Assembly (NCBI GenBank): GCA_947493335.1
Contig: CANLQO010000006.1
Span: 60,393-124,392, forward strand
Length of the DNA: 64,000 nucleotides
Direction of reading: 5' to 3'
Source of the DNA: an uncultured Paracoccaceae bacterium
GTDB taxonomy: Bacteria > Pseudomonadota > Alphaproteobacteria > Rhodobacterales > Rhodobacteraceae
Below are positions 1 through 64,000 of this stretch, one piece after another (the stretch's first letter is position 1; each line of letters opens with the position of its first letter). The notes beneath the pieces were generated by a model that saw only the letters and a list, made by a program, of their open reading frames with translations, had not been told where the DNA came from and did no database searches. A program made the position numbers and the translations under genes.

Positions 1-639
1 GTGGCTCCTGACGGCGCGCCCGGTGCGCGTGGCGTGCAGTTTCGTGGCCCCGCAATTCCAGTCGCCGTAAACCAGCGGCCCGTGACCGACGGCTTCCCTT
101 ACCTTAATCAAACGCGCGGCGTCAGCTTGCCAATCGGCGTCTGCGCCAAGCTTGACCTGAAATTGCCGGATCCCCGTGGCATAGGCCTCGCGGGCGATCC
201 TTGCCATCTCGTCAGGGGCGACGCAGGTGATGGAATGATAAAGCGGCATATCCGCCCGCATGCGGCCACCAAGGAGGGCATAAAGCGGCAGGTCTGTCGC
301 CTGACCAAACAGGTCCCAAAGGGCAATATCGACAATGGATTTCGCTGCCTCGTGGCCCACCAGAAACCCGTCCAACTTGCGCATCGGTGCGTCGATACCC
401 AAGGGCGAAATACCAAGGATTTGAGGCGCCATTTCGGTCACCGCGCTGGGAATGCCCCCCGCAAAAGCAGGCAGATAATGCGGGATCGGACAGACCTCTC
501 CCCAGCCTTTCAACCCCGTATCGGTTTCCAGACGCAAGACGTGGGTGGTGACTGTGGCACAGGTTTTGCCCTCGGCCATGTAGTAGGTCTCGTGGCTGGT
601 CAGGTCGACGGACCAAAGGGTCATGCGATTGACCTTCAT
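1..639 (-). CDS. Enolase-superfamily (mandelate racemase/muconate lactonizing-like) protein, C-terminus truncated by the window edge
   Basis: Manual minus-strand translation from ATG at 639: MKVNRMTLWSVDLTSHETYYMAEGKTCATVTTHVLRLETDTGLKGWGEVCPIPHYLPAFAGG...DIALWDLFGQATDLPLYALLGGR...FQVKLGADADW. Homologous in layout to the next two genes. Missing from the ORF track because it runs off the window. Confidence 0.85.
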   Translation of the reverse strand, partial: MKVNRMTLWSVDLTSHETYYMAEGKTCATVTTHVLRLETDTGLKGWGEVCPIPHYLPAFAGGIPSAVTEMAPQILGISPLGIDAPMRKLDGFLVGHEAAKSIVDIALWDLFGQATDLPLYALLGGRMRADMPLYHSITCVAPDEMARIAREAYATGIRQFQVKLGADADWQADAARLIKVREAVGHGPLVYGDWNCGATKLHATRTGRAVRSH

Positions 640-1742
640 TAATAGACCGCCACCGGATCACCCAATGCGTCCTCATTGGGATGTACGCCCACGCCCGGTC
701 CCTCGGGCAGATGCAAATGCCCGTCCCGATTGCGTGGACCGCGCCCGCCTGCGATATCAACGGTGATCATATCCTGACATGCCCAAACTGCGCGGCAATT
801 GGCATCCGGGATCGTGGCGGCGAGATGCAGGGCTTCGCAATCCGCCAGAACCGATCCCCCCGTGGCCATCACAAACATGTCGATGCCATGGGCCAGTGCC
901 ACGTCCCGCATACGGGCCGCCTTGGTCAATCCACCCACGCGGTTGAGCTTAATGCCGAACACTTCGGCCAGTCCATCACGGGTTATCCTTGTCGCATCTT
1001 GCAAGGTGACAAGGCTTTCGTCGACGGAGACCGGTGCGGCATGTTTGCCGCAGATCGCCGCGATATCGTCAAGCGTTTCGCAGGGCTGTTCAAACATCAC
1101 CTGCAAGTCTTCGGTGGCATGCATCACACGAAGCGCCTGTTGCCGCGTCCAACCGCGATTGACATCGTAAAGGACGATTTCGCCGGGCCTGCGGATTTCT
1201 TCGACGTCGCGAATGCGGGCGATATCCCGTTCTACGTCACCGCCGATCTTGACCGAATGCGCGATGTAGCCACGTTGGCGATAGCGGTCGATGACGGCCC
1301 GGGTCTCTTCGACCGTTTTGGCACCAACTGATGATGCAATCGCGCGCGGTGTGCGCGACCCGCCACCCATCAGATCGGCAATTGGCAAGTTGGCAGCTTG
1401 CCCTGCAATGTCCCAACAGGCCATATCAATCGGGCTCTTGGCATACAGGTGGCCGGGCAGGGCAAGGTCCATTGCCCGCTCCACGTCGAGGACCCGACGC
1501 GGATCAAGCCCCAACACGAAGGGTGCCATGGTCTTGATCCCTGCGCGAATTCCCGGGCCATGGGCAGGCACATAGGTATGGCCCCAAGGGGTGCCCTCGC
1601 CCCAACCCGATAGACCCGCATCGGTGTCGATTTTCACCAGCGTGGCATCCAGCACCTCAAACTTCAGCCGCCCACCTGAGAGCCAGTATGGATGCTCAAG
1701 CGGCAGGTCGACGTGGTAGACTGAAATGCGCTTAATCTTCAT
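639..1742 (-). CDS. Enolase-superfamily protein (HpbD / cis-3-hydroxyproline dehydratase-like subgroup)
   Basis: MKIKRISVYHVDLPLEHPYWLSGG...VKIGGD...YDVNRGW...FEQPC...VDESL...IKLNRVGGL; metal-ligand D/E/D and two Lys motifs. TAATG overlap with the downstream gene. Start taken as MKIKR (ATG 1742), not the longer ORF. Confidence 0.85.
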   Translation of the reverse strand: MKIKRISVYHVDLPLEHPYWLSGGRLKFEVLDATLVKIDTDAGLSGWGEGTPWGHTYVPAHGPGIRAGIKTMAPFVLGLDPRRVLDVERAMDLALPGHLYAKSPIDMACWDIAGQAANLPIADLMGGGSRTPRAIASSVGAKTVEETRAVIDRYRQRGYIAHSVKIGGDVERDIARIRDVEEIRRPGEIVLYDVNRGWTRQQALRVMHATEDLQVMFEQPCETLDDIAAICGKHAAPVSVDESLVTLQDATRITRDGLAEVFGIKLNRVGGLTKAARMRDVALAHGIDMFVMATGGSVLADCEALHLAATIPDANCRAVWACQDMITVDIAGGRGPRNRDGHLHLPEGPGVGVHPNEDALGDPVAVY

Positions 1743-2845
1743 GCAGCATACTCCGCGACCGGTGCCCCAAGGCTCGCAAAGTCCGGCGTGACGCCAAGGC
1801 CCGGCAAGTTCGGCGCAAAAAGCTTGCCACCCTCGGCCCACGCCCCGCCAACTCCGGTGGAGCGGGTGTTGTAGTTCATCAGATCAGTGGTGTTCTGTAG
1901 ATAGTCGGGCGGGGTTGAGGCCGCAAAATGTGCAACCACCGTGCTGGCGATCTCGCCGCCCCATGTGTCCTCACTGACGACGGGAATACGGTTTTCAACC
2001 AGATAATCACGCACCCGGCGCGCTTTGCTTAACCCCCCAAGGTTCGAGATTTTCAGGCAACACACGTCAGCCCCGCGATCTGCGACAATCCGCTGGGCAG
2101 CGAAAATCCCGGTGACGCATTCGTCCAGCTTCATCGGCTGCTGCGCGACGCGGCGCACCTGTTGGCATTCTTCGTAAGTCCTGCAGGGCTGTTCGAGGAT
2201 GTAGTCAAGATCCTGGGTCGCGCGCGCTACCCGGATTGCGTTATCGACCCGCCATCCCTGATTGGCGTCTGCCATCGCCTTTTCACCCGGCTCCAGCAAG
2301 TCCACGCCCGACCTGATCCGGTCGATATCGCTTTTCCAATCCCCACCGACCTTGATCTGAAATTGCCGATAACGCTGTCTGCGGTAGCGCTGCATTTCAG
2401 ACAGTGTTTCTTCGGTCGCTTTCTGCGGCGCCACACGGTACATCGGTGCGCCATCGGTCAGTTTTCCGCCCAAAAGCATCCAGACTGGCTGGTCGCAGGC
2501 TTGCCCCAGAATATCCCAGCAGGCGGCATCAAACGGGGCCTTGGCGTAGCCGTGACCCTGAACCGTATGATCCATGATCTGTTCAATCTGCCCGACCTGA
2601 CGGGGGTCTTCGCCCAACAGCTTTGGTGCGACAAGGCGGGCCAATGCCTCGACGCCCTCGGAATGAGCCACCATGTAGTTTTCACCACATGGGGTGAATT
2701 CTCCGCTGCCTTGCAGCCCGGCGTCGGTATCGATGACGACAACGCTCGCGCGCGCGACTTCGATCGCGTTTCCCGCTCCCCAGACATACGTCCCGCCGAC
2801 ATAGGGCAGGTCGGTCTTGTAGATGCGGATGCGCGTGACTTTCAT
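1739..2845 (-). CDS. Enolase-superfamily protein (HpbD / cis-3-hydroxyproline dehydratase-like subgroup)
   Basis: MKVTRIRIYKTDLPYVGGTYVWGAG...FQIKVGGDW...ADANQGW...LEQPC...KLDECV...LKISNLGGL; ATGA overlap with the next gene. Confidence 0.85.
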   Translation of the reverse strand: MKVTRIRIYKTDLPYVGGTYVWGAGNAIEVARASVVVIDTDAGLQGSGEFTPCGENYMVAHSEGVEALARLVAPKLLGEDPRQVGQIEQIMDHTVQGHGYAKAPFDAACWDILGQACDQPVWMLLGGKLTDGAPMYRVAPQKATEETLSEMQRYRRQRYRQFQIKVGGDWKSDIDRIRSGVDLLEPGEKAMADANQGWRVDNAIRVARATQDLDYILEQPCRTYEECQQVRRVAQQPMKLDECVTGIFAAQRIVADRGADVCCLKISNLGGLSKARRVRDYLVENRIPVVSEDTWGGEIASTVVAHFAASTPPDYLQNTTDLMNYNTRSTGVGGAWAEGGKLFAPNLPGLGVTPDFASLGAPVAEYAA

Positions 2846-2870
2846 TGCCGCCCACCTGACGGTCTGGCGT

Positions 2871-3131
2871 CTAACGGGTCCGGCTGTCCAAAATTACCCC
2901 ACAGATCCGGCGCAACAACATCGCAATGGACGCCCCCATCAGAGCGACAGCGCCCAGCAGGCTGAGTGCGAAGAAAGGCCCGCCACCATCGGCGAGGATG
3001 AGTGCCAGGCAAATAACCACAAATGCTGTCAGGCAGAGTGCCAACGTCAGGCCGTAATTTCGGGGTCGCTCTGTTGGCGATTTCAATGCAAATAGGTTCA
3101 ACAGACGCGACAATACGGCCTTCAATGGCAA
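2871..3131 (-). CDS. Small hypothetical membrane protein (86 aa)
   Basis: Hydrophobic segments (LTLALCLTAFVVICLALILA; FFALSLLGAVALMGASIAML); co-directional in the operon. Confidence 0.5.
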   Translation of the reverse strand: MPLKAVLSRLLNLFALKSPTERPRNYGLTLALCLTAFVVICLALILADGGGPFFALSLLGAVALMGASIAMLLRRICGVILDSRTR

Positions 3132-3233
3132 TCCTCCGATTTAGGGTTATGCCATTGTGTATAGTGTATTTTTCCGCGTTTCGCAACGCGCGTTCGGTCG
3201 ATTGCCGTCGGGTGTAGCGAAATCGCCGCCGGA

Positions 3234-4316
3234 TCACGGGGTCACCACGATGTTGCCGGTGTGTTTCTTGGCGATGAAGGCGGATTGCGCCGCGTGAAGG
3301 TCTTCCAACGCGTAAGTCGCGGCAAGCGCGGGTTTAATCGCGCCCGCCTCGATATAACGGATCAGGTTGGTCATCACGTCGGGGTCGATCACTGTGGACC
3401 CGGTGAAGGTAAGGTCGCGCAAATAAAATGTGCGCAGGTCCAATTCGACCATGGGCCCGGCAATTGCGCCCGAGCAAGTATAACGTCCACCCCGTTGCAG
3501 CACGTCAATCAACGACGACCAATAGGGCCCGCCGACAACGTCGGCGACGACCGTGATCTTGTCATCGCCAAGGGCCGTAAGCAGGTTATTGGGCGCACGC
3601 GGCAAGACCCGGTCCGCACCAAATGCCGCGACGTCAGCGTGTTTAGCGGGCGAGGCGAGCGCGATGACCCTCGCGCCGCGCATCTTTGCCAATTGCACCA
3701 CGGCGCCACCAACCCCACCGGATGCGCCGGGCACAAGAACCGTATCCTCCGCTGTCACAGCAGCGCGCGTCAACATGCCTTCTGCGGTTGAATAGGAACA
3801 AGAAAATGTCGCCAGTTCCGCATCGGTGAAGCTGGATGTGATTGCCAGAGCGTTCTGGCTGGGCATCACTGTATATTCTGCAAATCCGCCGTCCATTTCG
3901 GACCCGAAGTATCCGGTCTTATTCTTGTTGAGCGGATCGTCAACATCGCGCAGCCAGTTGTCTGTGATGATCCGTTCACCAATGCGAGATGCATCAATGC
4001 CGTCGCCCACGGCCACGATCTCTCCACAGACATCAGCGCCCTGAATGCGAGGGAAGGATATTGGTGTGCCGCCCCAGGCCGGGTCCTCTTCGCTCACGTT
4101 GTCAAAGCCGGCCCCAGTGGTCGCATCCGTCATTGTCTTCGAATACCAGCCCGATCGGGTGTTGACGTCGGTGTTGTTCAGCCCGCAGGCCGCGACCTTG
4201 ATCAGCACTTGGCCGGGGCCGGGGTCGGGGCGCGGCCAGTCTGGGTGAAAAACGATCTGATCCATATCACCATGGCCCATCGTCACCATCGCGCGCATTG
4301 TTTTGGGCAGGGTCAT
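3234..4316 (-). CDS. Zinc-binding alcohol dehydrogenase / quinone oxidoreductase family protein
   Basis: MDR fold: GQVLIKVAACGLNNTDVNTR, GADVCGEIVAVG, VLVPGASGGVGGAVVQLAKMRGARVIAL. Confidence 0.85.
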   Translation of the reverse strand: MTLPKTMRAMVTMGHGDMDQIVFHPDWPRPDPGPGQVLIKVAACGLNNTDVNTRSGWYSKTMTDATTGAGFDNVSEEDPAWGGTPISFPRIQGADVCGEIVAVGDGIDASRIGERIITDNWLRDVDDPLNKNKTGYFGSEMDGGFAEYTVMPSQNALAITSSFTDAELATFSCSYSTAEGMLTRAAVTAEDTVLVPGASGGVGGAVVQLAKMRGARVIALASPAKHADVAAFGADRVLPRAPNNLLTALGDDKITVVADVVGGPYWSSLIDVLQRGGRYTCSGAIAGPMVELDLRTFYLRDLTFTGSTVIDPDVMTNLIRYIEAGAIKPALAATYALEDLHAAQSAFIAKKHTGNIVVTP

Positions 4317-6763
4317 CAGGCGGGTTCCTTGATCTGATCTGCGCGCGGGCGCAGGCTTTGGGGGTCGTAGGCCGGTTCTGACAGAACGCGGGCCTGTCTT
4401 GGTTCGCCGTGAATCACGACCTCTAACGCGGTACCTGGCTGCGCCGCCTCTGGCGCGACATAGGCAAAGGCGAGGATTGTTCCGACGCTGTGACCGTACA
4501 CGACAGAGGCGGTCGATCCGATCACCTTTCCGTCTTGCAGCACCGCCTCACCACCATGCCCGTCGACCTTGCCATCCGGTTCGATCGACAGATAGGCACA
4601 AACCCAAGGCAATTCAGTATTCAGAGTCAGATCGCGCCCGATGTAGTCTTTGTCGGTGCGGGCAAAGCGTAGCACATCTGCCTCGGCCAACGTGACCTCA
4701 TTCGTCAACTCGCCAGCACCTTTGAACCCCTTTTCCATCCGCAGCACATTCATCGCAAAACTGCCGTAGTCGGCAATGCCGTGGGATGTGCCCGCATCCC
4801 AAAGCGCGGTGTAGACGTCCACGCAGGCGGCATTGGGCATGTGAAGTTCCCATCCCAATTCTCCGGCGTAAGACATACGGAACGCCCACATCTGATGACC
4901 GGCAATCGTGATCTCTTGCAGGCTCATCCATGGGAAGTTGGCGTTGCCAAGCGGCGTCGTCGTACAAGCGCCCAGCACGTCTCGCGCCTTTGGTCCGTTC
5001 AGGCTCAGCGCGGCATGTGTGCTGCTGAGGTTTTCGACCGTCACGTCCGCATCGCCCTTGGAGTGGTTCATTTGATCCAGCAGACGTTGCTCAAAGAAGG
5101 CGGCGCAGACCAGATAGAACTGATCCTCACCCACCCGCGCGACAGTCGTCTCAAGCTCGATTCGGCCACGCCGATTGAGCATATGCGTCAACCCGATCCG
5201 CCCGATCCGCGGCAGGCGATTGGCAGTCAGGTGATCCAGAAGTTTGGCCGCGTCGGGACCAGAGACCAACGCTTTGGTGAAGGCGGTCACATCCATGATG
5301 CCGACGGCGTTGCGGACCGCATCAACCTCTGCCGCAACGACTTCATCGACGGGGGTTCGTCCAAACCCATAGTGATCACGCTGTTCCACGCCATGTCTTG
5401 CAAACCACCGCGGGCGTTCGTGGCCGTAAACCTCTTCATGAACAGCACCCTTGGCTTTCAGGACGTCATGCAGCGGCGACGGTTTGACGGGCCGTCCGGC
5501 CAGCCGGTTGAAATGTGGAAATGGGATTTCGTGGCGCAGGCAATAATCCTCTCGGGCCTTGACCACCTGCCACGCCTTGGTCGCATAGGGTCCAAATCGG
5601 CGCGGATCGTATTCCCGCATAGAGATATCAGCGGCCCCATGCACCATCCAGCGTGCCAATTCGCGCGTTAGCCCCGGGCCCCAGCCGATGCCAATTTGCG
5701 TCCCACAGCAACACCAGTAATTGCGCACACCCGGAGCAGGCCCAATAAGAGGGTTGCCGTCGGGGGGGTGACTGATCGCGCCGTGAACTTCGCGTGTTAT
5801 TCCAAGCTCGGCAAAGATCGGCATTCGGTTCAGGCTTTCCTCAAGCCACGGCATCACACGGTCGTAATCGGCATCAAACAGCCAGTTTTCATAGTCCCAC
5901 GGGCAATGATCATGCCAGACCGAATTTGGGTTTTCCTTTTCGTAAATGCCGATCAGCCCGCGCTTCTGTTCCATCCGGATATAGCCGGACACCTTTCGAT
6001 CATCCCGGATTACCGGCAACTCGCGTTCGAGGCTTTCAAACTCCGGCACCGTTTCCGTCACGAAATAGTGGTGCGTCATCGAGGTCATTGGGAATTGCAG
6101 ACCAGACCATTCACCCATCTGGCGGGCATAGGTCCCGCCTGCGTTGACCACGTGTTCGCAGGTGATCGTGCCTTTTTCGGTCTCAACGACCCATTCGCCA
6201 TGGGCGGACTGAGTAATATTAGTGGCGCGGCAGCGGCGGATGATTCTTGCGCCCTTGGCGCGCGCGCCAGCGGCGAGCGCCATTGTCACATTCGTCGGGT
6301 CGACATGGCCATCATCAGGCGTGTGCAGCGCCCCCAGAACGCCATCGAGGTTATAGAAAGGGTGCAGTTCTGCAACCTTATCGGGACCAACCAATTCGAT
6401 GTTGAATCCAAGCGCGCGCCCCACCGACAGCGTGTGGCGCAGCCAGTCCATTTCATCGGGCGTATAGGCAAGCCTGAACGACCCGCAGCCATGCCATGTC
6501 ACGGGTTGCCCCGTCTCGGCCTCAAGCCCGCCAGCATAAAGCCCAATGTTGTAATCGACGCATTTGCCCAATCCGAAAGAGCTAGTGGAATGGGTGATCT
6601 GACCGGCGGCATGCCATGTGCTGCCCGATGTCAGCTCTGCCTTTTCCAGCAGCACGACATCTTCCCACCCTTCACGGGTCAGGTGGTAGGCAAGGCCGCA
6701 GCCCATCACACCTCCACCAACGATGACGACGCGTGCGTGCGAAGGGAATGGGGCTGTCGACAT
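4316..6763 (-). CDS. FAD-dependent oxidoreductase with C-terminal GcvT domain (dimethylglycine/sarcosine dehydrogenase-like)
   Basis: N-terminal RVVIVGGGVMGCGLAYHLTREGWEDVVLLEKAELTSGSTWHAAG; C-terminal aminomethyltransferase-like region (MDVTAFTKALVSGPDAAKLLDHLTANRLPRIGRIGLTHMLNRRGRIELETTVARV...SYAGELGWELH). Start assumed at MSTAPF. Confidence 0.88.
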   Translation of the reverse strand: MSTAPFPSHARVVIVGGGVMGCGLAYHLTREGWEDVVLLEKAELTSGSTWHAAGQITHSTSSFGLGKCVDYNIGLYAGGLEAETGQPVTWHGCGSFRLAYTPDEMDWLRHTLSVGRALGFNIELVGPDKVAELHPFYNLDGVLGALHTPDDGHVDPTNVTMALAAGARAKGARIIRRCRATNITQSAHGEWVVETEKGTITCEHVVNAGGTYARQMGEWSGLQFPMTSMTHHYFVTETVPEFESLERELPVIRDDRKVSGYIRMEQKRGLIGIYEKENPNSVWHDHCPWDYENWLFDADYDRVMPWLEESLNRMPIFAELGITREVHGAISHPPDGNPLIGPAPGVRNYWCCCGTQIGIGWGPGLTRELARWMVHGAADISMREYDPRRFGPYATKAWQVVKAREDYCLRHEIPFPHFNRLAGRPVKPSPLHDVLKAKGAVHEEVYGHERPRWFARHGVEQRDHYGFGRTPVDEVVAAEVDAVRNAVGIMDVTAFTKALVSGPDAAKLLDHLTANRLPRIGRIGLTHMLNRRGRIELETTVARVGEDQFYLVCAAFFEQRLLDQMNHSKGDADVTVENLSSTHAALSLNGPKARDVLGACTTTPLGNANFPWMSLQEITIAGHQMWAFRMSYAGELGWELHMPNAACVDVYTALWDAGTSHGIADYGSFAMNVLRMEKGFKGAGELTNEVTLAEADVLRFARTDKDYIGRDLTLNTELPWVCAYLSIEPDGKVDGHGGEAVLQDGKVIGSTASVVYGHSVGTILAFAYVAPEAAQPGTALEVVIHGEPRQARVLSEPAYDPQSLRPRADQIKEPA

Positions 6764-6825
6764 CGGGCGCCTCTGATTCAAAAAGTCCTCGACAGGCTAA
6801 TCGGACAAATATACCATCGTCAATC

Positions 6826-7713
6826 ATGAATGACACAAACGTATCATTGACCGTTCTGACTCGGCTCGCCGACGAACTGACTGATCTCACGCCAGAGGCG
6901 CGCAAGGCCGCAACCTATGTGCTTGAAAACCCGCGCGATGTCGGCGTTTCAACAGTGCGCGAGATTGCAGAAGCCGCGCAGGTGAAGCCCAACACCGTTG
7001 TGCGTATGGCGCGGCAAATCGGCTTTGACGGGTACGAGGATTTTCGTGAACCGTTCCGCGACGCCATTCGGCGCGGGGCGGCTGACTTTCCTGATCGGGT
7101 GCGTTGGTTGCAGGATATTCGCCGGTCCGGCGCCCTTGGCGAGCTTTATGCGGACATGGTGCAGGGGGCTTTGCGCAATATCGAAGATACATTTGCGGGG
7201 ATCACCGCAAACGCCCTTCAGACAGCGGCAGAGACGATTTGGGCCTCGCGTAATGTCTTTACTCTTGGGGTCGGCGTCAACAACTCCAACGCCTGCAACT
7301 TCACCTATCTCGCGTCCACCGGCATGGTGCAATTTTCGGCAATTCCGCGGCCGGGCTCGACCGCCGTGGATGACCTGGCCTGGGCTGATGCGCGCGACGT
7401 TCTGATTGCCATTACGTGCAAGCCTTACCGCACCGAGGTTGTCGAAGCGGTGCAGATCGCTCGCGAACAGGGCGTGCGGGTGATCGCGCTATCCGACAGC
7501 CCGGCAAGCCCGATCATTCGCGGCGCAGATCACGGATTTGTCGTGGCCGCCGAGACGCCGCAGTTCTTCCCGTCATCCGTCAGCACAATCGCCCTGCTTG
7601 AGACACTTTTGTCTTTTGTCATCGCTGTGGCCAGTGATGAGGTCGTGAAAAGGGTCGAGACCTTCCACAAGCGGCGACATCAACTTGGCATCTATGACGA
7701 AGGCGCTTCATGA
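6826..7713 (+). CDS. MurR/RpiR family transcriptional regulator
   Basis: N-terminal RpiR HTH (LTPEARKAATYVLENPRDVGVSTVREIAEAAQVKPNTVVRMARQIGFDGYEDFRE) and SIS domain (DVLIAITCKPYRTEVVEAVQIAREQGVRVIALSDSPASPI). Confidence 0.9.
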   Translation: MNDTNVSLTVLTRLADELTDLTPEARKAATYVLENPRDVGVSTVREIAEAAQVKPNTVVRMARQIGFDGYEDFREPFRDAIRRGAADFPDRVRWLQDIRRSGALGELYADMVQGALRNIEDTFAGITANALQTAAETIWASRNVFTLGVGVNNSNACNFTYLASTGMVQFSAIPRPGSTAVDDLAWADARDVLIAITCKPYRTEVVEAVQIAREQGVRVIALSDSPASPIIRGADHGFVVAAETPQFFPSSVSTIALLETLLSFVIAVASDEVVKRVETFHKRRHQLGIYDEGAS

Positions 7714-8789
7714 CTGGCCCGGTCTGGTCCCTCGCTGCGCGGTATTACACCGATCCGGCAGTATTCGAGGCCGAACGCGCGGGTCTTTTGGCGCGCACAT
7801 GGCAATTCGGTTGTCACTTGAGTGACCTGTCCAAGCCGGGGGAATACGCGACATTCGAAGTCGCAGGCGAAAGTCTGTTCGCCATTCGGGGACAGGATGA
7901 TCAGGTCCGTGTCTTTTACAACGTCTGCCAACATCGTGCGCATCAGTTGGTGCAAGGCCGCGGCGTTACGCGCGTGGTCGTCTGCCCTTACCATGCCTGG
8001 ACCTACGAGTTGACTGGCGAACTGCGTGCGGGCCCGAATATCAAGGCGGTTGAAGGGTTCGACAAAACCAGCGTCTGCCTGACAGAGGTCCGGTCAGAGG
8101 CATTTCTGGGTTTTCTCTTCGTCAACCTCGACCCAGATGCCGAACCGATGGATGACTGGTTCCCCGCTGCACGCGCGGAGCTCGAAGAATGGGTCCCGCA
8201 ATGGGATGCGCTTAAACCGCTCGAATGGGTGGAGATCCCAGAAGACTGCAATTGGAAAGTCTCGGTCGAGAATTACTCCGAATGCTACCACTGCAGCCTG
8301 AACCATCCGACATTCGCCAATGGCGTGGTCAAGCCTGAGACCTACGATATCCAGCCACAGGGTATGTGTCTGCGTCACACGACAGAGTGCCAAAGCCTCG
8401 ATCAGATGACCTATGATATCCAGTCGGGTTTTGCCCATGCGGCTGAATATTCCAGTTGGTTTTTGTGGCCGATGTTCAGTTTTCAGGTTTATCCCGGCAA
8501 CGTCCTCAACACCTACCACTGGCGCCCTGACGGACCCGATCGCGTGATGGTTTGGCGTGGCTGGTATTCGGTGAATGGCGCCGACGACCCGAAGGTGCGG
8601 CTTTTGGCAAAGCAAGACCGGGAAACGACTGTCGAGGAAGACATCCGCTTAGTCGAATCGGTGCAACGCGGTCTTCGGTCGCGCGGTTATCGTCCCGGCC
8701 CGCTTGTGGTCGATCCCAAGGGTGGCGTGAACTCGGAGCATCCGGTCATGCATTTGCAGCGCTGGATGCGGGAGGCAATTGATGGCTGA
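7710..8789 (+). CDS. Rieske 2Fe-2S aromatic-ring-hydroxylating-type oxygenase, probable betaine N-demethylase family
   Basis: Rieske CQHRAH...CPYHAW; mononuclear Fe motif ENYSECYHCSLNH. ATGA overlap with the RpiR gene. Confidence 0.88.
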   Translation: MTGPVWSLAARYYTDPAVFEAERAGLLARTWQFGCHLSDLSKPGEYATFEVAGESLFAIRGQDDQVRVFYNVCQHRAHQLVQGRGVTRVVVCPYHAWTYELTGELRAGPNIKAVEGFDKTSVCLTEVRSEAFLGFLFVNLDPDAEPMDDWFPAARAELEEWVPQWDALKPLEWVEIPEDCNWKVSVENYSECYHCSLNHPTFANGVVKPETYDIQPQGMCLRHTTECQSLDQMTYDIQSGFAHAAEYSSWFLWPMFSFQVYPGNVLNTYHWRPDGPDRVMVWRGWYSVNGADDPKVRLLAKQDRETTVEEDIRLVESVQRGLRSRGYRPGPLVVDPKGGVNSEHPVMHLQRWMREAIDG

Positions 8790-9201
8790 ACCATTGACCG
8801 GATGCTGTGCCTGCGGGGCGGTGCGATGGGTGTCCAACGGTCCGGTGCTTTGGGCGGGGCATTGCCATTGCGAAAGTTGTCGGCGCGCGACCGCTTCCCC
8901 GATGACCAGCTTTTTTGGCGTGCCCCGGACCTCTGTGATCTGGACAGGCAAACTGTCCCGTGTGTTGACATCCCATGGCCGGGTGCAACGCCAGTTTTGC
9001 CCAAGTTGTGGCACCCAGATGACCTATCAATTCGACGGCTGGCCAGACGAAACACACCTCTATGCCGCCACCCTCGATGAGCCTGGTCGCTTCGTGCCGC
9101 AGGCTCATTATCACTATGCTGAACGGTTACCGTGGCTCTTCATTTCGGATGACCTGCCCAAATATTCCGCGTCGGCCGAGGCAGGGGACCCAATGCCATG
9201 A
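8782..9201 (+). CDS. GFA/CENP-V-type zinc-binding protein
   Basis: Cys motifs GCCACGAVRW, GHCHCESCRRATASPMTSFFGV, FCPSCGTQMTY typical of the GFA fold. Confidence 0.85.
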   Translation: MAEPLTGCCACGAVRWVSNGPVLWAGHCHCESCRRATASPMTSFFGVPRTSVIWTGKLSRVLTSHGRVQRQFCPSCGTQMTYQFDGWPDETHLYAATLDEPGRFVPQAHYHYAERLPWLFISDDLPKYSASAEAGDPMP

Positions 9202-10016
9202 TGCCCAAACGTTGGACACCTGAACAAAAGCTCTTTCCGCATCAGGTCGGCTTTACCTGCCCGCCGTTTGACTATGACGCAGCCCCTTCTGATTTTCTGC
9301 GCATGTCACCGCCGACGGTTGGTGTGCATGGCTGGATGCTGCATGCGCCCGACTACGCCCATGGGCTGGATCAGCGGCGCCAGAACTTTGGGATGCTGGA
9401 AGATTTCGTGCATTGTATGGCCCGCAATGGCGTCGACGTCTGTGGGCAGGTCGGGTCGAATTGGGTTCATGCCAGCGGGCTTGGCGTCGCTGGCATCAAA
9501 CAGCATTGCACGGACTTGTCAGACAAATTCGGGGTCCGCTTTCACATGGCAGGCTATGCGATGGTCGAGGCTTTGCGTGCCATGAACATCGAAAAAGTTG
9601 CCTTGAACGCCGCCTACCATTGGCCCGCTTGGTGGCAGGGGACTGTTGCCTTCCTGAAGGAGGCTGGATTTGACGTGATCTGGGCGGGGAACTTTGTCGA
9701 TCAAGGTTGGTTTCCTGACCAAGACACCGTAAATGCGCGACGTTGGATTTTTGACGGTGATCTTTTTGATCGTAGTTTTGATTACGTGGCAGAGCAGGCG
9801 CCGCAAGCAGATGCCTTTCTGATCAACGGGATGTGCAATTTTCGCACCGGCCCGAACGGGCTTCCGCAACGACCGCTGCATCTGGCGCCCGCAGCAGAGG
9901 CGCGATTGGGCAAGCCCGTCATCGGCCATGATACGGCCCTCTATTGGCGCATCATGAAGGATCTTGGCATCGCGCCGGTGACGTCGCAATGCCAGCTACT
10001 GGAAAGTTTGAGGTGA
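9198..10016 (+). CDS. Asp/Glu racemase superfamily, arylmalonate decarboxylase/maleate isomerase-like protein
   Basis: Fold-like motifs: GVAGIKQHCTDLSDKFGVRFHMAGYAMVEALRAMNIEKVALNAAYHW...FLKEAGFDVIWAGNFVDQG...INGMCNFRTGP; ATGA overlap with the upstream gene. Confidence 0.6.
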   Translation: MMPKRWTPEQKLFPHQVGFTCPPFDYDAAPSDFLRMSPPTVGVHGWMLHAPDYAHGLDQRRQNFGMLEDFVHCMARNGVDVCGQVGSNWVHASGLGVAGIKQHCTDLSDKFGVRFHMAGYAMVEALRAMNIEKVALNAAYHWPAWWQGTVAFLKEAGFDVIWAGNFVDQGWFPDQDTVNARRWIFDGDLFDRSFDYVAEQAPQADAFLINGMCNFRTGPNGLPQRPLHLAPAAEARLGKPVIGHDTALYWRIMKDLGIAPVTSQCQLLESLR

Positions 10017-10022
10017 CCCGCC

Positions 10023-10769
10023 ATGCATAAAATCATCGCACTTTGGGCCGTGCCTCGGTCAACTTCGACCGCCTTTGAATGGATGATGCGCCAGCGCGGC
10101 GATCTCGACTGCCTGCACGAACCGTTTGGCGAAGCGTGGTATCAGGGTGAAGACCCGCTTTGGCCGCGATTCCGTGCAGGCGAAAAAACAACGCCGGGGC
10201 TGAGCATAGAAAGTGTTTGGGCCGACATTCAGGCGCGGGCAGAAAAGGGCCCAGTCTTCCTGAAAGACTTTCCGCACTACGTATCGCATATGTGGACACC
10301 GCCGTTCCTGAACAAATTCACCCATGCATTCTTGATCCGTGACCCAGCCAAAACGCTGTCGTCGCTTTACAACAAGTGGCCGGATTTCGATGAATTAGAG
10401 GTCGGTTTTCCCGAGCAGCGTGCTTTGTTCGATCTACTCACGGCACTTAATGGTCGCCCGCCACCCGTCATTGACAGCGATGACCTGCTGGAGGATCCCG
10501 TCGGTATGGTGGCGGCGTTTTGCAAAGCGGTCGGCATCCCTTTTCTGCCAGATGCCCTGTCGTGGGAACCTGGCGCCGACACTGGCGCTTACAGTTGGTG
10601 GGATGGCGGCAGCTTTCATGCAAATCTTCGGAATTCGACCGGTCTGAAGCCACAGCCGCGCCGCTATGTCGAAGTTGCAGACGCGCCTGAAAGGGTCCGT
10701 CGCGTGCACCGGCGGATGCGCCCGCACTACACCCACCTTCACGCCCATCGCATCTCGACCGGGAACTGA
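10023..10769 (+). CDS. Sulfotransferase-family protein
   Basis: N-terminal PAPS-like motif KIIALWAVPRSTSTAFEWMMRQRGDLDCLHEPFGEAWY; KDFPHYVSHMWTP...FLIRDPAKTLSSLY. Confidence 0.75.
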   Translation: MHKIIALWAVPRSTSTAFEWMMRQRGDLDCLHEPFGEAWYQGEDPLWPRFRAGEKTTPGLSIESVWADIQARAEKGPVFLKDFPHYVSHMWTPPFLNKFTHAFLIRDPAKTLSSLYNKWPDFDELEVGFPEQRALFDLLTALNGRPPPVIDSDDLLEDPVGMVAAFCKAVGIPFLPDALSWEPGADTGAYSWWDGGSFHANLRNSTGLKPQPRRYVEVADAPERVRRVHRRMRPHYTHLHAHRISTGN

Positions 10770-10792
10770 GCCAGACCGAAAGGACCCCACAT

Positions 10793-11173
10793 ATGACGAC
10801 GTTTGACGAAGACCTGTTTTTGAAGGGGCTGGAGCAGCGCAAAGCCACGCTTGGCGCTGAATATGTCGAAAAGAACCTTGCCGCCGCCGATGAGTTTACA
10901 CGTCCTTTTCAAGAGGCGATGACAGCCTGGTGCTGGGGCTTTGGCTGGGGTGACGATGTGATCGACGCCAAAACCCGGTCCATGATGAACCTTTCGATGA
11001 TCGGGGCCTTGGGCAAAATGCACGAATGGGAAATCCACTGCCGCGGTGCCGTGACGAATGGTGTGACGAAAGAAGAAATTCGCGCGATCATCCATGTGGT
11101 CGGCATCTATTGCGGTGTGCCGCAGGCTTTGGAATGTTTTCGCGTGGCCCGCAAGGTATTGGAAGAGGATTAA
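10793..11173 (+). CDS. Carboxymuconolactone decarboxylase (CMD) family protein
   Basis: TKSMMNL-type motif (TRSMMNLSMIGALGKMHEWEIHCRGAVTNGVTKEEIRAIIHVVGIYCGVPQALECF). Confidence 0.85.
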   Translation: MTTFDEDLFLKGLEQRKATLGAEYVEKNLAAADEFTRPFQEAMTAWCWGFGWGDDVIDAKTRSMMNLSMIGALGKMHEWEIHCRGAVTNGVTKEEIRAIIHVVGIYCGVPQALECFRVARKVLEED

Positions 11174-12012
11174 ACCTTTTCGTGCCGGCGTGGGGCAGCG
11201 GGATACACCCCCATCAGCTTGAGGTGATCGGTGAAATAGTCGAGCTCTTCCAGCGCAAGCGCGACGTTGCGATCATCTGGATGGCCTTCGATTTCGGCAT
11301 AGAACTGTGTGGCATTGAAGTTGCCGCCAACCATATAGCTTTCAAGCTTGGTCATATTCACGCCATTGGTGGCAAAGCCGCCCATCGCCTTATAAAGCGC
11401 GGCGGGAATGTTGCGGACGCGGAAAACAAAGCTGGTCATCATCCCGTGATTGCCCCGCTTTTTGTAGTCGGGTTCGCGCGACATCACCAGAAAGCGGGTG
11501 GTATTGCGGTCGTGGTCCTCAATATGCCGGGCGGTGATATCAAGACCGTAGATGTCTGCCGCAAGTTCAGAGGCCAGCGCGCCGACTGTCATGTCATCGC
11601 CCTCGGCCACGTCGCGTGCGGCTTTGGCATTGTCTGAACTGGTGCGCCCGGTGATCCCGTTTTCGCGTAGGAAGCCCGCGCATTGTGGCAGGATCACCAC
11701 GTGCCCCAGCGCGGTCTCGATCTTGTCAAGTCGCGCACCGGGCTTGGCCAACAGGTTGATATGCACCCGCACAAACGCCTCATCAACAATGTGCAAACCA
11801 CTTTCTGGCAGCAAAGAATGGACGTCCGCGACACGACCATAGGTCGAGTTTTCGACCGCGATCATACCCAGTTCCGCATCGCCCTTGCGGACCGCTTCGA
11901 TCGAGGCCTCAAACGTGGGACAGGGCAGGGGATCGTGGTGCGGACGCGCCTCGACACAGGCCTGATGGCCATAGGCACCCAGCTCGCCCTGAAAGGCTAT
12001 TTTCGCGGACAT
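11170..12012 (-). CDS. pheA: Prephenate dehydratase
   Basis: MSAKIAFQGELGAYGHQACVE...GMIAVENSTYGRVADVHSLLPESGLHIVDEAFVRVHINLLA...NTTRFLVMSRE; ACT domain with KLESYM. Start at ATG 12012 rather than the longer ORF. Confidence 0.93.
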   Translation of the reverse strand: MSAKIAFQGELGAYGHQACVEARPHHDPLPCPTFEASIEAVRKGDAELGMIAVENSTYGRVADVHSLLPESGLHIVDEAFVRVHINLLAKPGARLDKIETALGHVVILPQCAGFLRENGITGRTSSDNAKAARDVAEGDDMTVGALASELAADIYGLDITARHIEDHDRNTTRFLVMSREPDYKKRGNHGMMTSFVFRVRNIPAALYKAMGGFATNGVNMTKLESYMVGGNFNATQFYAEIEGHPDDRNVALALEELDYFTDHLKLMGVYPAAPRRHEKV

Positions 12013-12129
12013 GGCAGCGTCCCCCCGGTATTCGGTCAATTCCCTTGAAAAAGGGCCAATTCGTCGCGCCACTATAGCTTGCACTCCGGGAGGGGAAACG
12101 GATACATAGCGCCAACAGAGACGAACCGG

Positions 12130-12660
12130 ATGGAACGCGACATGTTCGACACAATGACATTGACCAAGGCAATGGGCGGGTTTTGCGGCGCGCTTTTGGT
12201 CTTTCTGCTGGGCGGCTGGGCGGCCGAGATCATCTATCACGGCGGAGGTGGCCACGGTGACGACCATGCGCAGGGCTATTTGATTGAAGTTGCCGACGCG
12301 GGCGGCGAAGAAGAAGTGGTCGAAGAGGTTGATTTTTCTGTGGTGATGGCCTCGGCCTCTGCAGCGGACGGCGAAGGCCTGTGGCGGAACTGCCAGTCTT
12401 GCCACGCGCTTGAGCCTGGCAAGAACGGCACTGGTCCGTCGCTTTATGGCATTGTGAACCGCGAGGTTTCTTCCGATCCGGAATTCAGCTATTCCGGTGC
12501 GCTCGTGGCTGTCGCCGACGTTTGGACCCCAGACAATCTGAACGCTTTCCTTGAAAATCCAAAGGGTTACGCCCCGGGCACTGCGATGGGCTACAACGGG
12601 ATGCGCAAGATTGAGGATCGTGCTGATCTAATCGCCTATCTCGACAGTCTTGACGATTGA
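12130..12660 (+). CDS. Membrane-anchored c-type cytochrome
   Basis: N-terminal hydrophobic anchor, then GLWRNCQSCHALEPGKNGTGPSLYGIVNREV...YNGMRKIEDRADLIAYLDSL. Confidence 0.9.
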   Translation: MERDMFDTMTLTKAMGGFCGALLVFLLGGWAAEIIYHGGGGHGDDHAQGYLIEVADAGGEEEVVEEVDFSVVMASASAADGEGLWRNCQSCHALEPGKNGTGPSLYGIVNREVSSDPEFSYSGALVAVADVWTPDNLNAFLENPKGYAPGTAMGYNGMRKIEDRADLIAYLDSLDD

Positions 12661-12681
12661 TCCTGCGTCATAAGAGATTTC

Positions 12682-12711
12682 AAAGGCCGTCCCAAAAGGG
12701 GCGGCCTTTTT
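12682..12711 (+). terminator. Rho-independent terminator after the cytochrome c gene
   Basis: aaaGGCCGTCCCaaaaGGGGCGGCCttttt: GC stem plus T-run. Confidence 0.85.
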
Positions 12712-12846
12712 CGTTGGGTGTTGCAATTTTCGGGCGGTACCGCGCGGTCGGTTCACGCGATCTTCACGCAATCTCAACTTGAATGTTTGCCAAACGCGGC
12801 TTTAGCTACAAATGTGTTACAAACGCACGACTGACAATCGGAGATC

Positions 12847-14769
12847 ATGATGCCAAATCGCCCCAAGCGCGTGTCAAAAGCCAAAGCCAAACCGCGGACC
12901 GTGTCGGCGAAACATTGGTTAACCGGGTCCGCGATATTTGTGGGTGCGGCCATCTGGGCCGGGCAGGTCTTTGGCGAAAGCCACGAGACGATCATCGAAA
13001 GCCACGGTTACAGCAACTTTGGCGAATTGAAGTACGGCCCCAATGAGGTGCTCGACTACGTCAATCCCGACGCGCCCAAGGGCGGAGAAATCGCGCTATG
13101 GGCGCAAGGCACGTTTGACAGCTTCAACCTATTCGCCCGTGATGGGGTCCCGGCGGCGCAAAGTACGATACCCTACGAAAGTGTTCTGACAGCAACGGCC
13201 GACGATGCTTATGGTTCATACTGTTATCTCTGCGTCACGATGGAATATCCCGAAAGCAAGGACTGGGTGATCTTTAACCTGCGCGATGATGTGACCTTTT
13301 CCGATGGCACAGGCATGACCGCAGAAGATATCGCGTTTTCGTTTAACCTCGTTCTGGAACAGGGCATCGCCGAATACCGCAATGTTGTGACGCAGTACAT
13401 TGCCGATGTTGAGGTGCTGGATACCTACCGCATAAAATTCACCTTCACCGAGTCTGCGCCGCGCCGTGACGTGATCGGCTTTGCTGGCGGCTCCCGCGCA
13501 TTTTCCAAGGCGTGGTTTGAAGAGACTGGCACCCGATTGGACGAATCGAGCGATGCCCCTTTCATGGGTACAGGTGCCTATCTGCTGGATAGTTTCGATA
13601 TCAATCGCCAGATCATTTACAAGCGTGACCCGAACTGGTGGGGCGCAGATCTGCCGATCAATCAGGGTCGCAACAACTTTGACACCATCCGGGTAGAGTA
13701 TTTTGCCGATAGCTCCGCCGCGTTCGAAGGCTTCAAATCCGGGGCCTATACTTTCCGGTCTGAAAACAGCTCTAAGCAATGGGCGACGGGATATGACTTT
13801 CCTGCAGTGCAAAAGGAATGGGTAAAGGTCGAAGAACTGCCCGATGGCAATATCGGCTCTGCGCAGGGATTTGTGTTCAACCTTGATCGCCCGCAATGGC
13901 AGGACCCGCGCGTGCGCGAAGCCGTCCGCTTGATGGTCAACTTCGAATGGATGAATGACAGCCTCTTCTACGGCCTTTACGCCCGCCCGATTTCATTCTG
14001 GGACAACTCTGATCTGGCCGCGTCCGGCGTGCCGACCCCTGAAGAGGTCGCAATCATGCAGCCGCTTGTGGACGAAGGGCTGCTAGATGCGAGCATCCTG
14101 ACAGCCGAAGCGGTGACACCACCGGTCTCGGCCACGGTGAACCGCCCGCTGGACCGTGCGAACTTGCGCAAGGCCTCGGCCCTGCTGGACGAAGCGGGCT
14201 GGATCGTTGGCGATGATGGCATGCGCCGCAAGGATGGGCAGACGCTGGATGCCGACTTCCTGCAGTTTTCGCCACAGTTCGACCGGATCATCAATCCCAT
14301 TGTCGAGAACCTCAAGCGCCTCGGCGTTAATGCGAAACTGGACCGGGTTGATACCTCGCAATTCGTAGAGCGGAGCCGGTCAGGCGACTACGACCTGATC
14401 AACAGCTCACCGGGGCAGGGATTTGAACCGGGCTCTGGCCTGCGCCAGTGGTTTGGGTCCGAAACCGCCGATGACAGCTCTCGCAATCTGATGCGTTTGC
14501 GTTCACCCGCAGTGGATCGATTGATCGACGTCGTCGTCGCAGCAGAAACGCTTGATGAGTTGCGGACCTCTGTGCACGTGCTGGACCGCGCCTTGCGGGC
14601 TGAAGGTTTCTGGATTCCGCAGTGGTTCAAAGACGTCCACACCGTGGCCTACTACGATATGTTCCGCTTCCCTGAAGAACTGCCGCCGTTCGCCTTGGGT
14701 ACGCTGGATTTCTGGTGGTACGACGCAGAAGCGGCGGCCGCACTCGAAGCGGCGGGCGCATTTCAGTAA
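12847..14769 (+). CDS. yejA: ABC transporter substrate-binding protein, YejA-like (oligopeptide/microcin C family)
   Basis: ESHGYSNFGELKYGPNEVLDYVNPDAPKGGEIALWAQGTFDSFNLFARDG; followed by two permeases and a double ATPase. Confidence 0.88.
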   Translation: MMPNRPKRVSKAKAKPRTVSAKHWLTGSAIFVGAAIWAGQVFGESHETIIESHGYSNFGELKYGPNEVLDYVNPDAPKGGEIALWAQGTFDSFNLFARDGVPAAQSTIPYESVLTATADDAYGSYCYLCVTMEYPESKDWVIFNLRDDVTFSDGTGMTAEDIAFSFNLVLEQGIAEYRNVVTQYIADVEVLDTYRIKFTFTESAPRRDVIGFAGGSRAFSKAWFEETGTRLDESSDAPFMGTGAYLLDSFDINRQIIYKRDPNWWGADLPINQGRNNFDTIRVEYFADSSAAFEGFKSGAYTFRSENSSKQWATGYDFPAVQKEWVKVEELPDGNIGSAQGFVFNLDRPQWQDPRVREAVRLMVNFEWMNDSLFYGLYARPISFWDNSDLAASGVPTPEEVAIMQPLVDEGLLDASILTAEAVTPPVSATVNRPLDRANLRKASALLDEAGWIVGDDGMRRKDGQTLDADFLQFSPQFDRIINPIVENLKRLGVNAKLDRVDTSQFVERSRSGDYDLINSSPGQGFEPGSGLRQWFGSETADDSSRNLMRLRSPAVDRLIDVVVAAETLDELRTSVHVLDRALRAEGFWIPQWFKDVHTVAYYDMFRFPEELPPFALGTLDFWWYDAEAAAALEAAGAFQ

Positions 14770-14775
14770 TCCAAG

Positions 14776-15849
14776 ATGGGCGCATATATCCTTCGGCGAT
14801 TGTTGTTGGTGATCCCCACCCTCTTGGGGATCATGATCATCAACTTCGCACTCATTCAGTTTGTGCCGGGCGGCCCGATTGAGCAGATCATCGCTCAGAT
14901 TGAGGGTGGCGGAGATGTTTTTGAAAGCATCTCGGGCGGTGGTAGCGAACTGACCGAAACGGGCGACAGCGATTACGTTGGTGCGCGCGGCCTGCCGCAG
15001 GATTTCATCGAAGAGTTGGAACGCGAGTTTGGTTTTGATAAACCGCCACTCGAACGTTTCCTCAACATGATGTGGAACTACATCCGCTTCGATTTCGGCG
15101 AGAGTTATTTCAGATCCGTCAGTGTGGTCGATCTGGTGCTTGAAAAGATGCCCGTCAGCATCACGCTGGGCCTTTGGTCCACGCTGATCGCCTATCTGGT
15201 CTCAATCCCGCTGGGCATCAAAAAGGCGATCCGCGACGGGTCCAAGTTTGACACATGGACCAGTGGCGCGATCATCATCGGTTACGCCATCCCCGGTTTC
15301 CTGTTTGCGCTATTGTTGATCGTCCTGTTTGCAGGCGGTTCCTATTGGCGCATCTTCCCATTGCGCGGCCTGACCAGTGACAACTGGGAACAGCTATCCG
15401 CCATCGGCAAGGTACTGGACTACTTCTGGCACATTGCATTGCCGGTCATTGCCTCGACCATCTCGGCCTTTGCCACACTCACCTTGCTGACCAAGAACAG
15501 CTTTCTGGATGAGATCAAGAAGCAGTACGTGATTACCGCCAAGGCCAAGGGCCTGTCAGAGGGTCGCGTTCTTTACGGCCACGTTTTCCGCAATGCTATG
15601 CTGATCGTGATTTCGGGCTTTCCAGCACTGTTTATCGGCGTTTTCTTCGGCGGCTCGCTGATCATCGAAACGCTTTTCTCCCTCGATGGTCTGGGTCGAT
15701 TGGGGTTCGAGGCGGTCGTCGCCCGTGACTACCCCGTGGTTTTTGGCACGCTTTTTGCCTTCTCGCTTCTGGGGCTGATCATCGGGATCATCACCGATCT
15801 GACCTATGTGCTGATCGACCCACGTATCGATTTTGAAGGGCGCGGTTGA
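14776..15849 (+). CDS. yejB: ABC transporter permease YejB
   Basis: [47 protein letters not shown] permease EAA region. Confidence 0.9.
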
Positions 15850-16997
15850 TGGCAGATACTTTTGTCCCAATGGAAAAGCCCAAGCGCGTCTGGCTTTCAC
15901 CGCTGAACCAGCGCCGCCTGCGCAATTTCAAACGCAACACCCGCGCGGTCTGGTCGCTTTGGATATTCCTGATCCTCTTTGTGATCTCGCTATTTGCCGA
16001 GTTCATCGCCAACGACAAACCGATCCTTGTCGGCTATCGCGGCGAGTTGCGTATGCCCATTTTCCAGTTCTACTCAGAACAGGACTTCGGCGGGGATTTC
16101 CCGACAGAGGCGGGCTATAAGGACATTGAGGTCAAATGCCTCATTGCGACGGGCGGCCTGTTGGAGTGCTTCGATACACCTGAATCCCTTGTGGAGGCGG
16201 TCGAGACCGGCGTCGATCTTGACATCGAAGGGTTCGAACCGGGTTGGACGATCTGGCCCATTATTCCCTATAGCTACGACACTATCGTCGATGTGGCCGG
16301 CGTGGCCCCTGCACCCCCGTCAGAGACCAACTGGCTGGGCACCGATGATACCAAACGCGACGTGGTCGCGCGGATCATCTACGGCTTCCGCCTGTCGATC
16401 TTCTACGCCATCATGGTGACTGTCGGGGCTTCTGTCGTCGGCGTCATTGCCGGGGCGGTGCAAGGCTATTTCGGCGGCTGGACTGACCTGATTTTCCAGC
16501 GGATCATCGAGATTTGGTCGTCGACGCCTTCCATCTACGTCATCATCATCATGACAGCGATTTTGGGGCGAAGTTTCTGGCTCCTCGTGTTTCTCTCCAT
16601 CCTCTTCGGGTGGCCCGCGCTGGTGGGCGTGGTCCGTGCCGAATTCCTGCGCGCGCGCAATTTCGAATATGTTCGTGCGGCCAAGGCGCTGGGCGTCAGC
16701 GACCGCACCATCATGTTCCGCCACATGCTGCCCAACGCGATGGTGGCGACCGTGACCATGCTGCCGTTTCTCTTTACCGGGGCGATCGGCGGTCTTGCGG
16801 GCCTCGACTTCCTTGGCTTTGGCTTGCCGTCATCCGCCCCGTCCCTTGGAGAACTGACCTTGCAGGCGAAACAGAACCTGCAGGCGCCTTGGCTTGGGTT
16901 CACCGCCTTCTTCACTTTCGCCATCATGCTGTCGCTTCTGGTCTTCATTTTCGAAGGCGTGCGTGATGCATTTGACCCCAGAAAGACCTTTGCATGA
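15846..16997 (+). CDS. yejE: ABC transporter permease YejE
   Basis: [29 protein letters not shown]...[26 protein letters not shown] overlap with yejB. Confidence 0.9.
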
Positions 16998-18589
16998 GCG
17001 TTGTTCTGGACGTCAAAAACCTCAATGTCGGGTTCCGGCAGGATGGGCAGCTTCACCCTGCCGTGCGCAATGTCTCGTTCCAGATTGAAAAGGGCGAGAC
17101 GGTCGCGCTTGTGGGTGAAAGCGGCTCTGGCAAGTCCGTTACGGCGCTTTCAACCGTACAGCTTTTGGGGGACAGCGCAGAGGTCGAAGGGTCGATCACA
17201 TACGAAGGCACCCAAATGGTCGGGGCTTCGGAACAGGATCTGCGGGCTGTCCGCGGGAACGATATCAGCTTTATCTTTCAAGAGCCGATGACATCGCTCA
17301 ACCCACTGCACACGATTGAGCGGCAATTGACCGAATCCATCGAACTGCATCAGGGATTGCGCGGCGCAAAGGTGACCGAAAAGATCATCCAGCTGCTCAA
17401 TCAGGTCGGAATTCGTGATGCCGAAAGCCGCCTGACGGCCTATCCGCACCAGCTATCGGGTGGTCAACGGCAACGCGTGATGATTGCCATGGCGCTGGCA
17501 AACGGGCCGGATTTGCTGATTGCCGATGAACCCACGACCGCGCTGGATGTCACCATTCAGGCGCAAATTCTTGATCTGCTGGAAGAGCTCAAGCGGAAAG
17601 AGGGCCTCTCGATGCTCTTCATCACGCACGACCTGACGATTGTACGCAAGATTGCGGATCGGGTTTGTGTGATGAAGGATGGCGAGATTGTCGAAACCGG
17701 CCCGACTGCGGAAATCTTTGATAGCCCCCAACATCCTTACACACAAATGCTGCTCGCCGCCGAAAGCGCGGGCGTTCCCGATCCGGTCCCTGCAGAGGCG
17801 CCACTGGTCGCGCAGACCGATCAAATGAAGATTTGGTTCCCGATCCAGCGCGGGTTGCTCAAGCGTACCGTCGGCTACGTGAAAGCGGTCAATGATGCGA
17901 CCTTGACCGTGCGGGCAGGAGAGACAGTCGGCATCGTCGGCGAAAGCGGATCAGGAAAGACGACGCTTGCGCTCGCCATCATGCGGCTGATCCGGTCCGA
18001 GGGGCGGATCAATTTCAAAGGCACCGACATTCATCACCTCAACCAGCGGCAAATGCGGCCCCTGCGGTCAGAGATGCAGATCGTGTTCCAGGATCCTTAT
18101 GGCAGCCTGAGCCCGCGCATGACGGTAGAGCAAATCATCGCCGAAGGGCTGACGATTCACGAAATTGATCCGGGCCGCGATCAGCGCGAGATGGTGGCCG
18201 ACATCATGCAAGAGGTGGGTCTGGAACCGGCCATGATGCATCGCTATCCGCATGAATTCTCTGGCGGCCAGCGCCAGCGGATCGCCATCGCGCGCGCAAT
18301 GATCCTGCGGCCCAAGCTGGTCGTGTTGGACGAACCGACCAGTGCGCTGGATATGACGGTACAGGTGCAGATCGTCGAACTCTTGCGCGATTTGCAAAAG
18401 AAATTCGGACTGGCCTATCTGTTCATCAGTCACGACCTCAAGGTCGTGCGCGCGCTCTCACACAAGGTGATGGTGATGAAACAGGGCGACGTGGTCGAGG
18501 CAGGCGATGCGGCTGCGATCTTTGACGCGCCGCAGACGGATTATACGCGCACCCTGATGGCGGCCGCCTTTGAAGGGCGCGCGGTTTAA
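16994..18589 (+). CDS. yejF: ABC transporter ATP-binding protein YejF (two ATPase domains)
   Basis: Two Walker A (GESGSGKS, GESGSGKT) and two LSGGQ-type signatures (LSGGQRQR, FSGGQRQR). Confidence 0.92.
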   Translation: MSVVLDVKNLNVGFRQDGQLHPAVRNVSFQIEKGETVALVGESGSGKSVTALSTVQLLGDSAEVEGSITYEGTQMVGASEQDLRAVRGNDISFIFQEPMTSLNPLHTIERQLTESIELHQGLRGAKVTEKIIQLLNQVGIRDAESRLTAYPHQLSGGQRQRVMIAMALANGPDLLIADEPTTALDVTIQAQILDLLEELKRKEGLSMLFITHDLTIVRKIADRVCVMKDGEIVETGPTAEIFDSPQHPYTQMLLAAESAGVPDPVPAEAPLVAQTDQMKIWFPIQRGLLKRTVGYVKAVNDATLTVRAGETVGIVGESGSGKTTLALAIMRLIRSEGRINFKGTDIHHLNQRQMRPLRSEMQIVFQDPYGSLSPRMTVEQIIAEGLTIHEIDPGRDQREMVADIMQEVGLEPAMMHRYPHEFSGGQRQRIAIARAMILRPKLVVLDEPTSALDMTVQVQIVELLRDLQKKFGLAYLFISHDLKVVRALSHKVMVMKQGDVVEAGDAAAIFDAPQTDYTRTLMAAAFEGRAV

Positions 18590-18594
18590 CCGGG

Positions 18595-20064
18595 TTATTC
18601 CGACCCCAACATAAAGCAGGTCGTGCCACGGGCCTGAAGCCTGCGGCAGGCCAGATCGGCCCCGTCGCGGGTCAGCCCCATAAAGTTGGCATCAAACCCG
18701 CCAGAGCGCTGCACCACGCGACGCAGCGCACCATCCAGCGATGACATCTCATTCAATGCGACTTTCAGCAGCACACGCTCCGCCTCATAGCGAGAGGCGT
18801 AGCGGCCCACGTTCACGCCCCAATGACGCCCGCCAGATGTCGAGATACGGGTCACGATTTCGGGTTGCGGGGCAGGGCTGGGCAGGATTGCGGCAGGCCG
18901 GGCAACAGGCGTTGCGGCGGCCAGCGTGACCTCTTCTGCAGGGCGGGCCTGAGGGGCGAGGGCTGACGTCTGTACCGCTTCTTCCAGAACAGAAGTGATT
19001 GCATCTGCATCAATGGAATCGGCGACGACCGAATTGATCAGATCGTCTACCGTGGCGGTCAGTACCGGATCAGGTTCATGCACCGGGCGGCTGACCGGGC
19101 GCAAACTTGTGCGCACCATGCCCGTCACACGGATCGTCTTTCCTGCGCCGCCGTTGGTCGCTGGCGTGCTGTTGCCCGCAACAAGCTCTTGCGACGGCTC
19201 CGGTGCGGCGGGGGCTTCCGGCCGGCGGATCGTGGCGGAATTCGGTGCCCTAGCAAAGCCAAGGTCCATCAGTTCGGTGATCTTGGCATTCCGCGTGGCG
19301 GTCGAACGCCCACCGAAAACCGTCGCGATGACACGTTGCTGGCCCCGCTGGGCAGAGGCCACAAGGTTGAACCCGGCCGCGCGCGTATACCCGGTTTTGA
19401 TCCCGTCCGCGCCCTTGTAGGCATTCAGCCAGCGGGTGTTGGTATGCGACACCCGTTTGATCCCGGCATCAGCAGTGCGGCGGGAAAAGAGATTATAATA
19501 CTGAGGGAAATCATAGATCACGTGACGTCCAAGAACCGTCATATCCCGCGCTGTCGACAGGTGGCCATTCTGGGTCAGGCCGTGGGCGTTGTGGAAGGTC
19601 GTGTTACGCATCCCCATCGCCCGTGCGGTGCGGTTCATCCGTGTTGCAAAAGCGCTTTCAGAGCCCGAGATCGCCTCGCCAATCGCGGTGGCTGCGTCAT
19701 TTGCGGATTTCACTGCCGCCGCCCGCAAAAGATAACGCAGTTTGATCTTCTGGCCCTGACGCAGCCCCAGTTTCGACGGCGGCTCAGACGCGGCAAGTGC
19801 GCTGATCGTCACTTCGGTATCCAGGGTGATCTCACCCCGTTGGATCGCCTGAAACGCGATATAAAGCGTCATCATCTTAGTGAGCGATGCCGGATGCAAT
19901 CGGGTGTCGGCATTGCGAGAATGCAGCACCTCGCCGGTGCGGGCATCCATCACCATGGCCGCATAAGGCGCGGCCACGGACCCTAGCGGCGCCAATGCAA
20001 ACGCGATTACAAAAACGGTAAAAAATAGCCCACGGAGGGCCTGAAATCCCGGACGACTTGCCAC
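18595..20064 (-). CDS. D-alanyl-D-alanine carboxypeptidase (penicillin-binding protein 5/6 family) with C-terminal SPOR-like region
   Basis: SLTKMMT (SxxK), KSANDAATAIGE, KTGYTRAAG; C-terminal WGVNVGRYASRYEAERVLLKVA. Confidence 0.88.
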   Translation of the reverse strand: MASRPGFQALRGLFFTVFVIAFALAPLGSVAAPYAAMVMDARTGEVLHSRNADTRLHPASLTKMMTLYIAFQAIQRGEITLDTEVTISALAASEPPSKLGLRQGQKIKLRYLLRAAAVKSANDAATAIGEAISGSESAFATRMNRTARAMGMRNTTFHNAHGLTQNGHLSTARDMTVLGRHVIYDFPQYYNLFSRRTADAGIKRVSHTNTRWLNAYKGADGIKTGYTRAAGFNLVASAQRGQQRVIATVFGGRSTATRNAKITELMDLGFARAPNSATIRRPEAPAAPEPSQELVAGNSTPATNGGAGKTIRVTGMVRTSLRPVSRPVHEPDPVLTATVDDLINSVVADSIDADAITSVLEEAVQTSALAPQARPAEEVTLAAATPVARPAAILPSPAPQPEIVTRISTSGGRHWGVNVGRYASRYEAERVLLKVALNEMSSLDGALRRVVQRSGGFDANFMGLTRDGADLACRRLQARGTTCFMLGSE

Positions 20065-20396
20065 GTCGCTTGCCTCTTACACTGCCTCGATAGCCCCGAA
20101 TTTTTCCGGTGGCCTTTATTGATTGTTTGCAGGCTAACACAGGCGATGGTGTCGCGAAAACACCTTATTTTCAAAGCTCTGTGGTGTGTTCTTGTTGCAC
20201 ATCCACTTTATCTGGGGGTGGGGCGCGGCCGATTTACTAGATACGGGGGGTGCCAGGGGTGTCGCGGGCCGCAGCCTTTCGGTGACGCACTGTTGTTGCC
20301 CTCCCGACGGCCCCACAAAGACAGGGGGTTTTCACAGCCGGTCCCTGCTCTATATAAGCATCTCTATTGGGAAATGGATCGGGACGCGACGCGCGG

Positions 20397-20738
20397 ATGC
20401 TGACAGAGTTTCATATGATGGCTGCGGATCAGGGCGATGATGACGGTGACGTCAGTGTCGTGCTTGAGACGAAGACCAAGACGAAACGCCCTCCGCTTTA
20501 TAAGGTGCTGATCCTGAACGATGATTTCACGCCAATGGAATTTGTAGTGATGGTGCTGGAACGGTTCTTTGGCATGACCCATGCGCAGGCATTTGACCTG
20601 ATGTTGACCGTCCACAAAAAAGGCGTCGCCGTCGTTGGTGTCTACAGCCACGAGATCGCCGAGACAAAGGTCGCGCAGGTGATGGATTTTGCACAGCGTC
20701 ACCAACACCCCCTGCAATGCACGATGGAGAAGGAATAG
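20397..20738 (+). CDS. clpS: ATP-dependent Clp protease adaptor ClpS
   Basis: [83 protein letters not shown]. Confidence 0.95.
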
Positions 20739-20759
20739 CGCGCGCGCTGTTCCCAACTG

Positions 20760-21734
20760 ATGGCTTCAACTTCTCGTTTGCGCACCGCCCTTGATGATGG
20801 GCTGCTTTCGCTGCCTGATGGACCTGTCGTCGTCATGCGGCCATCGCCGACCTATGACCTGGGTGCACTCAACGAGCATGATGCACAAATCGAGCACAGC
20901 CTGTACACAGACCGTCAGCAATTCGTGCATGCGGGATACACAATCTGTGATGACATATCGTCGGCACGCACAGCCATTGTTGTCGTGCCGCGTTCCAAGG
21001 CCTTGGCCCGCGCAATGGTGGCAAAGGCTGCTGCAAATGCCGATCTGATTGTGATCGACGGTGCAAAAACCGACGGCATCGACAGTCTGTGGACCGCGAC
21101 GCGCAAGATCCTTGGTCCGCTGCCAAGTGTGGCGAAAGATCACGGCCGGATTTTCTGGTTCGGCAAGACCGACGCATTTGCCGATTGGGCCGCGCCGCCC
21201 CCTGCCAAAGGTCCTCATGGGTTTTTCACGACGGCGGGGGTCTTTTCCGATGGCGGTATCGACAAGGGCTCGGCCCTTTTGGCGGCGGCGTTGCCCACGA
21301 AACTGCCCAAGCGGATTGCCGACCTTGGCGCGGGCTGGGGCTATTTGTCGGACGCCGTTTTGCAACGCGAAGGGGTCGAGTCGCTCAGTCTGATCGAAGC
21401 AGAAAAGCTGGCGCTGGATTGTGCGCGGCTGAATATCGCCGACCCGCGCGCGCAATTTCACTGGGATGATGCCACTGTGTTCCAACCTGATGCTGCGTTT
21501 GACGGGGTCGTCATGAATCCGCCGTTTCATGTGGGTCGTAAAGGAGATACCGGGCTTGGACAGGCCTTTATCACTGCGGCTGCGCGCATGCTGACCCCGC
21601 AGGGCAAGCTTTGGATGGTTGCAAACCGACACCTGCCGTATGAGGCAACGCTGCGCGACGCCTTCCGCCATGTCGAAGAACTGCCGGGTTCAGGCGGTTT
21701 CAAACTTTTTCACGCCACACGCCCGCAGCGCTGA
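20760..21734 (+). CDS. Class I SAM-dependent methyltransferase, RsmC-like
   Basis: C-terminal GVFSDGGIDKGSALLAAALPTKLPKRIADLGAGWGYLSDAVL...FDGVVMNPPFHVGRKGDTGLGQAFI (NPPF motif). Confidence 0.85.
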   Translation: MASTSRLRTALDDGLLSLPDGPVVVMRPSPTYDLGALNEHDAQIEHSLYTDRQQFVHAGYTICDDISSARTAIVVVPRSKALARAMVAKAAANADLIVIDGAKTDGIDSLWTATRKILGPLPSVAKDHGRIFWFGKTDAFADWAAPPPAKGPHGFFTTAGVFSDGGIDKGSALLAAALPTKLPKRIADLGAGWGYLSDAVLQREGVESLSLIEAEKLALDCARLNIADPRAQFHWDDATVFQPDAAFDGVVMNPPFHVGRKGDTGLGQAFITAAARMLTPQGKLWMVANRHLPYEATLRDAFRHVEELPGSGGFKLFHATRPQR

Positions 21735-21771
21735 TATAACGCGCGCGGGAGAGACGAACGGGAGTACGTCG

Positions 21772-22578
21772 ATGTCATTTTCCATTGCGGGCAAGACCGC
21801 CATTGTGACCGGGGCCGCCAACGGCGTGGGTCTGGCCATCGGGCGACACTTTCTGGCGGGCGGTGCGAACGTCATGTTCGCCGATATGGACGAAGAGACA
21901 CTGTTGCGCGAAATGGGCGAGGATGCCGCCGAAGAAGGCCAAGCCCGGATTTTCGCCGGTGATTTGCGCAAAAAGCTGACAATCGCCAACTTGCTGTCTG
22001 CAACGGTGGATGCGTTTGACCGGGTCGATATTCTGGTTAACGCAGCGCGTCAGGTGCTTGAGACGGATGCGCTGGACCCTGACGATACGAGCATGGAAGA
22101 GCTGTTGCAGCAGAACTTGCTGGCGGGTTTAAGGCTTAGCCAAGCCACGGCCCGGCGGATGATCAAACTGGCCAAGGATGATGAAACCGAGGGCCCGATT
22201 GGGTCGATTGTCAATATCAGTTCAATTGCCGCGCGGCGGACACACCCAAACCTCTTGGCCTATTCTGTCAGCAATGCCGCCCTTGATCAGATGACCCGAT
22301 CACTGGCCGTTGCACTCGCGTCAGAGCGGATCAGGGTCAACGCCGTGGCCTTTGGGTCAGTGATGAGTGCCAGCCTCAAGGGATCGCTGCGCGAAGACGA
22401 TGACATGCGCGACGCGATTGTGGATAACACACCGCTTCAACGGATTGCTGGCCCCAGTGAAGTGTCCGACGCGGTGCAGTATCTGGCCTCTGACGCGGCA
22501 GGCTTTGTCACCGGTCAGATTATCACCGTCGATGGGGGGCGCACATTGATTGACCCCGCCGCAGTCTCTGCGCACTGA
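21772..22578 (+). CDS. SDR family oxidoreductase
   Basis: GKTAIVTGAANGVGLAIGRHFLAGGANV; S..Y..SNAAL active-site region; C-terminal FVTGQIITVDGGRTL. Confidence 0.9.
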   Translation: MSFSIAGKTAIVTGAANGVGLAIGRHFLAGGANVMFADMDEETLLREMGEDAAEEGQARIFAGDLRKKLTIANLLSATVDAFDRVDILVNAARQVLETDALDPDDTSMEELLQQNLLAGLRLSQATARRMIKLAKDDETEGPIGSIVNISSIAARRTHPNLLAYSVSNAALDQMTRSLAVALASERIRVNAVAFGSVMSASLKGSLREDDDMRDAIVDNTPLQRIAGPSEVSDAVQYLASDAAGFVTGQIITVDGGRTLIDPAAVSAH

Positions 22579-22965
22579 TCATTCAGGATAAAGTGCGCGA
22601 CATTGGGCCACGCCAGCCTCTGTCGCGCGGGCCAGACGGTCGCGTTGCTGGATCAAAGAGGCAAGCTTGGCCCGCTCCGCATTCAGATCAAGGGCCACGG
22701 GCACCTGCACCTTGTCGACCCGGACTTTTTCACAGCGCGTCACAACAGTTTCACCGCTTTCGGTTTCGCCCCGACAGAAAGATCTGACCTCACGCACCCG
22801 CTCTTCGGTGCGCAGACCGAAACCCCGGTTGATGTTGGCTTGCGTTTGATCGATCAGGCTGGCGTTGATCCGGGCCTCGCGCGTGACCTTGCCAAGGCAT
22901 TGTTCCTGGGGCGTCGCGCAAGCGGTCACAGCAAGAACGGGCAAAAGAAGGATCAAGGGGCGCAT
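22579..22965 (-). CDS. Hypothetical lipoprotein/secreted protein
   Basis: MRPLILLLPVLAVTACATPQEQC lipobox-like signal peptide. Confidence 0.6.
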   Translation of the reverse strand: MRPLILLLPVLAVTACATPQEQCLGKVTREARINASLIDQTQANINRGFGLRTEERVREVRSFCRGETESGETVVTRCEKVRVDKVQVPVALDLNAERAKLASLIQQRDRLARATEAGVAQCRALYPE

Positions 22966-23055
22966 CGCAATCTCCGATGTTGATCTGGGACAAAGTTTCT
23001 GGTCGGTTGTGCGCTAGGGTGCAGAACATGAGATGTTATGCAATAGCAGTAGGAT

Positions 23056-23955
23056 ATGACGGCGATGACAGGCGGAATGGAGCAGGAAAAGGCACAGGCG
23101 GCGGCTTGGTTTGAGGCGCTGCGCGACGAGATTGTCGCGGCCTTTGAAGGGCTCGAAGAGACGCAGACGACCGGGGCGATGGCAGGCTTGGCCGCCGGGC
23201 GATTTGAGCGCACAGAAACCAAACGCACGGCTGATGACGGGTCTGATGCTGGCGGTGGCGTGATGAGTGTGATGCGTGGCGGGCGGGTGTTTGAGAAAGT
23301 TGGGGTGAATACATCAACCGTCTATGGAAAGCTGGGCGCGGCGGCGCAAAAGGCGATGGCGGCGCGCGGTGTTCCGGGAATGGAAGACGACCCACGTTTC
23401 TGGGCCTCTGGCATTTCGCTGGTGGCTCATATGCAAAATCCTCATACGCCGTCGGTTCATATGAACACACGCATGTTCTGGACCCCGCATGCCTGGTGGT
23501 TTGGTGGCGGGTCTGATCTGAACCCCTGCATTGAATACGCAGAAGACACGGCCCATTTTCACGCCACGCAACAGGCGCATCTGGACCCACACGGCGCAGA
23601 GATTTATCCCAAACTCAAGGACTGGGCCGACGAATACTTCTTTGTCCCGCACAGGGGACGGGCACGTGGCGTCGGCGGGATTTTCATGGACGACCATTGT
23701 ACCGGCGATTGGGCCAAGGATTTTGCACTGACGCAAGATATTGGACGGGCATTCCTGCCTGCCTATGTGCCATTGGTCGAAAAGCGGCGGGTGCAGGATT
23801 GGTCAGAGGCCGACAAGGACACCCAGCTTGTGCATCGCGGGCTTTATGCAGAATACAACCTTGTCTATGACCGTGGCACCAAGTTCGGTCTGACAACAGG
23901 GCACGATGCCAACGCCGTTTTGATGAGCCTACCGCCCCTGGCAAAGTGGGTTTGA
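23056..23955 (+). CDS. hemF: Oxygen-dependent coproporphyrinogen III oxidase
   Basis: FWASGISLVAHMQNPHTPSVHMNTRMF...WWFGGGSDLNPCIEY...LYAEYNLVYDRGTKFGLTTGHDANAVLMSLPPLAKW. Confidence 0.97.
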   Translation: MTAMTGGMEQEKAQAAAWFEALRDEIVAAFEGLEETQTTGAMAGLAAGRFERTETKRTADDGSDAGGGVMSVMRGGRVFEKVGVNTSTVYGKLGAAAQKAMAARGVPGMEDDPRFWASGISLVAHMQNPHTPSVHMNTRMFWTPHAWWFGGGSDLNPCIEYAEDTAHFHATQQAHLDPHGAEIYPKLKDWADEYFFVPHRGRARGVGGIFMDDHCTGDWAKDFALTQDIGRAFLPAYVPLVEKRRVQDWSEADKDTQLVHRGLYAEYNLVYDRGTKFGLTTGHDANAVLMSLPPLAKWV

Positions 23956-24090
23956 GACAAAGGCGCGCGCAAAGCGCGCACGACATTCTGGTGCTGGCTG
24001 CCAAGGCCGGCCCTTTTGACGGGCGTGGCGCAGGCTGAGGGGCTGCCTCCGGCGGGCAAATTTTCATTCAAAAGAAAGAATGTGCTGCCG

Positions 24091-25122
24091 TTAGCCGCTG
24101 TTGCGCACGGTCTCGATCATCAGTGCGACGTTGTCGGGATTGGCGTCAGGCGTGATGCCGTGGCCGAGGTTGAAAATATGCGGACCATTGCGGAAGGCAT
24201 CGACGATGCGACGGGTTTCGTCGATCAGTTCTTGCCCGCCGGTGACCATATGCGATGAAGCCAGATTGCCCTGCACGCAGCCCTGGCTTTGCACGTTGGC
24301 GGCGGCCCATTCGGCGGTGACACCGTCATCGAGTGCGATGCAGTCGGCACCTGTTGCGGCATGGGTGCCCACGTATTTGTCGCCTGCACCGCGCGGAAAA
24401 GCGATGACGGGGATGTCGGGGTGACGGGCCTTGAGTGCCAGCACGATTTTGGCGGTGGGGCGAAGCGCGAAATCGACAAAGTCCTGCGCCTGCAAAGATC
24501 CGGCCCAGCTATCGAAAATCTTGACGACTTCCGCCCCGGCCGTGATCTGATGCGAGAGGTAGTCGATTGTTGCGTCAGTGATGATGTCGATCAGGCCTTC
24601 AAAAACCGCGCGGTTCTCGGCCTTGAGCGCATGTGCCGGTCCCTGATCGGGTGTGCCGCGCCCGGCGATCATGTAGGTTGCCACCGTCCAGGGGGCACCT
24701 GCAAAGCCAATCAGCGTCGTTTCCTTGGGCAGTTCTGCAGATAGAATTTTGACCGTTTCATAGATCGGGTTCAGGGTCTCATGAATGTCCGATTTGGGCT
24801 TGAGCGCGTCCAACTCAGCCTGCGTTGTGATGGTTGACAGGCGTGGACCTTCACCGGTGACAAACCACAAATCCGCGCCAAGGGCCTGCGGCAAAAGCAG
24901 GATGTCGGCAAAGAGAATAGCGGCGTCAAATCCATAGCGTCGGATCGGTTGCAAAGTCACCTCGGCCGCGAGATCAGGGTTATAGCACAAAGAAAGGAAA
25001 TCACCGGCCTCGCCCCGGGTTGCGCGGTATTCCGGCAAATAGCGACCGGCCTGCCGCATCATCCAGATGGGCGGCGTGGGAAGCGTTTCACCAGCAAGGG
25101 CGCGCAGGATCGTCTTGGTCAT
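24091..25122 (-). CDS. hemE: Uroporphyrinogen decarboxylase
   Basis: [20 protein letters not shown]...[14 protein letters not shown]...[16 protein letters not shown]. Confidence 0.97.
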
Positions 25123-25170
25123 CTGTCATCCTTTGTATCGTCTCCCCGTGGTCGCAACGGATTGTGCCGT

Positions 25171-25188
25171 TGTCAACCCAAGTTGACA
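25171..25188. promoter_or_regulatory. Candidate PpsR/CrtJ-type operator TGT-N12-ACA between hemE and hemC
   Basis: TGTCAAC-CCAA-GTTGACA, perfect 7-bp arms. Confidence 0.5.
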
Positions 25189-25205
25189 TGTCTAAGAATT
25201 GGGTC

Positions 25206-26141
25206 ATGACACTGGATTTGCCAACACCCGCCACCACTTTTCGCATCGGAACCCGAGGGTCGCCGCTCGCTTTGGCGCAGGCGCACGAGACCCGCGCGCG
25301 TCTTGCCAAGGCATTTGAATTGCCGTTTGAAGCATTTGAAATCGTGGTGATCAAGGTCACAGGCGATCAGATTCTGGACAAGCCGTTGCGCGAAATCGAT
25401 GGCAAGGGTCTCTTCACACGTGAGATTGAAGAGGCGCTTTTGGCGGACGAAATTGATATCGCGGTGCATTCAACCAAGGACATGCCGGTGGCCCAGCCTG
25501 ACGGCCTTGTGATGGAGACGTTCTTGCCGCGCGAGGATGTGCGGGACGCCTTTGTTTCTTTGAAATACAAGGGCTTGGCTGAGATGCCAGAGGGCGCGGT
25601 GGTCGGTACGTCCAGCACGCGGCGGCGGGCGCAATTGGCGGCGAAATTCCCGCATCTGCAGGTGGTCGAATTTCGCGGGAATGTGCAAACCCGGCTAGGT
25701 AAGCTGGACAGTGGCGTGGCAGATGCGACGTTTCTGGCCACCGCGGGGCTCAAGCGGTTAGGTATGGACGAAGTGCCCTATCACCCGATTGAGGTGACAG
25801 AGATGTTGCCTGCGATTGCGCAGGGTGCGATTGGGATCGAGCGCCGCCAAGATGACATGCGCGTGGCCGAGATGCTTGAGGCCATTCACCATGCCCCAAC
25901 CGGCCAAAGGCTTGCCGCAGAGCGGGCGCTTTTGGCGGGGCTTGACGGGTCTTGCGAGACGCCTATCGGGGGACTTGCAGAACTTGGCCCGCATGGGATG
26001 CGCCTGCGCGGGGAAATCCTGCGCCACGACGGTTCAGAGGTGTTGACCGGCGACACCGAAGGTGCGGTCGAGGATGGCGCAGAGATGGGCCGTGCGATGG
26101 CGGCCGACCTGTTGGGCCGTGCGGGATCGGGGTTCTTTTAG
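25206..26141 (+). CDS. hemC: Hydroxymethylbilane synthase
   Basis: FRIGTRGSPLALAQAHETRARL...GLFTREIEEALLADEIDIAVHSTKDMP...GTSSTRRRAQLAAKFPHLQVVEFRGNVQTRLGKLDSG. Confidence 0.97.
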   Translation: MTLDLPTPATTFRIGTRGSPLALAQAHETRARLAKAFELPFEAFEIVVIKVTGDQILDKPLREIDGKGLFTREIEEALLADEIDIAVHSTKDMPVAQPDGLVMETFLPREDVRDAFVSLKYKGLAEMPEGAVVGTSSTRRRAQLAAKFPHLQVVEFRGNVQTRLGKLDSGVADATFLATAGLKRLGMDEVPYHPIEVTEMLPAIAQGAIGIERRQDDMRVAEMLEAIHHAPTGQRLAAERALLAGLDGSCETPIGGLAELGPHGMRLRGEILRHDGSEVLTGDTEGAVEDGAEMGRAMAADLLGRAGSGFF

Positions 26142-27547
26142 TCGGCGCCCGGAAAGACCTTACCCGGATTCAACAGTCCCTGCGGATCAAGTGCTGCTTT
26201 GATCGCGCCCATCGTGGCAAGAGCCGTGGGGTTCTTGCGCCGGGCCATGGAGCCGAGTTTTGATTTGCCAACGCCGTGTTCGGCACTGAATGACCCGCGC
26301 AATTCAACCACGACATCTTCGACCATTTCGCGGATCGCATCCTTGAGCTGGGGATCATCGCGGGTCGGATAGGCGGTATAGTGAATGTTGCCATCCCCCA
26401 GATGTGCCACGACGAAATCGGTTGCTTCGGGGTCGAGATCGGCAAGGCGGCGCGCGCCTTCTGACAGAAATGCCTCAACATCGGTCAATGCCACGGCAAC
26501 GTCGGTATCCACGTAGGGCCGCTTGTGAAAGGCGATTTCGGCCGCGGATTCGCGCCGGGCCCACATCTCTTCCCTTTGGCTTTCGTTTTGGGCGACCACG
26601 GCATCAAGCAGTGATCCGTCCTCCAACATATTGCCCAGAATGTCGGTCAACAGTTCCTGCACCGGAATGGCACCACTTGCGTCGGGTGTGGCGTCGCGCG
26701 GCGCAATGGCGCCGATTTCGATCAGGATATTGACGTCGTATTGATCCTCGAAAGGGGCGCGTGCCCCCGGAATGCAGGCAAGATGTCCCGCAATAAAGCT
26801 GCGTGGCATGAATTCGAACGCCTCCACCGCGTTTGAGGTCTCTGCTTGCACGCGGTTCAACAGGGTCAGCGCGTCGGGAAGGCTGGGCACGGCGACCATC
26901 GCAGTGGCGTATGCGAGCGGTTTTGGGTGCAGTTTCATCACAGCACGGGTGATGATGCCAAGCGTCCCCTCGGACCCGATCAGCATGTGTTTGAGATTGA
27001 GGCCCGAGTTGTCTTTGTGCAGCTTGCCCATCAGATCCATGATCCGGCCATCCGCCGTCACGACCTCTAAGCCAAGACACAAGTCGCGTGTATTGCCATA
27101 GCGCAGCACATTCGAGCCGCCAGCGTTGGTGGCGAGCACGCCGCCGATCATCGCAGAGCCGCGCGCGCCAAATGTCAGCGGAAAGATCATGTCCTCGGCA
27201 TCCGCTGCATCATGAAGCGCGGAAAGGATGACGCCCGCGCCCACCGTGGCAGTGCGACCCTTGGGATCGATTTCTTCGATGGCGTTCATGCGATCCAGCG
27301 AAAGCATCAACATACCCTCGCCCGATGTGCCACCCGTCAGCCCGGTGTTGCCCGAAACGGGAACAACGGGGCAATTATTGGCAGTGGCGATGGTCATAAT
27401 CCCCGCAACCTCGGCGGTGTTCGCCGGGCGCAGCACCGCAACCGGGTCAGCGCTATAACCACCGGTCCAGTCCGTCAGCCACTTTGCCCGATCTTCGCCC
27501 GTCAGAACGAATTGGTCGCCCAAAAGGCTTTGCAGGTCTTCAATCAT
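26138..27547 (-). CDS. FAD-binding oxidoreductase (D-lactate/2-hydroxyacid dehydrogenase, GlcD-like)
   Basis: VVPVSGNTGLTGGTSGEGMLMLSLDRMNAI...LMGKLHKDNSGLNLKHMLIGSEGTLGIITRAVMKL...FSAEHGVGKSK. Start at MIEDLQ (27547). Confidence 0.9.
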   Translation of the reverse strand: MIEDLQSLLGDQFVLTGEDRAKWLTDWTGGYSADPVAVLRPANTAEVAGIMTIATANNCPVVPVSGNTGLTGGTSGEGMLMLSLDRMNAIEEIDPKGRTATVGAGVILSALHDAADAEDMIFPLTFGARGSAMIGGVLATNAGGSNVLRYGNTRDLCLGLEVVTADGRIMDLMGKLHKDNSGLNLKHMLIGSEGTLGIITRAVMKLHPKPLAYATAMVAVPSLPDALTLLNRVQAETSNAVEAFEFMPRSFIAGHLACIPGARAPFEDQYDVNILIEIGAIAPRDATPDASGAIPVQELLTDILGNMLEDGSLLDAVVAQNESQREEMWARRESAAEIAFHKRPYVDTDVAVALTDVEAFLSEGARRLADLDPEATDFVVAHLGDGNIHYTAYPTRDDPQLKDAIREMVEDVVVELRGSFSAEHGVGKSKLGSMARRKNPTALATMGAIKAALDPQGLLNPGKVFPGAD

Positions 27548-27755
27548 CGTCTTCCTCCGTCTTGGCGGGAGACAAAGCACGGGATCGCAGCGAGGGAAAG
27601 CGCTGGTAGCAGTGTTGAGCAAATTTCCCGACCAACGGTTTAAGACTGTAACATCGGGATGAGAGTTGAACGTACAACACGTGGTACGCGCAGGCGGTCT
27701 GCCGACCATTTGCAGCATCAGGATGCAGTCAGTGTCACCGGAAACAAGGGTGGTG

Positions 27756-27830
<75 letters not shown>

Positions 27831-27881
27831 GAACCACTAGCGGGGGATTAAGGCCCCCCGCGAGAGGTGTCAAACCGAAAT

Positions 27882-28892
27882 TTAGTCGTAGCGAAGTTCC
27901 GTCGCTTTGCCTCGGAATATGTAATAGGCGAGGAACGTATAGGCCGCGATGGTCGGCAGAACGATGCAGGTTCCCAAAAGGATGATCCACAGGCTTTCAG
28001 GCGCGCTGGCGCTTTCGTAGATCGTCATCTTATCAGGGACTACATAGGGGTAAAAGCTGTAGGCCATGCCACTGTAGGCCAGCGTCCACAGAGCCGAAGC
28101 CGTCGCAAAGGGCAACCACGACATCCGGTCATTCAAGAATGGCATCCGCCGGAGCATTGTCCATAGCGCCAGAACCAATGCACCCGAGACAATCGGCAAT
28201 GGTGCCAGCAAGAGGATTTGTGGGAAACTGAACCACTTGTCGAAAATCCGAGGTGAGACATAGGGCGTCGCAAGCGAAATCGCGGCAATCCCCAGCACGA
28301 GCCCCCAAATGCCACCTTTGGCCCAGCCGATCGCTTTGCGCTGCAAATGCTCATCGGTCTTGTAGATCACCCAAGTCGCGCCGATGAAGCTGTAGCCGAC
28401 GGTCAGGAACACCGATGTCAGCAGCGCAAAGGCGAAATGGCCCCAGGTATAATCCAGACCCATGACATACATGCCCAGCATGAACCCCTGCGCCAGCGAC
28501 GTCAGCAGCGAGCCGGTGAAGAACACGTTGTTCCACAAGGGCTTGTAAGGGGCAGGGGCCTTGGCGCGGAACTCGAACGCCACCCCCCGCATGATGAGCC
28601 CGATCAGCATGATCGCGACGGGCAGATAAAGCGCGGTCAAAATCTCACCATGTGCCGCCGGGAAGGCCACAAGCAGCAGGCCCACCGCCAGCACCAGCCA
28701 TGTCTCATTCGCGTCCCAGAACGGCCCGATCGAGGCGATCATGCGGTCCTTCTCGGCGTCATCGGCAAAGGGGAAAAGGACCCCCACGCCAAGGTCATAG
28801 CCATCAAGGATCACATAGATCAGGATCGACAGGCCCATCAGGCCAGCAAAGGTAAAGGGCAGCCATTGAGCCGGATCACCAAAAAGGTCCAT
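27882..28892 (-). CDS. cydB: Cytochrome bd-type/cyanide-insensitive ubiquinol oxidase subunit II
   Basis: FTFAGLMGLSILIYVILDGYDLGVGVLFPF...RDxMI-type GPFWDANETWLVLAVG. Confidence 0.92.
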   Translation of the reverse strand: MDLFGDPAQWLPFTFAGLMGLSILIYVILDGYDLGVGVLFPFADDAEKDRMIASIGPFWDANETWLVLAVGLLLVAFPAAHGEILTALYLPVAIMLIGLIMRGVAFEFRAKAPAPYKPLWNNVFFTGSLLTSLAQGFMLGMYVMGLDYTWGHFAFALLTSVFLTVGYSFIGATWVIYKTDEHLQRKAIGWAKGGIWGLVLGIAAISLATPYVSPRIFDKWFSFPQILLLAPLPIVSGALVLALWTMLRRMPFLNDRMSWLPFATASALWTLAYSGMAYSFYPYVVPDKMTIYESASAPESLWIILLGTCIVLPTIAAYTFLAYYIFRGKATELRYD

Positions 28893-28897
28893 GTTGC

Positions 28898-30304
28898 TTA
28901 CTCCGCCGGAATTGATTTGGCCGTCGCTTCGGGCGCGCGGCGGGGTTCCATCACCGGCTCACCCCGTGATGCCTTGCGGGCAAGATAGAAGATCACCGTG
29001 ATGTATGCGCCCAAAAGGATCGCATAGACCACGAGGTAGGCGATCAGCGTTGACAGCACCATCGGCGCGGGCACATCGGCAACCGCCTCTTTGGTGGTCA
29101 TGACACCTTGAACCAGCCAGGGTTGGCGGCCGATTTCGGTCGTGTACCAGCCCGCAAGCGTGGCAAGCCAACCCGAAAAGGTCATACCCACAAGGCCGAA
29201 CAGCCAGATCTTGGGCAAGCCTTCGACCCCCCGGCGGCCTTCACCATCAGATTTGCGGCGCAACATCAGCGCAACAGAGGCCCAGGACACCAGCAGCATC
29301 AACACACCAGTGCCGACCATCACCCTGAAAGACCAGAAGACCGGGGCCACGCGAGGGTGCAGGGGCGTACCATCCTCTGCCACAAACTCATTCAGGCCTT
29401 TCACTTCGCCGTCCCATTCATGGGTCAGGATGAAAGAGGCGAGCCCGGGGATACCAAGCTCATAGTGGTTCTCGCGAGCCTCATCATCAGGCAGCGCGAA
29501 CAACAGCAATGGTGCGCCGCGTTCGGTTTCCCAAACACCCTCCATCGCGGCGACCTTGGCAGGCTGATATTCCTTCGTGTTCAGCCCGTGCATATCGCCC
29601 ACGAAAATCTGCACCGGAATAAGCAACGCTGCGACCCACAACGATGTTGTCAGCGCCGCCCGCACGCCTTGTGTGCGTCCACCAATCAGCCAGCGGAACG
29701 CACTGACACCGGCGATCAGGAAGCTGACTGTCAGGAAACTGGCCAGCATCATGTGGAAAAACCGGTAGGGCATCGACGGGTTGAAAATGATCGCCCACCA
29801 GTCGGTTGCGTGGGCCACACCATCAATCATTTCAAAGCCTTGCGGCGTGTGCATCCAGGAGTTCAGCACAATGATCCAGAAAGTGGACATCGTTGTGCCA
29901 AAGGCCACAAGCGCGGTGGCGGTCGTATGCAACCAGCGCGGCACTTTCGAAAAGCCAAACAGCATGATGCCAAGGAACACGGCCTCAAGGAAAAAAGCGG
30001 TCATGACCTCATAGGCCAACAGGGGCCCCGCGATATTGCCCACAATTTCCATGAAACCGGGCCAGTTGGTGCCGAATTGGAACGACATGGTGATGCCCGA
30101 CACCACGCCCATCGCAAATGACAGGGCGAAGACCTTGACCCAAAAGCCATAGGCCTCCATCCAGCGCGCCTCTCCACTGCGGTTATAGCGCAGGCGGAAG
30201 TATAGCAGCACCCAGCCCAAGGCGATGGTGATCGTCGGGAACAAGATGTGAAACGAGATATTCGCCGCAAACTGAATGCGCGATAGAAGTAGTGTCTCCA
30301 TCAT
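28898..30304 (-). CDS. cydA: Cytochrome bd-type/cyanide-insensitive ubiquinol oxidase subunit I
   Basis: LLLSRIQFAANISFHILFPTITIALGWVLLYFR...GVVSGITMSFQFGTNWPGFM...GWYTTEIGRQPWLVQGVMTT; apparently short Q-loop. Confidence 0.93.
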   Translation of the reverse strand: MMETLLLSRIQFAANISFHILFPTITIALGWVLLYFRLRYNRSGEARWMEAYGFWVKVFALSFAMGVVSGITMSFQFGTNWPGFMEIVGNIAGPLLAYEVMTAFFLEAVFLGIMLFGFSKVPRWLHTTATALVAFGTTMSTFWIIVLNSWMHTPQGFEMIDGVAHATDWWAIIFNPSMPYRFFHMMLASFLTVSFLIAGVSAFRWLIGGRTQGVRAALTTSLWVAALLIPVQIFVGDMHGLNTKEYQPAKVAAMEGVWETERGAPLLLFALPDDEARENHYELGIPGLASFILTHEWDGEVKGLNEFVAEDGTPLHPRVAPVFWSFRVMVGTGVLMLLVSWASVALMLRRKSDGEGRRGVEGLPKIWLFGLVGMTFSGWLATLAGWYTTEIGRQPWLVQGVMTTKEAVADVPAPMVLSTLIAYLVVYAILLGAYITVIFYLARKASRGEPVMEPRRAPEATAKSIPAE

Positions 30305-30408
30305 GGCGTCGTCCTTTGTCTTTCGACGTTGTGTTGACCCTGATTTAGAGTGATTCCAGAAAATTGACAGGCGGGTGCGACAGCATGGCGCGATCCTGAT
30401 GACCCAAA

Positions 30409-30445
30409 CAAAAAAGGCCCGCGCATCGTTGCACGGGCCTTTGAA
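30409..30445 (-). terminator. Terminator downstream of the purine permease
   Basis: Minus strand AAAGGCCCGTGCaacgatGCGCGGGCCTTTTTTG. Confidence 0.85.
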
Positions 30446-30460
30446 TTGGTAAGGTCTCCT

Positions 30461-31786
30461 TTAGATCTCGTCGGGCAAGATCAAGTTCAAACCGATGGCC
30501 AGGATGGCCGTTGGGGCGACCGCAGAAGTCGCCAGTGTTTTGACGACGCCGGGCAGGTATTGCACCGCAGAGGGCACAAGGTTCAGACCCAGACCAACCG
30601 CCAGTGACACCGCGATGATGACCATGTTGCGGCGGTTCATCGTGACCTCCGTCAGCATGTTCATGCCTGCTGCGGCCACCATGCCAAACATCACGATCAC
30701 ACCGCCACCCAGCACTGGCAGGGGCATGGAGGCGATCACAGCGCCGACCTTTGGCACCAATCCGCAAACGATCATGATCAGACCGGCAATCGTCACCACA
30801 TGGCGGCTCATGACCCCGGTCATGCCGACGATACCGACGTTCTGGCTGAACGATGTATTGGGCAGACCGCCAAAGACACCCGCCACCGCGGTGCCCAGAC
30901 CGTCGGCATATGTCGCGCCGGAGATCTCGGCGCTGGTTGCTTCGCGTCCTGCACCCGCTTTGGTGGTCCCATTTGCATCGCCGACGGTTTCAATCGCCGA
31001 AACGATGCTCACCAGAATGACCGCAATCACCGCGCCGAGGCTGAACTCGAACCCGTAAGGCAGTGGTTGGATCGCGGTGATCCAGCTTGCGCCCGAAACC
31101 GGGCCAAAGTTGACCATGCCAAGCGCGAAGGCCAGCGCATAGCCCACGAGCAGACCGACCAAGATTGCCGCGTTGGATAGCGTCCCCTTGGTAAAGAACT
31201 TAACCACCAGCGCCACGATCACCACGGTCAACGCAACCGACCAATGCTTGAGCGAGCCAAAGCTTTCTGCCGCCATCTGGAAATCGGCCGCACCACCGGC
31301 TGCGTATTTGATCGCCACCGGGATAAGGTAAAGACCGATTGCAAGGATCACGAGGCCTGTGACCAAGGGTGGAAAGAGCCACCGCAAAGACCCGATAACT
31401 GAACCAAGGGCAAAGTGGACCACCCCGCCTATGATACATGCGCTCAGTGCCACGCCCAGACCTTGCGTTGCGGCGATCCCGGCCAACACCCCGACAAAGG
31501 CGAAGGATGTGCCCTGCATGATCGGAAGCCGGGCGCCAACCGGGCCGATGCCAACAGTTTGGAAGAGTGTGGCAACGCCTGCAAACAGCATCGCCATCTG
31601 AATCAAGTAGATTTGTTCCGGCCCGCCAAAAGCGAGCCCCGCCGCACCTGCCACAATGATCGAGGGTGTGACGTTGGAGGCGAACATCGCCAGCACATGT
31701 TGCAGCCCCAGCGGTACCGCCTGCCCGAGTGGCGGCGTTGTATTTGGATCTGAATAGGCCGATCCCGCCGTTTGAGTGGTGTCCAT
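30461..31786 (-). CDS. NCS2-family xanthine/uracil (purine) permease
   Basis: LGLQHVLAMFASNVTPSIIVAGAAGL...GARLPIMQGTSFAFVGVLAGIA...NTSFSQNVGIVGMTGVMSRHVV. Start at MDTTQTAG. Confidence 0.92.
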   Translation of the reverse strand: MDTTQTAGSAYSDPNTTPPLGQAVPLGLQHVLAMFASNVTPSIIVAGAAGLAFGGPEQIYLIQMAMLFAGVATLFQTVGIGPVGARLPIMQGTSFAFVGVLAGIAATQGLGVALSACIIGGVVHFALGSVIGSLRWLFPPLVTGLVILAIGLYLIPVAIKYAAGGAADFQMAAESFGSLKHWSVALTVVIVALVVKFFTKGTLSNAAILVGLLVGYALAFALGMVNFGPVSGASWITAIQPLPYGFEFSLGAVIAVILVSIVSAIETVGDANGTTKAGAGREATSAEISGATYADGLGTAVAGVFGGLPNTSFSQNVGIVGMTGVMSRHVVTIAGLIMIVCGLVPKVGAVIASMPLPVLGGGVIVMFGMVAAAGMNMLTEVTMNRRNMVIIAVSLAVGLGLNLVPSAVQYLPGVVKTLATSAVAPTAILAIGLNLILPDEI

Positions 31787-31870
31787 TTTGTGTCCCCTGT
31801 TCCCTTGACCACATCTTCTGGTGGCCTGCGGCGAAGTGAAGCACCAAACAGGCGCTCTGCAAATGATTCG

Positions 31871-31886
31871 TTGCAAACGCTTGCAA
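31871..31886. promoter_or_regulatory. Candidate LacI/PurR-type operator
   Basis: TTGCAAACGCTTGCAA in the divergent permease/uraH intergenic region. Confidence 0.45.
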
Positions 31887-31948
31887 GGGTTGACTTGCGG
31901 CGTGGCATCGGCGCTTCATCACACGGCAGAACGATGGAAAGATATGCG

Positions 31949-32308
31949 ATGTCCAAAGGGTTCCTGACCACACATGTGCTGGATACAGCGCGCGGATTGC
32001 CAGCAGCGGGGATGCGGATCATCCTTTATCGGAACGACGAAGGCGCCCGCACGCAGATTGTCGAGATGGTCACAAATGCCGATGGCCGCACTGACAGCCC
32101 GATCCTGCCCGCCACCGAATTCGCGCCCGGCGCGTATGAACTGGAATTCCATGCAGGCGATTATCTGGACGCCAACGGGCTTTCAGACGCGAGCCCACGC
32201 TTTCTGGATGTGATCCCGATCCGCTTTGGAATCAACGACCCGGACAGCCACTATCACGTCCCGCTTCTGGTCTCGCCCTTCAGCTTTTCAACCTATCGCG
32301 GCAGCTAG
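31949..32308 (+). CDS. uraH: 5-hydroxyisourate hydrolase (transthyretin-like)
   Basis: MSKGFLTTHVLDTARGLPAAGMRI...FLDVIPIRFGINDPDSHYHVPLLVSPFSFSTYRGS with C-terminal YRGS. Confidence 0.95.
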   Translation: MSKGFLTTHVLDTARGLPAAGMRIILYRNDEGARTQIVEMVTNADGRTDSPILPATEFAPGAYELEFHAGDYLDANGLSDASPRFLDVIPIRFGINDPDSHYHVPLLVSPFSFSTYRGS

Positions 32309-32820
32309 ACGGTCCGTGACTTGCGCAGGGCGCGAATGTCGACCTTTTCGCGCGGGATCGGCGGGCGGGTAAACGTTGGCACGACGGCGGGCGGGTCAAG
32401 CCGCCAGATCGACAGGATCACGCCAAGCCACCACGCAGCCCCAACGACGAGCCAAACGACAGAAACGGAGCCCACGGCCAGATGTCGCGAAAGTGGCTCT
32501 TCATAGCCAAGCGCGATGACACCGCCCATCACCGGGACCATGAAGATGACTGGCGTCACGCAGTGCAGGATACCAACTGCCAGACCGGGCCCAAGCCCCT
32601 GCGGATGTGTCAGCCAGCGTGGTGAAATGCGCGGGATTGCGTAAACCGCCGCCGTCATCAGGTTCAAAACCATGCAGGTCAACGCGAACCAATGCCACAT
32701 GCCCGGATGATTTGGGGAATTGATTTTCAACAGAAAAAGCCCCGAAAACGCCAGCACTGCTATGCCGATCGCACGCAGCAAGATGATATAGATGACCTGA
32801 AGAACGTCCCGAAATGTCAT
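32305..32820 (-). CDS. Hypothetical multi-pass membrane protein
   Basis: Several hydrophobic helices (VIYIILLRAIGIAVLAFSGLFLL; WFALTCMVLNLMTAAVYAI; VVWLVVGAAWWLGVILSIW). Confidence 0.6.
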   Translation of the reverse strand: MTFRDVLQVIYIILLRAIGIAVLAFSGLFLLKINSPNHPGMWHWFALTCMVLNLMTAAVYAIPRISPRWLTHPQGLGPGLAVGILHCVTPVIFMVPVMGGVIALGYEEPLSRHLAVGSVSVVWLVVGAAWWLGVILSIWRLDPPAVVPTFTRPPIPREKVDIRALRKSRTV

Positions 32821-32871
32821 GACGGCCCTATGCGTTAATCAGGGTCAGTCTGACGCCAGAATGTGGTGAAT

Positions 32872-33843
32872 TTAGGGATTTGGCGTGAAAAACCGGTACG
32901 TCGTGGACTGAACATAGGGCGCATCCGGCGTGACCGCGATAGATGGGAAATGGCGGTGCGTTGGTGCGTCGGGCCAGCCTTGCGCCTCGATCGCGAGGCC
33001 TTCATAGGCCGTGCGGCCCGGACGGATCGCTTCACGTCCATCATAGACCTGAATGCCGGGTTGATCGGTGGCGACCGTCATGCCAACGCCAGAGGCCCCT
33101 TTGAGTGTCAGCACCTCACGCAGAGGCACGCGGCGATCCGAGAGGCAAAAGTTGTTGTCGAGCCAGGGCGCATTCGGTGCAATTGCGCGGGGCATGCGGA
33201 AATCCATATCGCTACCCGCAACCTCCGCGATCTCGCCAGTTGGGCAAAGATCGTCATTGCCGGGAAGATACCGGTCGGCATCAACCTGCAGGACGTGGCC
33301 GTCCCATTGCGGTGTGCCGTCAAAGTTCCAGTAAGAATGGTTGGCAAAGTTCATTAATGTCGGCGCATCTGTCGTGCCGGTGACATCAAGATGCAGGGTC
33401 TGATCGCTGACACGGAATGTCGCTTTAACCTCTCGATTGCCGGGCAGGCCCGCTTCACCATCTAAAAGCACGCATGTCAGCACGGCGTGACGGTCACTGG
33501 ACTCGGCCACTTGCCACAACCGACGATGTGTCGCCTGCACACCGGAGTGTAGATGGACGCGCCCGTCCTGATTGCGCTCCAACTCATACATCATGCCGTC
33601 GATCCGCACACGGGCGGTGCTGATCCGGTTGGCAATCGGGCCGATAATGCTGCCGTGGTGGCGCATGTCGCCTTCGTAGTCCGCCAGATTGTTGGACCCC
33701 AGTGTGAGGGACCGGTCCACACCCGCCAGCCGCACGTCCTGTATGATGGCCCCCCATGTCAGCAGCGTTACGTTCAATCCGCCGTCCGACAGAGTCAGGG
33801 CATGCACATCCTCGCCTGTGCTGGCGGTGCCAAACACTTTCAT
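32872..33843 (-). CDS. Aldose 1-epimerase (galactose mutarotase)
   Basis: MKVFGTASTGEDVHALTLSDGGLNVTLLTWGAIIQDVRL...NFANHSYWNFDG; ATGA overlap with the upstream GH42 gene. Confidence 0.92.
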   Translation of the reverse strand: MKVFGTASTGEDVHALTLSDGGLNVTLLTWGAIIQDVRLAGVDRSLTLGSNNLADYEGDMRHHGSIIGPIANRISTARVRIDGMMYELERNQDGRVHLHSGVQATHRRLWQVAESSDRHAVLTCVLLDGEAGLPGNREVKATFRVSDQTLHLDVTGTTDAPTLMNFANHSYWNFDGTPQWDGHVLQVDADRYLPGNDDLCPTGEIAEVAGSDMDFRMPRAIAPNAPWLDNNFCLSDRRVPLREVLTLKGASGVGMTVATDQPGIQVYDGREAIRPGRTAYEGLAIEAQGWPDAPTHRHFPSIAVTPDAPYVQSTTYRFFTPNP

Positions 33844-35741
33844 CGCGGTTCCCAATGGACCCCGGCGGCGGGGATCTTGGTGCCGTTCCAGTGTTGTGCC
33901 TTTGGCGCGTAATTGAAGACGAAGCGATGTGTGGCGGTGTCGCGGATGCGCAAGCCTCTGGGCAACGCATAGGTTTGCAAGTCGGCGGCATCGCACAGGC
34001 CACCAATGATGCTGTCCCACGTGGCATCATCCGGCCAACCCGCCAGATAGCGCAGGTTGTCGCCGCCCATGATCGCAGGGTGCCCCGACTTTGTCGTCAA
34101 ATGGACCGGGGCGGTACCCTCAAGGTGTTCAAACCAATGCAGAAATTGCCCGCCACCTTTCAGCGCGATCGCATCGGTGGGTGGGATGCTTTCGCTCATC
34201 ACAACGCTCAGATCAGTGTCGGGCAGATCGGGACCAAGAGGTGTGGGTATCGACAGCTCATCTGTCTTGGTGTCGGTGCGCGGGCCAATCAGCGCCGTGC
34301 CTTCGTAGCGGGACAGCGCACTGCGCAGCGGATCCGACAGACGCATCAGACCGGGGGCAAGAACCAGCTTGTAACCCGACAGGTCGCCCACATCCGGTGG
34401 CAAAATATCGATCGACAGCCCGGCACGGCGAAGCGCGCGGTAAGCGGAAAAGGCCAGCCGGAACATATCGAAATCAGTGCCCTGTGGCTGTGCGTCCCAT
34501 GCCCATGCACTTTCGTAATCAAAGACAAGTGCCACCGGGGCGGGGGCCCCATCGATCTGAGGCATGCCTTTGATCTCTTCGGCCACCTGTGCCGCTTCCG
34601 CCAACGCAGGTGCGGGTGCGGAATCGGGTCGCAAAAGACCCGCGTGCATCTGTTCCTGTGCAAAGGGCGCCTGCCGCCACCGGAAGTAGCAGACGGCTTC
34701 GGCACCGTGGGCGAATGCCTCCCACGCCCAGAGGCGGGCCATGCCTGGCAGGGGTGCAGGGTTGTAGGGTGCCCAGTTCACAGGACCGGGCTGTTGTTCC
34801 ATGACCCACCAGCGTCCCCGACCCACAGCACGGTAAAGGTCGTGATGAAAGGCCTGATTGTCAGGGTGGCCCTGCCGCAAAAAGACCTGCTTCTCCTCGG
34901 GGGTGCCATCCAGCCGGTCGCTGAGAAACCCGATAGGGTAGCTGTCCCACGACGCGATATCGAGGTCGGCACCCACCTTGAAATGATCAAAGGTCAGGGT
35001 GCGACCCATGTAATTGTGGATCAGCGGCGCGGAGGAATGCTTGCGAACGGCATCAGCCTGCGCGCGGTTGAAGGCAACGACCTGATCCGAGCTGTAGCGC
35101 CGGAAGGCCAGCACATGCGGGTGGTTGGGTTCGGTCACGGTTTGGTTCGGCAGCTCGATCTGGTCGAAACTGTCGTAATCCATCGACCAGAACACATTGC
35201 CCCAGGCCCGGTTCAGCGCAGCGGTGGATTGATAGCGCTGCGCCAGCCAGTCACGAAAACCATCCCGCGCGGCGTCCGAATAGCTGAGCGTGGTGTCATG
35301 GCAGTCGTATTCATTGTCGATCTGCCAGGCAGCCACATGGGGGTTCTTGCCATAGCGTTCGGCCATGAGCGTGGCGATGCGCACGGCCTCGGCCCGGTAG
35401 CCAAGGTGGCTGAAGTCGTAGTGGCGGCGGCTGCCGAATTTGCGCACATGACCATCGTCCGCCACGGGCAGCATATCGGGCAGTTTGTCCAGCATCCAGC
35501 GCGGCGGGGTGGCCGTTGGCGTGCCAAGCACGACCTTCAAGCCTGCATTGCCCAGTACATCAATCGCGCGGTCAAGCCAGTCCCAGGTGAAAACCCCCGG
35601 CACGGCTTCCATCCGCGACCAGGCGAACTCACCAATGCGGACCCATGTCAGGCCGGTCTCGGCCATGCGTGCAGCATCGGTCGCCCATTGATCTTCGGGC
35701 CAGTGTTCGGGGTAATAGCAAACGCCAAGTGTACGTTTCAT
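33840..35741 (-). CDS. GH42 beta-galactosidase
   Basis: MKRTLGVCYYPEHWPEDQWATDAARMAETGLTWVRIGEFAWSRMEAVPG...WQIDNEYDCHDT...VMEQQPGPVNWAPYNPAPLPGMARLWAWEAFAHGAEAVCYFRWRQ. Confidence 0.95.
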   Translation of the reverse strand: MKRTLGVCYYPEHWPEDQWATDAARMAETGLTWVRIGEFAWSRMEAVPGVFTWDWLDRAIDVLGNAGLKVVLGTPTATPPRWMLDKLPDMLPVADDGHVRKFGSRRHYDFSHLGYRAEAVRIATLMAERYGKNPHVAAWQIDNEYDCHDTTLSYSDAARDGFRDWLAQRYQSTAALNRAWGNVFWSMDYDSFDQIELPNQTVTEPNHPHVLAFRRYSSDQVVAFNRAQADAVRKHSSAPLIHNYMGRTLTFDHFKVGADLDIASWDSYPIGFLSDRLDGTPEEKQVFLRQGHPDNQAFHHDLYRAVGRGRWWVMEQQPGPVNWAPYNPAPLPGMARLWAWEAFAHGAEAVCYFRWRQAPFAQEQMHAGLLRPDSAPAPALAEAAQVAEEIKGMPQIDGAPAPVALVFDYESAWAWDAQPQGTDFDMFRLAFSAYRALRRAGLSIDILPPDVGDLSGYKLVLAPGLMRLSDPLRSALSRYEGTALIGPRTDTKTDELSIPTPLGPDLPDTDLSVVMSESIPPTDAIALKGGGQFLHWFEHLEGTAPVHLTTKSGHPAIMGGDNLRYLAGWPDDATWDSIIGGLCDAADLQTYALPRGLRIRDTATHRFVFNYAPKAQHWNGTKIPAAGVHWEPR

Positions 35742-35805
35742 GGTTAGACCTGTTGGCCCGGATATATCCGGGACGGTAGATATGCGTGGCCATCAGACCC
35801 GAGGG

Positions 35806-36627
35806 CTATAGAAGGACGCGGTGTTCCGTCTGGCCGGTATAGGTGGTTTCAACGGCATATGTCATGCCATCTTCGGGCCCATCAAGACCCACGGCGGCTG
35901 TTGTGCAGTAAAGCGTCGTCAGGTCATCGCCGCCAAAAGCCGGGCAAGAGGATTGCGCGCCGGGGATCTGGAAGCTTTCGACGAATTGGCCGTCGGGGTT
36001 GTAAACCGCGACGCGGGATGCACCCCATTGCGCGGAAAAGAGATTGCCTGCGACATCGAACACCGCGCCATCGGGGCGGAAATCAGTGTCGGTCAAATCG
36101 ATAAAGACGTCCGGCGCACCAACCGGCCAGCCATCGGCATCCAGGCCGACGCGCATGATCTTTTGGGTATCGGTATCGGCGAAACAGGCGGATTTTCCAT
36201 CAGGCGGAAAGCAGATTGAGTTGCTGACGGTAATATCGGCGAAAAGCTGGCGCAGCTCGCCCTTATGGAACCGCCAGATTGAACCCGCGTCGGGTTCGGC
36301 TTTGATGCCCATGGTGCCAATCCAAAAGCCACCTTGCGGATCCGCGCGTCCATCGTTGGATCGGGTGACGGGGTTGTCCGCCTCAAGCGGGGTCAGAATG
36401 TCACTCTTGCCATTTGACAGATCAAAGATTGAAAGCGCCGTGGCCGAGGCCACCAGCAGCCTGTCTTCGTCGATCCAACCGGCGGCAGAAACATAGCTGT
36501 CAAACTGCCATTGCTGGTCCTTGCAGTGTAGGCGATGCCCCAGAATATCGAACCAGAACAATTGCTTGCGCAAGGGATGCCAGAGCGGCCCCTCACCAAG
36601 CTGGCACTGAGTGTCATCAAAAATCAT
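35806..36627 (-). CDS. SMP-30/gluconolactonase-family lactonase
   Basis: CQLGEGPLWHPLRKQLFWFDILG...RSNDGRADPQGGFWIGTMG...NSICFPPDGKSACFADTDTQKIMRV. Confidence 0.9.
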   Translation of the reverse strand: MIFDDTQCQLGEGPLWHPLRKQLFWFDILGHRLHCKDQQWQFDSYVSAAGWIDEDRLLVASATALSIFDLSNGKSDILTPLEADNPVTRSNDGRADPQGGFWIGTMGIKAEPDAGSIWRFHKGELRQLFADITVSNSICFPPDGKSACFADTDTQKIMRVGLDADGWPVGAPDVFIDLTDTDFRPDGAVFDVAGNLFSAQWGASRVAVYNPDGQFVESFQIPGAQSSCPAFGGDDLTTLYCTTAAVGLDGPEDGMTYAVETTYTGQTEHRVLL

Positions 36628-37229
36628 GACGTGGCGGCATCATAGGCGGCGACCATTGCAGCCGCGCGCTGGCCGACGTCCGCCGCCGTCAAACCGGGCT
36701 TGTAAAGCGCTGATCCGATCCCAAATCCATCAGCACCGGCCGCGATCCACTCGCCAAAGTTCTCTGCGCCGGCTCCGCCCACGGCATAGACCTGTGTGCC
36801 TTGGGGCAAGACGGCCCGGATTGCGGTGATCCCGCTTGGGCCGATCAGGCTGGCGGGAAAGATCTTGAGCCCGTCTGCACCGGCCTTCAAAGCTTCGAAG
36901 CATTCCGTTGGGGTCATGACACCCGGCCAGCTTTGCATGCCTGCAGCCTTGGAGGCAGCGATCACGCGTTGGTCGCAGTTGGGCGAGACGATCAGCTTGC
37001 CACCTGCTTGCGCGACCCGGCCCACGTCATCGGTGGACAAAACCGTACCCGCCCCAATCAGCGCTTTGTGGCCGAAGACATTCGCCATCTGCTTGATGCT
37101 GTCAAACGGATCATGGGAGTTCAGCGGCACCTCAATCCGGGTGATGCCTGCGTCGATGCAGGCCTCGCATATATCAACGGCTTCATCGGGTGTTACACCG
37201 CGCAAAATGGCGATCAGGGGGCGTGACAT
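36624..37229 (-). CDS. dgoA: 2-dehydro-3-deoxy-6-phosphogalactonate aldolase
   Basis: PLIAILRGVTPDEAVDICEACIDAGITRIEVPLNSHDPFDSI...GAGTVL...SPNCDQRVI...KIFPASLIGPSGI...VYAVGGAGAENF. Confidence 0.92.
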   Translation of the reverse strand: MSRPLIAILRGVTPDEAVDICEACIDAGITRIEVPLNSHDPFDSIKQMANVFGHKALIGAGTVLSTDDVGRVAQAGGKLIVSPNCDQRVIAASKAAGMQSWPGVMTPTECFEALKAGADGLKIFPASLIGPSGITAIRAVLPQGTQVYAVGGAGAENFGEWIAAGADGFGIGSALYKPGLTAADVGQRAAAMVAAYDAATS

Positions 37230-38122
37230 CAGGTGTCCTTCCAAATGCGATAAGCGGCGGTCAGGCCCGCCAATGTGACCCGGTCGGCGTTCACCTGCGT
37301 GGCAGCGACCGATTGTGCGCCAAGCGCGTTGATATAAAGCCGCGACAGACCACCGTCGCCGATCACGGCAACCTGTTGGCCCAACCAATAGGGCTTGGCG
37401 GCGGCCAGTTCCGCCCCGATCAGCGTGCCTGACAGGCGCGCGCGCGCCTCAGGACCGCCAAGGCCGTTCAGCAATCCCTCTGCCCGGATCGCAAAAAGTT
37501 GCGCGGCAAAGCGTTCGGGGCGCGACATGATGCTGTCCAATGCGGCCTCAAAATTGGCCTCGTCCCAGCCGTCGGTCACTGAATGACGCAACACGGTGTG
37601 GCCCGAAATGGCGGCAAATAGATCACCGGTCATGGCGGTCTGAAAGCTGACGATCTCATCGGCAGAGACATGCACCCACTTTGTATGAGTGCCCGGCAGA
37701 CAAATCACCCCATCCCAATTGGGGTTCAGCGCCAGAAAGCCCGCGATCTGCGTTTCCTCACCGCGCATGACATCGGCAGGATCGGCCTGTTTGACCCCCG
37801 GTATCACATGCACATTCAAAGAGGTTTCCGGCTGGGCGAGGTTTGCCGCCAGCGCGGGACAGGGCACCTGTGCATAAGGCGCTTCGACCCAGCCCTGTCG
37901 GCTTCCGACCATACCACAGGCCATCACCGGGATATCAACCGTCAGCACATCACCCAAAAGCGCGCGCAAGGCGGGTTCAAAACCATCGCGGGCCAGCTTG
38001 CCCATGCCATTGTCGGATTGCGCAGTCGAGAGCACCTCGCCGTCCGCTGCCATCGCCCAGGCGCGCAGATGGGTCGTGCCCCAATCCACTGCGATCCAAT
38101 CGGGTTTGCGCATATCGTTCAT
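37229..38122 (-). CDS. dgoK: 2-dehydro-3-deoxygalactonokinase
   Basis: WIAVDWGTTHLRAWAM...CGMVGSRQGWVEAPY...GVICLPGTHTKWVHVS. Confidence 0.93.
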   Translation of the reverse strand: MNDMRKPDWIAVDWGTTHLRAWAMAADGEVLSTAQSDNGMGKLARDGFEPALRALLGDVLTVDIPVMACGMVGSRQGWVEAPYAQVPCPALAANLAQPETSLNVHVIPGVKQADPADVMRGEETQIAGFLALNPNWDGVICLPGTHTKWVHVSADEIVSFQTAMTGDLFAAISGHTVLRHSVTDGWDEANFEAALDSIMSRPERFAAQLFAIRAEGLLNGLGGPEARARLSGTLIGAELAAAKPYWLGQQVAVIGDGGLSRLYINALGAQSVAATQVNADRVTLAGLTAAYRIWKDT

Positions 38123-38880
38123 CCTGTCACCACAACACCAGCATCCACCACCAGAACCTGCGACGTCATCATCGCGGATGCGTCAGAGGCGAGGAAAAGC
38201 GCGGTGCCGACGATATCCTCGGGCGTCAAATGCCGTTTCAGACATTGTAGGTCAAGAAAGTCAGCCAGACTTTCCGGCGTGGCCCATTTGGCCATCTGGT
38301 TTTCGGTCAGAACCCAGCCGGGCGCGATTGCATTGACGCGCAGGCCCTTTGGCCCCCATTCCCGCGCAAGTGCACGGGTCATGCCGGTAATCCCGGCGTT
38401 GGACGTCACATAGGGCGACATGCCAGCCCCACCCATGATGTAGCTGATCGATGAGAAGTTGATGATCGACCCGCCCTCAGACATCAGTGCGGCCGCCTTT
38501 TGGCAGGCAAAGAAGTACTGTTTGAGATTGATGTCGATCATCTCGTGCCACTGCGCCTCGGTCACCGCGTCGGCAGCCATCCGCATATCGTTGGCGGCGT
38601 TGTTGATGACTGCCTTGAAAGGGCCGTGCGCCTCGGTTGCTTGATCCATGGCGGCTTGCAGGGACGGGGTGTCGGTCACATCACATTGCAGAAACAGCGG
38701 TGTCTGTCCGGTTTGCTGTTCCATCCTCTGGGCAAACTCCGAATAATCAGAGCGCCCGACAAAGGCGACGCGCGCGCCTTGTCTCAGAAACCCTTCGGTC
38801 AAGGCCGCGCCAATCCCAGAGCCACCGCCGGTAATAAAGACGGAGGCATCCTTGAGGTCATGGTATGTGGCCTGGGTCAA
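38119..38880 (-). CDS. SDR-family dehydrogenase, probable galactose 1-dehydrogenase
   Basis: ASVFITGGGSGIGAALTEGFLRQGARVAFVGRSD...NNAANDMR...; operon context. Confidence 0.85.
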   Translation of the reverse strand: MTQATYHDLKDASVFITGGGSGIGAALTEGFLRQGARVAFVGRSDYSEFAQRMEQQTGQTPLFLQCDVTDTPSLQAAMDQATEAHGPFKAVINNAANDMRMAADAVTEAQWHEMIDINLKQYFFACQKAAALMSEGGSIINFSSISYIMGGAGMSPYVTSNAGITGMTRALAREWGPKGLRVNAIAPGWVLTENQMAKWATPESLADFLDLQCLKRHLTPEDIVGTALFLASDASAMMTSQVLVVDAGVVVTG

Positions 38881-40958
38881 AGACGCTCTCCTTCAAGGAC
38901 CCACATTGAATCGGGGAAGGACCATGGCAGCACGACGCCGTGATGCATCAGGTAGCGACCCGAAAGTGTCACAGCGTCCGACTTCAGCACGGGGGTACCG
39001 CGTGACAACACCGGTGCGGCAGTGCGATTGGCCAGATGCACGCGATAGCTCGCCTCGGGATCCAGCCCGGTCAGGCGTAGCGGTCGTGGCGCGATTTGCG
39101 CGCTGGTGGCGGCTTTGCCGGCAAAGACCACAAAGCGGCTGCCGTCGCGGGCCAGTTGCTCTTCGGCCAATACAGCCGGGTCGGCACTATCCAGCCGCAG
39201 GATATCGGCGGTGCGCATCCAGTCCCGGTTGGCCTTCCACCAGCGCGTGACCTCGGTCAAAACGGCCGTTTCATAGTCATCCAGTTCGCGCGGGTCCATT
39301 TCAAACCCCATGTGGCGCTGCGCAGCGACCCATGCCCGGAACGAGATGTCGAAGACCCGGCCAGAGGTGTGGCACTTGCGCGGGCCGACGTGGCTGCCTG
39401 TCACGGCGAGCGGCAGGAACAGGGCTGCGTCATGCTGAATGCGCAGCCGCTCCAGCGCGTCGTTGCTGTCGGACAGCCAGACACGCTGCGTGCGCTGCAT
39501 GATACCAAAGTCGATACGTCCACCACCGCTTGCACAGCTTTCAATCTCGACCAGCGGGAAATCTTTCCGCAGCCGGTCAATCAATGCATAAGATCCGCGG
39601 GTCTGGGCAGCGTCCGGCATCGGCAACACGCGGTTGTGGTCCCATTTGATGTAGTCAATGTCATGCTCTGCCAGGATCGCGGACATGCGGTCGTAAAGGA
39701 AATCGCGCACCTCCGGCAGGGCCATGTTCAGCGCCTTTTGCTGGCGGCCCAGTGTCTGATCTTCGGACCCCAGCGCCCAATCGGGGTGGGCGCGGTGGAT
39801 ATCACTGTCTTCATTGATCATCTCGGGCTCAAACCAGATGCCAAAGGTCATGCCGCAGTGATGGACGTGGTCAATCAGCGGGCCCAGCCCGTCTGGATAT
39901 TTACGCGGATCAACGGTCCAGTCTGACAGGGATCGCGTATCGTCGTCGCGGTTGCCGAACCAGCCGTCGTCAAGCACGAACCGTTCGGCACCCAGATTTG
40001 CGGCGCGCGTGGCGATGTCCTTGAGCACTGGCAGTTTGTGATCGAAATAGACCGCTTCCCAGCAGTTGTAATGCACCGGTCGCTGCACTGATGGCTTGGG
40101 CCATGTGACGATCCTGTCGCGCAGATGCCGCTGAAAGGCGACAGCGCAGCCGTTCAGACCGGTGCTCGAATACGTGATATAAAGCGGCGCGGACTTGAAC
40201 TGCGTATCAGCTTTGGTCTCCATACGGGCGGCGTGACCCCATTGGATCTGGCGGCGACCATCGGCCATCTCCTCGGCCACCATGCGGTGCCCGCCGGACC
40301 AACCATAGTGAAAACCGTAGGCCTCTCCCTTGGTGTTGGTTGCACCAGTGCAGGGCACGATCAGACCCGGGAAATGTTCGTGACCGGTTCGGCCCGTGCG
40401 GTTCTCGCGGTATCGGATACCGGCGGACCAGGCGGTGCGATTGGTCTGAAACTCGCCGCACCAGCGCCCGGAAAAGTCGATCATTTCATCGGATTGTTGC
40501 GGCCCCGGCAGCACGGGTGCGGCCAGCCAGTGCAAATGCACCGGACGCGTCGCATCCAGCACGGTCTGACATGTGATGATGTGAGTGTCGCGGTCAGGCC
40601 GGAACGTGAATGTCAGCGTCAACCCGTTTGCGCTGTCGTCATACGACAGGGATAGCCCGTCGCTGTGATCTTCAGATGCATAGCAAAACTTCGGCAACAG
40701 CGGCGTGCCATCGGTATCGCGCAGGATCAGTCCCGGCTGGCCCGGAAAGCTGCGCGTGGCCTCTGGGCACAATGACAGCGGCGGGTTTTCGTCCAGCATC
40801 CCTCCGGTGACGTCAATCACATGGGCCGCTTGCAAAATCGCCAGGTCTTCGTCTTCTGGCAGGGTCGGGCCCCAATAGACCACCTCTGGAAGGCGGTCGT
40901 TTCGCGCCGCCAGAACAAGCGTCTGGCGGCGATCGTCGAGGCGATACTGTCGTGTCAT
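38877..40958 (-). CDS. GH36 alpha-galactosidase
   Basis: ERFVLDDGWFGNRDDDTRSLSDWTVDPRKYPDGLGPLIDHVHHCGMTFGIWFEPEMINEDSDIHRAHPDWAL...DYIKWDHNR...ESCASGGGRIDFGIMQRTQRVWLSDSNDALER. Confidence 0.96.
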   Translation of the reverse strand: MTRQYRLDDRRQTLVLAARNDRLPEVVYWGPTLPEDEDLAILQAAHVIDVTGGMLDENPPLSLCPEATRSFPGQPGLILRDTDGTPLLPKFCYASEDHSDGLSLSYDDSANGLTLTFTFRPDRDTHIITCQTVLDATRPVHLHWLAAPVLPGPQQSDEMIDFSGRWCGEFQTNRTAWSAGIRYRENRTGRTGHEHFPGLIVPCTGATNTKGEAYGFHYGWSGGHRMVAEEMADGRRQIQWGHAARMETKADTQFKSAPLYITYSSTGLNGCAVAFQRHLRDRIVTWPKPSVQRPVHYNCWEAVYFDHKLPVLKDIATRAANLGAERFVLDDGWFGNRDDDTRSLSDWTVDPRKYPDGLGPLIDHVHHCGMTFGIWFEPEMINEDSDIHRAHPDWALGSEDQTLGRQQKALNMALPEVRDFLYDRMSAILAEHDIDYIKWDHNRVLPMPDAAQTRGSYALIDRLRKDFPLVEIESCASGGGRIDFGIMQRTQRVWLSDSNDALERLRIQHDAALFLPLAVTGSHVGPRKCHTSGRVFDISFRAWVAAQRHMGFEMDPRELDDYETAVLTEVTRWWKANRDWMRTADILRLDSADPAVLAEEQLARDGSRFVVFAGKAATSAQIAPRPLRLTGLDPEASYRVHLANRTAAPVLSRGTPVLKSDAVTLSGRYLMHHGVVLPWSFPDSMWVLEGERL

Positions 40959-40964
40959 ATGGTC

Positions 40965-41813
40965 TTACTTTACGGCGCCAAGCGTGAGGCCAGCGATGAA
41001 ATGTTTTTGCATCAAAAAGAACATCGCAACCGGTGGAAGGGCGGCGACGATCGAACCCGCACTCATCAAATGGTAAGCCGCACGGAACTGGCTGTTGAAC
41101 TCGGTGATGCCAGCCGTCACAGGCTGCGCGTCCGGGCCCTGGGTCAGCACAACGGCCCAGAAGTAGTCGTTCCAGATGAAGGTAAAGATCAGCACGGCCA
41201 AAGCGGCCAGCGCTGGTTTCATCAGCGGCAGGACGACGTACCAGAAGATACGGATTTCGCTGATGCCTTCGACCCGAGCCGCTTCAATCAGTGGGAAGGG
41301 CAGGGCCCGGATAAAGTTACGCATGAATAGCGTGCAGAACCCGGTCTGGAACGCGACGTGGAACAGCACAAGGCCGGTGATTGTGTCGTAAAGCCCCAGA
41401 TCAATCGTCAGATCGCGGACCGGCACCATCAGAATCTGGAACGGCACAAAGTTGCCTGCGATGAACATGAAGAAGATCAGCAGGTTGCCCTTGAAACGGT
41501 AGATGCCAAGCGCAAAGCCCGCCATCGCGGACAGAGCGACCGCACCGATGACGGTGGGCACTGTGATCAGAAGCGAATTGAACAGATACCGCGGCATGTT
41601 CGATTCAAAGAACACCTTGCCGTAGTTGTTGAACATCTCGAACGACGAGGGCAGGCCCCAGAAGTTGCCGTTCACAAAGTCCGCGTCAGGCTTGATCGAA
41701 AAGATGAACACAGCGATCAGCGGCAAGAGCCAGACAATCAGCGCCAGCGGCAGCAGGGTCTGGTAGCCGGCCTGCGCGCCGGCTGACTGTTGTTGGATCG
41801 GACGTGGAAACAT
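40965..41813 (-). CDS. Carbohydrate ABC transporter permease (MalG type)
   Basis: LIEAARVEGISEIRIFWYVVLPLMKPALAALAVLIFTFIWNDYFWAVV EAA motif. Start at MFPRPIQQ. Confidence 0.93.
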   Translation of the reverse strand: MFPRPIQQQSAGAQAGYQTLLPLALIVWLLPLIAVFIFSIKPDADFVNGNFWGLPSSFEMFNNYGKVFFESNMPRYLFNSLLITVPTVIGAVALSAMAGFALGIYRFKGNLLIFFMFIAGNFVPFQILMVPVRDLTIDLGLYDTITGLVLFHVAFQTGFCTLFMRNFIRALPFPLIEAARVEGISEIRIFWYVVLPLMKPALAALAVLIFTFIWNDYFWAVVLTQGPDAQPVTAGITEFNSQFRAAYHLMSAGSIVAALPPVAMFFLMQKHFIAGLTLGAVK

Positions 41814-41814
41814 C

Positions 41815-42759
41815 TTAACGGCCTCCCTTTTCGTCTTGGTACATCGACCACAGGAAGTAGACGATGAAGAACAGCATGATGAAGAACAGCACCACGGCGA
41901 TGGCCGCGCCATAACCCATGCGGAAGCCAAATTCTGACAGCGATTCCTCGAACATGTAGAACGACAGCACGCGGGTTGACCCGAAGGGACCACCATTGGT
42001 CATGACGCTGATCAGGTCAAAAGACCGCAGCGCGCCAATGATCGTCACCACAAAGGCAATGAAGGTCGCTGGCTTAAGCTGCGGCAGGATCACATACCAC
42101 AGCATCTTGTGGCCCTTGGCACCGTCAAGGCGCGCGGCCTCGACCTGCTCGGGGTCCACAGCGTTCAGACCGGTAAGGTACAAGATCATGCAATAGGCCG
42201 TCTGCGGCCAAAGGCCAGCGGCGATAATGCCGTAGGTGGCGGTGTTGGGATTGCCCAGCATGCCGCCCTTGATGTCGATACCGACAAGGCCGGTGATCTG
42301 ATCAAACAGACCATCATTGGGCAGGTAGAACCAGCTGAACACCAGACCGACAACGACCTGAGAGATCACGAAGGGGAAGAAGAAAAGCGACTTGTAAAGC
42401 CGGATGCCTGTCACCGTCTGGTTCAGGAAAAGCGAAATGAACAGACCCATCGGAATGGCCAAGAGGTAAAGCACCAGCCACTTGAGGTTGTTCCAGAACG
42501 AAACCTCGAATTTGCGGTCCATGTTCTGTTCGCCAATGCCCAGCAAACGCTCATAGTTGGCTGTGCCAACCCATGTGGCCTCACCCAGACCATCCCACTG
42601 GTGGAATGAAATCCAGAACGACTGGCCAATTGGAATGATGACGTAAATCGCAAAAAAGAACATCGCCGGGGCCAGGAACAGCCACGGTGTGATCGCAATC
42701 TCGTTGCGTTTGTACCAACCGCGCTCTGCGCGGGTACCGTTCGTTGTGACGGATGACAT
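41815..42759 (-). CDS. Carbohydrate ABC transporter permease (MalF type)
   Basis: EQVEAARLDGAKGHKMLWYVILPQLKPATFIAFVVTIIGALRSFDLI. Confidence 0.93.
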   Translation of the reverse strand: MSSVTTNGTRAERGWYKRNEIAITPWLFLAPAMFFFAIYVIIPIGQSFWISFHQWDGLGEATWVGTANYERLLGIGEQNMDRKFEVSFWNNLKWLVLYLLAIPMGLFISLFLNQTVTGIRLYKSLFFFPFVISQVVVGLVFSWFYLPNDGLFDQITGLVGIDIKGGMLGNPNTATYGIIAAGLWPQTAYCMILYLTGLNAVDPEQVEAARLDGAKGHKMLWYVILPQLKPATFIAFVVTIIGALRSFDLISVMTNGGPFGSTRVLSFYMFEESLSEFGFRMGYGAAIAVVLFFIMLFFIVYFLWSMYQDEKGGR

Positions 42760-42871
42760 GGTTTTCCTCCCTGGCGGTCAACACATGCGAAAACCCCGGT
42801 ATGGGCTTGCGGATGGGTTGGTGTGGCTGGGATAGGGTGGGCAAAGCTGCCCACCCCGATTGTCGTTTGGC

Positions 42872-44131
42872 TTACTGGTAGATGCGCTGACGTGCTTCTT
42901 CCATGCGGGCCAGGATGTCGTCCAGATTGTCCGGGAACACCATGAACTCCTGCAGGCCTTCCATGCCGACCGACGCCATTTCGGCGGGGAAGTCACGGTC
43001 AAAGAACTGCATGATGCCGCCAGATGCATTGTTGGACAGCATCTCAAAGCCTTCCTGAATGAACTTGTCGTCCGACACAGAAGCGTTGGCGTTCACAGGC
43101 AACTGACCCAAAGCGTCACCACCATTGATTTCGGACTGAACGTCAGCCGAAGTCACGAACCGCAGGAATTCTTTTGCGGCTTCAACGTTCTGTGCGCCAG
43201 AGGCGATGTGGAACGTGTCGGTTGGTGCATCTTCTGCAGGTGCGACGTCAGGGTTGATCGTCGGGAACTGGTAGAAGTCCAGCTGATCGTCTGTCAGGCC
43301 ACCGTCACGGAATGCCGCGACAGAGAAGTTACCCATCAGATAAGCGGTTGCTTCGCCGTCCACCATGAAGGGCATGGCTTCCTGCCAGCTATAGGACTGG
43401 TGATCTTCGATGAAGGCCCCCATGTCGATCAGCTGACGCCAGTTGGCGAAAGTCTGCTTCACACGGTCGTCGGTCCACTCGATCTCGCCGTTGGCCAGCT
43501 GGATGTGGAAGTCATAACCGTTGGTGCGGCTGTTGATGTAGTCAAACCAGCCACCCGCAGTCCACAGGAACTTGGAACCGATGGTGTAGCACTTGCGCCC
43601 GCTGTCGATGATCGCCTGGCAGTTTGCCAGCTCTTCTTCCCAGGTCGCAGGCTCGGTCAGGCCCAGCTCTTCAAAGATGTCTTTGCGGTAGTAAACACCC
43701 CACTGGTAGTAAGTGTAGGGCACGCCCCACTGCTTGCCATCCAGCGTCATCGCACCCTTGGTGGATGACAGCGCCTCGAACTCGGGCTCGGCCCAGAGGT
43801 CAGAGATGTCCATGAACAGGCCAGCGTCGACATAGGGTGTCATCCGCGTTGCGGCGTACCAGTTCACAACGTCCGGCGGGTTGGCGCCAAGTGCGTTGCG
43901 GATCTGGGTCTTCCAGGCTTCGCGGTCAACGATTGTCAGTTCGACGGTCAGGTCGTCGTGCATGGCGTCAAAGTCTGCCGCCAGCTTTTCCATCACCGCG
44001 CGCGGTGCCGGGTTCGACATGTCCGAGATGATACGCAATTCGCCCGACAGCGCGTGGCTGTCAGCGGTTGCGGTTGTTGCTACGCCAGCAGCAACCAACG
44101 CCGCAAGCGACGTCTTGAGAATGGAATGCAT
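42872..44131 (-). CDS. Carbohydrate ABC transporter substrate-binding protein
   Basis: Signal peptide MHSILKTSLAALVAAGVATTATADSHA; LRIISDMSNPAPRAVMEKLAADFDAMHDDLTVELTIVDREAWKTQIRNAL. Confidence 0.93.
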   Translation of the reverse strand: MHSILKTSLAALVAAGVATTATADSHALSGELRIISDMSNPAPRAVMEKLAADFDAMHDDLTVELTIVDREAWKTQIRNALGANPPDVVNWYAATRMTPYVDAGLFMDISDLWAEPEFEALSSTKGAMTLDGKQWGVPYTYYQWGVYYRKDIFEELGLTEPATWEEELANCQAIIDSGRKCYTIGSKFLWTAGGWFDYINSRTNGYDFHIQLANGEIEWTDDRVKQTFANWRQLIDMGAFIEDHQSYSWQEAMPFMVDGEATAYLMGNFSVAAFRDGGLTDDQLDFYQFPTINPDVAPAEDAPTDTFHIASGAQNVEAAKEFLRFVTSADVQSEINGGDALGQLPVNANASVSDDKFIQEGFEMLSNNASGGIMQFFDRDFPAEMASVGMEGLQEFMVFPDNLDDILARMEEARQRIYQ

Positions 44132-44170
44132 GGTGTCCTCCCTAGGTGCTTCCATTGAATGTCCAGGTCT

Positions 44171-44199
44171 CAATATTTGAAACTTGGTTTTGGATATTG
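44171..44199. promoter_or_regulatory. Imperfect palindrome, candidate IclR operator
   Basis: CAATATttgAAACttgGTTTtggATATTG; 13-nt arms, 10 of 13 paired. Confidence 0.5.
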
Positions 44200-44295
44200 A
44201 TACTAAACTGCGACTCACCTAAGCTTGTCAACAGCCCAGGCCATCAAATCGCAATCGGGAGGAGCGCGAAGTTGGCCCCAGGCGGGAGGAACACC

Positions 44296-45099
44296 GTGGC
44301 ACGCGAAGCCGGAGACGGAACAGTAGGCAAAGCGCTGGAAGTGCTGGAACAGGTCGCCGACTTTGGCAGACCCGTCCGGTTCACGGAAGTGCTTGCGAAA
44401 TCGGACTTTCCCAAGCCGACGCTGTACCGCTTTATGCAGACCCTGACCAACCAGCGCATGCTTGATTATGACGCTGAGCGTCAGACCTATTCGCCGGGCG
44501 GACGTCTGGTGCGCCTTGCCCACGCGGCCTGGGCGCAATCGTCATTGGCGCGGGTTGCGCGCCCGCATCTTCTGGCACTTAGCGCGGCGACCGGCGAAAC
44601 GGTTCATCTCGCCCAGCTTGATTCGGCACAGGTCCTTTACCTCGACAAACTCAACGCCGCTCAGCCGGTTGAAATGTATAGTCAGGCCGGAAAGGTCGGA
44701 CCGGTCTATTGCACTGGTGTCGGCAAAGTCATGCTGGCGCATTTGCCATCTGAAATGGCTGCCGATGTGATCGACCAGCAATCGTTTCACGCCTTCACCG
44801 AACACACGCTGCCGGATGCAAAGGCACTGGTCAAAGAGCTAAGAGAGATCAGAGATCACGGTTACGGCTTTGACCGAGAAGAGCACGAGCCGGGTATTAT
44901 TTGCATCGCGGCCCCCATTTTGACCGACCAAAATCGCGTCTTGGGCGCGATCTCGGTCACCAGCACGACAAGTCGCACCAACCTCGCAGGGCTGGAAGCA
45001 CAGCTTCCAATTCTGCAGGACATTGCGGCATCCATTGCGGGAGAGGCCCAGGCCTGGAACTTTCCCGATCACACCAAACAGCCACAATCAGGGATTTGA
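44296..45099 (+). CDS. IclR-family transcriptional regulator
   Basis: GTVGKALEVLEQVADFGRPVRFTEVLAKSDFPKPTLYRFMQTLTNQRML...GKVMLAHLP. GTG start 44296 preceded by GGGAGGA. Confidence 0.9.
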   Translation: MAREAGDGTVGKALEVLEQVADFGRPVRFTEVLAKSDFPKPTLYRFMQTLTNQRMLDYDAERQTYSPGGRLVRLAHAAWAQSSLARVARPHLLALSAATGETVHLAQLDSAQVLYLDKLNAAQPVEMYSQAGKVGPVYCTGVGKVMLAHLPSEMAADVIDQQSFHAFTEHTLPDAKALVKELREIRDHGYGFDREEHEPGIICIAAPILTDQNRVLGAISVTSTTSRTNLAGLEAQLPILQDIAASIAGEAQAWNFPDHTKQPQSGI

Positions 45100-45102
45100 A
45101 TT

Positions 45103-46167
45103 ATGTCACGGGTCACACTGAAGAACGCGATCAAGCGCTACGGCGATGTCCAAGTGATCCACGGGATCGACCTTGAAATCAACGACGGTGAATTCTGCGT
45201 TTTTGTTGGCCCCTCGGGCTGCGGTAAGTCGACGCTGCTGCGCATGGTCGCCGGTTTGGAAGAGACCAGCGACGGCAACATTCACATCGGTGAGCGGGAC
45301 GTGACCAAGCTTGACCCGTCAGAGCGCGGCGTGGCGATGGTGTTCCAGACCTACGCGCTTTACCCGCATATGACCGTCAAGGATAACATGGGGTTCGGCC
45401 TGAAGATGAATGGCCACCCCAAGTCGGAGATCGAAAGCAAAGTGGCCGAGGCGACGCGCATCCTGAAGCTTGAGCCTTATCTTGACCGCAAACCCGCAGC
45501 CCTCTCGGGTGGTCAGCGTCAGCGTGTGTCGATCGGCCGTGCCATTGTGCGCGGGCCAGAGGTGTTCCTGTTTGACGAACCATTGTCCAACCTTGATGCG
45601 GAATTGCGGGTTGAGATGCGGGTCGAAATCGCACGTCTGCACAAGGAAATCGGCGCCACGATGATCTATGTGACCCACGATCAGGTCGAGGCGATGACGC
45701 TTGCTGACAAGATCGTTGTGTTGCGTCTTGGCGTGATCGAACAGGTCGGCGCACCAATGGATCTTTATCGCGATCCCGACAACAAATTCGTTGCAGGCTT
45801 TATCGGATCCCCGGCGATGAACTTCATGAGCGGCAAGGTCGTTGATGGCGGCGTAGAAGTCCCCGCGCTCAAGCAGGTGATACCTGCCGAACTCGCGGCA
45901 GCGCACAAGGGCCGCGCGGTCAGCGCTGGTCTGCGGCCCGAGCATCTGTTGATCGACCCCGCCGCTGACACGCTGCGCGTTGATCTGACCGAAAGTCTGG
46001 GCGGGGTGTCCTATGCCTATCTGGTGTCCGATGACACCGGTGAGCGGATCGTGGTCGAAGAGCGCGGCGATGTTCGCGTCAGCGAAGGCGACCGTGTTGG
46101 TCTGACGTTTGAGGCGTCACGCCTTTATCTCTTTGACGCGGAAACCGAACAGCGCATTCGCAGCTAA
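45103..46167 (+). CDS. Sugar ABC transporter ATP-binding protein (UgpC/MsmK type)
   Basis: Walker A GPSGCGKST, LSGGQRQRVSIGRAI, VTHDQVEAMTLADKIVVL, C-terminal TOBE region. Confidence 0.94.
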   Translation: MSRVTLKNAIKRYGDVQVIHGIDLEINDGEFCVFVGPSGCGKSTLLRMVAGLEETSDGNIHIGERDVTKLDPSERGVAMVFQTYALYPHMTVKDNMGFGLKMNGHPKSEIESKVAEATRILKLEPYLDRKPAALSGGQRQRVSIGRAIVRGPEVFLFDEPLSNLDAELRVEMRVEIARLHKEIGATMIYVTHDQVEAMTLADKIVVLRLGVIEQVGAPMDLYRDPDNKFVAGFIGSPAMNFMSGKVVDGGVEVPALKQVIPAELAAAHKGRAVSAGLRPEHLLIDPAADTLRVDLTESLGGVSYAYLVSDDTGERIVVEERGDVRVSEGDRVGLTFEASRLYLFDAETEQRIRS

Positions 46168-46724
46168 CCTGCCGCTTTGCGCAGGCGGCTGAGGGTGACG
46201 GGGGTCATTCCCAGATAGGCGGCGATGAGGTGATGAGGGAACTGTCCCTCTGCGCCCGGATGGGCCTGCCGAAACCAAATGAGCCGTTCTTTGGCAGGTA
46301 AGGCGGCAAGCGCCCATTCACGGGCGCTGCGCGCGACCAGTTCGGCATGCAGAGCGGCATTTCCCCATGCGCGAATATCGGCGTCCGCCACCATCAGATC
46401 CTGTAGGCGCGAGGCCGGGAGCCGGGCAACGGCACCGGGGGCAAGCATTTCGATCGTAACATGGCTGATGCCGTCCTGAGTACGGGCGATATGTGGCGTG
46501 ACGATGCAGGGGGCAGCAAAAAGACCGGTGCAGATCCTGCGGCCATCGGGGTCAGAAATATGTGCGGCGGCAAGCCCTGCCAGCAAGAGTATCTCATCCT
46601 CGGAAGGGCCACCTTGTTCAACGATCACAGCAGCTTGCGGCACGTAAGCCGCGCGAAACGCGGCACGCAATTGCGCGGCTGGACCCGCGGGCAGGGATGA
46701 CAAAAGGCAATTGGCACGGTCCAT
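46164..46724 (-). CDS. Crp/Fnr-family regulator
   Basis: cNMP-binding-like N-terminus; C-terminal ERLIWFRQAHPGAEGQFPHHLIAAYLGMTPVTLSRLRK HTH. Confidence 0.8.
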   Translation of the reverse strand: MDRANCLLSSLPAGPAAQLRAAFRAAYVPQAAVIVEQGGPSEDEILLLAGLAAAHISDPDGRRICTGLFAAPCIVTPHIARTQDGISHVTIEMLAPGAVARLPASRLQDLMVADADIRAWGNAALHAELVARSAREWALAALPAKERLIWFRQAHPGAEGQFPHHLIAAYLGMTPVTLSRLRKAAG

Positions 46725-46821
46725 GGTGCGACCTCAAAAGAATTTGCGCGGTCTTAACGGATGATAATGCGGCGAATGGGGCCGGGTGGCTAGAGTGGCC
46801 CACCCAACACAGGAATTTCCC

Positions 46822-47382
46822 ATGCCCGACCCATCAAAGCTTTCCCATCTGATCGTCGTGACTGCCCTGACCGGCGCGCTTTATGTGGCGATGGTTTTGG
46901 GCCCTTTGGAGGCGTTGCGCGGGCTGGCAAATGCGCCGCCGATGGATATGCGGCCGCTTGGCTATCAGCCGTCGGAAGTGCGTGCATTTCTGGATGCGAT
47001 CGGGGTGGCGGGGCGTGATCTATATCTGTGGCGCCAAATACCGATGGACATGATCTATCCGGGGTTTCTGGCACTGACGCTGGGCGGATGGCTGCGGTGG
47101 ATGGGGCGACGCGGGGCCGGCGTGGCGCTGTGTGTTGCCCTTTGTGACTATGTCGAAAACCTGTTGATCGTTGTGATGATCTGGCAGTTTCCAAATGTTC
47201 CCGATGCGGTCGTCTGGGGGGCATCGGGGGCGACGATGATCAAATCCGGATTGAGCACCGTCGCGTTTTGCTGGGTTTTGATAGCCGCAGGGCTTAGCGT
47301 TTGCCGTAGTAGAGGCCGACAACATGTTCGGCTTGCGCGAAAAAGAGCCAGCGCAGACACAAAACGCCCGCGATATGGCTGA
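46822..47382 (+). CDS. Hypothetical membrane protein
   Basis: MPDPSKLSHLIVVTALTGALYVAMVLGPLEALRG... several TM helices; 3' end overlaps soeC antisense. Confidence 0.55.
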   Translation: MPDPSKLSHLIVVTALTGALYVAMVLGPLEALRGLANAPPMDMRPLGYQPSEVRAFLDAIGVAGRDLYLWRQIPMDMIYPGFLALTLGGWLRWMGRRGAGVALCVALCDYVENLLIVVMIWQFPNVPDAVVWGASGATMIKSGLSTVAFCWVLIAAGLSVCRSRGRQHVRLARKRASADTKRPRYG

Positions 47383-48166
47383 GCACTGCCAGCACTGCGG
47401 TGACGTGATTGACCCCCAACAGCAGGATCGCAATTGGGACAGCGAATGCCAAAAGCATTGTGATCAGACGCAGTTGCGTTGCATGTTTGCGACCGACGAC
47501 ATGCACGAATTCCTTCAGCAGATAGTTCGTGCCGGTATGCGGCGGCTCAAACGCGCGAACGGCGCCGATGTTGCCAAGCCCGGTTGCGGTGGCAAGGCTG
47601 GAGCCGCTTTCTTTCAGGCGCGTATCTCCGAAATACCAGGCGGCGATCTGCACCGCAGCGGCCACCAAAAGCAGCAGCAGCGCGATTGCCACACGGCCCG
47701 ACAAGAGCGCCCCGCCACCCAGCGACAATGTCAGAAACAGCGCAGGTGTGGTCCAATGGTTCCAACGTGGCACAGTCTTGAGCTGGGTGTAGATCATCGA
47801 CGTAGTGAACACCGTGGCCAAAGCACCGAGCGCCCCAAGCCAGCCCAGAAGTGACCATTGCGCGCCCAAAAACACAAGGCCCGCGCCATATAACGCCATG
47901 ATAAGTAACGTGAAAACGGCAGCGACCCCTTCACGCGATAGCCAAGACGACCGCCACTGGCTAAACGCCTTGATCGCCCGCTCGGGGTGACCAAGGTGAA
48001 AAGTCGAGGCGATCAGACCGCCCACGGCCATGACATAGGCGATGGCAAAAAACACAAATGCGATCCAGCCTGTGGGGGCTGACCCATCGATGCCAAGCCA
48101 GAACAACAGACCAAATCCTAACCCAGAGAAGGTTGTGAAAACGATAACTGACGGTGCGGGATGCAT
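47294..48166 (-). CDS. soeC: DmsC/NrfD-type membrane anchor subunit, probable sulfite dehydrogenase subunit C
   Basis: MHPAPSVIVFTTFSGLGFGLLFWLGI...STFHLGHPERAIKAFSQWRSSWLSREG; operon with SoeA/SoeB homologs. Confidence 0.85.
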   Translation of the reverse strand: MHPAPSVIVFTTFSGLGFGLLFWLGIDGSAPTGWIAFVFFAIAYVMAVGGLIASTFHLGHPERAIKAFSQWRSSWLSREGVAAVFTLLIMALYGAGLVFLGAQWSLLGWLGALGALATVFTTSMIYTQLKTVPRWNHWTTPALFLTLSLGGGALLSGRVAIALLLLLVAAAVQIAAWYFGDTRLKESGSSLATATGLGNIGAVRAFEPPHTGTNYLLKEFVHVVGRKHATQLRLITMLLAFAVPIAILLLGVNHVTAVLAVLSHIAGVLCLRWLFFAQAEHVVGLYYGKR

Positions 48167-48927
48167 TATTTGGCACCTCCTGGAAGGGCGGACAGCGCCT
48201 TGTCGAGCCAGCCGACAAAGCCTTTGCCATCGGTTGCGACAGGTTCAAGATAGGGGGCGAGGACATCAAATTCCGGTGCCGCGTCCTTTGGACGCGGCGG
48301 CAGGTATTTGTTGACCGGTTTGGTGCCTTGTTCGGGCATCAGATCCATTCCGCCGCGTTCAGCCACAAGCTGGCTGACGGCGCTATCGGGATCGCCCAAA
48401 TCACCAAAGTGCCGTGCGCCCGCGGGACAGGTCCGAACACAGGCCGGTTGCCGGTCTTCTTCCGGTAAGTTGTTGTTATAAATGCGGTCTACGCAAAGGG
48501 TGCATTTCTTCATCACTTTCTCTTCGGCGTCCAACTCACGCGCGCCATAGGGACAGGCCCATGCGCAGAGGCCGCAGCCGATGCAGTCTTTTTCGTTGAC
48601 CAGCACGATGCCATCTTCGGTCCGCTTGTAGCTGGCCCCGGTGGGGCAGACCGTCACGCAGGGTGCGTCTTCGCAATGCAGGCAGGACTTGGGAAAGTGG
48701 ATCAATTGTGCTGGTTTATCAGCCGGTTGCACCTCGTACGAATGCACACGGTTGAGGAAGGTGCCAGAGGCCGCACCGGAATAGGCATTCTGATCCGACA
48801 GCGGCGCGCCGTAGTTTTCAGTGTTCCAGCCTTTGCAGGACACCACGCAGGCGTGACAGCCGACACAGGTGTCCAGGTCGATCACAAGACCCAGTTTCTT
48901 GTCAGTGGAGGTGGGTAGCGTCGTCAT
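48166..48927 (-). CDS. soeB: 4Fe-4S dicluster electron-transfer subunit, probable sulfite dehydrogenase subunit B
   Basis: GLVIDLDTCVGCHACVVSCKGWN...CLHCEDAPCVTVCPTGASYK...CIGCGLCAWACPYGARELD...CTLCVDRI. Start at MTTLPTSTDKK. Confidence 0.9.
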   Translation of the reverse strand: MTTLPTSTDKKLGLVIDLDTCVGCHACVVSCKGWNTENYGAPLSDQNAYSGAASGTFLNRVHSYEVQPADKPAQLIHFPKSCLHCEDAPCVTVCPTGASYKRTEDGIVLVNEKDCIGCGLCAWACPYGARELDAEEKVMKKCTLCVDRIYNNNLPEEDRQPACVRTCPAGARHFGDLGDPDSAVSQLVAERGGMDLMPEQGTKPVNKYLPPRPKDAAPEFDVLAPYLEPVATDGKGFVGWLDKALSALPGGAK

Positions 48928-48931
48928 GTCA

Positions 48932-49120
48932 TTAACCTCGAATCTCGGCAGGCAGAAACTGTACACAACCCGTACACAAACCATGCATACGAGAATCTGA
49001 AGGGTCGTTAACCTTACTTGTGCGCGCGGTGCTGTCCCACGTCGCGATGTACCAGACGAAACTGCCGATGGTCAGCGTCAGGAAGGCGGCGATCAGCAGC
49101 AGAACTTGCAGATTTGTCAT
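48932..49120 (-). CDS. Small single-TM protein coupled to soeA
   Basis: MTNLQVLLLIAAFLTLTIGSFVWYIATWDSTARTSK...; ATGA overlap with the soeA stop; ends 4 nt before soeB. Confidence 0.6.
   Translation of the reverse strand: MTNLQVLLLIAAFLTLTIGSFVWYIATWDSTARTSKVNDPSDSRMHGLCTGCVQFLPAEIRG
48956..49014 (-). repeat. Copy A of shared phased-repeat element
   Basis: Minus strand GTTAACGACC-N13-TCGTATGCATGGTTTG...TGTACGGGTTGTG; see findings. Confidence 0.8.
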
Positions 49121-51942
49121 TTGCCCACCTTCCATGCCTGATTGGTTGGGCCCTTGGGGACCGGCGATTTGATCGCCGGGAAGGCTGGTTGTGACGCGTC
49201 GGGCGGGGCCGATTTTTCAATCTTCACGCGCAGGTCGAACCATGCGGCCTGCCCGGTGATCGGGTCAGAGTTCGACCAGCGCAGCCCGTCGCCCTTGGGT
49301 GGCAGAAGCTCGTGTATGAGGTGGTTCAGGAGGAACCCCTTGTTCGCCTCTGATGCGTCCTCGGCCAGCGCCCAGGCACCTTTGCGTTTGCCAATGGCGT
49401 TCCATGTCCAGACGGTGTTTTCGTTCAAACTCGCCTGATGCGCGACCGGCACCGTGATCGATCCGTGGGTCGAGGTGACCCGCGCCCAGTCGCCATCTTC
49501 AAAGCCATTCGCCTCCCACACCTTGGTAGGGACATAAAGCGGGTTGGCACCGTGGATCTGGCGCAGCCATGCGTTCTGGGTGCCCCAGGAATGGTACATT
49601 GCCATCGGGCGCTGTGTCAGCGCATGGATCGGGTATTCAACCGGGTCGACGTGGCCGTCCTCAAGTGCGGCGTACCAGATTGGCAGCGGGTCCATGACAC
49701 GCTTGATCTGCTCGCGCAGATGGTCAGGGGGCTGGCGGGTGCCATGACCCTCTGCCGCCAATTGGAAGCGGCGCATGGGTTCGACGTAAAGCTGGAAGAT
49801 GTAGGGCTGCGGGCTGTCGTAAAAGCCCATCTTGACCGCCCAAGTCTGATATTCTTCCGAGAAGGGTTTGTAGTAGGCGGCGTTGTCGGGGACGTGTTCC
49901 ATCCAGAACCCGCCGTTGGCGATATAGCTGTCCAACTGCCCGGCGTTTGCATCGCCGCGTCCGTCCTGCAAGCCGTTCTCGCCCATGCGGAACCCGGCCA
50001 GTGGCCCAATACCGGGGCGACGGATGTGGTTGGTGATGTAGTCCGCGTAGTCCGCATATTTCTGGCTGCCGTCTTCATTGACGAAACCGGGCAGGCCCAG
50101 ACGGCCACCCAACTCGCACAGCACCGACTGGAAGCCGCGCACATCGCGGTCCGGTTCGACAACCGGCCAGCGGATCGCGTCGGCCACAGCGTCCGCCTCG
50201 CAAATCGGGCGATCCAGCAGAGAGATACAATCGTGCCGTTCCAGATAGGTCGTGTCGGGGAAGATCAGGTCGGCATAGGCCACCATTTCCGACGAATAGG
50301 CGTCGGAATAGATAATATGCGGGATGACATAATCGCCGTTCTCATCGGTGTCGGTCAGCATGTTCATGACGCCCGAGGTATTCATCGAGGAATTCCACGA
50401 CATATTCGCCATGTACATGAACAGCGTATCAACCTTGTAGGGATCACCGGCATAGGCGTTTGAGATCACCATATGCATCAGCCCATGCGCCGACATCGGG
50501 TTGTCCCATGAATAGGCCTTGTCGATGCGGGCGGGGGTGCCGTCGTCGCGCAGGCACAGGTCGTTTGGCCCATGGGGATAACCCAGATGCGGGCCATCAA
50601 GCGCCTGACCGGGCTGCACGTTGTAATGCGGCTTGGGGTGGGCCGTGGCGGGCTTGGGGTAGGGCGGTTTGAAGCGCATGCCGCCCGGCACTTCGACCGT
50701 GCCGAGGATGATCTGCAGCATATGCAGCGCGCGGCAGGTCTGGAAGCCGTTGGAATGGGCCGAGATGCCGCGCATCGCATGCATCGAGACCGGGCGCCCG
50801 ACCATTTTGGTATGTTTGACACCGCGGAAATCGGTCCACTCGCGGTCCAGTTCAATCGCCTCGTCAAAGGCGACGCGGGCGAGGTCGGCGGCGATGGCGC
50901 GGATGCGTTCAGCAGGGATGCCGCAGCGCTCTGCCACAGCCTCTGGCGCGTATTCATCCGCCAGATAGCGGTCCGCCATGTGGTGGAAGACGGGGCGATG
51001 CGTCACGCCCTTATGGCGGTAGGTGCCGGACAGATCGGGCTCCACCCCTTTGCCATTCCATGGGGCCAGCTTACCGGTGCGGCGGTCGATGACCTGCGGG
51101 TTGCCGTCCTTGTCATTCAGAAGCAGGCCGAACTGGTCGGACTTTGGGTCTTCGTTCACGAGCACAGAGGCGTTGGTGAAACGCGCAAGGTAATCGAGAT
51201 CAACCCGGCCCGCCTTCATCAGGCAATGCACAAGGGCAAGGATGAACAGCCCGTCTGTGCCGGGCGTGATGCCGACCCAATCGTCGGCCACAGCGTTGTA
51301 GCCGGTGCGGATCGGGTTCACGCCGATCATGCGCGCGCCGCGTTTCTTGATCTTGCCGATGCCGATCTTGATGGGGTTGCTGTCGTGATCCTCGGCCACG
51401 CCGAAGAGCATGAAAAGCTTGGTATTGTCCCAATCGGGCTGGCCGAACTCCCAAAACGCGCCGCCCATGGTGTAGATGCCTGCGGCGGCCATGTTCACGG
51501 AACAAAACCCGCCGTGAGCGGCATAGTTTGGTGTGCCAAAGCCCTGCGCCCAAAGCGAGGTGAAGGACTGCGACTGGTCACGGCCAGTGAAAAACGCAAG
51601 TTTTTCAGGGGCTTCAGCGCGCAATGGGGCGAGCCAGTCCGTCGCGATGGTCAGGGCCTCGTCCCATGAGATCTCTTCAAACTCGCCCGATCCGCGCGGG
51701 CCGACGCGTTTGAGCGGGGCACGCAGGCGTGACGGCGCGTTGTGCTGCATGATGCCTGCGCTGCCTTTGGCGCAAAGCACACCCTGATTGACGGGGTGAT
51801 CCTTGTTGCCCTCAATATAGGCGACCTTGCCGTCCTTCATGTGGACGTTGATGCCGCAGCGGCAGGCGCACATGTAGCAGGTCGTCTTGCGGACCTCGTC
51901 ACTGACGTGTGGCGAGGTGTCGAGCACAGGTTGTTTGTTCAT
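49117..51942 (-). CDS. soeA: Molybdopterin oxidoreductase, probable sulfite dehydrogenase (cytoplasmic) subunit A
   Basis: TTCYMCACRCGINVHMKDGKVAYIEGNKDHPVNQGVLCAKGSAG; no Tat signal; flanked by soeB/C and sulfite exporter genes. Confidence 0.9.
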   Translation of the reverse strand: MNKQPVLDTSPHVSDEVRKTTCYMCACRCGINVHMKDGKVAYIEGNKDHPVNQGVLCAKGSAGIMQHNAPSRLRAPLKRVGPRGSGEFEEISWDEALTIATDWLAPLRAEAPEKLAFFTGRDQSQSFTSLWAQGFGTPNYAAHGGFCSVNMAAAGIYTMGGAFWEFGQPDWDNTKLFMLFGVAEDHDSNPIKIGIGKIKKRGARMIGVNPIRTGYNAVADDWVGITPGTDGLFILALVHCLMKAGRVDLDYLARFTNASVLVNEDPKSDQFGLLLNDKDGNPQVIDRRTGKLAPWNGKGVEPDLSGTYRHKGVTHRPVFHHMADRYLADEYAPEAVAERCGIPAERIRAIAADLARVAFDEAIELDREWTDFRGVKHTKMVGRPVSMHAMRGISAHSNGFQTCRALHMLQIILGTVEVPGGMRFKPPYPKPATAHPKPHYNVQPGQALDGPHLGYPHGPNDLCLRDDGTPARIDKAYSWDNPMSAHGLMHMVISNAYAGDPYKVDTLFMYMANMSWNSSMNTSGVMNMLTDTDENGDYVIPHIIYSDAYSSEMVAYADLIFPDTTYLERHDCISLLDRPICEADAVADAIRWPVVEPDRDVRGFQSVLCELGGRLGLPGFVNEDGSQKYADYADYITNHIRRPGIGPLAGFRMGENGLQDGRGDANAGQLDSYIANGGFWMEHVPDNAAYYKPFSEEYQTWAVKMGFYDSPQPYIFQLYVEPMRRFQLAAEGHGTRQPPDHLREQIKRVMDPLPIWYAALEDGHVDPVEYPIHALTQRPMAMYHSWGTQNAWLRQIHGANPLYVPTKVWEANGFEDGDWARVTSTHGSITVPVAHQASLNENTVWTWNAIGKRKGAWALAEDASEANKGFLLNHLIHELLPPKGDGLRWSNSDPITGQAAWFDLRVKIEKSAPPDASQPAFPAIKSPVPKGPTNQAWKVGK

Positions 51943-51994
51943 GAGGTGCCTCCCGGTGGGAACGGTAACAAAGGTGTATCAGTGGGCCAAGGTG

Positions 51995-52747
51995 TCATGC
52001 GAACGCCACCTGTCGGATCAGGCCTGCGCCTGCCAGAAAGATCAGCAAGGACAGGCAGAATGGGCGGTAGTATGGGGTCAACCGTTCGATGAAAAGCTGT
52101 TGCCCCAGAAAGACGCCGATCATTGTTGGCACGGCAAATGTCAGGCCACGGGCGACGCCGGATAAATCCATGACCCCGAATGCGAGCTGCGTGATCATCG
52201 ACGTGAGTGAGCCGAGAAAGAGGAACAGCACCAGCGATCCGCGCATGGATGCGGCGGGCGCATTGCGGGCCAGCACGTAAAGCGCCACGACCATGCCGCC
52301 CACATGAGCAAGACCACTGGCGACACCGGCGACAAATCCGCTGCCGTAAAGACCCGGCTTGCTGGCCAGAAAGCCAAGTCTGACCTTGGCCAAAAGCGTC
52401 GCCGCCAGTGCGACGATCACACTAAGCGCGATCGCCTTGGAGGTTGCGACCGGCAGGCTTGTCGTCATCCAAAGCCCGAAGGGCCAGCCAACGGTGGATC
52501 CGATCACAAGCCCATAGGCCGTTGGACGGTCGGCATCGGCCCAGCCGCCCTTGAGCATCATTAGCGAGGCGGACATCTCGAGCCACCAAAGCATCGGGAT
52601 CAGTTCCACCGGCGGCAGAAAGATCACCGCGCTGGCCATGATCAGCGCAGAAAGGGCAAAGCCCGAAAAGCCACGCACGACACCGGCAAGGAAAGTGATA
52701 AGACACAGCCACCCGATTTCAGAGGGCGTGAGGTTCAGCAGTTCCAT
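51995..52747 (-). CDS. TauE/SafE-family sulfite/anion exporter
   Basis: MELLNLTPSEIGWLCLITFLAGVVRGFSGFALSALIMAS...GFVAGVASGLAHVGGMVVALYVLARN. Confidence 0.88.
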   Translation of the reverse strand: MELLNLTPSEIGWLCLITFLAGVVRGFSGFALSALIMASAVIFLPPVELIPMLWWLEMSASLMMLKGGWADADRPTAYGLVIGSTVGWPFGLWMTTSLPVATSKAIALSVIVALAATLLAKVRLGFLASKPGLYGSGFVAGVASGLAHVGGMVVALYVLARNAPAASMRGSLVLFLFLGSLTSMITQLAFGVMDLSGVARGLTFAVPTMIGVFLGQQLFIERLTPYYRPFCLSLLIFLAGAGLIRQVAFA

Positions 52748-53811
52748 CACCGGCCCTCTGCAATCAGGGACAGCGCGTCGCGGGCGATTGCCTTTTCTTC
52801 GTCCGCTGCGATCACATGCACAGGCACATCGCCAAAGCAAGCCAGATGGCCCATGATCCGGTCGCGGATGGGGGCCGCGTTTTCGCCGATCCCGCCGGTA
52901 AACGCCACCGCATCCAGCCCGCCCATGGCGACGATGGCCGAGCCTGCGTGCCGCGCCGCCCAATAGCAGAAATGTTCAATCGCGAACTCTGCGTCATCAT
53001 CCTCGCGCGCCAGAAGCGTGCGCATGTCATTGTCGCCCGCCAGCGCCTTGAGGCCTGAAGCGCGGTTGAGCAGGCGGTCGGTTTCTTCTTCCCCAAAGGC
53101 CGCCGACATCCGCAGAACGGCAGCCCCGTCGATATCGCCCGAACGGGTGCCCATGGTCAGACCCGAAAGTGGCGAATAGCCCATGGAGGTGGCAACGGAT
53201 TGACCCTTGAGGATCGCGCAAAGCGACGCGCCATTGCCCAGATGCAGCGCCAGCAGGCGGCGCGGAATGTCGGCACCAAACTCGGCCACCATATTGGCGT
53301 AGCTGAGCCCGTGAAAACCATAGCGGCGGATGCCTGCGTCGGTCTGGGTCTTGGGGATCGCATAGCGTGTCGCCACGTCGGGGTTGGTGGCATGAAAGGC
53401 GGTCCCAAAACTGGCGTATTGCGGCAGATCGGGTGCCGCCTCTTGCAGGGCCAAGAGGCCCGCAAGGTTATTGGGATTATGCAGGGGGGCGAGCGGGATG
53501 ACTGCGCGGATCGCTTCGATCACCACAGGTGTGACGCGCGCGGGTGCTGTCAGGATCGTGCCGCCATGCACCACACGGTGGGCGGCGGCGGTAAAGCGGC
53601 TGATCGGATAGCCCGCATCCGAAAGCGCCGACAGCATCAGCGACAAAGCCTCGGCATGGTTGCGGGTTTCAACGGGTTCGTCGCGATCGCCGAGGGTCAA
53701 TGACCCGGCCCCACCGATGGATTGCACCTGTCCGGCAATCACCGACACCAGCGCGCCGTCGAAAACTTCGACCTTCAGCGATGATGAACCGGCATTGAGG
53801 ACAAGGATCAT
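52747..53811 (-). CDS. ackA: Acetate kinase
   Basis: MILVLNAGSSSLKVEVF...AHRVVHGG...RRYGFHGLSYANMV...LHLGNGASLCAI...MGYSPLSGLTMGTRSGDID. Confidence 0.95.
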   Translation of the reverse strand: MILVLNAGSSSLKVEVFDGALVSVIAGQVQSIGGAGSLTLGDRDEPVETRNHAEALSLMLSALSDAGYPISRFTAAAHRVVHGGTILTAPARVTPVVIEAIRAVIPLAPLHNPNNLAGLLALQEAAPDLPQYASFGTAFHATNPDVATRYAIPKTQTDAGIRRYGFHGLSYANMVAEFGADIPRRLLALHLGNGASLCAILKGQSVATSMGYSPLSGLTMGTRSGDIDGAAVLRMSAAFGEEETDRLLNRASGLKALAGDNDMRTLLAREDDDAEFAIEHFCYWAARHAGSAIVAMGGLDAVAFTGGIGENAAPIRDRIMGHLACFGDVPVHVIAADEEKAIARDALSLIAEGR

Positions 53812-53820
53812 GAGCGCGGC

Positions 53821-54756
53821 CTACTTTGGCAACGCGCAGGTGATCGACGCCAGCGCGACAGAGGCAAGACGCGCCGCCGCAGGGTCGGCCCGGCTGGTCA
53901 GCAGGATCGGCACCTTCGCGCCAGAGACGATGCCACCGGCGCAGCCGCCTGCCAGATAGACAAAGGATTTGAAAAGCGCATTGCCAGAGACAATATCGGG
54001 CACAATGATTGCATCCGCCTGACCCGCCACGGGATCAGACGTCAGGCCTTTGGTTGCCACGGCCTCGGAAGACAGGATCAGATCAAGCGCCAGAGGCCCC
54101 GAGAAATCCGCATCCGGGACGTTCTCTTTCGCCCAGTCGGCAAGGGCCTGGCCATCCATGGCCGATGGAACCGAGGGGATCGGACTTTCGGTGGCCGAGA
54201 GCATCGCGACCTTGGGGCGCGCATTGCCCAGCTTGTGCAAAAGCTTCACCACCTCCTGAATGGAGGACTGCCGGGTGGCCAGATCGGGGGCCACGTTGAC
54301 CGCAGCGTCCGAGATCAGGATGGGCTTGCCGCCCGAGGGTGGTGAGATGTGGAAGATATGCACAAAGCGGTTGCCCGTGCGCAGGCCCGCATCACGGCTG
54401 ACGGCGGATTTCATGAACACATCGGTGTGCAGCTGACCCTTCATCAGCACATCCGCCTCGCCTGCGCCGCAGAGGTTGGCAGCGGTGCGCCCTGCCTCTT
54501 CCTCGCCCGTGGTCGGCACGATGGTGTAGCCGGTGATGTCCCAATCGAGCTTGGCGGCTTCGGCACGGATATCGTCGGCCTCGCCCACGAAAACAGGCGT
54601 CATCAGCCCCGACTTCGTCGCTTCTTCCGCTGCCGCCATCGGCAAGGGCGCGCCTGCGCGGGCAATGGCCACCCGCGGCGGCGCATATTGCGCGGCCAGT
54701 GCCATCAGATCGGCGGGGGCCGCGGGTTCTAACGGGTCGATGAAAGGGCTGGACAT
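53821..54756 (-). CDS. pta: Phosphate acetyltransferase (short form, Pta/Ptb family)
   Basis: DVLMKGQLHTDVFMKSAVSRDAGLRTGNRFVHIFHISPPSGGKPILISDAAVNVAPDLATRQSIIQ-type; VAGQADAIIVPDIVSGNALFKSFVYLAGGCAGGIVSGAKVPILLTSRAD. Confidence 0.92.
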   Translation of the reverse strand: MSSPFIDPLEPAAPADLMALAAQYAPPRVAIARAGAPLPMAAAEEATKSGLMTPVFVGEADDIRAEAAKLDWDITGYTIVPTTGEEEAGRTAANLCGAGEADVLMKGQLHTDVFMKSAVSRDAGLRTGNRFVHIFHISPPSGGKPILISDAAVNVAPDLATRQSSIQEVVKLLHKLGNARPKVAMLSATESPIPSVPSAMDGQALADWAKENVPDADFSGPLALDLILSSEAVATKGLTSDPVAGQADAIIVPDIVSGNALFKSFVYLAGGCAGGIVSGAKVPILLTSRADPAAARLASVALASITCALPK

Positions 54757-54765
54757 ATCAGAACC

Positions 54766-55506
54766 TCAGATCAGGGCGCGGATCAGCCCAAGGGCCGAAA
54801 GCGCAAGAAGAAGAAAAACCGCAAAGCGGCGGAATTCGGTGGGTGACGCAGACAGAAACTGACGCCCGCCGAGCCAGATGCCAAGGGCCAGAATGGGAAA
54901 GGCCAGTGCCGCCCCTTTGGCAGTATCCCATGTGACCAGCCCGCCGTGCCACATCAGCGGCATGGTGATCAGGTCGAGGCCGGTCAGATAGACGATCATC
55001 GTGGCGCGAAAGACCGGGGCTGCAATCGGCTGGGCTGCGAGGAACGCTGCAACCGGCAGACCGCCGATGCCCGCGCCATTGCAGATGCCCGAGATGACGC
55101 CGACGCCCGCATAGCCGGGGCGCGGGATCTTGCTGCGGATGGTCCAGCCCGACAAAAGGATCAGCGACATCACAAAGACGATGGCCGAGATCGTCAGGCG
55201 TGCCGTCTCTTGCCCGACCGAGATGATGATGCTGACTGAGACCGGCAATGCGATGGCCGCACCCAGCAACAGCCAGCCCACCCGGGGCCAGTCGATATGC
55301 CCGCGAATGCCGCGAGCCTGCAGGGCGGTCATGATGATCTCGCACGTGAATACCACCGGGATCAGGGGCAATGGGTTCGTCAGCAGCGCCGCAAAGGCGA
55401 TGAAGATCGCCGAGAACCCGAAACCCGAATAGCCCCGGACGTAGGCGGCCCCGAGCAGTGCAACTGCAAGGGCCGCCGCCGTACCGGGGCCAAGGTCAAA
55501 CGGCAC
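54766..55506 (-). CDS. tauE: TauE/SafE-family sulfite exporter
   Basis: ALLGAAYVRGYSGFGFSAIFIAFAALLTNPLPLIPVVFTCEI...GVISGICNGAGIGGLPVAAFL. Confidence 0.88.
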   Translation of the reverse strand: MPFDLGPGTAAALAVALLGAAYVRGYSGFGFSAIFIAFAALLTNPLPLIPVVFTCEIIMTALQARGIRGHIDWPRVGWLLLGAAIALPVSVSIIISVGQETARLTISAIVFVMSLILLSGWTIRSKIPRPGYAGVGVISGICNGAGIGGLPVAAFLAAQPIAAPVFRATMIVYLTGLDLITMPLMWHGGLVTWDTAKGAALAFPILALGIWLGGRQFLSASPTEFRRFAVFLLLALSALGLIRALI

Positions 55507-55509
55507 CGA

Positions 55510-57279
55510 TTATTCGGCTGCCATGTCAGAGGCTGCAATCCCTGCCACGCGCACTGGCTTTTTCATCGCGTCGCGGCGGAAGGGTTCACCCAACTCCTTG
55601 TTCAGAAGCACTTCGATGAAGGTCGTCACGTTGCCTTCCATCTGGCCCTTGATTGCGGTGTTCAGCGCATCCGTCAACTCGTCCATGGAAGAGACCTGCA
55701 CACCGGTCAGACCACAGGCGTCTGCGATTTTGGCGTAGGACACGTTGGTGTCGAGCTCTGTGCCGACAAAGTTGTCGTCGAACCACAGCGTCGTGTTCCG
55801 CTTTTCCGCACCCCACTGGTAGTTGCGGAAGATGATCATGGTCATCGGCGGCCAGTCGCCCCGGCCAACAGAGACCATTTCGTTCATCGAGATACCAAAG
55901 GCGCCGTCACCGGCAAAGCCAACCACTGGCACATCCGGGCAGCCGATCTTGGCGCCACAGATTGCGGGGAAGCCATAGCCACAAGGACCAAAGAGGCCGG
56001 GGGCCAGATACTTGCGGCTTTCCTCAAACGACGGATAGGCGTTGCCGATGGCGCAGTTGTTGCCGATGTCGGACGAGATGATTGCGTTCTTGGGCAGCGC
56101 CGACTGGATCGCGCGCCATGCCATGCGGGGCGACATCTTCTGCGGCTCTGCATTGCGGGCACGTTCGTTCCATGTGGTGCCGGGATCATCCTCTTCGTGA
56201 TCAAGCGAGGTCAGTTCCTGCGCCCAGGCCGATTTGGTCTGGCTGATCATCGCCTTGCGCTCATCCCGACCAGCGTCGCCCGCGGTGTCGGACAATTGGG
56301 CCAGAATACCCTGTGCGACTTTCTTGGCGTCGCCAACGATACCAACGGAAACCTTCTTGGTCAGGCCAATGCGGTCAGGGTTGATGTCGACCTGAATGAT
56401 CTTGGCGTTGCTGGGCCAGTAATCAATGCCGTAGCCCGGCAGGGTCGAGAACGGGTTCAGGCGTGTACCAAGCGCCAGAACGACGTCGGCTTTCGAAATC
56501 AGTTCCATCCCGGCTTTGGAGCCGTTGTAGCCCAACGGGCCAGCAAAAAGCGGGTGGTTGCCGGGGAAGGCGTCGTTGTGCTGGTAACCGACGCAAACCG
56601 GTGCATCCAGCGTCTCGGCCAGCTTGGCAGAGGCTTCGATGCCGCCAGCAAGAACAACGCCAGCGCCGTTCAGGATAACCGGGAACTTGGCAGAGGACAG
56701 CAGTTCGGCAGCCGTTTTGACGGCTTCTTCACCACCTGACGGACGCTCGAATTCGACCTTCACGGGCAGTTCGATGTCGACGACCTGTGTCCAGAAGTCA
56801 CGGGGGATGTTGATCTGTGCGGGGGCAGAGGCGCGGTAGGCCTGCATGATGACGCGGTTCAGCGTCTCGGCGATGCGGGACGGGTCACGGACCTCTTCCT
56901 GATAAGCCACGCAGTCGGCGAACAGGTTCATCTGTTCCATTTCCTGGAAGCCACCCTGACCGATGGTCTTGTTTGCGGCCTGCGGTGTCACCAGCAAAAG
57001 CGGTGTGTGGTTCCAGTATGCGGTTTTCACAGAGGTCACGAAGTTGGTGATGCCGGGGCCGTTCTGGGCGATCATCATCGACATTTCGCCGGTGGCGCGG
57101 GTGTAGCCGTCGGCCATCATGCCAGCGGTCATTTCATGGGCGCAGTCCCAGAATTTGATGCCCGCAGCCGGGAAAATATCGGAGATCGGCATCATGGCAG
57201 AGCCGATGATTCCAAAAGCGTGCTTGATTCCATGCATCTGAAGCGTTTTGACGAAGGCTTCCTCGGTCGTCATTTTCAT
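55510..57279 (-). CDS. xsc: Sulfoacetaldehyde acetyltransferase
   Basis: MKMTTEEAFVKTLQMHGIKHAFGIIGSAMMPISDIFPAAGIKFWDCAHEMTAGMMADGYTRATGEMSMMIAQNGPGITNFV; ThDP enzyme of the Xsc family. Confidence 0.96.
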   Translation of the reverse strand: MKMTTEEAFVKTLQMHGIKHAFGIIGSAMMPISDIFPAAGIKFWDCAHEMTAGMMADGYTRATGEMSMMIAQNGPGITNFVTSVKTAYWNHTPLLLVTPQAANKTIGQGGFQEMEQMNLFADCVAYQEEVRDPSRIAETLNRVIMQAYRASAPAQINIPRDFWTQVVDIELPVKVEFERPSGGEEAVKTAAELLSSAKFPVILNGAGVVLAGGIEASAKLAETLDAPVCVGYQHNDAFPGNHPLFAGPLGYNGSKAGMELISKADVVLALGTRLNPFSTLPGYGIDYWPSNAKIIQVDINPDRIGLTKKVSVGIVGDAKKVAQGILAQLSDTAGDAGRDERKAMISQTKSAWAQELTSLDHEEDDPGTTWNERARNAEPQKMSPRMAWRAIQSALPKNAIISSDIGNNCAIGNAYPSFEESRKYLAPGLFGPCGYGFPAICGAKIGCPDVPVVGFAGDGAFGISMNEMVSVGRGDWPPMTMIIFRNYQWGAEKRNTTLWFDDNFVGTELDTNVSYAKIADACGLTGVQVSSMDELTDALNTAIKGQMEGNVTTFIEVLLNKELGEPFRRDAMKKPVRVAGIAASDMAAE

Positions 57280-57406
57280 CGGTTTTATCCTTGTGTGGCA
57301 GAGTTTCGCGGGCCGTAGGCGGCCTGACGCATCAGGCGCTACATTAGAAATGTCGCGGGTCTTTCAGTAGGGCCAGTTATACCCCCGGTTTATCGCCAGT
57401 CAATCA

Positions 57407-57433
57407 ATTATTGAGATATTTAGTCTCAATAAT
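57407..57433. repeat. Perfect 10-bp inverted repeat between tauR and xsc
   Basis: ATTATTGAGA-tatttag-TCTCAATAAT. Confidence 0.9.
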
Positions 57434-57436
57434 CGC

Positions 57437-58915
57437 CTAATTTGGGTTTGCGGAGGGTGTTTCTGCGATTGCTTTGGCAATTCGCGCGACACCTTCGGCG
57501 ATCCGGGACGCCGGAAGCGAAGAATAGGCCAGCCGGGCAAAGTGTTTTGGTGGAGATTCGCTGGCAAAGAATGGTGCGCCCGGTTCAATCAATACACCGT
57601 TTTCGCGCAATCGGAGTGCCAATTGCGATGTGTCAATGCCTTGCGGCGTGGTAACCCAGACAGAAGAGCCACCATAGGCGCCTTGCCCCGCCACGGTGAT
57701 GTTATGGGCACTGAGGTTCTGATCCAGAACCTGCCGCCGGGTGTGATAGGTCTGTGACATGCGGCGCACCAGCGCGTCGTAATGCCCCAGCGACAGGAAA
57801 TAAGCGACAGTGCGCTGCGTCAGTCCCGGCGGATGCCGCAGCACCGAGGCACGTAAGGCCCTGACTTCTTTGATAAAAGGTGCCGGCCCAACAAGGTAGC
57901 CCAGCCGCAACCCGGGAAAGAGCGATTTGGAAAAAGAGCCCACGTAGACCACCCGCCCATTGCGGTCCAAAGACTTCAGGGCGGGGGATGGCGGTTTGAG
58001 GAACGCCATCTCAAACTCATAGTCATCTTCGACAATCAGAAAGTCATCGCGTTCGGCCTTGTCGAGCAGTTCATGCCGACGCGAAAGCGGCATGGTTGCG
58101 GTCGTGGGGCATTGGTGACTGGGGGTGGTAAAGACCACATCGGTGTCATCGGGCAGCGCATCGGGCGGCAGGCCGTCGCGGTCCACGGAGACAGGCGAAA
58201 GCTGGCAGCGCGATTGCGTCAATATGGCGCGCAAGGCCGGGTAGCAGGGGTCTTCGACCACGGCGCGTCGGCGCTGGGTCAACAGCACCTGCGCCGTCAG
58301 CCACAGCGCATTCTGCGCACCCATGGTGACAAGGATCTCATCAGGGCTGGCGAGGATGCCGCGACGGGGCAGGGTCTGACGGGCGATAAATTCCACCAAT
58401 TCGGGGTCATCGCCATCGTAGTAGTCATCCGTGAGCGCAGAAAAATCCCTTTTGCCAAGGGCTTGCAGGGCACAAAGCCGCCAGTTGGCGCTGTCGAACA
58501 ATGTCGGGTCTGCCTGCCCGTAGACAAAGGAATATTTGTAGGCGGCCCAGTCGGCGGGTTTTTCCATGCCCAGTCCGGGGCTGAATTTCTGACCGATCGC
58601 GCGAGACCAATCCACAGTTGAGGCGGCGGCGCGTTGCGCCGGAAAGGCAGGCGGTTCAGGGGCGTTGTCCGACACAAAATAGCCCGAGCGGCCCTTGGAC
58701 ATCAGGTAGTCATCGGCCACCAGTTCGGTATAGGCCAGTGTCACGGTAATCCGGCTGACGCCCAGATGTTTCGCCATCCGGCGAGAGGACGGCAAACGCT
58801 CGCCCGGGCGGAACCGTCCGGCCAGAATGCCTTGCGCAACCATCTGCTGAATGCGGGCCTGAAGGGTGCCCGGCGCGTTGGGGTCCAGAAAGAAGGTTTC
58901 GACTGAGATTGACAT
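57437..58915 (-). CDS. tauR: MocR/GntR-family PLP-dependent regulator, probable TauR
   Basis: GRFRPGERLPSSRRMAKHLGVSRITVTLAYTELVADDYLMSKGRSGYFV wHTH; aminotransferase-like C-terminus (VVYVGSFSKSLFPGLRLGYLV); upstream of xsc. Confidence 0.9.
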   Translation of the reverse strand: MSISVETFFLDPNAPGTLQARIQQMVAQGILAGRFRPGERLPSSRRMAKHLGVSRITVTLAYTELVADDYLMSKGRSGYFVSDNAPEPPAFPAQRAAASTVDWSRAIGQKFSPGLGMEKPADWAAYKYSFVYGQADPTLFDSANWRLCALQALGKRDFSALTDDYYDGDDPELVEFIARQTLPRRGILASPDEILVTMGAQNALWLTAQVLLTQRRRAVVEDPCYPALRAILTQSRCQLSPVSVDRDGLPPDALPDDTDVVFTTPSHQCPTTATMPLSRRHELLDKAERDDFLIVEDDYEFEMAFLKPPSPALKSLDRNGRVVYVGSFSKSLFPGLRLGYLVGPAPFIKEVRALRASVLRHPPGLTQRTVAYFLSLGHYDALVRRMSQTYHTRRQVLDQNLSAHNITVAGQGAYGGSSVWVTTPQGIDTSQLALRLRENGVLIEPGAPFFASESPPKHFARLAYSSLPASRIAEGVARIAKAIAETPSANPN

Positions 58916-58955
58916 GATTGGCCTTATGCTGCGCCCTTTTTGGACTTAAACAGCG

Positions 58956-59032
58956 GGATGCACAACCCGTACACATTCCGTATGCAATCCGTCTGCGAAC
59001 CGTGCATACGAGAGTGTAAATGGTCGTTAACG
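58956..59032 (-). repeat. Copy B of shared phased-repeat element
   Basis: Minus strand GTTAACGACC-N13-TCGTATGCACGGTTCG...TGTACGGGTTGTG with extra 11-bp units; see findings. Confidence 0.8.
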
Positions 59033-59106
59033 GCCGACCGGTGCATTTGGTATTGATACAGGATTGATACACGTCTAACCTGCTGCTTGCCGCGATGATG
59101 CGGCGC

Positions 59107-59243
59107 GTTCTCAGGGCGGGGCGAAATTCCCCACCGGCGGTATGTCAGCAGTGACGAGCCCGCGAGCGCCCGGCAAACGCCGGGGTCTAGCAGATCTGGT
59201 GAGAGGCCAGAGCCGACGGTCATAGTCCGGATGAAAGAGAGCG
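59107..59243 (+). promoter_or_regulatory. FMN riboswitch (RFN element)
   Basis: TCAGGGCGGGGCGAAATTCCCCACCGGCGGTA...GCCCGCGAGCG...GGGTCTAGCAGATCTGGTGAGAGGCCAGAGCCGACGGTCATAGTCCGGATGAAAGAGAG matches the conserved RFN blocks. Confidence 0.96.
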
Positions 59244-59312
59244 GGTGCGGGGTGCGATTGCGCGCCTTCGTTCCGCGTTGCCTTGGGTCACGGGACAACG
59301 AAAGGATATGAC

Positions 59313-60158
59313 GTGACCTATACAATTTCGATGAAAAGCCCCGCTTGGGCGGGGGCTGGATTTATGGTTCTGGCGGGCGCCTTGTTTGCCGGGGCCAATG
59401 TGGCGGTGCAGGCGGCTGGCATGTGGCACGGGGCGTCACCCGGTGCGGTGGCGTTCTGGCAATATGCAGGCGCGCTGGTGTTGGCCGTGCCGTTGTTGCG
59501 GGACTGGCGCACCACGCAGCCTTTGCTGCATCTGACCCGCGTGGCGCTGGCCGCCGTGGGGGTGCAATTGTGGGTGGCTGGGCTGGCAGTGGTGCCGATC
59601 TGGCAGGCGATTGCGCTGATCCTGACCTCGCCGCTGTTTGTCACGCTGGGTGCCTGGGCGCTGCTGGGCGAGCCGCTGGGCTGGCGGCGCGTGGGCGCAG
59701 TGCTGGCGGGGGCGCTGGGCGGGGTCATCATCCTCGCACCCTGGTCTGATGCCTTCCAGTGGGCGGCGTTCCTGCCCATCGGAGCGGCTGCGTTTTGGGC
59801 CGCATCCAGCCTTGTGACCAAACTGCTGACGCGGACCGAGAGTGCAGCGACCCTGACGCTGTGGCTGCTGGTGTTACTGGTGCCGGTGAATGCCGCGCTT
59901 GCTTTGCCCGGCGGGTTCAGCGTGGGCACGGCGGTCTGGCCGGTGGCTGCGGCGGCGGTTTTCACGGTGATCGCGCAATGGGCGCTGGCGAGCGCCTACA
60001 GGCGGGCCGATGCGGCATTCCTGCAGCCATTTGACCATCTCAAACTGCCGCTGAATGTGGGGCTGGGGTTGCTGGTCTTCGGCTTTGCCCCGCCCGGAGC
60101 GATGTGGCTGGGCGCTGCCATCATCGTGGCGGCGGCGGCTGTGGCCCTGCGCGAGTAG
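59313..60158 (+). CDS. ribN: EamA/DMT-family transporter, probable riboflavin importer RibN
   Basis: ~10 TM DMT protein immediately downstream of the FMN riboswitch; GTG start 59313 preceded by AAAGGA (ATG 59331 possible). Confidence 0.82.
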   Translation: MTYTISMKSPAWAGAGFMVLAGALFAGANVAVQAAGMWHGASPGAVAFWQYAGALVLAVPLLRDWRTTQPLLHLTRVALAAVGVQLWVAGLAVVPIWQAIALILTSPLFVTLGAWALLGEPLGWRRVGAVLAGALGGVIILAPWSDAFQWAAFLPIGAAAFWAASSLVTKLLTRTESAATLTLWLLVLLVPVNAALALPGGFSVGTAVWPVAAAAVFTVIAQWALASAYRRADAAFLQPFDHLKLPLNVGLGLLVFGFAPPGAMWLGAAIIVAAAAVALRE

Positions 60159-60168
60159 CGGCGGCCGG

Positions 60169-60816
60169 TCAGCGCGTCACGTAAAGCGTAAAGGGGCCGT
60201 TGCCGATCTGGATTTCCGCGAGGCTTTGACCGGCGGAGGTGTCGTAAGACACCTCCATCGTCGCGTTCTTGATGTAAAGCGGTGAGAGGTGACCGGGGCC
60301 AGCGGTCACGCGGTAGGACATATCACACGACAGCATCGCACCCGATTGGGTGGAGCCGGTGGGCGAGAGCGTGATCACCCGGCGGCCATCGTAAAAGCGC
60401 ATGGTGCCGGGGCAGCCGCGCGCATTGATGATCGCGTTCAGCACGGTCACGGGGGTTGAGACGCCCGCGGGCACGGCAGCGGGATCAGAAAGCGGGGTGC
60501 GGTCATCCGACGGGCTGACGGTGGTTTCGATCACCTGACCACCATCACTGAGCACAGAGATCTTGCGCGCCTTGCGGGGCGTGTCGGACAGATATTGCGT
60601 CACCACACGGCCATCGGCCATCTGCACCCTTTTGGCGCTGGCAATAAACGCGCCATTGGCCAGCCCCAAAGGCGAATCCGTCACATTCGCGCGGATGCTG
60701 TCGCCGGTGACGGACATGGTGCCGATGGAGCCGCCGCCAAGTGAAAGCTGAAAGGTCTGCGCGCTGGCAAGGCCGGCAAAACTCGCAAACAGAACGATCA
60801 GAAACAGACGCATCAA
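60169..60816 (-). CDS. Hypothetical secreted protein
   Basis: Signal peptide MMRLFLIVLFASFAGLASAQ; codon-consistent ORF. Confidence 0.65.
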   Translation of the reverse strand: MMRLFLIVLFASFAGLASAQTFQLSLGGGSIGTMSVTGDSIRANVTDSPLGLANGAFIASAKRVQMADGRVVTQYLSDTPRKARKISVLSDGGQVIETTVSPSDDRTPLSDPAAVPAGVSTPVTVLNAIINARGCPGTMRFYDGRRVITLSPTGSTQSGAMLSCDMSYRVTAGPGHLSPLYIKNATMEVSYDTSAGQSLAEIQIGNGPFTLYVTR

Positions 60817-60975
60817 AGCCTTCCTTCAATCAATGGCAGCGACATAGCAGATAAACCCCGCATCGCCAGCGTTATCCAATATCAGACCGGCGGATTGTCC
60901 CCAAATCATCACCAATCAGCCCCGCAATTGCCCCTTTTGCAGGCGATAAGCAGCGCAGGAAAGTGGGAGTCCGTC

Positions 60976-61938
60976 ATGGATTTTTGGGCAACATCTTGGG
61001 CCAACTTACAGCAGACCTTTGGGGTCAAGTTCCTGTTATCGCCGGTTTATCTGGGCGCAACGGTGCTGATTGTCTGGGCCGTCTGGCTTTATCGCGGCAA
61101 GCCTGAAGGGTTCTTGCGGTTCATGTTGCCGCGCGAGCTTTATGTGCATCCGTCGACTTTGGTCGACATCAAGGTGGGTCTCTTCAACACGCTTTTCACC
61201 GCGACCGGCGCGATCTCTGTCCTGTTGGTGACGCCCTATGTGACCATCGCGGTCCTGCAGCAATTGGGCGGCGAATTGGCGGGCGATGGCGGGGTGTGGC
61301 ACGGGGTGCTGGCGGCGGCGCTGTTGTTCCTGACACAGGATTTCTGCCGCTATTGGAACCATTACCTGCACCATGAAACCAAAGTGTTGTGGCCGTTTCA
61401 CGCGGTGCATCACTCGGCTGAGGTGATGACGCCAATTACCTTTTTGCGGGCGCATCCGATGTATTCGGCGCTGCAGGCGCTGATGATCTCGGCGCTGGTG
61501 GGGATCGTGCAGGCGCTGATCCTCTGGGCGCTGATCGGGCAAATCCAGCCTTGGGCGATCTATGCTGGCACGATAGCGTTCAATACTTACGTCTTCTTTG
61601 GCGCGCATCTGCGCCACAGCCATATCTGGGTCAGCTATGGCCGGGTGATGGAACATATCCTGATCAGCCCTGCGCAGCATCAGATTCATCATTCCAGCAA
61701 TCCGATCCATCACGACAAAAACTATGGTGAGGTCTTTGCGATCTGGGACTGGATGTTCGGCACGCTTTATGTGCCCGACGGCTATGAGGCGCTGGACTAC
61801 GGTCTGGCCGATGGTGAGGGCAACAAGATCCCGCAAAAGCACCCGACGTTGAAGGACGCGATGATCGGCCCCTTCATCGAGGTGTGGGAAGAGATCACCA
61901 AGGGCACGTCGCTGGCCAAGGTCGAGGAACGGTCATGA
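60976..61938 (+). CDS. Sterol desaturase / fatty acid hydroxylase family protein
   Basis: Histidine boxes: HHETK, HAVHHSAE, HLRHSH, QHQIHHSSNPIHHDKNYG. Confidence 0.9.
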   Translation: MDFWATSWANLQQTFGVKFLLSPVYLGATVLIVWAVWLYRGKPEGFLRFMLPRELYVHPSTLVDIKVGLFNTLFTATGAISVLLVTPYVTIAVLQQLGGELAGDGGVWHGVLAAALLFLTQDFCRYWNHYLHHETKVLWPFHAVHHSAEVMTPITFLRAHPMYSALQALMISALVGIVQALILWALIGQIQPWAIYAGTIAFNTYVFFGAHLRHSHIWVSYGRVMEHILISPAQHQIHHSSNPIHHDKNYGEVFAIWDWMFGTLYVPDGYEALDYGLADGEGNKIPQKHPTLKDAMIGPFIEVWEEITKGTSLAKVEERS

Positions 61939-63701
61939 CTGCGGGCATGTTGACAGGCACCGCCCCCGACCCGGCCGAGGTGCTGGTCTATTACGATGGC
62001 GAGTGCCCGTTTTGCGCGGCCTATACATCTATGTTGCGGCTGCGGGAAACCGTGGGCCGCGTGACGCTGGTGGACCTGCGCGAGGACGCGGATGCCCGCG
62101 CGGAACTGGCCGCCGAAGGCTTTGATGTGGATCAGGGCATGGTGGTCGAGATGGATGGCCGCCGCCTGGGCGGGGCCGATGCCACCAATGCGCTGGCGCT
62201 GATGTCGACCAAGGCAGGCTGGTTCAACACGTTGAACCGCGCGATTTTCGCCATCCCGTTTCTGGCGATGATCTTCTACCCGATCCTGCGGGCCGGGCGC
62301 TGGATCACATTGTTCGCCATGGGACGCGAGGGGATCAATGCCCGCGCCGAGTCAGGCACGCGGCAGATGCTGTTCAGCTTCTTCTTTGGCCTCTTTTCGC
62401 TGTTTCACGTGTTCAACTACGCCTTTGCCTATGGGCGCTATCCGCCCGCCGCGGACCTGATTGCGGTCTTTGCGGCCGCGCTCTTGCTGCTGTGGCGACC
62501 GCATTCGGCCCGCGCGCTGGCGCTGTTGATGCTGGCGAGCCTAATTTCCACAATCGCGCAGGCCCCGGCCCAGTCGAACCACACGATGCTGCGCACGGTG
62601 GTGGTGATCGGCTATTGGCTGTCGTTCATCTGGACATTCATCCGCGCGAAAGACCCCGGCGAGATCTTTGACAACTTCATCCTCGCCGGGCGCGGGTCGC
62701 TGATCGTGATGTATATCTTTGGCATCTTTCACAAGATCAATGCCGACTTCCTGAACCCCGAAACCAGCTGTGCCGTGCGCCTGTGGCAGGACATGCCGGC
62801 ACCCTTAAGCATGGTGCAGGGCTACTGGATGGATCAACTCGCGATCTACGGCACTTATGGGGTTGAGGGTGCAATTGCGCTGGCGCTGATCATTCCGCGC
62901 ACGCGATATCTGGGGCTGGTCTTTGGGATCGGGTTCCACCTGTTGCTGGGGTTGTCGGATTACGCCGCATATATCGCCTTCACCACGCTGTCGATTGCGA
63001 TGCATGTGCTGTTCCTGAGCCGGACGCAGACCGCGCGTATGGTCGGATCACCCGAGATGGCGTTTATCCGGGCGCGCATTCAGCAGCCCTTGGGTGTGGC
63101 CGCGTTTTTGATCTTTCTAACTGGGGGCGCGCTGGCGATGTATCGCCACGACTTCAGCCTGTCGAACCTGTGCCTGCTGCCCTTTGTGCTGCCCTTGTGC
63201 TGGCTGATCCTGCGCTATGGGCGCGAAGAGACGGCGCAGACCCACAGCAAAGCGGCCTGGGTCATCGGGTTCATCGCGGCGGGGATTTACTTTGCCAACG
63301 GTGCGGCCCCCTATTTCGGCCTGAAGACCGCGCAGTCGATCAACATGTTTGCAAACCTGCGGCTGGAAGAAGGGGTAAGCAACCACGTCGTGTTCCCCAA
63401 CCCGCCGGGGCCGTTCACCTATCTTGAGGATATCGCGGTCGTGACCGAGGCCTCAGAAAGCGCGTTCCTGCGGGATTACCAACTGCGCGGCTTTGCGATT
63501 GTCTATTACGATCTGATTGCGCATCTGGCGGATAATCCAGAGGTGTCCGTGAGTTTTGATATGGGTGGCAATAGCTACACCAATATCAGCGCGGCCGATG
63601 TGCAACCCGATATCGACGCGATGTTGCATCACCCATGGGTCCGCAAATGGTTCCATTTCCAACCGGTGCAATTGGAGCGGCCTGAGGGCTGTTCGTTGTA
63701 G
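61935..63701 (+). CDS. DCC-family thiol-disulfide domain fused to an HTTM-like polytopic membrane domain
   Basis: N-terminus VLVYYDGECPFCAAYTSMLRLRE (CxxC, DCC-like), then multi-TM region with FGIFHKINADFLNPETSC; ATGA overlap with the upstream gene. Confidence 0.75.
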   Translation: MTAGMLTGTAPDPAEVLVYYDGECPFCAAYTSMLRLRETVGRVTLVDLREDADARAELAAEGFDVDQGMVVEMDGRRLGGADATNALALMSTKAGWFNTLNRAIFAIPFLAMIFYPILRAGRWITLFAMGREGINARAESGTRQMLFSFFFGLFSLFHVFNYAFAYGRYPPAADLIAVFAAALLLLWRPHSARALALLMLASLISTIAQAPAQSNHTMLRTVVVIGYWLSFIWTFIRAKDPGEIFDNFILAGRGSLIVMYIFGIFHKINADFLNPETSCAVRLWQDMPAPLSMVQGYWMDQLAIYGTYGVEGAIALALIIPRTRYLGLVFGIGFHLLLGLSDYAAYIAFTTLSIAMHVLFLSRTQTARMVGSPEMAFIRARIQQPLGVAAFLIFLTGGALAMYRHDFSLSNLCLLPFVLPLCWLILRYGREETAQTHSKAAWVIGFIAAGIYFANGAAPYFGLKTAQSINMFANLRLEEGVSNHVVFPNPPGPFTYLEDIAVVTEASESAFLRDYQLRGFAIVYYDLIAHLADNPEVSVSFDMGGNSYTNISAADVQPDIDAMLHHPWVRKWFHFQPVQLERPEGCSL

Positions 63702-64000
63702 GGGGGTTCGGTTGAACGGACGTTTGCTGTCTGATCCATCGGCTGTCCGCGGGGAGGCGACAGTCGTCAGTGACTGGCAGTTTATGGCCCAGTTTTGACT
63801 CGCCTTCGCGAGCGTTCACCCAGCATCACCAAATCGCCTGCCCGGTGGGGCGGACAGTCGATGGATCGCCGCCGCAAGCGGCTTGTTCCGATCCGGAGGG
63901 CGGGTTGGGACGAACGGGTGGTTTGCGGGACTTTGCTTCCGTTATCATATTCAAAATGAACGTCTGCTTCCTCAGTTTGTTGAACTTTTTTACCCACAAC

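Follow-up and report, generated by a model that had tools for sequence, protein, structure and literature searches.

A divergent gene cluster of marine Rhodobacteraceae that probably serves the breakdown of an N-methylated zwitterion, and its link to DddQ

Gene content and layout of the locus

The window, by which we mean the whole stretch of 64,000 nucleotides that was analysed, opens with two divergently oriented operons. On the reverse strand, the gene nearest the divergence encodes a flavin oxidoreductase of the DMGDH type with fused GcvT folate domains (4316..6763). It is followed by MDR, a quinone-oxidoreductase/enoyl-reductase-like dehydrogenase (3234..4316), by an 86-aa membrane open reading frame (ORF) of uncertain coding status (2871..3131, with a TTG start and GGAGG upstream), and then by three genes for enolase-superfamily enzymes: E1 (1739..2845, 368 aa), E2 (639..1742, 367 aa) and E3 (1..639). 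The forward strand carries an RpiR/MurR-family regulator with HTH_6 and SIS domains (6826..7713), a Rieske non-haem iron oxygenase that resembles carnitine monooxygenase (CntA) and contains the motif ENYSECYH (7710..8789), a GFA-family protein (8779..9201; glutathione-dependent formaldehyde-activating in Pfam), an arylmalonate-decarboxylase/Asp-Glu-racemase-like protein (AMD; 9198..10016) whose score falls below the curated cut-off, a Sulfotransfer_5 domain protein (10023..10769) and a carboxymuconolactone-decarboxylase-like protein (CMD; 10793..11173). The GFA, AMD and sulfotransferase genes vary between loci; CMD occurs in 46 of 73 loci, and the distant cluster L127 has it too.

Every gene named in the first-pass annotation was recovered at its assigned position, as were the ATGA overlap of E1 with E2 and the TAATG overlap of E2 with E3; similar overlaps join DMGDH to MDR (TGATG) and RpiR to Rieske (ATGA). 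The entry for E3 was correct as far as it went: positions 1 to 639 hold the first 213 codons of an MLE-subgroup gene of 367 codons, the rest of which extends past the window edge (complete gene L010:15929-17032(-) = G000:C6:59928-61031). Beyond E3 the operon goes on with genes for a class III PLP enzyme of 425 aa that resembles glutamate-1-semialdehyde aminomutase (GSAM) and for a HIBADH-like dehydrogenase of 306 aa, and its end adjoins a tRNA-Pro gene. Neither the GSAM-like gene, which lies outside the window, nor the dddQ link described below had figured in the earlier annotation. That annotation had also called the region an island, a term we rejected: base composition gives it no support, with a GC content of 0.55-0.61 throughout, and the operon-adjacent tRNA-Pro was not seen in relatives. 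No dedicated transporter gene and no Rieske reductase gene were identified in the cluster.

Active-site signatures of the enolases and their partner enzymes

The three enolases share 32-39% identity with one another. Each has the features of the MLE subgroup, namely three acidic metal ligands and a lysine at the end of each of barrel strands 2 and 6, and both catalytic lysines and all three ligands are invariant in 47 E1, 70 E2 and 67 E3 orthologues. The active-site residues of HpbD, which we take to be K163, D193, E218, D241, K265 and W320, have spacings that agree exactly with the enolase alignment, and the use of position +55 after the second lysine as a reporter of betaine contact depends on them. 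Trp stands at this position in 70 of 70 E2 sequences, as in the proline-betaine/HypB epimerase 4E8G, and among the three enolases E2 alone keeps this W320 equivalent. The signature at the same site is T-D in E1 (47/47), an exact match to the free-hydroxyproline enzyme 4MGG (cis-3-hydroxyproline dehydratase), and C-D in E3 (67/67). Read in this light, the signatures suggest that E2 acts on a quaternary betaine, and E1 and E3 on demethylated intermediates. The E2 pocket nevertheless differs from that of HpbD, since the equivalent of HpbD D292 is Met and the Trp of DxWGG is Gly, each in 70 of 70 E2 sequences.

The enolases belong to the family of HpbD and cis-3-hydroxyproline dehydratase, with 30-42% identity to 4E8G and 4MGG. 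E1 and E3 share their catalytic residues with 4MGG, and Asp of the T-D pair recurs in E3, but at 40-42% identity both lie under the equivalog cut-off and sit within an N-demethylation cluster. NF043002 is the best-scoring model for all three enolases, with 391.6 bits for E1, 321.5 for E2 and 319.1 for E3 against an equivalog cut-off of 500. The first-pass annotation had allowed that the enolases might prove to belong to an already characterised isofunctional cluster; all three fall short of the nearest such model.

The Rieske protein finds its best solved match, along its full length, in carnitine monooxygenase. It has the Rieske cluster motifs, two histidines and an acidic residue as iron ligands, and a Glu in the ECYH bridge, which it has in common with CntA and which is present in 62 of 62 orthologues; its score against the glycine betaine monooxygenase model GbcA (NF058607) is 152.1 bits, below the cut-off of 670. 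Unlike for CntA, no CntB reductase gene was seen beside its gene, which adjoins RpiR and faces the N-demethylase operon. The flavoprotein matches mammalian DMGDH from end to end. Its domains are DAO, FAO_M, GCV_T and GCV_T_C, and it shares with DMGDH the stretch STWHAAG, of which STWHAA is invariant in 75 orthologues. In MDR, GLNNTD occupies the site of the catalytic Cys of Zn-dependent alcohol dehydrogenases. The GSAM-like protein scores 362.5 bits against HemL (TIGR00713; cut-off 527), and because the genome encodes two ALA synthase genes a haem role for it is unnecessary and was rejected. The HIBADH-like gene was likewise set aside as a core gene, not being conserved in the cluster elsewhere.

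Distribution of the cluster and its link to DddQ

The arrangement Rieske-RpiR // DMGDH-MDR-E2-E3-GSAM recurs in about 80 loci, mostly from marine Rhodobacteraceae, with SAR116 and gammaproteobacterial cases as well. Of the 73 loci that exceed 15 kb, 65-73 have the core genes together, a count conditional on the choice of loci for carrying E2 or E1. A reduced cluster in another, distant alphaproteobacterial family has E2 as its sole enolase; its gene order is Rieske-RpiR//DMGDH-GSAM-CMD-MDR-E2, and the proteins are 43-61% identical. Another family keeps an E2-Rieske pair. This recurrence of the same gene set across genera and families is well above chance, and the cluster is no local curiosity. 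E2, mostly 80-92% identical across genera of marine roseobacters, is present in every distant version examined. E1, by contrast, is optional, being missing from 23 of 65 loci, and the enolases number two or three per cluster and up to six in L033, so that the three enolases on which the first-pass annotation had laid weight do not define the cluster.

In relatives, a 192-aa protein is encoded between MDR and E1, at the place of the 86-aa ORF of the window genome. An initial identification as DUF4863 proved wrong; the protein belongs to PF16867 (DMSP_lyase), and a cupin of this DMSP-lyase family (DddQ) is linked to the cluster in 47 of 65 loci and missing from the other 18. The dddQ region of Ruegeria and Roseovarius is the same cluster, in which dddQ has MDR on one side and the enolases on the other (L030, L107); in Ruegeria pomeroyi DSS-3, dddQ is SPO1596 and MDR is SPO1593. 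The L107 cupin matches the solved R. lacuscaerulensis DddQ (4LA2, crystallised as a DMSP lyase) with an E value of 4e-84, and the metal motif WHxHxAEE-Y is present in 37 of 50 cupins of neighbouring loci. In the window genome, by contrast, a DddQ-type cupin gene lies unlinked on another contig, where it adjoins a gene for a BADH/aminobutyraldehyde-DH-like aldehyde dehydrogenase (ALDH); the same ALDH is inside the cluster in about 22 loci of relatives. The 388-bp gap of the window held no remnant of dddQ, and a search of related loci gave no convincing homologue of the 86-aa ORF.

Proposed pathway and alternatives

The cluster probably serves the catabolism of an N-methylated zwitterion, that is, a betaine. 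From the conserved gene content, the intact catalytic residues and the signature that separates E2 from E1 and E3, we infer the class of substrate, the reactions and their order as follows. E2 would racemise or epimerise the quaternary betaine at the carbon adjoining the carboxylate by means of its two lysines. The Rieske monooxygenase would take off one N-methyl group as formaldehyde, and the DMGDH-GcvT flavoprotein the remaining ones, to give methylene-tetrahydrofolate. The demethylated amino acid would next pass to E3, and to E1 where present, for epimerisation or dehydration. For MDR, which is Zn-less, we propose the reduction of a conjugated double bond, which in relatives may come from the action of the DddQ-type cupin lyase. 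The GSAM-like enzyme would move or remove the amino group, and ALDH would oxidise the resulting semialdehyde. RpiR presumably controls both operons. The scheme gives AMD, the sulfotransferase and CMD no step. Such strong conservation in marine roseobacters makes it probable that the cluster acts on a metabolite common in the sea.

How does this scheme relate to the Hpb system, which also combines an HpbD-family enolase bearing two catalytic lysines with a Rieske oxygenase and a flavin demethylase? The two could be one pathway rearranged, with E2 as HpbD for proline betaine or 4-hydroxyproline betaine, Rieske and DMGDH as the demethylases, and E1 and E3 for free hydroxyproline isomers. The family membership of the enolases, the Trp of E2 and the 4MGG-like pair of E1 all fit, but we consider this unlikely: E2 and 4E8G have just 37% identity, with differences at two more pocket positions, all three enolases score below the NF043002 cut-off, and no gene with a name from proline or hydroxyproline metabolism was identified in the cluster. 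Moreover, Hpb has one enolase, and to our knowledge the textbook pathway has no place for GSAM, MDR, CMD or DddQ; RpiR is a further addition. A narrower version of the betaine explanation takes the substrate to be a betaine-lipid head group, homoserine betaine (DGTS) or 2-hydroxymethyl-3-trimethylammoniopropanoate (DGTA). Each is a trimethylated zwitterion whose carbon alpha to the carboxylate bears a proton, the distribution is mostly marine, and the HIBADH-like gene that closes the operon in the window genome would suit a hydroxymethyl acid. That gene is not conserved in other loci, however, the cluster showed no gene for a lipase or phosphodiesterase, and the argument is one of chemical plausibility; we regard it as very improbable.

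The frequent presence of DddQ raises the alternative that the substrate is DMSP or another dimethylsulfonium compound, cleaved by DddQ, with related sulfonium compounds processed by the rest of the cluster. The crystallisation of 4LA2 as a DMSP lyase and the use of dddQ SPO1596 as a DMSP marker gene (PMC9038784) speak for it. Against it, the linked gene is absent from 18 of 65 loci and unlinked in the window genome, and the Rieske and DMGDH genes indicate methyl groups on nitrogen. In addition, the MDR gene adjoining dddQ (MDR028) could not take the place of AcuI, the acrylyl-CoA reductase, and acuI has no dddQ nearby (PMC3338564). A sulfonium substrate is therefore quite unlikely. Perhaps, and we advance this tentatively, DddQ-family cupins were recruited primarily as the beta-eliminating step of the betaine N-demethylation pathway, with the formation of dimethyl sulfide from DMSP as a side or secondary activity; the cluster would then be a marine pathway for a common nitrogen osmolyte that employs serially duplicated enolase-type enzymes. 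DddQ is known as a source of the climate gas dimethyl sulfide (DMS), and the literature uses it as a marker of DMS production; its role in the cluster is now open to testing. Metagenomic dddQ counts would be no measure of the potential for DMS if the enzyme works chiefly in a pathway for a nitrogen betaine.

The first-pass annotation had proposed a betaine or N-methyl catabolic cluster unlike the Hpb and stachydrine routes in gene content, and the CntA-like Rieske protein, the DMGDH-like flavoprotein and the Trp of E2 bear this out; as a variant of betaine demethylation, the cluster is new. Its description as undescribed holds in part. Searches of the literature on the R. pomeroyi region (themes of enolase/Rieske, hydroxyproline betaine, homarine/N-methylglutamate and DddQ, with the key Hpb papers outside their coverage) found no description of the cluster, but the adjacency of MDR028 and dddQ was noted already in 2012 (PMC3338564). 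Structures of orthologues without assigned function have also been solved: E1 is 79% identical to PDB 2RDX and E2 89% identical to PDB 3EEZ.

Organization of the putative betaine cluster

The gene cluster is real and strongly conserved, and probably encodes a variant of betaine N-demethylation. The first-pass annotation had suggested a route for a betaine or N-methylated compound that was possibly undescribed; this reading is partly supported, and the cluster was partly visible in earlier literature via dddQ. The cluster brings the DddQ family of cupin DMSP lyases and two orphan crystal structures into a single testable pathway.

The window is part of a 124-kb contig in a 4.05-Mb genome, assigned to the Rhodobacteraceae from its named relatives, and contains all of the genes originally listed. 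Start-stop overlaps (TAATG, ATGA and TGATG) couple the flavin/GcvT demethylase (DMGDH) to the Zn-less dehydrogenase (MDR), the enolase-superfamily gene E1 (1739-2845) to E2 (639-1742), E2 to E3 (1-639), and the RpiR regulator to the CntA-like Rieske oxygenase. The third enolase, E3, is present as claimed but truncated by the window start, and is full-length on the contig. Downstream of complete E3 are a 425-aa class III PLP enzyme of the glutamate-1-semialdehyde aminomutase type (GSAM), a 306-aa HIBADH-type dehydrogenase and a tRNA-Pro. The HIBADH-like gene (13598-14605 of L010, the cluster with its part outside the window) ends the operon, with 11 bp separating it from tRNA-Pro(CGG); the related loci searched showed neither gene at the operon end.

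Conservation of the cluster

Genome contigs were scanned with E2 as query; a set of E1-bearing genomes spread across genera added 11 more loci. The E2 scan returned 80 loci at 85-92% identity, nearly all from marine Rhodobacteraceae (Ruegeria, Shimia, Sulfitobacter, Lentibacter and Planktomarina among them); those from outside the family were one SAR116 MAG and two gammaproteobacterial MAGs. Among 73 loci longer than 15 kb, matches above 40% identity were found for E2 (73), RpiR (72), E3 (71), DMGDH and Rieske (70 each), MDR (68), GSAM (65), E1 (47) and the accessory genes CMD (46), AMD and ST (35 each) and GFA (18), though these are not counts of independent events, since loci were selected by E2 or E1 and include near-duplicates and many Ruegeria.

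Distant cases weigh more. Locus L127, from another alphaproteobacterial family, carries Rieske-RpiR divergent from DMGDH-GSAM-CMD-MDR-E2 at 43-61% identity, its lone enolase being of the E2 type, while L128, in another genome, has only an E2-Rieske pair (47% and 53%). From these contents, the old core seems to be Rieske, DMGDH, GSAM, MDR and E2, and E3, E1 and DddQ seem to be additions in marine versions. Next to the reduced cluster, L127:5485-8851 encodes an aldehyde:ferredoxin oxidoreductase and a pyridine-nucleotide oxidoreductase, together with a small ORF; this group may stand in for the aldehyde dehydrogenase (ALDH). Locus L033 is an extreme case of enolase amplification within one operon, with six consecutive enolase-superfamily matches by tblastn (5350-14000), five as called ORFs, in a row that includes one DddQ-like cupin.

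The enolases, their partners and a proposed pathway

E1 is 79% identical to structure 2RDX and E2 89% to 3EEZ, both deposited as putative enzymes only. The closest solved relative of E3 (40%) is 4MGG, which we take to be cis-3-hydroxyproline dehydratase. In a tree, E1, E2 and E3 each form one clade (support 1.0, 0.78 and 1.0), with one more divergent locus copy nested in E3, 2QDD sister to E2, and E1 leaning to 4MGG (0.76); this argues that they are old, separate lineages. Two lysines and three metal ligands are invariant across 184 orthologues, which suggests that all three enzymes should be active.

Structure 4E8G, with 4IZG and 4J1O, is presumably the proline-betaine/hydroxyproline-betaine epimerase of Paracoccus. 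We take D292 and W320 of the hydroxyproline-betaine 2-epimerase HpbD to be +27 and +55 counted from the second lysine; the spacings of the other catalytic residues of HpbD (102, 30, 55, 78) match 4E8G exactly. Position +55 is Trp in all E2, as in 4E8G, and the site reads T-D in all E1, C-D in all E3 and T-D in 4MGG. From these residues we infer that the quaternary form is the substrate of E2, and a demethylated amine that of E1 and E3. E2 departs from HpbD at +27 (Met) and +30 (Gly), so it is not HpbD itself.

The Rieske protein aligns to carnitine monooxygenase along its entire length, and the Glu of its ECYH motif is retained in 62 of 62 orthologues. DMGDH aligns end to end with its mammalian namesake, including STWHAAG. 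At the site of the catalytic Cys of zinc alcohol dehydrogenases, MDR reads GLNNTD, which makes a role as double-bond reductase likelier than one as alcohol dehydrogenase. The score of GSAM falls short of the threshold for HemL, and two ALA synthase genes are present in the genome. ALDH is closest to betaine-aldehyde and aminobutyraldehyde dehydrogenases.

With the residues and linkage observed, we infer the reactions, their order and the type of substrate. E2 would racemise or epimerise a betaine, and Rieske and DMGDH would remove N-methyl groups as formaldehyde and methylene-THF. The freed amino acid might then be epimerised or dehydrated by E3 (with E1), and MDR would reduce a conjugated double bond, which in relatives may come from the DddQ cupin. 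GSAM would move or remove the amino group, and ALDH would oxidise the semialdehyde. No dedicated transporter was identified among the cluster genes. Past a pheA-like gene, at window 12847-18589, are genes for a peptide-type ABC transporter (an extracellular binding protein and permeases), which are not obviously cluster members.

Association with DddQ

In 41 loci a protein of ~192 aa, whose gene often overlaps its neighbours, is encoded between MDR and E1 or E2. It matches Pfam DMSP_lyase, and the R. lacuscaerulensis orthologue matches crystallised DddQ (4LA2) at E 4e-84. Counting both cupin types, DddQ-type cupins are present in 47 of the 65 loci that have DMGDH, MDR and E2. The acuI paper had linked dddQ, without acuI nearby, to an MDR028 gene in R. 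pomeroyi (SPO1593) and R. nubinhibens (ISM_14095), and reported that the linked MDR028 gene could not substitute for the acrylyl-CoA reductase AcuI (PMC3338564). Across 298 Rhodobacteraceae genomes, 21 of 53 DddQ-family places are no more than 15 kb away from E1 or E2, and 5 of 13 others examined adjoin AMD-ST-GFA, ALDH, CMD, MDR or DMGDH-E3-GSAM. By association, then, these cupins are tied to the pathway far more often than chance, though not exclusively.

In the window genome the slot between MDR and E1 is instead a 388-bp segment (window 2846-3233) with an 86-aa membrane ORF; no dddQ remnant was found in the segment, and the ORF had no convincing homologue in the related loci searched. On another contig, C1, a DddQ-type cupin is divergent from an ALDH gene (L119:9262-11446; G000:C1:1365.3-1367.4k), among housekeeping genes (mnmA, metA). 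In ~22 loci the cluster itself includes an orthologue of this ALDH (mostly 71-88% identity). Because orthologues of both genes sit in the enolase cluster of relatives, the pair looks like a split-off portion of the pathway.

Two tandem DddQ-type cupins, often of two distinct types, occur in four loci (L132, L134, L031 and L062), resembling the arrangement reported for Roseovarius nubinhibens; the two types may differ in substrate.
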